NCBI GenBank assembly: GCA_026770585.1
Contig: MU646306.1
Span: forward strand, 1,728,202-1,757,421
Reading direction: 5' to 3'
Origin: Baffinella frigidus
Lineage: Eukaryota > Cryptophyceae > Cryptomonadales > Baffinellaceae
Length of the DNA stretch: 29,220 nucleotides
In this document: piece after piece, positions 1-29,220 of the stretch
How the letters are laid out: every line of letters starts with the position of its first letter
Numbering within the stretch: the stretch's first letter is position 1
Notes under the pieces: model-generated
Database searches by the model: none
Told to the model about the DNA's origin: nothing
Seen by the model: the letters and a program-made list of their open reading frames with translations, nothing else
Program-made: the position numbers and the translations under genes

Positions 1-57
1 TCTCTCTCTCTCTCTCTCTCTCTGACTCTCTCTCTCTCTGACTCTCTCTCTCACTCT
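1..57. repeat. (TC)n microsatellite
   Basis: Almost pure CT dinucleotide with occasional TGACTC interruptions. It lies just downstream of the donor of the minus-strand exon at 110-215, so it is probably intronic in that gene, where it reads (GA)n on the sense strand. Confidence 0.9.
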
Positions 58-109
58 CGCAGCATCAACAACCCGCACTCGCTACCACCAGCAGGAGAGG
101 GGTGCTGAC

Positions 110-215
110 CAATTCGATACTGAAAGCCGCGGTGAAGAAAATGCCGATGGCTTCGGTGACCTCCGCCACCACTAAGTTCAGCGGCGCCTGCACCCCCCAC
201 GCTTCGTGTGAGTGC
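110..215 (-). CDS. Ion-channel-like protein, exon with transmembrane segment S2 (partial gene)
   Basis: This is an internal exon of 106 nt, found by splicing logic. On the minus strand the acceptor is AAAACAG|GCACTC and the donor TTG|GTCAGC. Its first base completes the GA left by the exon at 892-956, giving GAG, and the frame then stays open for 35 codons. The peptide includes NLVVAEVTEAIGIFF and TAAFSIEL, a hydrophobic helix with acidic residues. This matches the general look of S2 in voltage-gated cation channels (FT..F.IEL pattern, known for the Ion_trans family). The pore and the S4 voltage sensor would lie beyond the left edge, so ion selectivity cannot be told. Without splicing, the frame meets a stop shortly after the donor. 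The splice joins are inferred, not proven by transcript data. Confidence 0.6.
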
Positions 216-224
216 CTGTTTTCT

Positions 225-321
225 GGGGATACTTCTCCGTGTAGGATGACCGGAGTGACTTTACACAGGCACGTCCACTATGCAAAGTCACTCCGGCCAT
301 CGTACACGGGGTAGTATCCCC
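225..321. mobile_element. MITE-like element, 97 bp, inverted repeat arms about 38 bp
   Basis: The left arm (GGGGATAC...GGAGTGACTTT, 225-262) and the right arm (283-321) are imperfect reverse complements with a short spacer. It sits in the intron between the S2 and S1 exons of the minus-strand gene, about 10 bp from the acceptor. The motif CCGTGTAGGATGACC in its left arm recurs at about 9018-9032, suggesting a related copy. No coding capacity is present, so it would be non-autonomous. Confidence 0.7.
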
Positions 322-732
322 GGATGATTCGTGCCAACGATTATGTATGCCCTCGCCCGTTGAGCAACGTCTCGGCGCAGAGAGGCGCCACGTCATCGCC
401 AGCCATGGATGCATCAGGGGCGGCCACCAAAGTCGGAGTTCCCAGATGGATCAAGGGCAAGGCGGGGGCATGCTGCCAAGGAACCACTGTCGGACAGAGA
501 GGTGATTCTGAACGCGGACTTGTCATCCCGTGCCGCTACGGTGTACACCCCAACCATCCTTCTACGCCCCCCAACAGAGACAATCCCGCCTCGTTGGAAC
601 GATCAAACGTATCAACGTTGGAACAAGGTCGCGTTTGAAACCGTGGAGCGTCGGGCGCGGGATGCTGAGAGCCCGAATCGCATCGCGGAGGGGGGGGCTG
701 GGGGCGCTACTGCGGGCTAGTCCGTAGGGGCG

Positions 733-880
733 ATGGTTTGGGGGTTAGAGTTTAGGGTTTGGGGCTGGTGTCTAGATTTTAGTTCGGGGTTGGGGTTTAG
801 AGTTGAGTCTGGGGTTCGGGTTTGGAGTTCAGTGTTTTGCGTTGGTGCAGGTGTTAGGGTGTGGAGTGTGGGATTTAGGA
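733..880 (-). repeat. Degenerate telomere-like repeat in an intron of the minus-strand gene
   Basis: The plus strand reads variants of GGGTTTA (GGGTTTAGAGTT, GGGGTTGGGGTTTAGAG). On the sense strand of the minus gene this is CCCTAAA-type sequence, starting soon after the donor at 891. The stretch 322-732 between this tract and the MITE holds no feature I recognise. Confidence 0.8.
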
Positions 881-891
881 ATGCCTGGTAC

Positions 892-956
892 TCGACGATG
901 TTGACCAGGAAGTTGAGCAGGATCAGAAACGCCACCACCATCTGCGTCCAACCGCA
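892..956 (-). CDS. Ion-channel-like protein, exon with transmembrane segment S1
   Basis: This internal exon has 65 nt. Its acceptor is GTGACCCAG|TGCGG and its donor GTCGA|GTACCAG. It encodes CGWTQMVVAFLILLNFLVN followed by IVE, a strongly hydrophobic helix with an Asn and ending in Glu, typical of S1 of Ion_trans channels. It joins in phase 0 to the upstream exon ending DDITQ and in phase 2 to the S2 exon, giving one open frame through three exons. If read without splicing, the frame runs directly into telomere-like repeat, which supports the donor. The channel would sit in a membrane with its PH-domain part cytoplasmic, by family analogy. Confidence 0.65.
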
Positions 957-1289
957 CTGGGTCACCACCTCACGCTTCAAAGCCCCCCGACGCCCGACGC
1001 TTCTCTACCCCGCGAACCCCGCGAACCCCGCGAAAGTCTCTACCGGGCTTGATGTTGAGAGACAGTGTCTGGTGTTACGGGAACTAATCCGCGTAGGCGA
1101 GGAATGTGTGCCAGGCATACTGCTGGGATTACCACGGGGGGGGGGACAGCCGACGGAACATTCACCACCCCGGGAAAGTCTGTGCAGGGGCGGAAAGTAA
1201 TCTGGGCAGGCAGTCCAGCAGGAATCGTGGTGGGATTAGGTGCTGGGGGGCATGAGTAGAAACACAGTATATTTCCCCTTGTGGGAGAC

Positions 1290-2114
1290 CTGTGTGATGT
1301 CATCGACGTAGATAGCGCGGATCCTGCGCCGCAAGCCGTGCATCCGCCCGAGGTTGACCTGCCGCCCGCCCAGAGCACGGTCCAACGTCAGAACGCGCGC
1401 GCGCGGGCACATGCGTCGCCTGCATAGGAGTGCGCTCCGGGGGAGAGCGCGCCTGCATGGGAGGCTTTCTGAGCATGGCAGCAGCGGAGGACGGAAGCGC
1501 GCGGTGGGGGCACGCGTGGTGGGGTCGCCGGCGGCGAGGGACAGCACCGGCGGGGCGTCGCCGTGGTTCTGGAGCACGCGCGCGATGCTGCACGACCAGA
1601 TCTCCATCTCGTATGTGGTCGAGGCGCGGAAGACATGCACGCGCCCCTTGTGGTAACCCTCCGAGGTCGTGATGATGGCGAAGTCCGTGAACTCGAGCGT
1701 CTGCAGTATCTCGCGCCCGAGCGCGTTCTCGTCCGGGTATCTGTCCTCGGAACGGAAGTTCATCGCGAAGAGCGTCTCTTCCATCCCCGCGCGCACCACC
1801 CCCACCATCTCATGGAAATAGATCACATCGAGCATGGCGTCCTCGGGCTTGGTCACCGCCAGGTATTCGGTCTTGAGAGTGATCAGACGCGGCTCGAACA
1901 CTGAGTTCTCGTGCGAGCCACGCAAGAAGATAAGGCCTTCACGCCACATGTGATTGGGCTTGAGGGGGCCCTTTGTCGCCACAGCGTGGATGCTGAAGAG
2001 CTTCGTGGCCGCTGCCTCATCATCCTCCTCCTTGGCCGATTTAGGTGGCGTCGGGGGCTTTCGCTTCGATATACGCACGAGCGCCGCGGGGACGTGAAGT
2101 AGCGCTCCAAACAT
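1290..2114 (-). CDS. PH-domain-containing N-terminal part of an ion-channel-like protein
   Basis: The open frame starts MFGALLHVPAALVRISKRK at 2114, with an in-frame stop TGA shortly upstream. ATG 2114 could therefore be the true start, although a CAG acceptor a few bases before it also allows an internal exon. After a Lys/Pro/Glu-rich linker comes a PH-like fold: WREGLIFLRGS, FEPRLITLKTEYL, then a beta-rich stretch, and a closing helix EMEIWSCSIARVL carrying the conserved Trp of PH domains. PH domains bind phosphoinositides or protein partners at membranes. The C-terminal part (about 1290-1590) is Arg/Pro-rich and then reads RIRAIYVDDITQ just before S1. The donor is CAG|GTCTCC at 1290/1289. 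A further intron inside 1350-1550 is possible, because a phase-0 GTG donor and CAG acceptors exist. Confidence 0.65.
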
Positions 2115-2585
2115 CTCTGCCCGGTGAGGTCACCCCCCAGGTGTAGGGGCGTGACCCAGGCCAGTAAACACCTTCCGATTCAGTGGTCTATCGCCGTTGC
2201 AAGCTCTGAAGTGAGGCCATAAGAGAGGCCATAGTTGCCGGATGGTCCTGTGGCCACCCTGCAGGATTTTCCTGCTCTTGGCGAGCGGACAGAACAGGAG
2301 CCTCCCTCTTCCCAAAACGGACCAATTATAAGGTTTTATAACTCTAAAAAACAAACTCTGAGGTTTGAGACTGGTCAAATCAGTCCGGGCGGCCTCCCTA
2401 AAGGACCCTCCCGTCCCGGCCACCCTATCTTCAGCTGGACCTCCCTCCTGTGCTTTACAGTCGCTCAAACCGAATGGGAACAAAACCCCCCCGCCACTAA
2501 TGGCCTTATACCGCCTGCCTTCCCCCAAAAGAGGATCTAATCTGCCAAAACGAACAAATACAAGACTTTTCTCAGGGCGTTTCAA
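2115..2585. other. No recognised gene
   Basis: This is the region upstream of the PH-domain exon. A 162-codon minus-strand frame crosses it, but its peptide shows no domain I recognise and it continues into an inverted-repeat element. It may hold the 5' UTR or promoter of the minus-strand gene, but I see no definite element. Confidence 0.4.
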
Positions 2586-3063
2586 TAGGCGTATTTGAGT
2601 CTGGAAATTTATGTTCATAAAACCTATCCTGACACCTAATCAAAGACCCAAAGTTGACTAAACTGTCCGGGACATGAGCCATTTTTTTCCAATTTCCTTG
2701 AGCAAATTTGGTGTGTCCATCGACCCATATATATATATATATATTTAGAAGGACAGGTTTGACAAAAAAAATTGAAGAACTCTGAAATTCGTGTTTTGCG
2801 TCCGTTTATGCGAAAACATCACACGGGGTCGCCCGGGCGACCCCCTCGCAACCAACGATCTGTGTAGTAAACTGTGTCGTAAAGTTGTTGGTTTTATGGA
2901 ATCGCAACGTTTCGTTGATACACAAAAGTAGCGAGTTTTATGTATTTCAAATTTGCTCGATTTTTGAAACACCTAAAGTTGACTAAACTTTCTGGTGTTA
3001 GGAATGGTGTTTCGTGTCAGGATAGGTTTTATAAACAGAAATTTCCAGACTCAAATACGCCTA
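2586..3063. mobile_element. MITE-like element, 478 bp, about 50-bp terminal inverted repeats
   Basis: The left end TAGGCGTATTTGAGTCTGG and the right end CCAGACTCAAATACGCCTA are near-perfect reverse complements. The match continues inward through a GATAGGTTTTAT / ATAAAACCTATC block. The ends begin and finish with TA, compatible with a TA target duplication of the Tc1/mariner type. Internally it holds a second inverted pair (GAGCAAATTTG, about 2700 and 2950), a direct repeat AAAGTTGACTAAACT (about 2651 and 2975) and an (AT)n run near 2727-2746. It has no transposase, so it would be non-autonomous. It is AT-rich compared with its surroundings. Confidence 0.8.
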
Positions 3064-3127
3064 ATGGTCACTTTTTCAAAATTTATCCGATCAAAAAGTT
3101 AGGAACGCCGTCTGAAAGGGGGTGGAA

Positions 3128-5415
3128 GGTGTATAGTTTGGGGTCTAGAGTTTGGGGTTTAGGGTCTGGGGTCTAGGGTCTTAATGTTCAGAGTTTGGAA
3201 TTTGGGGTTCGGGAAATATGTTTTAGGGTTTAGGGTTCAGGGTTGAAGGTTTAGGGGTTGGTGGTTCGGGGTTCGGGGTTCGGGTTTAGGGTTCAGGGTT
3301 GAGGGTTTAGGGTCTAGGGTTGAGGGTTGATGTTTGAGGTTTTACGTCCTTGAGGTTCTTTTAACTCCCACCATTGGCGGACACCGTAACTTATCCCTCA
3401 GAAAAGTCGTGCTTTTGTTTGGATCTGATCAGATCCCTCGGTGCAAAAGGATCGCGGCGGAAACCGGCTCAAGGGTATTAGGGTTTGTTGTTCAGGGTTT
3501 GGGGTTTAGAATTTTGGGTATAGGATTTAGGGGTTTTAGGATTCAGGGAATAGGGTTGAGAGTTTGGGGTTTAGGGTTTAGGGTTTGAGGTGGGGAGTTG
3601 AGGATTCAGGGTTTAGAGTTCATGCTTTAGGATTTAGGGTCTAGGGTCTGGCGTTGAGGGTTCATGGTTGAGATTTTAAGTTTTGGGGTTCAGGGAGGTT
3701 TTAGGGATTAGTGTGTAGGATTCAGACTCTGGGGTTTACGGTTTAATGTTTTGGGTTAAGGGTTTAATGTTCAGGGTTTAGGGTTGAGGGTTGAGGATTT
3801 AGGATTTAGGAATGAGGAATTGGGGGTTGGGGTTTGGAGTTTAGAGCGTAGGGTTTAGGGTTTAGAGTTTGGTGTTCATAATTTAGGGTTCAGGGTTCAG
3901 GGTCTAAATTCCCGAAACGGGGAGCGCCCATTTGTTATCCAAGGAATCCTCATCGATACGCTGTCACATGCCCCATTTGAGGACTATCCTTACGCCGTTT
4001 CTGCGCCAATCCTCTTGAGCGTTGAAATTTTAGGGGTCATGGGGTCAGGGATCAGGGTTTAGAGTTCAGAGTTGTTTGTTGAGGGTTTGGGGTTTAGGGT
4101 TTATGGTCCAGGGTTCAAGGTCTAGGTTTTGACTCAGGATTTAACATTCAGAGATTAGAGTTTGGTGTTCAGGGAAAAGAGTTTGGTGTTTAGTGTTTTG
4201 GGTTTAGGGTTTAGGGTTTTGGGTTTAGGGTTTAGGGTTTAGGGTTTAGGGTTTAGGGTTTCGGGTTTAGGGTTTAGGGTTCAGGGTTCAGGGGTCAGGG
4301 GTTAGGGGTTAAGGTTTAGAGTGTAAGGTGCAAAGTTTAGGGTTCAGGGTTTCGGTTTTAGGGTCCGAAGTGTGGGGTTTAATTTTTCAGGGCTTACGGT
4401 TCAAGTTTTAGGTGTTAGGGTTTTCATTTTTTGGGTTTAGGGTTTAGGGTTTAGGATTCAGGTGTTAAGGCGTACAGTTTAAAGTTTACGATTAAGATTG
4501 TCAGGTTTGGGGTTTAGGATTGATGGTTCGGGATTTCGGTATGAGGGTTGTGGATTGGGGTTCAGTGGTTTAGGCTTGAGGTTTTGTGGATTTAGTGTGC
4601 ATGTATAGTGTATAAGGTTTAGGGTTTTTCATTTAGGGGGTTTGTCTCTAAACCTAAAGGTTTGAGGGTTCAGGGTTTTGGTTTCAAAGTTTGGGGTTTC
4701 GTGTTGAGGGTTTAGAGCTGAGAGTTCAGAGTCAAAAGTTTGGGGGTTTAGGGTTTAGCGTAGTGTTTTTTTGAGTTTAGGATTCAGGGTTTGGACTTTA
4801 GGGTTTAGGTTTTATGATTTATGGTTTAGGGTTTAGAGTTTAGGGTTCAGGGATTAGGGGTTTGGGTTTAGAGTTGAGGATTCCCCTTATACGTTTTGGG
4901 GTTTAGTGTATAGGGTTCAGGGGTCAACTGTTCAGGGGTTTAGAGATAAGGTTTCGGGTTTTAGGGTTCAGGGTTGGGGGTTGAGGGTTGAGGGTTGAGG
5001 GTGTGTATTTAGAAATTAGGGCTCATGGTGTAGCGTCTTGGGTTTGGTGTTTAGGGTTTCGAATTGAGGGTTTAGAGTCAAGGGTTTAGGGTTTAGGGTC
5101 TCGGGTTTGTGGTTTTGAGTTCAGGGATTAAATTTTAAAGTTCAGGGTTTATGTTTTAGGGTTCAGGGTTCAGGGTTTGGGGTTCAGCGTTTTTGAATTA
5201 GGGTTGAGTGTCTTGGCTTAGGGTTTAGGGTTCAGACTTCAGGGTTTAGGGTTTAGGGCTTGGGATTTAGAGTGTAAGGATTAGGGTTTAGGGTTTAGGT
5301 TTTAGGTTTTAGGTTTTAGGGTTTAGGGTTCAGGGTTCAGGGTTTAGGGTCTAGGGTTTAGGGTTCACGGTTCAGTGTTTAGGCTTCAGAGCTTAGGCTT
5401 CAGGGTTGAGGGTGT
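3128..5415. repeat. Long degenerate interstitial telomere-like (TTTAGGG) tract
   Basis: About 2.3 kb reading TTTAGGG on the plus strand with many substitutions (TTCAGGG, TTGAGGG, TTTGGGG). A nearly pure core lies near 4200-4270. It is interrupted by unique sequence at about 3345-3470 and 3910-4020. It lies upstream of, and on the CCCTAAA-sense strand of, the minus gene, so it is either intergenic or in an undetected 5' intron. Heavy divergence and unique interruptions argue against a live chromosome end. Confidence 0.9.
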
Positions 5416-6049
5416 ACAACTCCTTTTTGTCAAGGCACTCGGTAGAACAGGTTACGTGTGCCAGTCGTTAGTCTGCTCCGAGACTCTTTTCGGGTTCTGA
5501 ATAAGGGGTAAGTCTGCATAGTTTTAAGACCGAAGGGAGGCCGGTTTCTGGAAGCGTGGAGGGGGATCCGTCGCTTCTTCTTCAAAGTAAACCCATGCTC
5601 TGATCCTGTGTGTGGTGGGGCGCGATGCTGGAGCTCCCCTTGCTTCGCTGCAGCTGAGTTGATACAGAGCTCTCTGTGGCCTGCTTTTGCGTTCCTGTGC
5701 GCGCGCCGGAGACCGACACCGTCGAATCTCTGACCCCTGGGACGTGGACAGGCCTGTTCAGGGTGTGCTGGGCTCGCTGCCCCAGCATGCTTTGACACTT
5801 TTTCTTATGGCGGCTCAGCAGCAGCGTCGTTTCTCCCGCCCCCTCGCCCTTGGTTGGTTCTTTGGTTCTTCATGTCCTTCAGGTTCTCACGCATCACGGC
5901 TCTTCAAAAAAATCACCTCAGGCCTCCGGCGCACAGAGCGGTTTATGGGAACCACGTGACCCGGAAAGCGATTTTCGAGGGATCCGTGACGGCCCATTCA
6001 TTGGACAAAAAAGACATGTCTTCTTCATGGCCACACTGAAGGGACACCT
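5416..6049. other. Unique sequence, no recognised gene
   Basis: Moderately GC-rich sequence. A 122-codon minus-strand frame and a 90-codon plus-strand frame overlap here, but neither shows a known motif, and they overlap each other on opposite strands. I would not call either a gene. Confidence 0.4.
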
Positions 6050-6722
6050 TTGAGTCCTTTAGATCCTTAGGTTTTCATTGAAACCCAATTTCGCCCAACA
6101 TATTCCAACGACACGCCGTTCCGTAGCAGGAATCGTTTAGGCAAGTCCTTTAGGTCCTTTAGGTTTTAATTTCGCCCAACATATTAATAGATTCCGACGC
6201 CTTCGCGAAGCAATAATGGCTCCAAGCCCCGTACAGATTTTGTATGGGACACGACCATGGACACGACCGTGAAGTCGTTCACATGTCCATTAAGGGCATT
6301 TTAGGGTCGTGTCCAATGTTTGGTACAAAATTTGTACCAGGGCTTGGAGCCATTATTGCTTCGCAAAGGCGTTGTGAACTATGAATATGCCACCGACACG
6401 CCGTTCCGTAGACTAGAAGAGATCTGCAGAGAAAGCATTTTAGGTCCTTTAGGTTTTAATTTCGCCCAACATATTTTTAGATCCTTTAGGTCCTTTCGGT
6501 TTTAAATGCTCCCAACATATGCCAACGACACGATCCTTTAGGTCCTTTAGGTCCTTTAGGTTTTAATTTCGCCCAACATATGCCAACGACACGCCCTTCC
6601 GTAGAAAGGACTGCAGAGAAAGCATTTTTGATCCTTTAGGTCCTTTAGGTTTTAATTTCTCCCAACATATGCCAACGACACGCCCTTCCGTAGAAAGGAC
6701 TGCAAAGAAAGCATTTTTGCTT
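6050..6722 (+). repeat. Tandem repeat of about 90 bp, roughly six imperfect copies
   Basis: The unit contains CCTTTAGGTCCTTTAGG, then TTTTAATTTCGCCCAACATA, then TGCCAACGACACGCC, then TTCCGTAGAAAGGACTGCAG and GAGAAAGCATTTTT. The last two units (about 6533-6628 and 6629-6722) are nearly identical, while the first ones are more diverged and truncated. An isolated GAGAAAGCATTTTTGCTTT piece reappears at about 7423. The array is split by the inverted-repeat element at 6197-6372. Confidence 0.85.
6197..6372. mobile_element. MITE-like element, 176 bp, arms about 45 bp
   Basis: The ends ACGCCTTCGCGAAGC and GCTTCGCAAAGGCGT are reverse complements with one difference. The match continues through AATAATGGCTCCAAGCCC and its complement GGGCTTGGAGCCATTATT, and ATTTTGTA / TACAAAAT. 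It interrupts a unit of the surrounding tandem array, so it arrived after the array formed. No clear target duplication is visible. Confidence 0.8.
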
Positions 6723-6863
6723 TCGGATCGCGTTTAGCTCTCCAGTGCAGAGGCTCGTGAAGAGGGGATACAGGGTGAGTTCTTTGTGGGGTGTTTGAGT
6801 TAGACCAAAAAGGCACAGTCTCGCACACACACCGAACCCCAAGTCAGCCGTCAAGAGGCTCAT

Positions 6864-6906
6864 GGTATCCCATAGTTGAAGTATAATGGCTCCAACTACG
6901 GATACC
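6864..6906. repeat. Short imperfect hairpin
   Basis: GGTATCCCATAGTTG pairs with CCAACTACGGATACC around a short loop that contains ATAATGGCTCCAA. This phrase resembles part of the 6197-6372 element arms, so it may be a decayed relative. The rest of 6723-7146 holds only an unrecognised minus-strand frame of 152 codons. Confidence 0.55.
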
Positions 6907-7146
6907 CCACAAGGTGAGAGGGGTTGTGTGGGGGTGTGAGATGAGACAGATGTCAAACCAAACGCATGTAGAGGTTTCCCCCAATGTACGGAAGTCAGCG
7001 AGCGAGAGAGTGAGAGAGGTGGATGTGTAAGGGTTTCCCCCAGGTTACACAGTGGGGGGAGGAGATCGGGGATTTTGAAAATCCCGTTAGCACTGTCAAA
7101 CACCTACTCATCATAGTGCCCACCCGCATTAGCGTTCACGCGTGAC

Positions 7147-7352
7147 GTTAGGGGGTTAGGGGTTAGGGGTTAGGGGTTAGGGGTTAGGTGTTAGGGGTTA
7201 GGGGGTAGGGGGTAGGGGTTAGGGGTTAGGGGCAAGTCACACGCGTCAGAGCCCATCCACACGCGTTAGAGCTCACCCACTCGCGGCAATGCCTACCCAC
7301 ACGCTTCAGTTAGTGTTTAGTGTTTGGTGTTTAGTGTTTAGTGTTTAGCGTT
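7147..7352. repeat. (TTAGGGG)n block and (TTTAGTG)n block
   Basis: From 7147 to about 7232 the plus strand reads GGGGTTA units with very few changes, a variant distinct from the TTTAGGG tracts elsewhere in the window. Then about three ~21-bp units with CACACGCGT(C/T)AGAGC follow, and from about 7308 a short GTGTTTA array. Confidence 0.85.
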
Positions 7353-7359
7353 CAGTGCA

Positions 7360-7399
7360 ACTTGAGAATAGTCGGTCGACCCGAGTGAGGCAGAGCTGG
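7360..7399 (+). repeat. Dispersed 40-bp repeat, copy 1
   Basis: ACTTGAGAATAGTCGGTC then (G/A)ACCCGAGTGAGGCAGAGCTGG is present here and at 9609-9648 with one difference. Its origin is unknown, perhaps part of a larger dispersed element. Confidence 0.8.
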
Positions 7400-8330
7400 A
7401 AAAATGCGTCAGAGCCCTAGTTGAGAAAGCATTTTTGCTTTACACCTTTAGGTCTCAAGGGTCTTTTTACTTTACACTCCCAGGTGAGGCAACTTAAGCC
7501 CTTAGCTTGGCAACTTAAGCTCCGAAAATGGCTCAAGCGCTGAAAACGAAAAATCCCACAGAGGATTCTGGAATGCCTGTTCTGATTTTGACTGGTGTCA
7601 CGATGGGTCGCAAAAATCGTGTGTCAAAATCGGGTAGCAAGGACCTTGGACTCTCCTCCAATTCAGGGTGCCTGCTCCTTGCATCCAAGCCGCTTGCAAC
7701 TGCCTCCCGGCCAGGAGATCCTCCATCTAGTTGCAGAGGTCCATCCCCGCCCTCTGCCATCCCCGCCCTCTGCCATCGCCGCGTCTACAAATACGCATGG
7801 CATTGGCCTTACGAAGAGACACCCGTCCGCCCGCGCTCCCTCTCTCCCGCGCTCCCTCTCTCAACAGTAGAAGCTGTTGGAGGCACCTCGGTGAGCGCTC
7901 AGCTGAGCGAGCGGGTGGAACATCTGGAGATGTTCTGCCCACCTCTGGTGCTGCTCAGTCAGACCTCTGCTTGGAACCGCAGCGCCAATCTCGCCCCTGT
8001 GTACATGGTTTTGTGATTTTCTAAAGCTGAAGTCCCAGAAACGTGTTCTTGGTTCAGTGAACACACTTCCCGGAACGTTGTTCACGTTCATCGCAGAGCC
8101 AGATCATAGCTCTGTCTGATTTGGTCGCCCTGAGTCTCCCCAAATCGGTGAGACCAAATCAGGCAGGCGGGCGGGTGCTTGTGGGCCCGCTGTGCGTGGC
8201 GGTGGTGGGGGCTGCGTTCTGAATCGTGAGGCTTTGTGTTCAGGTACGCCGGGTGAAGGGCTCACCCTGACGGATCCTGCCGGCTGACGTCTCCTGGAGG
8301 GATCCCACGTGGCGACAGTGAGGGGCTTGG
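7400..8330. other. No confident gene; inverted repeat at about 8117-8163
   Basis: A plus-strand frame of 162 codons (7528-8016) has no recognisable domain, is Ser/Pro-rich and overlaps other frames of similar length. I do not call it. CTGATTTGGTC at about 8117 and GACCAAATCAG at about 8153 form an 11-bp inverted pair. Confidence 0.4.
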
Positions 8331-8451
8331 ATGGTGCGGCTACCACCGCATCGGGCGGCGTTGGCGTTGTTATGCCTGGCGACCGCCATCGCACACCTCC
8401 ACCCGCTACCCGAAAAGGCAGAGGTTTGGAACGATCGGGTGTATCAGGGGA
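8331..8451 (+). CDS. Possible first exon with a signal peptide for the large IPT-repeat gene
   Basis: ATG 8331 opens a frame beginning MVRLPPHRAALALLCLATA. This has a short basic start, a hydrophobic core ALALLCLATAIA and a plausible cleavage after it, as expected for a secretory signal peptide. The frame stays open to about 8693, but the later part is purine satellite, so a donor probably lies earlier (CGG|GTGTAT or ATG|GTTTCT are available, both phase 0). The large downstream gene encodes extracellular-type modules and needs such a start, and no other good candidate was seen nearby. The end given is nominal. It could equally be unrelated. Confidence 0.3.
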
Positions 8452-8596
8452 TGGTTTCTCCGCGGGGACGGCACTCGCGAGATGAAGGAGGAGGAGGCGG
8501 CGGGGCGCGGAGACGTCTTAGACCCATCACGCTGAAGCAGGTCGTCCAACCCCTCACTCCGGTCCTGCTCGCGTCCTGCTGCGCAGCTGCCTGGCT

Positions 8597-8905
8597 CGAG
8601 AGAGAGAGAGAGAGAGGGTGTGAGAGAGGGAGGGTGAGAGGGAGGGAGGGAGGGAGGGAGAGAGAGATAGGGAGGGATAGAGTGAGTGAGTGAGTGAGGG
8701 AGTGGGGAAGGGAGGGATGGATGGATCGAGAGAGAGACAGGGAGGGTGAGAGAGAGGGAGGGAGGGAGGGAGGGAGAGGTAGGGAGGGAGAGAGTGAGAG
8801 AGTGAGTGAGTGAAGGAGTGGGGAAGGGAGGGATGGATGGACGGATGGAGGGAGGGAGAAAGGGAGGGAGGGAGGGCGAGAGAGAGAAAGAAAGAGAGAG
8901 GGCGC
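8597..8905. repeat. Purine-rich (GA)n/(GGGA)n satellite
   Basis: Long GAGAGA, GGGAGGGA, GTGAGTGA and GGATGGATGG runs with almost no pyrimidines on the plus strand. Two similar ~110-bp halves are visible. The long minus-strand Ser/Leu/Pro frame across it is a by-product of this repeat. Confidence 0.9.
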
Positions 8906-8933
8906 GCAGGTGCGGGCCTGCCGAGGAGGGAAT

Positions 8934-8997
8934 CACGATGTGCGAACGTAGCCGCGGTCCGTGGTGCAGCGGACCGCGGCTACGTTCGCACATCGTG
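8934..8997. repeat. Perfect palindrome: 28-bp arms, 8-nt loop
   Basis: The left arm 8934-8961 begins CACGATGTGCGAACGTAG and the right arm 8970-8997 is its exact reverse complement. The loop is TGGTGCAG. The arms are GC-rich and contain CCGCGG. Confidence 0.95.
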
Positions 8998-9033
8998 CAC
9001 CTATGCGGCTCCGCATTCCCGTGTAGGATGACC

Positions 9034-9062
9034 ATGTCCAGTCCAAACAACGCCCCCTCGAC
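9034..9062 (+). repeat. Partial duplicate of the first 29 bp of the IPT exon at 9403
   Basis: ATGTCCAGTCCAAACAACGC plus nine further bases are identical to 9403-9431. After that the sequences diverge and no IPT-like peptide continues, so this copy looks like a broken exon fragment. Confidence 0.75.
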
Positions 9063-9402
9063 AGCACCCTCTGCGGCTCCGCATTTCGCTCGAAGCAGCA
9101 CGTGTCGCGAGGACGGTGGGGAGGGGGGGGTAACAATCTTGAGTAATTATAGTAACTATCTCAACTATCTTAACAAATTGTGGTAACCATCTTAACTAGC
9201 TTCACAATTTTAAGTAATTATGGTTACTATCTTAACGACCGTTTCGTACGAAACGGGGGGGGGCTGCGACGAGGCGTAACGTCGCGAGGGTCTTCCTCCT
9301 CCGGTCTGATAGTCTGATAGTCTGATAGTGCAGGGCGCGGATGCTGCGCGCGAGCGAGGATGAGAGCCTGACGTTCTCGCGCTCGCGGCCTATGGTGCGC
9401 AG

Positions 9403-9482
9403 ATGTCCAGTCCAAACAACGCCCCCTCGACGGGGTCTTCGGTAGTCACCATTCTGGGCGCGATGCTCGGGGCTGATGACCA
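9403..9482 (+). CDS. Large modular surface protein: first recognised IPT/TIG-like exon (E1)
   Basis: The peptide runs MSSPNNAPSTGSSVVTILGA then MLGADDQ. This matches the start of the IPT-like repeats found later in the gene (N....TGS.VVTV.GS.FG..DYS). The donor is GACCA|GTACTG (phase 2). The join to 10307 completes CAG and leads into SARVRLGATACESTTW, exactly the expected repeat continuation. The acceptor is probably GTGCGCAG|ATG, but this ATG could also be a start codon. IPT/TIG domains are immunoglobulin-like folds common in extracellular and receptor proteins. Confidence 0.65.
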
Positions 9483-9608
9483 GTACTGCCCCCCCGCCCC
9501 CCTCGAATTCTACCTTGGTGGAGTCTATTTTTTGTGCACCAATTTGGTGAGCCCGGGCTCTTTTCCGCTCGAAAGTTGACGGATTTGTACCGGAGACCCA
9601 GCAAGTCG

Positions 9609-9648
9609 ACTTGAGAATAGTCGGTCAACCCGAGTGAGGCAGAGCTGG
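9609..9648 (+). repeat. Dispersed 40-bp repeat, copy 2
   Basis: This differs from 7360-7399 by one base (GTCAACCC against GTCGACCC). It lies in the E1-E2 intron. Confidence 0.8.
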
Positions 9649-9902
9649 GAACTCCATGGTGCACGATCACCCGGGCTCGTAACCTGAGACCCACAGCACG
9701 CAACCCTTTCCCCCCGGCAGCCAGCGCTCTCGGTGCCAGGGAGAACATGCCTGCGTGCGCTCTGTTACGAGTCGTGTCTCTCTATCAAGAGACGCTTTAA
9801 CTAGAGAACTCCTTTCAAAAACGTCTCTCGAAGGTTCGCGAGACACAAGCTGCTGGGTGATGATAGCTTGCCATGTGCTTAACAAATAGACGATGTGGTG
9901 AT

Positions 9903-10112
9903 CGGGTTTGGGGTTTAGGGATTGGGGCTGAGGGTTTACGGTGTATGGTTGAGGGTTCCGGGTTCCGGGTTCCGGGTTCCGGGTTCCGGGTTTAGGGTTT
10001 AGGGTTTAGGGTTTAGGGTTTAGGGTTTAGGATTTAGGGTTTAGGGTTTGGGGTTTAGGGTTCAGGGTTTAGGGCTTAGGGTTCAGGGTTTACGGTGTAT
10101 GGTTTAGGGTGC
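9903..10112 (+). repeat. Telomere-like tract in the opposite orientation (TTTAGGG on sense strand)
   Basis: It contains GGGTTCC units followed by nearly pure TTTAGGG units. It lies in the E1-E2 intron and is the one intronic tract that reads TTTAGGG, not CCCTAAA, on the sense strand of its gene. It does not reach either splice site, because more than 190 bp of unique sequence separates it from the acceptor. Confidence 0.85.
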
Positions 10113-10306
10113 AGGGCCACACGCAGCACTTAGAGCGGTATTCGCATCTGTACGCCACGAAAACAATCAAACAATCCCAAACGTCGACAGTTTAGTACCA
10201 GCATCGTCAACTGCCGGCCTTATATCATTTTTTGGTGTGGCGAACAGAAACGAAAAGCGGTCTCTCGAAAGGCGGTATCTAAAGGCGCGGTGTTGGCACC
10301 CCGCAG

Positions 10307-10460
10307 GTCGGCGCGCGTGCGGCTCGGCGCCACAGCGTGCGAGAGCACCACGTGGATCTCCCTGACCTCGCTCGAGTGCGTCACACCGTCGGGCGTCTGG
10401 CGCCCGGGGACCCACAGCGCGGTTGTCGTGTCGCTGGCTTCGCGCCTTGTCGCCGGGCCT
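10307..10460 (+). CDS. Large modular surface protein, exon E2 (IPT-like repeat N1, second half)
   Basis: The peptide SARVRLGATACESTTWISL then TSLECVTPSG has the repeat signature: R.G.TACE..W....L.C with two cysteines, then GTHSAVVVSLASR. The acceptor is CCGCAG|GTCGG. The likely donor is GGGCCT|GTACTA in phase 0, joining to VSEAFSYD in E3, which is the normal end of a repeat (VSEA.SYD). A donor two codons earlier (CTT|GTCGCC) is an alternative. Confidence 0.7.
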
Positions 10461-10485
10461 GTACTACCCCCCTCAAACCGTACAT

Positions 10486-10597
10486 GGGTACCTCTCTCGT
10501 AAGAAAGTGCCTCATCCTAGGACCATACCGTAGGCTCTTGCCGAGGGCTCTATGGTGGTCCTAGGGGGGAGTTGCTTTCTTATGAGCGAGGTACCCC
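10486..10597. mobile_element. Imperfect inverted repeat, arms about 45 bp
   Basis: GGGTACCTCTCTCGTAAGAAAG...CCTAGGACCA pairs with TGGTCCTAGG...CTTTCTTATGAGCGAGGTACCC. It lies within the E2-E3 intron, beginning 25 bp after the proposed donor. It is probably a MITE-like insertion. The stretch 10600-11115 also holds a TTC microsatellite and two copies of GAGAGGACACTCT, but no exon that I can recognise. Confidence 0.65.
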
Positions 10598-11115
10598 AGT
10601 AACACCGCGCTCTTGTGCATGAAGCCTCCGCTTCGCGTGTGCCAGCTTGCTGGATTAGGAGCCGCGGCCCGAGAGGACACTCTTCTTCTTCTTCTTTATT
10701 ATATTCGATACAGGTCCAAGATAGTCCTCTACGCCTTGAGTTGAATGATACAACAGTCTATGCTCCTCAAAGAAACGAGCCCGCCTCGGAAACGAGAGGA
10801 CACTCTGCAGATCCGGGAGGGGCTGAGCATGCCTTGCCCTGCGATGATGCGTGGCCGCAATGCGCGTGGCCCTGTGCGGTGCGGGTGCGTTGCAGTAGCA
10901 CCCTTCGGAAGGTCGCCCGTGGATTGATGCCGACGGTATGGTGACCACCCGTAGCGTGCATGGATGCGGACAGCAGACGCTGTTGGTGGGGGGTCTTAGG
11001 TGACGAGCCTGGTTAATTAAGGTTGTGAACCCAACACCTTTAGATTTTATTGATTCCCATCATAAATGACCACCGGATATCCCAGAATCGCAAGAGCTGG
11101 TACGGCAGAACCAAG

Positions 11116-11281
11116 TTACCACGCCACGATGACCTGTGTACCAACTTGGCATTTTTTTAAAGTCAATTCACCCACAAATCTGTCAACTTAGTCCGGATTC
11201 CGGACAACAGTAGTTTTAGCAGTGCACAAATAATAGAAAGACGCAATCAAGTTGGTACTCAGGTCAACGTGGCGTGGTTAA
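11116..11281. mobile_element. MITE-like element, 166 bp, arms about 33 bp
   Basis: The left arm TTACCACGCCACGATGACC, continuing to CCAACTTG, and the right arm CAAGTTGGTACTCAGGTC, continuing to GTGGCGTGGTTAA, are reverse complements with few changes. An internal phrase AAAGTCAATTCACCCACAA, extended by ATCTGTCAA, recurs in inverted orientation at about 14877-14908, linking two intronic elements. Confidence 0.75.
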
Positions 11282-11326
11282 ACCGTCAGTTGCTCAGGCT
11301 CGTAACCTGATACCAACATTGTCAGG

Positions 11327-11421
11327 CTGGGAGCTGAGTTGGGAGTTGCTGGGGTCCGAGTTGGGAGTTGCTAGGATCGGAGTTGCTCGTTGCTGGGATC
11401 TGAGTTGGGAGTTCCTCCCAG
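11327..11421 (+). repeat. Short tandem repeat GAGTTGGGAGTTGCT
   Basis: Four imperfect units of about 26 bp (GGGATC.GAGTTGGGAGTTGCT) directly precede the E3 acceptor. The final unit changes to GTTCCTCCCAG, which forms the acceptor. Confidence 0.75.
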
Positions 11422-11545
11422 GTGAGCGAGGCGTTCAGCTACGACACCTACGTGGTGTCTTCGATCTCGGCGCACAATGCCACATCGTCTCAACGCGCCA
11501 ACGTGGGGGTCGCCAGAGCGCAGACCATTGCGGTGTTTGGGTCGG
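11422..11545 (+). CDS. Large modular surface protein, exon E3 (end of IPT N1, start of N2)
   Basis: It starts in phase 0 with VSEAFSYDTYVVSSISAHN and ends AQTIAVFGSG. The first eight residues close an IPT-like repeat and the rest opens the next. The donor is TCGG|GTAAACC (phase 1), and the telomere-like repeat begins within the donor region itself. Confidence 0.8.
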
Positions 11546-11716
11546 GTAAACCCTAAACCCTGAACCCTGAACCCTGAACCCTGAACCCTGAACCCTGAAC
11601 CCTGAAACCTACACCCTAAACCATCAATTCTGAACCCTAAACCCTAAACCCTAAACCCCAAACCCTCAATCCTAAACCCTGAACCCTGAACCCTCAACCC
11701 TCAACCCTATAACCAG
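11546..11716 (+). repeat. 171-bp intron made of CCCTAAA-type repeats
   Basis: The intron reads GTAAACCCTAAACCCTGAAC and continues as CCCTGAA, CCCTAAA and CCCTCAA units to TATAACCAG. Essentially no other sequence is present. Its splice sites are supported by the frame join between E3 and E4. Confidence 0.85.
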
Positions 11717-11784
11717 GGTACAGTCACACAGACTACTCCCCAGCGCTGACAATGGCGCACTCCGCATGTCAGAGGACCGAGTGG
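11717..11784 (+). CDS. Large modular surface protein, 68-nt exon E4 (IPT N2)
   Basis: Joined to E3 it reads FGSGYSHTDYSPALTMAHSA then CQRTEW, the central part of an IPT-like repeat (DYS.....G..C....W). The donor is GAGTGG|GTAAACCC in phase 0. The exon is flanked on both sides by telomere-repeat introns and would be missed by simple ORF calling. Confidence 0.8.
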
Positions 11785-12022
11785 GTAAACCCTAAATCCC
11801 AAACCTAACCCTTCCTAAACCCTAAATCCCAAACCCAATCCCAACCCTTCCTAAACCCTCAACCCTCAACCCTCAACCCTCAACCCTAAACCCTAAACCC
11901 CAAACCCTTAACCCTAAACCCTCAACCCCAACCCCCAAACCCCAAACTCTAAACCCTCAACCCTCAACCCCCAACCCTGAACCCTAAACCCTCAACCCTA
12001 ACCCCCTAAACCCTAAACCCAG
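11785..12022 (+). repeat. 238-bp intron made of CCCTAAA-type repeats
   Basis: GTAAACCCTAAATCCC at the donor, then CCCTAAA, CCCTCAA and CCCCAAA units, ending CTAAACCCAG. It is filled with repeat. Confidence 0.85.
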
Positions 12023-12806
12023 GTCACGTCATCCGCAATCAGCTGCAAGACAACAGGGGGGTTGGGGGGGACGCACCGCGTGGTCCTCACAGCGGGCATG
12101 GCCCTCGGGACGCTCACCGAAGCGCTCAGCTACTCCACCCCGCAGCTGCTCGGGAACGCGTACGACACACGCACGTTCCGGGGCTTCGATCGATACAACC
12201 CCGCGCTCCTCCCTGGCGCCGCGTGCGCGGATGGCTCGGCGGAAGCTTTGTTCGCTGACGGGGTGGTGGGGTGCGACGGCGCGTGGGGCGCATCGTCAGC
12301 GTCAGCGTCAGCGGGGGGGCTCGCGGCTGCAGGGCGCGCGCTCTGCTCACCGGGGTTCGAACTCTGCGCGTCCGCGGACGCCGTGGCGGCGCTGGGGGTC
12401 AAGGCGGGGGGGTGCGCGGCGGCTGGGAAGGGCACTTTCTATGTCACGGGCGCGTCCTCGCAGGACGGTTTGAGCTGCGGCGCTGTGGGGGTGGGCGTCA
12501 GCGGGGGTAGTGGGGGGGGGGTAGAAGCGTGGGGGTGCGGGAACGATGGGGATGATTGTAGTGTCGCGGGGTCAGTGGCATGGGGGCAGTCAGATTCGTG
12601 CGGAGTGCTCTCGGGCAGCATCTTCGCATGCGGCAACTTGAGCGAAAGTGGACATTCTGTGCTGGGAGCGTGGAACCGCACGGGCGCCTCGGCGCAGACG
12701 ATTGTGAAGGGGGTGGGGAACGGCGGGGTGATGTGCTGCCGGACCGCCGTGGCCCTGCCACTCGGCGCGCTGAATCAAGGGATCAACTGCGATGACGCGG
12801 CCGCAG
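12023..12806 (+). CDS. Large modular surface protein, exon E5 (end of IPT N2 plus Cys/Gly-rich domain)
   Basis: It begins VTSSAISCKTTGGLGGTHRV and TEALSYS, closing IPT repeat N2 with its second cysteine. It then enters a Gly/Ala/Cys-rich region of about 220 residues with spaced cysteines (ALCSPGFELCAS, GGCAAAGKGTFYV, DGLSCGAVGVG, WGCGNDGDDCS, DSCGVL, FACGN, GVMCCRTAVALP). It looks like a disulphide-rich extracellular domain of a family I cannot name. Two phase-1 ends fit the next exon: a GC donor GCAG|GCACGCC (12806) or a GT donor at 12822, at the edge of a MITE. The 12806 end is listed. Confidence 0.75.
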
Positions 12807-12823
12807 GCACGCCAGCCCCCCGT

Positions 12824-12963
12824 CCACCGACCCTCACGGGAGGACCAAACGTTCGATTTTGTATTTGAAGATTTGCCCTACCAGACCCCCCAAATCTGGA
12901 GGGCTTTCGGGGTAAATCTAAAATCTCATATCGATCATTTGGTCCTCCCGTGAGGGTTGGTGG
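12824..12963. mobile_element. MITE-like element, 140 bp, arms about 28 bp
   Basis: The ends CCACCGACCCTCACGGGAGG(ACCAAA) and (TTTGGT)CCTCCCGTGAGGGTTGGTGG are near-perfect reverse complements. It lies at the very start of the E5-E6 intron, immediately beside one of the two candidate donors. Confidence 0.85.
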
Positions 12964-13069
12964 GTACCACTCTTGCTTACACGCTTTGGCGGTACTAATC
13001 TGTCCCGGTTGAATTTTCGCCATGACGCAAAACCTGGGTGGTTACTCACGCGTGATGGGCCTCTTGCAG

Positions 13070-13112
13070 GCGCGGGATACATCATGTACACCCTCTCGCC
13101 CGCGCAAGCGCG
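13070..13112 (+). CDS. Large modular surface protein, 43-nt micro-exon E6
   Basis: The acceptor is CTCTTGCAG|GCGCGGG and the donor AAGCGCG|GTTCATC. The peptide AGYIMYTLSPAQAR joins in phase 2 to FNAPASNAERF in E7. The frame fits on both sides (phase 1 in, phase 2 out). Confidence 0.75.
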
Positions 13113-13631
13113 GTTCATCCCTCAACCCTACCCCTTTTACCCTAAATCCTACACCGTGCACCCTACACCCTGCACCCTACACCTTGCACCCTACACCCTA
13201 CACCCTAAACCCTACACCCTGGACCCTGTACCCTAAACCCTAAACCCTACACCCTACACCCTGTACCCTGAACCCTCAACCCTACACCCTGCACGCTACA
13301 CCCTACACGCTACACCCTAAACGCTACACGCTACACGCTACACTCTACACCCTACACCCCAAACCCTTTACCCTACACCCTACACCCTACACCCTACACC
13401 CTACACCCAACCCCTGCACCCTAACCCCCAAACCCTAAAACCTAAACCCTAAACCCTAAAACCTGAACCCTGAACCCTAAACCCAAACCCCAAACTCTAC
13501 ACCATAAACCCTCAACCCCAAATCCTATATCCTACACCCTAAACCCCAACCCCCAAACCCCACACCCCAAACCCTACACCCCAAACCCCAAACCCTACAC
13601 CCTAAACCATGCACCCTAAACACTACACCAG
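13113..13631 (+). repeat. 519-bp intron made of CCCTACA/CCCTAAA-type repeats
   Basis: It starts GTTCATCCCTCAACCC and ends CACTACACCAG. From about 13140 to 13420 the dominant unit is CCCTACA, after which CCCTAAA takes over. The bases GTTCA at the donor recur at the start of the next exon. Confidence 0.85.
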
Positions 13632-13810
13632 GTTCAACGCGCCAGCGAGCAACGCCGAACGCTTTGTCTGCGTGGAGCACGACGCAGCGCTCGGGTGGGT
13701 GCACCTGGGGGATTCAGGCGGCGCTCCGTTCCTGCCTGCGGCTACGGACTTGCTTGTCGCTTCTGTCGACTATGACCTTGATGCGGTGCTGTTCCTCTTC
13801 CCCCTGACGC
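13632..13810 (+). CDS. Large modular surface protein, exon E7
   Basis: The peptide FNAPASNAERFVCVEHDAAL, GWVHLGDSGGAPF and LLVASVDYDLDAV follows directly from E6. The downstream frame runs into GA-rich satellite, so the donor must lie before about 13815. Options are GCG|GTGCTG (13785, phase 0), AC|GCGTGG (13808, phase 2, GC donor) and GC|GTGGGA (13810, phase 1). I cannot choose. I do not recognise the family. It probably completes the Cys-containing domain begun in E5. Confidence 0.65.
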
Positions 13811-14020
13811 GTGGGAGAGAGAGACCGAGAGAGGGACACAGCTTGGGAGGGAGAGACTGAAAGAGGGACGTAGCGAGGGAGGGAGGGAGGGAGGGAGGGA
13901 GGGAGGGAGGGAGGGAGGGAGGGAGNNNNNNNNNNNNNNNNNNNNNNNNNNNNNNNGGAGGGAGGGAGGGAGGGCGGGAGGGAGGGAGGGAGGGAGAGAG
14001 AGCACGAGCGGGAGAGACCG
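13811..14020. repeat. (GGGA)n satellite with a 31-base assembly gap
   Basis: GGGAGGGA repeats flank a run of N at 13926-13956. The true repeat length is unknown, so this is an assembly uncertainty and not a biological feature. Confidence 0.95.
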
Positions 14021-14083
14021 ATAACCAGAGTGACGGACCACAACCCCGACCCTCCTTCCTTTTGATCGCTGGTCTAATCCCAG

Positions 14084-14229
14084 GTTTGTACCTGGGGATG
14101 CCGATTTCCGGAGCTCGTTTGTTCAACCAGGGCGGGTTACCCCTCCCCTCGCCACGACTCTCGCCCTCCTGGTGCCGGGTTCACAGCTGCAGTGGGCCTC
14201 TGTCAAGCACAGCGGTGACACTTGAGGAG
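14084..14229 (+). CDS. Candidate exon, possibly of the large gene
   Basis: After a pyrimidine-rich tract and CTAATCCCAG, a frame reads FVPGDADFRSSFVQPGRVTP, PLATTLALLVPGSQLQW and then ASVKHSGDT before a stop. It would fit the GC-donor end of E7 in phase 2. Internal phase-0 donors (CGG|GTTACC, CTG|GTGCCG) could lead to the phase-0 exon at 15703. No known motif is visible, and other frames are also open here. Confidence 0.3.
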
Positions 14230-14321
14230 AGAAATGGGACTGACCGCCCCCCACCTGAAAGTGGACGTTTGGGAAGAACATGGGGTTTTAGAGGTCCCTT
14301 TCCTGGCCTGGAGTGGAGATG

Positions 14322-14423
14322 CGCAGCGTGGCGCGCGAACAGCACTTGCAGGAGCGTTGCAGGAAACCCTAAACCAGGAGCGTTGCAGGAGACCCTAAGC
14401 AGCGTGGCGCGCGAACATCGCTT
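14322..14423 (+). repeat. Nested short duplication
   Basis: GCAGCGTGGCGCGCGAACA appears at about 14322 and 14398, and CAGGAGCGTTGCAGGA at about 14348 and 14375. The copies are separated by single AAACCCTAA telomere-like pieces. Confidence 0.75.
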
Positions 14424-14425
14424 GT

Positions 14426-15702
14426 AGAAGGGTTCTCCAAAACCCTAAACCTCAAAACCGCAAACCGTAAACCGTTAACCGTCAACCGTCAACCGTAAAC
14501 TATAAACCGTAAACCCTCAACCCGCAACCCCACATAATCAACCCCACAACCCCACCCCCTCAACCCCCCACCCTCAACCCGCTACCCTCTACGCCACCAG
14601 ATCACCCTACTACACCCTCCGACGTGGAGCGCCCCAGTGCACGACAGTCACTGTGAGGGTGTCGTGCCGACACCCTCACCCCAATACCCCCAACCCCCCA
14701 GACCCCGAACCCTGAACCCTCAACACTTCCTACATCCTACACCCTCGGACACGCAGGTCACCCTGTTGCACTCTCCAACGTGCACTGCCAGGGCGGAGTT
14801 TTTGTACTAGTCAACTCACCTACGAATGTGTAGTAAAGAAGTACACGTAACATGTACCTCGTTTCTTAAATTGACAGATTTGTGGGGGAGTTGACTTTTG
14901 CAAAATCTTCAGGTTCGCAGTGAACGTGGGGCGCGCCAGTGCACGGGATCATACATCAATGATCTTAGTGCGGCAGGGTACCTACGCGGCACCCTCTCAA
15001 CCCTCAACCCTCAACCCCATCAGTTGACCCTGCTGCACTCTCCGACGTGGAGTGCGCCAGTTCATGGGATTGCGGCAGGGTACCTCCAGGGAGACCTTCA
15101 GGTGGAGCCTAAACCCCGACCCCTCAAGCCTAAACCGTAAACCATAAACTCTACACTATAAACCCTGAAGGCTCAACCCTCAACCCTAAACCCCAAACAC
15201 TCAACTCTCCACCCTTAACCCCAACCCCCAGACCCCAAACCTAAACCCTACACCCTAAACGCTACACCCTGAACCATAAACCATAAACCCGAAACTCCAA
15301 ACCATAAACCCTAAACCCTAAACTCTCAACCCTAAACTCTAAACCCTGAACCATACACCATCAAACCTAAACCCTAAACCCTCGACCCTAAACCCTAAAC
15401 CCTAAACCCCAAACTCTAAACCCTGAACCCTAAACCCTAAACCATGCAGCCTAACGCCTACACCTTGAGGCCCAACGCCGAAAGCCTCAAGCGTAAAGCT
15501 CAAGGCCTAACGCCTAAAGCCTGAAGCCTACAGCCTCAACCCTGAATCATAAACCCCAAACCCTGAACCCTAAACCCTGAACCCTACACCCTATACCCTA
15601 CACTCTACACTCTACACTCCACACCCTACACCCTGCACCCTACACCCTTCACCCTAAACCCCAAACCCCAACCCCAACCCCTCAACCCTCAACCCGAAAC
15701 AG
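14426..15702 (+). repeat. CCCTAAA-type repeats enclosing four exon-like duplicates and a MITE-like stretch
   Basis: Degenerate CCCTAAA, CCGTAAA and CCCTCAA units fill 14426-14590, 14660-14755, 14998-15020 and 15105-15700. Between them lie four related non-repeat blocks (from 14601, 14757, 14913 and 15024), each following a CAG. Near 14812-14900 an imperfect inverted pair (AGTCAACTCACC / GGGGGAGTTGACTT) marks another element related to the one at 11158. Confidence 0.75.
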
Positions 15703-15766
15703 GTTGAACCGGGCGTCTTCGGCGGCGCGAGTGACAGCGGCGAGTTTGAGGTGCGGCTCGAAACCT
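15703..15766 (+). CDS. Large modular surface protein, probable exon E8
   Basis: After the acceptor CCGAAACAG the frame reads VEPGVFGGASDSGEFEVRLE, a plausible beta-rich secreted-protein segment that starts in phase 0. The end is uncertain: ACCT|GTCTAT (phase 1) is listed, while phase-0 donors further on would fit the next exon (16583, phase 0) better. The region 15767-16285 has an open frame but no recognisable motif. Confidence 0.45.
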
Positions 15767-16285
15767 GTCTATCCACACCTCTTGACAAGGGGCTCACAAC
15801 CTGTCCCTCCTCGCCTCTCGGCAAGAGGGTTGATGCTTCCTCCTCCGTGCTGCTCAGTTTGGTGGGCTTTCTGGATGAGGGTGCATCGTGGTGGGGGGTG
15901 TTCTCGAGACACCCCTGTAGCGTAGCACGCTCCTCCCACTCCCTCCCACGGCACGCAGCGTGCCTCGCTACTGTAGCAGGGGTGCTACTTGGAGCCATTG
16001 AAGCTTATCTAAGTCAACCCGGTCTACTTATTGGCGATCGCAAGGTTGCAGCTACAGACACTCTCCTCCCACTCGGCACGCTCCTCCCACCCACGCTACA
16101 CCCTAAACCCTAGGTTTTGGGTGAGGGGGCCCACGCTGGGTGCCCCCTGGCGGTCCGAAATCTTCAAAGTCCTATCTCGAAGCTCCAGATGAGAGTTTCT
16201 GTTAAATCAAGGGGTTTCTTTTGTTTTGGGACTCCAGTTGGGCGGGTGTGTGCGCGGGCGCATGTCCGCACGTCTCTCCCTGCAC

Positions 16286-16463
16286 CTACCACGCAAGAGT
16301 GTAGGGCAGAGTAGCCCACAGGAGAAATAGTAGAATTCTACTATTTCTTAAGTTCATAAGTGGACATTCTTTCCACAGAAAAATCGAAATTTCGGAAAGT
16401 TGTTACAAATTCCGTGTGAACTGGCTTGTTTTCGCAGGCCAGCCTTACACTCTTGCGTGGTAG
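16286..16463. mobile_element. MITE-like element, 178 bp, containing a 26-bp perfect palindrome
   Basis: The ends CTACCACGCAAGAGTGTA and TACACTCTTGCGTGGTAG are exact reverse complements. Inside, at 16323-16348, lies a perfect palindrome with half-site AGAAATAGTAGAA. The element sits in a non-repeat part of the region before E9. Confidence 0.85.
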
Positions 16464-16582
16464 CCTGCGCGTTCCGCTGTGGTGCTATGCGATGAACGAC
16501 CGCCTAAAACCTCAACCCGCAACCCCAAACTCTAACCCCTAAACCCCAACCCCCAACTCCCAACCACCAATCCCCAAACCAG

Positions 16583-16719
16583 GTGCACGGGACCTCCCTC
16601 GCAATCTCACCCGACACCCTCGACCTCTCCACCCTCCCTGCGGCGCTCGGCTCTCTCTACGCGTGGTACACTGTCGCAAGCTTCCGCCGAGGCGGGGAGA
16701 GGAGGTGGTTAGACGCAAG
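16583..16719 (+). CDS. Large modular surface protein, exon E9 (start of LamG-like domain)
   Basis: The acceptor is CCAAACCAG|GTGCAC and the donor GACGCAAG|GTATGAC (phase 2). It encodes VHGTSLAISPDTLDLSTLP then LGSLYAWYTVASFRRGG and RRWLDASG. This is typical of the first strands of concanavalin/LamG-like folds (a surface Trp-rich strand, then W.DASG). LamG-like domains bind carbohydrates or matrix ligands outside the cell. Confidence 0.75.
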
Positions 16720-16890
16720 GTATGACCCTACACCCTCACCCTAACCCCTCAACTCTAAACCCTCAACCCTACACCCTAAACCTCAAACCCTCAACCCTAA
16801 ATCCCAAAATCTCAACCCCACACCCTAAACCCCAACCCCTACACGCTACACGCTACACCCTAAACCCTAAACCCTGAACCCCAAACCCAG
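16720..16890 (+). repeat. 171-bp intron made of CCCTAAA-type repeats
   Basis: From GTATGACCCTACACCC to CCAAACCCAG, consisting of repeat units with a CTACACG run. It has the same length as the E3-E4 intron. Confidence 0.85.
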
Positions 16891-17058
16891 CGGCAACGAG
16901 CAGCACGCTGCGCTCACAGGCCTCGTCTCCGAAAGGCTCGTGGAGGGGCATGGCGCCGGGGCGGGGATCCGCGCCGTTGGGGGGGGGCAGTTATCGTCGG
17001 TGACGTTCCCGAATGGGTCTTTGCCTGCGGGGAACTTCACGGTGTGCGCGGTTGCGCG
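16891..17058 (+). CDS. Large modular surface protein, exon E10 (LamG-like domain)
   Basis: 168 nt, phase 2 on both sides. It encodes GNEQHAALTGLVSERLVEGH, then GQLSSVTFPNGSLP and AGNFTVCAVAR. The strand pattern FTVCAVARY is a hallmark of the middle of these LamG-like domains. The donor GCGCG|GTATTG and the next acceptor CCAG|GTATGC share GTAT. Confidence 0.8.
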
Positions 17059-17299
17059 GTATTGCCCTGAACCCTGAACCCTCAAACATGACCCTAGACT
17101 CAAAGCCCTAAACCCTAAACCTTCAACGCTCAACGCTCAACCCTCAACCCTCAAAACATCAACCCCAAACCCCCAACTCCAACCCCCAACCCCCAAACCC
17201 CAAACCCCGAACCCCAAACCCCAGAACCCACACCCCAGACCCCACACCCCAGACCCCAAACCCCAATCCCCAACCCCTAAACCCCAAACCCCAAACCAG
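17059..17299 (+). repeat. 241-bp intron made of CCCTAAA/CCCCAAA-type repeats
   Basis: From GTATTGCCCTGAACCC to CCAAACCAG, all repeat, with an increasing share of CCCCAAA units near its end. Confidence 0.85.
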
Positions 17300-17644
17300 G
17301 TATGCGGATCCGGACCCTGCGACGCAGGGGAGCGTGATCGCCGCGTCTGAGTCAGAATGGTACCTCGGACACCACCTGGGGCGCGCGGGCGTGGCGTCGG
17401 TGGGGGGGGTGGGGGGGTGGGCGGAGGCGGACGGGGGGAAGGGGGGGGTGACGGACTGGACGGTGGTGTGCGCGCACGGGCAAGCGCCGTTTTTTTTTAA
17501 CGTCAACGGGCGGAAGGGGGGGGGGGCAACGCTGGAGTCTGTCAATGATGAGGCGCCGATCGCGTTTGGGGTGAATCATGCGGACGTCGACCCGGCGAGG
17601 TTTTCCGCGTGGGAGGTGCATGAGGTGGCTGTGTGGAACCGCAC
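17300..17644 (+). CDS. Large modular surface protein, exon E11 (LamG-like domain)
   Basis: It encodes YADPDPATQGSVIAASESEW, YLGHHLGRAGVAS, DWTVVCAHGQAPFFFNVNGR and WEVHEVAVWNRT. These are the expected LamG-like elements: W..GH..GR.GVA, W.VVC......F.VNG, and the closing strand AEVAVWNR. The donor CGCAC|GTAATC leaves phase 2. If not spliced, the frame stops at once (TAA), which supports the donor. It contains long G runs coding for Gly. Confidence 0.85.
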
Positions 17645-17919
17645 GTAATCCCTGGACCCTGAACCCTAAACCCTCAACCTCAAACCCTTAACCCTAAACC
17701 CTAAACCCTTAACCCTTAACCCCAAACCCCAAACCCTAAACCTCAAACCCTTAACCCTTAACCCTAAACCCTGAACCCTAAATCCTAAACCCTCAACCCT
17801 CAACCCTAAACCCTAAACCCTAAACCCTAAACCCTAAACCCTTAACCCTCAACCCTCAACCCTCAACCCCAAACCCTCAACCCTCAACCCCAAACCCTCA
17901 ACCCTCAACCCTAAATCAG
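17645..17919 (+). repeat. 275-bp intron made of CCCTAAA-type repeats
   Basis: From GTAATCCCTGGACCC to CCCTAAATCAG. It is filled with CCCTAAA, CCCTCAA and CCCTTAA units. Confidence 0.9.
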
Positions 17920-17955
17920 GCTCGCCGTCGAGGAGGTGGATGCGGTGGTAGCGCG
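17920..17955 (+). CDS. Large modular surface protein, 36-nt micro-exon E12
   Basis: TCAG|GCTCGCC to GCGCG|GTACCG. It reads LAVEEVDAVVAR and joins E11 and E13 into AVWNRTLAVEEVDAVVARYM, the standard closing helix of LamG-like domains. It enters and leaves in phase 2. It is enclosed by two telomere-repeat introns. Confidence 0.85.
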
Positions 17956-18148
17956 GTACCGAACCCTAGCCCCCAACCCCCAACCTTTAACCCCGAACCC
18001 CTAAACCCTAAACCCTAAACCCCAAAACCCACATCTTAAACACTCAACCCTCACCCCTCACCCCGAACCCCTAACCTCTAATCCCCAACCCCTAATCCCT
18101 AACCTTTAATACCCAAACCCCAACCCTTACCCCTAAACCCCAAATCAG
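17956..18148 (+). repeat. 193-bp intron made of CCCTAAA/CCCCAAC-type repeats
   Basis: From GTACCGAACCCTAGCCCC to CCCCAAATCAG. The donor bases GTAC recur at the start of the next exon (GTACATG). Confidence 0.85.
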
Positions 18149-21100
18149 GTACATGGCGCTTCTGAGCATCGGGAGCGTGGGGGAGGAGGCCCTCTGGACG
18201 CGTCGGGAGCATTCATGGTCAAACTCGCGCACACGCGTCGGGCTCGCGGTGTCGATCACGGTGGCGGGGTCCGGGTTCGGCGTGGACGGCTACACGGCGC
18301 AGCTGCGCACGGGGGGGTCGGCGTGTGACGCGACGTCGTGGACCGCCGAGACTTCTGTCGTGTGCGCGCACCCGATCGGGACGCGTGGGACCACGACCAT
18401 CTCTGTGACTGTGGGGGGGGGAGCCGCGACAGTGTCGGAGGCGCTGTCGTACGACGCAGCGACGGTGGTGGAGGTGGAGGGGTCCAACAGCAACACGGCG
18501 AGCACGGGGGCGGTGAGCATGACGGTGAACGGCGCCGCGTTCGCAGAGAGCGGGTACTCAATGGCCGTGCGGGTGGGCGCCACCGCCGCCGAGGCCACGC
18601 GCTGGGTGTCCGACTCCGCCGTGACCGCTCGGTGGCCCGCGGGGCACCATTCGACGCTGCGCGTGGCGGTGACGGTCGGGGAGGGCGCCGGGACGGTCAC
18701 GGAGATGGCGTCGTTCGACGCGCCGAACCTCTCGGGTCTCCTGCCGCACAACCGCGGAACGACGGGGGCGATGACCATGATGGTGAGCGGGACCTCCTTC
18801 GCGGCGCGCGACTACACGCTGCGCGCCCGCGCAGGGGGCTCCGCGGCTGAGGCCAGCGACTGGCAGAGCGACACGTCGGTGTGGGTGCGCTCCTCGATGG
18901 GCGTCGGTGGCACGATGCGCGTGGCGGTGACCGCGGGGGTGTCAGAGGGGAGCGTGACGGAGGCGCTCTCGTACGACGCGGACAGGGTATCGACGGTGTG
19001 GTACGCCAACCGCGCGGCCACGGGGTCGCTGAGCATCACCGTTGCGGGCGCCGCGCTCGGGCACAACACCTTCACTGCGGGAGCGCGCGTCGGGGGCTCG
19101 GCGTGCGAGGCGAGCCTGTGGACCGCCGACAGCGCTTTACTGTGCCGAAGTGCTGCAGGGAACTTCGGCACGCGGCGCATCTCTGTGACGGCCGGGGGGA
19201 GCGTCAGGTCCGCCACCGAGGCGCTCTCGTACAACGTGCCGCTCCCGGTGCTGGCGCACAACGCGAGCCGGGGGGGCGCGCTGGCGCGCAGCAACGTCGC
19301 GGGCACCGGCGGGCTGAGCATCACCGTGGGCGGGCACGCGTTCGGGACCGTGGACTACTCGATGGGCGGGCGCGTCGGGGATACGTGCGCCGAGGCGTCG
19401 CGGTGGACGTCCGACACCATGATGCTTGTGCGGAGCACATCGGGTGGCACGGTGGGGACGCGTCGCTTGACGCTCACGGTCGGGGCGCGGGGGGGGACGG
19501 TCACGGAGGCGTATTCATACGACTCCTCTCACCCGCAGCAGAAATATTTGGACCACGTGACTGTGAACCACGCGGCGCAGGGTTTGACCATTCTTTCAGT
19601 CAGCGGACAGCACTTCGGGGAGGCTAGCTACTCGCGAGGCGTCCGGGTGGGGGGAACCGCGTCGGAAGGTACAACGTGGGCCTCGGATTCGGCGGTGACG
19701 GCTAAGATGGCAGATGGCTCGCGGGGGACCTTGTCAGTTGCGGTGACGGTTGGGATCCGCGGTGGGAGCTACACCGAGGCGGTGTCGTACGACAAGGTTG
19801 AGTTGTCGACGATGGTGCTCTCGAACCGGCCTGCTACTGGCTCCGCTGTCGTGACAGTTTTCGGCAGTGATTTCGCCACTGCGGACTACTCGGCGGTGAT
19901 ACGTGTTGGGTTCACTTCCTCGGAAAACACGGCGTGGGTTTCCGACACAGCGCTTCATGCACTGGTCGCCGCAGGGGTTGCGGGCAGTAGGCGCGTTGCG
20001 GTGACGGCGGGGGAGAATGTCAACACGGTCAGTGAGGCGGCCTCGTACGACGCTGCGATTGTGTCCACTTTTCTGTACGGGAACAGGGCAGCGTTCAACG
20101 CCTCTGTGTTCAGTGTCAGCGGGAGCCAGATGGGCAGCGCGGACTACTCTGGTGCGTTGCGCTTCGGGTCAACGGGATGCGAATCGAGCGAGTGGATTTC
20201 GGACACGCAAGTGCATGGAATTGTTGCGGCGGGGGTTGAAGGGGCTCTTCGGCTAGTTTTGACTGCGGGGGTTCGTGCGGGCAGTGGGACAGAGGTGGTG
20301 TCGTACGACCTTCCAACTGTGTCGACGATATTCTCAACGAACCATCCTATGACTCATATTTCGTACGCACTGAATTTGAGCGACGATGACTCAGAGGATT
20401 GGTTCGGCATCATCACCAATGTCAGCATCAACGGGACGTACATGATGACGATCAGCGGGTTGAGCTTCAGTGATGTCGACTACACTGGATCGGTTCGTGT
20501 CGGCCACACCACGTGCGAGTCTTCCGTATGGGTTTCAGACACAGCAATTGTCGGCACAGTTCCTCAAGGATTTACTGGGACGCGAGGCATCGGAGTGACA
20601 GCCGGGACCCTGCCGGGCTCAGTGACTGAGACCATTTCTTTCGACGCTCCGATTGTATCGTCCGTGCAGGTCGCTAACTATCCTGCTGGCCAGAATGAGA
20701 GCGTCATCGACATCTCTGGGACTGACTGGGGTGCGCACGACTTCACGGGCTTCGCTCGGCTTGGAGGGACGGCCTGCGAGTCGACAGAATGGTTGTCCGA
20801 CACGGCGCTGACAGGCATTGTTGCGTTGGGCGTGTCTGGGACACATAGCGTGGCGGTGACGGTTGGGATCCGCGGTGGGAGCTACACCGAGGCGGTGTCG
20901 TACGACAAGGTTGAGTTGTCGACGCTGGTGCTCTCGAACCATGCTGCCACTGGCTCCGTGGTCGTGACAGTGTTTGGGAGTGATTTCGCTACATCAGACT
21001 ACTCGGCAGTGGTACACGTTGGATTCACATCCGCCGAAAACACGGTGTGGGTTTCCGACACGGCGCTGAAGGCACTGGTCGCCGCGGGGGTGGCGGGCAG

Positions 21101-24100
21101 TAGGCGCGTTGCGGTCACGGCGGGGGAGAATGTCAACACGGCCAGTGAGGCGGCCTCATACGACGTTGCGATTGTGTCGACTTTTCTGTACGGGAACCGG
21201 GCATCGTTCAACGCTTCTGTGTTCAGTGTGAGCGGGAGTCAGATGGGCAGCGCGGACTACACTCAGGCCCTGCGCTTCGGGTCAACGTCATGCGAATCGA
21301 GCGAGTGGATTTCGGACACGCAAGTGCATGGGATCGTTGCGGCGGGGGTTGACGGGACGCTTCGGCTGGTTTTGACTGCTGGAGTTCGTTCGGGAAGTGG
21401 GACTGAGGTGGTTTCGTACGACCTTCCGACTGTGTCGACGATATTTCCAACGAACCATCCTTTGACCCGTGGTTTGGATCCGCTGAATGTGATTGACGGG
21501 AATTCATCGATGATAGGTTTGAGCTTCAGTGATGTCGACTACACGGGATCTGTTCGTGTCGGCCACACCGCGTGTGAGTCGTCTGTTTGGGTTTCAGACA
21601 CAGCAATCGTCGGCACCGTTCCCCAAGGATACACTGGGACCCGAGGAATGGGAGTGACAGCCGGGACCCTCTTGGGCTCAGTCACTGAGACCCTGTCGTT
21701 CGACGCTCCGATTTTGTCGTCCGTGCAGGTCACCAACTACCCTCCGGGCCAGGATGAGACTTTTATCAACATTTCTGGGTCTGTGTGGGGAGCGCACGAC
21801 TTCACGGGTTTCGCTCGGCTGGGGGGGACGGCGTGCGAATCGACAGAGTGGGTGTCCGACACGGCGCTGACGGGTGTCGTTGCGTTGGGCGTTTCTGGGA
21901 CCTTGACAGTTGCGGTGACGGTTGGGATCCGCGGTGGGAGCTACACCGAGGCGGTGTCGTACGACCTGCCTTCCGTGGAGACGCTGTTTGCGACCAACTT
22001 TCCTCCCACGTTTGACCAGAAGACCCTTCCCATGAACGGGACCAACTTCGGCGCGGCGGATTTCACCCTGCGCGTGCGGACAGGCAGCACAGCGTGCGAG
22101 CAGAGTGAGTGGCTTTCCGAGTACGAAGTCGAGTGTCGTGTCGCCAACGGGCAGCGCAGTACGCTTTCGGTGTCAGTCACGACGGGGCAGGTTGCGCGAA
22201 GCCTGACTGAGGCAGTGTCGTACGACACAGTGTCCATGTCGTTTCTACTGCTCTCCAACTGGTCGACGTTGGTCCCCTCGAACCGCCCTGCCATCGGCTC
22301 CGCTGTCTTGACAGTTTTCGGAAGTGGTTTCGCCACAGAGGACTATTCGGCAATGGTACGTGTTGGGTTTACTTCCTCGGAAAACACGGCGTGGGTTTCC
22401 GACACGGCGCTCTATGCACTGGTCGCCGCAGGGGTTGCGGGCAGTAGGCGCGTTGCGGTCACGGCGGGGGAGAATGTCAACACGGTCAGTGAGGCGGCCT
22501 CGTACGATATCAAGATGGTTTCGAGTGTGCTGTGCGGGAACAGGGCATCGTTCAACGCCTCTGTTTTCAGTGTGAGCGGGAGTCAGATGGGCAGCGCGGA
22601 CTACACTCAGGCCCTGCGCTTCGGGTCAACGTCATGCGAATCGAGCGAGTGGATTTCGGACACGCAGGTGCATGGGATTGTTGCGGCGGGGGCTGAAGGG
22701 ACGCTTCGTCTGGTTGTGACTTCCGGGGTTCGTGCGGGCAGTGGGACAGAGGTGGTGTCGTACGACCTTCCAACTGTGTCGACGATATTCCCAACGAACC
22801 ATCCTTTGACTCGTATGTCGGATGCACTGAATGCCAGCGGCGGGAACGCAACGATTACCGGTTCGAGTTTCGGCGTTTCGGACTACACTGGATCGGTTCG
22901 TGTCGGCCACACCACGTGCGAGTCTTCCGTATGGGTTTCAGACACAGCAATTGTCGGCACAGTTCCTCAAGGATATACTGGGACGCGAGGCATCGGGGTG
23001 ACCGCCGGAACCCTGTCGGGCTCAGTGACTGAGACCATTTCTTTCGACGCTCCGATTGTCTCGTCCGTGCACGTCACCAACTATCCTGCGCCGAATGAGA
23101 CGGCAGTCTCGATCAACATTTCCGGGTCTGACTTGGGCGCGCACGACTTCACGGGCTTCGCTCGGCTTGGAGGGACGGCCTGCGAGTCGACAGAATGGGT
23201 GTCCGACACGGCGGTGACGGGTGTTTTTGCGGTGGGCGTGTCTGGGACACACAGTGTGGCGGTGACGGTTGGGAACTGCGGTAGGAGCTACACCGAGGCG
23301 GTGTCGTACGACAAGGTTGAGTTGTCGACGCTGGTGCTCTCGAACCATGCTGCTACTGGCTCCGTGGTCGTGACAGTGTTTGGAAGTGATTTCGCTACAG
23401 CAGACTACTCGGCAGTGGTACACGTTGGATTCACATCCGCCGAAAACACGGTGTGGGTTTCCAACACGGCGCTGCAGGCACTGGTGTCCGCGGGGGTTGC
23501 GATCAGCAGGCGCGTTGCGGTAACCGTTGGGGAGAATGTCAACACGATCAGTGAGGCGGCCTCGTACAACGTTGCGATGGTGTCAACCTTCCTTTACGGC
23601 AACAGGGCAGCGTTCAACGCCTCTGTTTTCAGTGTGAGCGGGAGCCAGATGGGCACGGCGGATCACAGTGGGGCGTTGCGCTTCGGGTCAACGGGATGCG
23701 AATCGAGCGAGTGGATTTCGGACACGCAGGTGCATGGGATTGTTGCGGCGGGGGCTGAAGGGACGCTTCGTCTGGTTGTGACTGCCGGGGTTCGTGCGGG
23801 CAGTGGGACAGAGGTGGTGTCGTATGACCTTCCAACTGTATCGACGATATTCCCAACGAACCATCCTTTGACTCGTATGTCGGACGCACTGAATGCCAGC
23901 GGCGGGAACGCAACGATTACCGGTTTGAGCTTTGGCGCTGTCGACTACACTGGAACTCTTCGTGTCGGCCACACCACGTGCGAGTCTTCTGTGTGGGTTT
24001 CAGACACAGCAATTGTCGGCACAGTTCCTCAAGGATATACTGGGACGCGAGGCATCGGGGTGACCGCCGGAACCCTGTTGGGCTCATTGACTGAGACCAT

Positions 24101-25254
24101 TTCTTTCGACGCTCCGATTATCTCGTCCGTGCAGGTTACCAACTATCCTGCGCCGAATGAGACGGCAGTCTCGATCAACATTTCTGGGACTGACTGGGGT
24201 GCGCACGACTTCACGGGCTTCGCTCGGCTTGGAGGGACGGCCTGCGAGTCGACAGAATGGGTGTCCGACACGGCGTTGACGGGTGCTGTTGCGTTGGGCG
24301 TGTCTGGGACACATAGCGTGGCGGTGACGGTTGGGATCCACGGTGGGAGCTACACCGAGGCGGTGTCGTACGACCTGCCATCCCTCGAGATGCTGCTTAC
24401 GACCAACTTCCCCCCTACGTTCGATCAGAAGACTCTTCCCATGGAAGGGACCAACTTCGGCTCGGCGGATGTCACCATGAGCGTGCGGACAGGCAGCACC
24501 GCGTGCGAGCAGAGTTCCTGGCTATCTGAGTATGAGGTGGAGTGTCGTGTCGCGTACGGACAGCGGGGGACGCTTCCAGTGACAGTCACGGCGGGGCAGC
24601 GTGCGGCCAGCGTGACCGAGGCGGTGTCGTTCGACACGCCCTCACTCGCCATCGTGAACGCGTCTGCTGGGAGCGCCCCAGGAGACTGGCCTGTCACCAT
24701 CACGGGCGTCAGCTTCGGCGCGTCCGACTCCACGGCCGCTGCTCGCACGGGTGGCACCGCCCTCGAGTACTCCGCGTGGGTATCCGAGGTCGCCGTTCTC
24801 TGCACGGCCGCGCCCGGAATCGGCCGGACGCTGCGCGTGGCTGTCACTGCCGGGTCCACCGCACCCGGGAGCATCACCGAGGCGCTGTCCTACGCCGGGC
24901 CCACGTTCCTCGCGCGCCCGGCCGCGCGGGTGCCCGCGGTGGGCAACAGCACCTTCGCCGCGGGCGTGAGCGACCTCGGTGCCGCGGACTACACGTCAGC
25001 GGTGCGCTTCGGGCAAACGGCGTGCGAGGTCACCGCGTGGAGCTCTGCCGTTGAGGTGCTGTGTACCGCGCCGGCGGGCGCCAGCGGGAACCTCACCGTC
25101 GTCGTCACCTCTGGGGCGCGGGTAGGTACTGTTTTGGACGCGGGGGGTTACGACCCCCCCGGGAATCTCACGTTGAATCCGGTGAGCATCGTGACGCTGG
25201 GCGAGACTGTCGACTTCACGGCTGTCAACTTCGGAACTGTTGAGTTGACTTCCG
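18149..25254 (+). CDS. Large modular surface protein, 7.1-kb exon E13 with 26 complete IPT/TIG-like repeats
   Basis: A single open exon of 2,368 codons between acceptor AAATCAG|GTACATG and donor ACTTCCG|GTGAGC (phase 1). The ATG at 18153 is internal: the residues YMALLS finish the LamG-like domain. Repeats of about 80-95 residues follow, each of the form FG..DY(S/T)...RVG.T.CE...W.SD..........G..GT..VAVT.G...G..TEA.SYD. The fit is to the IPT/TIG immunoglobulin-like fold, though the conserved line is specific to this protein type. Cysteines vary: repeats 1, 4, 15, 24 and 26 keep two, many keep one, and others none. A 27th repeat starts and is continued in E14. The protein is probably extracellular, in adhesion or a cell covering. 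That role is inference. Confidence 0.92.
19794..22226 (+). repeat. Nine-repeat super-unit, copy 1 (ABCD-ABCD-E)
   Basis: Coding repeat. The types are A (KVELST.VLSN), B (VSTFLYGNRA), C (LPTVSTIF.TNHP), D (AP.VSSVQV.NYP) and E (LPSVETLFATNFPPTFDQ). ABCD occupies 19794-20906 and again 20907-21965, and E occupies 21966-22226. Confidence 0.85.
22227..24635 (+). repeat. Nine-repeat super-unit, copy 2 (ABCD-ABCD-E)
   Basis: The same order as copy 1: ABCD 22227-23312, ABCD 23313-24374, E 24375-24635. The first A repeat has an altered start (TVSMSFLLLSNWSTLVPSNR). Long stretches are nearly identical to copy 1 at the DNA level. Confidence 0.85.
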
Positions 25255-25829
25255 GTGAGCGACCCCCGCAACGCCGGGCCTTGCGTTGCGAGAGTCCCAC
25301 GACTTTTGACTGAACCGGGTAGGTTCTGTACCCTGATAAAAGCTAGACCGGGAAGGATTGGTACCCCGCGGAATCAGGAAAGTTGTCGATAGTCGACAAA
25401 ATATAAATAACTGTTGACACATTACAGATAGTGGGATTGACTGCACTGCCCTTTCACACATCGCCTGAGAGATCCATCCTGGTTCGCGCAGTCTTGCCCG
25501 GCCACTTGCTTGGTCGCCCTCACGCTCACCTAAATTCGCACTGGCGCTCTGTGCCAGGGCGAATTTGCACTGTGGGAAGAAGAACCTCTGAAACTCTTCG
25601 GGAAGAAGAAACGCAGAAACTCCCACGACTCGCCTGACATGGTTTTAAGGTAGGTGCAAAGCCTGCTCGGATCAGTTATCGGCATGGGACACACGAAACG
25701 CAGGCCGTTGACATTCAAGTCGTGGGGCGCTTGCGTAGTCGTTGATCCTCAGCTCCCGCGTATATCTCAACCCGTAACCCGAAGCCTTACACCCTAAACC
25801 TCACACCCTGAATCCTGAACCCGGGGCAG
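25255..25829 (+). other. Intron E13-E14, mostly unique sequence
   Basis: It contains a hairpin AAATTCGCACTGGC / GCCAGGGCGAATTT (about 25531-25566), a small palindrome TTGTCGATAGTCGACAA (about 25382) and repeated GGAAGAAGAA motifs. Only the last 60 bp are telomere-like (CCCTAAACC...CCTGAACCC), next to the acceptor GGGGCAG. Confidence 0.65.
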
Positions 25830-25987
25830 ACGCACGCTTCGGAGCGACGGCGTGCGAAGGCACCGAGTGGGCATCCGACTCGAGCGTGCAGTGCTCTGCC
25901 GCGCGGGGGCTAGGCGGGACACTCGGCGTGGTTGTTACTGTCGGGGTGCAGTTGCGCGAGGTGACGCAAGTCGCGTCGTACGAGAAG
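25830..25987 (+). CDS. Large modular surface protein, exon E14 (IPT repeat 27, second half)
   Basis: Joining E13 makes TSDARFGATACEGTEWASDS then SVQCSAARGLGGTLGVVVTV and VASYEK, a canonical two-cysteine IPT-like repeat. The donor is GAGAAG|GTGCGT in phase 0. Confidence 0.85.
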
Positions 25988-26688
25988 GTGCGTCCAGAGC
26001 GAGCGCGAGCCCCGACTGCCTGCGATGACTCCTGGGACTGATCAGAGAGTCCCAGAGAGTCTCTGGGACTTTCTGATCAGTCCGGACTCATCAGTCACGA
26101 CTGTTGACTGATGGGCGCGAGCCCCGACTGCCTGCGAGCGTCCCATGACTCGTTGGATTGATTCCCATGACTGTTGACTGATCAGAGGGTTTCCTGACAC
26201 TGAGCATGTTAAGGTACCTGCAAAAGAGAGGGGTGGAGAGTCGTGGGACTCTCTTCATACAGGGAATCCTGGGACACAGAGGTGCCTGATGGCTTGCGAA
26301 GGGTGGTGCTTCTTTGGAGAAGGGGTCACTGCTGCACCGCCGAGCCCTGAGCTAGGAACACGCAAGGCAGTCACGACCGATCGTCTGGCTTCGGCGTCCG
26401 TTCACGAGCCTGCCGGCGGGGCTGTTCCACGGATAGACTGCGCAGACCTGCTGGCCAGCACTCCCAGTGCGCCTGGCCAGTCAGCGCAGTCTGTGTGAGG
26501 GCCAGTCGTTGACAGAGTCCCTCCCACGACTGCTGACCAAACCGGGCATGCAAGAAATTGAAGCCACGCAGTCTCTGTGCCAGGAAATCCTGCAACCAAG
26601 AGTCGCGGGTCGTATGTTTTCACCTGATGGCAGAGTGCCGCTTCTCACTCGGCCCTCTTATCCCTCTTACCCCTCGAATCTTGGGCAG
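25988..26688 (+). other. Intron E14-E15 with duplicated and palindromic segments
   Basis: GCGCGAGCCCCGACTGCCTG occurs at about 26002 and 26113. Between them, about 26037-26083, GACTGATCAGA..AGTCCCAGAGA forms a near-perfect hairpin with its complement around a 3-nt loop. The repeat copy at 26303-26432 is listed separately. No telomere-like tract is present in this intron. Confidence 0.65.
26303..26432 (+). repeat. 130-bp direct repeat, copy 1
   Basis: Nearly identical to 27144-27273 (one difference seen, GATCGTC against GACCGTC). It begins GTGGTGCTTCTTTGGAGAAG and ends GGCTGTTCCACGG. Confidence 0.9.
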
Positions 26689-26777
26689 GTCGACCTGTCC
26701 ATCGGTACACTTACCTTCCCCCCGGCATTACCCGCAATCGGAGCTTTCGATGCGAACGTCACGGGCGTCAGCTTCGG
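26689..26777 (+). CDS. Large modular surface protein, 89-nt exon E15 (start of IPT repeat 28)
   Basis: It starts in phase 0 after TTGGGCAG with VDLSIGTLTFPPALPAIGAF and ends DANVTGVSFG. The VTGVSFG end is the usual strand before DYS. The donor is TTCGG|GTACTG (phase 2). Confidence 0.8.
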
Positions 26778-27677
26778 GTACTGCCCAGCCCTTCACCACC
26801 CACACAGCGGCCTTTGAAGGGAGTTTGAATAACCCCCTAGTGAATAGTCCCTAGGCTCTACGGCACTGCAGTAGGGACGGTTCCTACAGATAAGGTAACG
26901 GAAAGCCGGTTGATTATCCACCCAAAATCTCTTCGTAGTCCGCTGTGTGTCACTGTGGGCTTCGCCGATAATGCCCGTCAATTTTCCTGGTACACATCGT
27001 ATCCACTGCCAACGAATTACGGGACTTACAACCACAATTCTGGTCAAAATCCCCTTGGAATGCCACTGTGTGCATAGCCTCACAACACACGCCACTCCCG
27101 TAGTATCACCTGGCTCCCGTAGGCACGAAAATGCATCAGTGGCGTGGTGCTTCTTTGGAGAAGGGGTCACTGCTGCACCGCCGAGCCCTGAGCTAGGAAC
27201 ACGCAAGGCAGTCACGACCGACCGTCTGGCTTCGGCGTCCGTTCACGAGCCTGCCGGCGGGGCTGTTCCACGGTAGTATCACCTGGCTCCCGTAGGCACG
27301 AAAATGCATCAGTTAGCACGTGCCATCTACCATCGCGATGCTACATATCCAGAACTGCCCGGGCCTGTCAATGGGACCTGCCAGCAGTACTCACGCGTCG
27401 ATTCGCTGTGCCCTTGAGCACTCATGCATCGATTGTCCGTGGCAGGCATTTGGACCGATGCTTCGATTCTCTGTTGCAGGCATTCGGACTATCACTGGCT
27501 CCAAGAGTCGACCAATTGTAAGAGGGTCACATGAATGGGAAGGGTATCAATGTTGTAAATATGGTCACGTGAATGGAAAGGGCATCAATGGCTCCAAAAG
27601 TGAACCGTCACGTTAGTACTGTCACGTCCGAAATTCGTACCGGCCTCTGAGCGGGCGGCATGGATTGTCTGTGGCAG
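26778..27677 (+). other. Intron E15-E16, 900 bp, unique and duplicated sequence
   Basis: A minus-strand frame of 140 codons crosses it but shows no domain I know. It holds the second 130-bp repeat with its 41-bp flanking duplications and three copies of an acceptor-like motif near 27440-27680. It has no telomere-like tract. Confidence 0.55.
27100..27313 (+). repeat. 132-bp insert flanked by 41-bp direct repeats
   Basis: GTAGTATCACCTGGCTCCCG and the following 21 bases occur at 27100-27140 and identically at 27273-27313. They flank a 132-bp segment, which is the second copy of the repeat at 26303-26432. Confidence 0.9.
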
Positions 27678-27753
27678 GTATTCGGACTACTCTCAGAGAG
27701 CACGGGCGGGCGGGACGTCGTGCGAGTACTCTGAGTGGCTTCTAGACACGCAG
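27678..27753 (+). CDS. Large modular surface protein, 76-nt exon E16 (IPT repeat 28)
   Basis: Joined to E15 it gives SFGYSDYSQRARAGGTSCEY then SEWLLDTQ, the core of an IPT-like repeat. The acceptor is GTGGCAG|GTATTC. The donor appears to be GACACGCAG|GCAACA, a GC donor, in phase 0. Confidence 0.75.
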
Positions 27754-27965
27754 GCAACACCCTCAACCCTGAACGCTTCTAGGCACAGAGACAACCCCAA
27801 ACCCTCAACGCTTCGAGACACACAGGCAACCCGAAACCCTACACCCGCAACCCCTCTCAGCGTTAAACCACAATCTCTCTTAGCCGACCCTAAACCAGGT
27901 CTAAATCCCGAACCCCTCGACCCGTCAACCCCGCAACCCCTCAACTTTAAGCCCGTATACCTCTC
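27754..27965 (+). repeat. Degenerate CCCTCAA-type tract and 40-bp tandem units at the start of the E16-E17 intron
   Basis: CCCTCAACCCTGAACGCTTC units, with CTTC(T/G)AG(A/G)CACA motifs repeated three times, resemble the end of exon E16 (CTTCTAGACACGCAGGCAAC). This suggests small tandem duplication of the exon end into the intron, mixed with telomere-like repeat. Confidence 0.65.
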
Positions 27966-28168
27966 GACCGCTACCTACAGATCCAGCGCTGTTGACCTTG
28001 CCTCTGGCCGTCTGCTATGCATTCACTACTGTCGAACTTGCATGCCCTCTCAACGTGAACACTCCCAAGGACCCCCCACCAGCCCTCGCACGTGAAGCAT
28101 GTTCTTGCTTCAGCAACCCCCGACTTGTACAAGGGTCGACCGGAAATCGGCACCCCTTAGCACCAATC

Positions 28169-28307
28169 TTATCAGGGGAAACATATTTTTCTTTCATTTG
28201 ATGGCAACGAAAATTACTACACAAATGCTTTAATATTACTAATAAGAATGAATTGTGTGGTAATTTTCGTTGCATCACATGAAAGAAAAATAGGTTTCCC
28301 TGGATAA
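28169..28307. mobile_element. MITE-like element, 139 bp, arms about 57 bp
   Basis: TTATCAGGGGAAACATATTT, then TTCTTTCATTTGATG, then CAACGAAAATTACTACACAA pair with the reverse complement arm ending at 28307, leaving only a short AT-rich centre. It lies in the E16-E17 intron, is AT-rich and has no coding capacity. Confidence 0.85.
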
Positions 28308-28444
28308 AATCCGCAAGACCCAACCGACAGCCATCCTCAACTTCCCATGCCTGGTTTTGAGACCGTCTCAAAAACGTCACATCCGTTTTCGGATTGATCT
28401 AATTAAAAAAATGAAGTGTTGAACCCACCGTCTCACGCTCACAG

Positions 28445-28591
28445 GTGTTCTGCAAGGTAGGCTCCGGCGTGGGCGTGGACGTGATCGCGCTGGTCATCAC
28501 GGCGGGTGCTGTCCCCGGGTCACACGCGGATGCAGTTGACTACGATCCGCCTGCAATCACCGAAATCTATGCGGCCAACGCCCCGACCACG
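28445..28591 (+). CDS. Large modular surface protein, exon E17 (end of IPT repeat 28, start of 29)
   Basis: After CTCACAG it reads VFCKVGSGVGVDVIALVITA, then GSHADAVDYDPPAITEIYA and ANAPTT. The first half supplies the second cysteine and closing strand of repeat 28, the last part opens the next repeat. The donor is ACCACG|GTCTCT (phase 0), followed at once by a (CT)n run. Confidence 0.8.
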
Positions 28592-29058
28592 GTCTCTCTC
28601 TCTCTCTCTCTCTCTCTCCCGTCTCCCGGTGCCGTCTCTCATTCCGCCCGGCCTGAGTGAATCTACGTTGGGGTCCTCATAACCTTGCATCCTTAGGTGC
28701 ACCAACCACGGTGCTGTCTCCCCGACGCCCCGTGAGAGATCCGAGTCGAAAGTCTGCGCGCGGTTTTTGAGGTGTTTGTAAAAAAGGTACAAGGAGCTCC
28801 CTGTATTCTCGCTGAGCTCCAGCGCACCACGCAGGGCCCCTGTAGGGGAGGGTGGAGCCCACGTTGTGTACGGAAATCAAAGCCGATTCCGATAGGATTT
28901 TGTTTTCGAAGCTAGAATTACCGAGAGAGATCCTCGTCCTTGAGGCCTCCCGCGTCCGTGTTAAGATATCACCGAAGCGAGCACGATTCCTCTCTGATCA
29001 CGTTGGAAGGCTGAACACGTCCCTTGGGGGTTTTCAATGATCGCTGCTCCTCTCACAG
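28592..29058 (+). other. Intron E17-E18
   Basis: It starts with (TC)n at 28592-28618 and is otherwise unique sequence without a recognisable exon. It ends with CTCTCACAG. Confidence 0.65.
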
Positions 29059-29131
29059 GGCGCCATGCACTCAAGCGTTCACGGGTCCAACTTTGGTCCG
29101 TACGAATCGAGCCTCGGCGGTGCCATCGGCG
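29059..29131 (+). CDS. Large modular surface protein, 73-nt exon E18 (IPT repeat 29, runs on beyond the window)
   Basis: GAMHSSVHGSNFGPYESSLG then GAIGG continues ANAPTT from E17 into a further IPT-like repeat (V.GSNFG..). The donor is ATCGGCG|GTACCTG (phase 1), and a CCCTGAA/CCCTCAA intron begins at once. The gene continues past the right edge. Confidence 0.75.
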
Positions 29132-29185
29132 GTACCTGAACCCTGAACCTTGAACTCTAAACTTGAAAACCCTCAACCATGAACC

Positions 29186-29217
<32 letters not shown>

Positions 29218-29220
29218 ACC
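29132..29220 (+). repeat. Start of a CCCTCAA-type repeat intron
   Basis: GTACCTGAACCCTGAACC followed by CCCTCAA units to the window end. It has the same form as the introns at 11546-18148. Confidence 0.85.

What the first reader, a model, noticed from the sequence alone, without database searches (positions are those of the whole stretch)
11546..18148. Introns built almost entirely from telomere-like CCCTAAA repeats
Seven introns (11546-11716, 11785-12022, 13113-13631, 16720-16890, 17059-17299, 17645-17919, 17956-18148) consist of a donor GT with about 3-8 bases, then uninterrupted degenerate CCCT(A/C/G)AA heptamers, then a unit altered to end in CAG. An eighth begins at 29132. They are validated by in-frame joining of conserved IPT-like and LamG-like peptides across them. 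I know of introner elements in algae, but not of introns whose whole body is telomeric repeat. This may be a distinct route of intron gain, such as telomerase or repeat capture at breaks.
Basis: partly seen in the sequence, partly recalled or inferred. Interest (0 to 1): 0.87.

Follow-up and report, generated by a model that had tools for sequence, protein, structure and literature searches.

The report
Introns made of telomere repeats
In a cryptophyte alga, 8 of 26 predicted introns sampled in housekeeping genes, and all seven flagged in this window, consist almost entirely of telomere-type CCCTAAA repeats; they likely arose when such repeats were inserted into genes at DNA breaks, which would be a new way of making introns.

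Summary
All seven tracts are GT...CAG intervals that are 95-99% degenerate CCCTAAA array, with 1-6 non-repeat bases at the 5' end and 2-4 at the 3' end. Four are crossed by an ungapped alignment to an uninterrupted homologue, two lie inside a TIG domain rebuilt by splicing, and one (13113-13631) rests on an open frame. The window lies in a 382-Mb assembly whose HSP70 matches a GenBank protein of Baffinella frigidus exon by exon. In HSP70, CCT and kinesin genes picked without regard to repeats, 8 of 26 introns are at least 90% array and 18 of 26 contain one. Orientation is strongly biased: 27 of 28 array-bearing introns, and all 15 pure ones, have the C-rich strand in sense. A perfect (CCCTAAA)n has no GT, no AG and a stop in every frame, so it can serve as splice-silent filler. 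Short target-duplication-like matches flank pure introns more often than shuffles. I favour insertion of telomeric repeats at breaks in exons (0.5) over repeats taking over old introns (0.33). No RNA reads or empty orthologous sites could be examined. Nine searches of an open-access library turned up no description.

The parts
11546..11716 (+). intron, 171 bp, 98% CCCTAAA-type array, sense
   Evidence: inside a TIG domain
11785..12022 (+). intron, 238 bp, 99% array, sense
   Evidence: inside a TIG domain
13113..13631 (+). intron, 519 bp, 99% array, sense; donor GTTCA repeated at start of next exon
   Evidence: open frame only, no family match
16720..16890 (+). intron, 171 bp, 96% array, sense
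   Evidence: P0154 aligns across the junction
17059..17299 (+). intron, 241 bp, 97% array, sense; GTAT repeated at start of next exon
   Evidence: P0154
17645..17919 (+). intron, 275 bp, 98% array, sense
   Evidence: P0154
17956..18148 (+). intron, 193 bp, 95% array, sense; GTAC repeated at start of next exon
   Evidence: P0154
29132..29220 (+). start of an eighth array intron; its end lies in an assembly gap
   Evidence: donor agrees with P0016; N run follows
11421..11545 (+). exon, TIG
11717..11784 (+). exon, TIG
16583..16719 (+). exon, LamG-like region
16891..17058 (+). exon, LamG-like region
17300..17644 (+). exon, LamG-like region
17920..17955 (+). 36-bp exon between two array introns
18149..25254 (+). 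long exon with 26 TIG stretches and no intron
   Evidence: 3' end
9483..10306 (+). intron, 824 bp, holding an ANTISENSE array (9904-10116): the exception to the orientation rule
   Evidence: TIG 21.7 bits without and 44.5 bits with the join
25255..25829 (+). mixed intron, 10% array, sense
   Evidence: P0016
25988..26688 (+). intron without array
   Evidence: P0016
26778..27677 (+). intron without array, one base off the TIG position of intron 11546
   Evidence: P0016; the position comparison is read by eye
27754..28444 (+). mixed intron, 22% array, sense, GC donor
   Evidence: P0016 exons on both sides; junction read by eye
28592..29058 (+). intron without array
   Evidence: P0016

Best explanation
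Many predicted introns of this alga's nuclear genes consist almost wholly of degenerate CCCTAAA telomere-type arrays lying C-rich strand in sense, and they likely arose when telomeric repeats were inserted into exons at DNA breaks and would have been spliced out at once. SHOWN: in 15 pure introns the array comes within 0-11 bases of the donor and 2-11 of the acceptor, all 15 in sense; a perfect CCCTAAA array contains neither GT nor AG, has a CTAA in every unit and a stop in all three frames every 21 bases; neighbouring units share variants more than shuffles do. INFERRED: a staggered break in an exon is filled with telomeric DNA (by telomerase or by capture); the spliceosome pairs a GT from the exon or target duplication with the first AG after the array; CTAA units serve as branch sites; G-rich-sense insertions, which carry an AG in every unit, mostly fail and are lost; the arrays then grow and diverge by local tandem duplication.
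For: Blind sample of HSP70, CCT and kinesin introns: 8 of 26 are at least 90% array and 18 of 26 contain an array. Orientation: 27 of 27 array-bearing introns of that table in sense, 27 of 28 with the later exception (p 2e-7; pure 15 of 15, mixed 12 of 13), while exact arrays genome-wide are near-equal on both strands. Acceptors of pure introns: CAG in 14 of 15, AAG in 1. Donor bases +3 to +8 match the start of the next exon 33 times against 22.4 in shuffled pairings for 15 pure introns (p 0.003), runs of at least 4 in 3 against 0.53 (p 0.01); for the 23 other introns 43 against 36.9 (p 0.12) and 0 against 0.69. C62 HSP70 has pure introns at four places where paralogue C293 reads through and the C709 copy has no intron in the whole domain. 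Neighbouring units identical 83 times against 45.7, 0 of 5,000 shuffles. AG 7.1 against 11.7 per kb and GT 3.0 against 6.3 inside 13 intron arrays and 20 other arrays (p 0.047 each).
Against: No RNA evidence was seen; joins rest on protein alignment and one GenBank gene model. In one search two of three measures of flanking repeats did not exceed shuffles, and most pure introns have no run of 4. Mixed introns are common (10 of 26 in the blind sample). The intron at RRI|RTACE is shared by two HSP70 paralogues with 23% and 94% array, and introns 11546 (array) and 26778 (no array) sit one base apart in the TIG domain. An antisense array exists in intron 9483-10306. AG is not depleted among G (p 0.78). 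The arrays are degenerate, so not recent.
Confidence: 0.5

Rival explanations
1. Takeover of old introns. The genome is full of interstitial CCCTAAA arrays; arrays entered and expanded inside existing introns, deletion removed the rest, and splicing selection kept the C-rich strand in sense.
For: Arrays are everywhere: 11% of 16,775 non-N bases in the five of 17 arbitrary stretches that held any sequence. Mixed introns are common, with arrays often at one edge. One shared and one nearly shared intron position differ in array content. One antisense array lies in a long intron. Adjacent units show local expansion.
Against: In 15 pure introns the array replaces all but 0-11 and 2-11 end bases, which takeover would have to reach repeatedly while keeping splicing. 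Four pure introns have no counterpart in two HSP70 paralogues. Donor/exon matches exceed shuffles in pure but not clearly in other introns.
Confidence: 0.33
2. An introner-like mobile element that carries or targets telomeric arrays inserts into genes, takes its donor from the target duplication and brings its own CAG.
For: CAG ends in 14 of 15 pure introns and GTNN repeats at three window introns resemble introners that carry the 3' site and recruit the 5' site from the duplication (PMC9860276 passages).
Against: Pure introns are not copies of one element: 9 of 105 pairs exceed all 20 unit shuffles, 5 expected. Lengths run from 115 to 519 bp. No shared body beyond the repeat was seen. Inverted terminal repeats were not tested for.
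Confidence: 0.1
3. Assembly or annotation artefact, or a pseudogene, rather than spliced introns.
For: The published Baffinella assembly is short-read AllPathsLG (PMC9756366 passages), the held assembly has large N stretches and the window ends at one. No RNA was examined.
Against: The same design recurs in HSP70, CCT and kinesin with conserved frames. The arrays differ from intron to intron. A GenBank protein and two uninterrupted homologues agree with the joins.
Confidence: 0.04

Closest known systems
Introners (Gozashti et al. 2022, PMC9860276; passages seen)
   Same: Many introns of one genome share body sequence that runs close to both splice sites; in some families the donor comes from a target duplication and the element brings its 3' site.
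   Different: Here the shared body is a simple telomere-type repeat, not copies of one element. That survey filtered out low-complexity families, so it would have removed such introns.
Introns gained by double-strand-break repair in Daphnia (PMC4202315; passages seen)
   Same: New introns with short direct repeats at their ends, 4-12 bp in that paper, ascribed to staggered breaks.
   Different: Telomeric filler does not come up there ('telomer' 0 times in the text). Here flanking repeats are weaker and no intron-free allele was available.
Interstitial telomeric sequences inserted at breaks in mammals (PMC7215372; passages seen)
   Same: Telomeric repeats inserted at break sites with deletions, added bases or target duplications.
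   Different: That paper found none of the human repeats in exons, explained it by stop codons, and left their effect on splicing open. Here such inserts appear to have become introns.

Membership tests
Spliceosomal (GT-AG) introns | GT...AG ends whose removal restores a conserved protein frame | tested here: met
   one of the seven (13113) by open frame only
Spliceosomal (GT-AG) introns | Removal seen in RNA | not testable with these tools
   no RNA reads were available; P0154 and P0016 are uninterrupted ORFs whose source type is not stated
Introners | Introns with similar sequence extending to near both splice sites | tested here: met
   array within 0-11 and 2-11 bases of the ends in 15 introns
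Introners | Copies of one mobile element, low-complexity families excluded | tested here: not met
   9 of 105 pairs above all 20 unit shuffles, 5 expected; such families are filtered in the survey
Introners | Target site duplication (in part of the families) | tested here: inconclusive
   33 against 22.4 matches, p 0.003, in pure introns; two of three measures not above shuffles
Introners | Terminal inverted repeats (in part of the families) | not tested
   no call looked for them
Break-repair introns (Daphnia type) | Direct repeats of 4-12 bp at the two ends | tested here: inconclusive
   3 of 15 pure introns have a run of at least 4 bases from the donor (0.53 expected); one more (C62 5817) has 8 of 9 bases
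Break-repair introns (Daphnia type) | Presence/absence of the intron between alleles or close relatives | not testable with these tools
   states that G000 has no relatives held; only paralogues were compared
Interstitial telomeric sequences | Telomere-type repeats at non-terminal sites | tested here: met
   arrays inside C4, C62, C94, C293 and C942
Interstitial telomeric sequences | The repeat equals the organism's own telomere unit | not tested
   chromosome ends were not examined; TTTAGGG as a telomere unit of cryptophytes is recalled, not seen

The most novel reading that the evidence does not exclude
Telomeric DNA is a genome-scale source of new spliceosomal introns: because the C-rich telomere strand has no GT and no AG and offers a branch-site-like CTAA in each unit, an insertion of it into an exon in the right orientation is an intron from the first day, so healing of breaks with telomeric repeats has seeded introns across this alga's genes, housekeeping genes included.
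Probability: 0.42. Interest if true: 0.9.

Novelty: new variant of a known kind. Interest (0 to 1): 0.8.

Why it matters
Where new introns come from is a long-standing question, and the largest introner survey set low-complexity introns aside. Here a plain repeat with a simple splicing logic (no GT, no AG, stops in all frames, one favoured orientation) makes up whole introns in HSP70 and kinesin genes and much of those in a CCT gene. That makes telomere-derived intron gain directly testable with RNA reads and other cryptophyte genomes, and it bears on a question left open in mammalian work: how telomeric repeats inside genes affect splicing.

Tried and rejected
Copies of exon ends inside introns as the source of pure array introns: 0 of 14 (exon head) and 1 of 14 (exon tail) pure introns at rank p <= 0.05, against 4 and 3 of 16 mixed or array-free ones; rejected for pure introns. 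Copy-and-paste of one array: not supported. AG avoidance beyond general loss of G: not shown (p 0.78); the 20 comparison arrays include 9904-10116, which later proved intronic, and the place of the others relative to genes is unknown. A strict sense-only rule: rejected. The first direct-repeat test (26 introns) was significant in one of three measures only. A loose test of end signals on 57 blocks (25 with GT and CAG near the ends) ran without its control and is not used. Searches used a wrong end (4410/4411) for one HSP70 intron; corrected to 4412. IMG/VR: one pattern scan gave nine contigs with short arrays and no intron design; one protein scan found no relative. Arbitrary sampling of contigs 1-17: 12 of 17 stretches were all N. 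A wanted genome-wide count of CCAGG-ended arrays did not complete. The HSP70 hits on C226, C190, C1204, C467 and C1133 were left out of the count because their junctions were not resolved.
Full report
WHAT WAS CLAIMED AND WHETHER IT IS THERE. The finding lists seven introns made of CCCTAAA-type repeats. Every coordinate pair is a GT...CAG interval. A cyclic-repeat HMM that I wrote labels 95-99% of each as C-rich array on the + strand, with 1-6 non-repeat bases after the exon and 2-4 before the next. The unspliced stretch 16580-18500 has stops in all three frames; the spliced frame is open and gives TIG (IPT) and LamG-like protein (the LamG match, 26.2 bits, is just below Pfam's cut-off of 27.6).

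HOW WELL THE JOINS ARE SUPPORTED. A homologue, P0154 (399 aa, on a 2,775-base contig of a JGI source), aligns over 342 columns at 57% identity with a single 1-residue gap, and crosses the joins at introns 16720, 17059, 17645 and 17956 without a gap. Introns 11546 and 11785 lie inside one TIG match of the spliced piece. Intron 13113 has no homologue support. P0016 (1,356 aa, on a 4,961-base contig of a JGI source) supports five further introns between 25255 and 29058 and the donor at 29132. The 27754-28444 junction, with a GC donor, I read by eye: the GT-only script returned other pairs there. Whether P0154 and P0016 come from transcripts is not stated by the tool. After the window the assembly is N.

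WHOSE GENOME. The window is C4:1728202-1757421 of a 382-Mb assembly in 1,364 contigs. Relatives of the TIG exon that bear a name include the cryptophytes Hanusia, Rhodomonas and Baffinella. GenBank 'heat shock protein 70, partial [Baffinella frigidus]' (P0034) is identical to the exons that I hold of the HSP70 gene on C62, apart from residues at the ends of local alignments; some of its residues fall in N stretches. The published Baffinella sp. CCMP2293 assembly (534.5 Mb, 41.1% repeats; passages of PMC9756366) differs in size from G000, and the contig given for P0034 (1,040,128) from C62 (1,026,616), so G000 may be another version or a filtered set. The words 'intron' and 'telomer' do not occur in that paper's main text.

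IS IT WIDESPREAD. I searched HSP70, CCT and kinesin without regard to repeats, then read small stretches. Fourteen HSP70 introns were placed by a script that scores GT/AG pairs near the exon edges against the genome's own intronless HSP70. Two more HSP70 introns (4251-4412, 5512-5697), five CCT and five kinesin introns were placed by reading the frame against protein motifs that I recall, and fixed. P0034 joins the HSP70 exons at the same places, with one extra Q at intron 5121-5435. The rebuilt kinesin piece scores 91 bits for the motor domain. Of the 26 introns, 8 are at least 90% array, 10 more contain an array (smallest 23 bases) and 8 none; 2,614 of 7,242 bases are array. By gene: HSP70 7 of 16, CCT 0 of 5, kinesin 1 of 5 pure.

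ORIENTATION. In the 38 introns, 27 contain arrays, all with the C-rich strand in sense. Later I found an exception: a TIG half-domain at 9388-9482 joins the exon at 10307 (TIG 44.5 bits with the join, 21.7 without), and the 824-bp intron between them holds an antisense array at 9904-10116. So 27 of 28 (two-sided binomial p 2e-7, treating introns as independent, which they are not quite), 15 of 15 pure and 12 of 13 mixed. Genome-wide, exact arrays are near-equal on the two strands (27,288 and 25,832).

WHY THE C-RICH STRAND WORKS AS AN INTRON. The sequence itself shows that (CCCTAAA)n has no GT and no AG, contains CTAA in each unit (branch-site-like; consensus recalled), and has TAA in all three frames every 21 bases. 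Its reverse complement TTTAGGG has an AG in every unit. Arrays in introns have fewer G (38 against 58 per kb, p 7e-5), AG and GT (p 0.047 each) than arrays elsewhere, but AG is not rarer among G (p 0.78). Five of the seven window introns have no AG before the last one. That splicing selects the orientation is inference.

TRACES OF ORIGIN. In pure introns the bases after the donor GT resemble the start of the next exon more than in shuffled pairings (33 against 22.4, p 0.003, n = 15); the 23 others do not clearly (43 against 36.9, p 0.12). Examples: GTTCA/GTTCA, GTAT/GTAT, GTAC/GTAC, and GTCTTCGAG/GTGTTCGAG with one difference (strings). In an earlier set of 26 introns the length of exact repeats was not above shuffles (81 against 81.6; 4 against 4.9 of at least 5). 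Adjacent units are identical 83 times against 45.7, so arrays grow by local duplication. The introns are not copies of each other. C62 HSP70 has four pure introns across codons where paralogue C293 reads through, while both share the intron at RRI|RTACE. This fits gain in C62 but does not exclude loss in C293.

MECHANISM AND RIVALS. I commit to insertion of telomeric repeats into exons at breaks, with the donor from the target and immediate splicing, at 0.5. Takeover of old introns by spreading arrays is a serious rival at 0.33, backed by mixed introns, the shared positions and the antisense case. An introner-type element is less likely (0.1) and an artefact unlikely (0.04).

KNOWN OR NEW. Introners, break-repair introns and interstitial telomeric sequences are each known. 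Introns that are themselves telomeric repeat I did not find in nine searches of the open-access PMC library (listings seen, four papers looked at in passages by word search, and a fifth, PMC12220804). Subscription papers and preprints are not covered. The introner survey removed low-complexity families, and a study of human interstitial repeats reports none in exons. Hence: new variant of a known kind.

Noticed in passing
window 18149-25254: One 7.1-kb exon holds 26 TIG stretches without an intron, next to TIG and LamG exons cut by array introns.
   Followed up: partly
window 27738-27840: A 35-bp unit made of the exon end (GCTTCTAGACACRCAGGCAAC) plus two array units is repeated about three times across the exon/intron border.
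   Followed up: partly
L047:255-706 (CCT) and L060 minus strand 151-770 (kinesin): Introns hold degenerate extra copies of the neighbouring exon's sequence separated by CCCTAAA arrays, as if exon edge and array had been duplicated together.
   Followed up: partly
window 3120-5416: Over 2 kb of TTTAGGG-type arrays (C-rich on the minus strand) with short non-repeat gaps, upstream of a 292-aa minus-strand ORF at 1236-2114; no clear splice sites at the gaps by eye.
   Followed up: no
window 12830-12965 and 6210-6360: Inverted repeats around GGAGGACCAAA and around AATGGCTCCAAGCCC that look like small transposon ends (read by eye).
   Followed up: no
G000:C709:130108-134621 (L029, L030): Two HSP70 genes on opposite strands, each matching the whole 599-position family without an intron or stop, and no array in the 4.8-kb loci, unlike the intron-rich HSP70 on C62.
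   Followed up: partly
L049, L050, L051, L052, L054, L055, L057: Seven of nine IMG/VR contigs share one place where a CCCTAAA tandem array of varying length sits between near-identical flanks.
   Followed up: no
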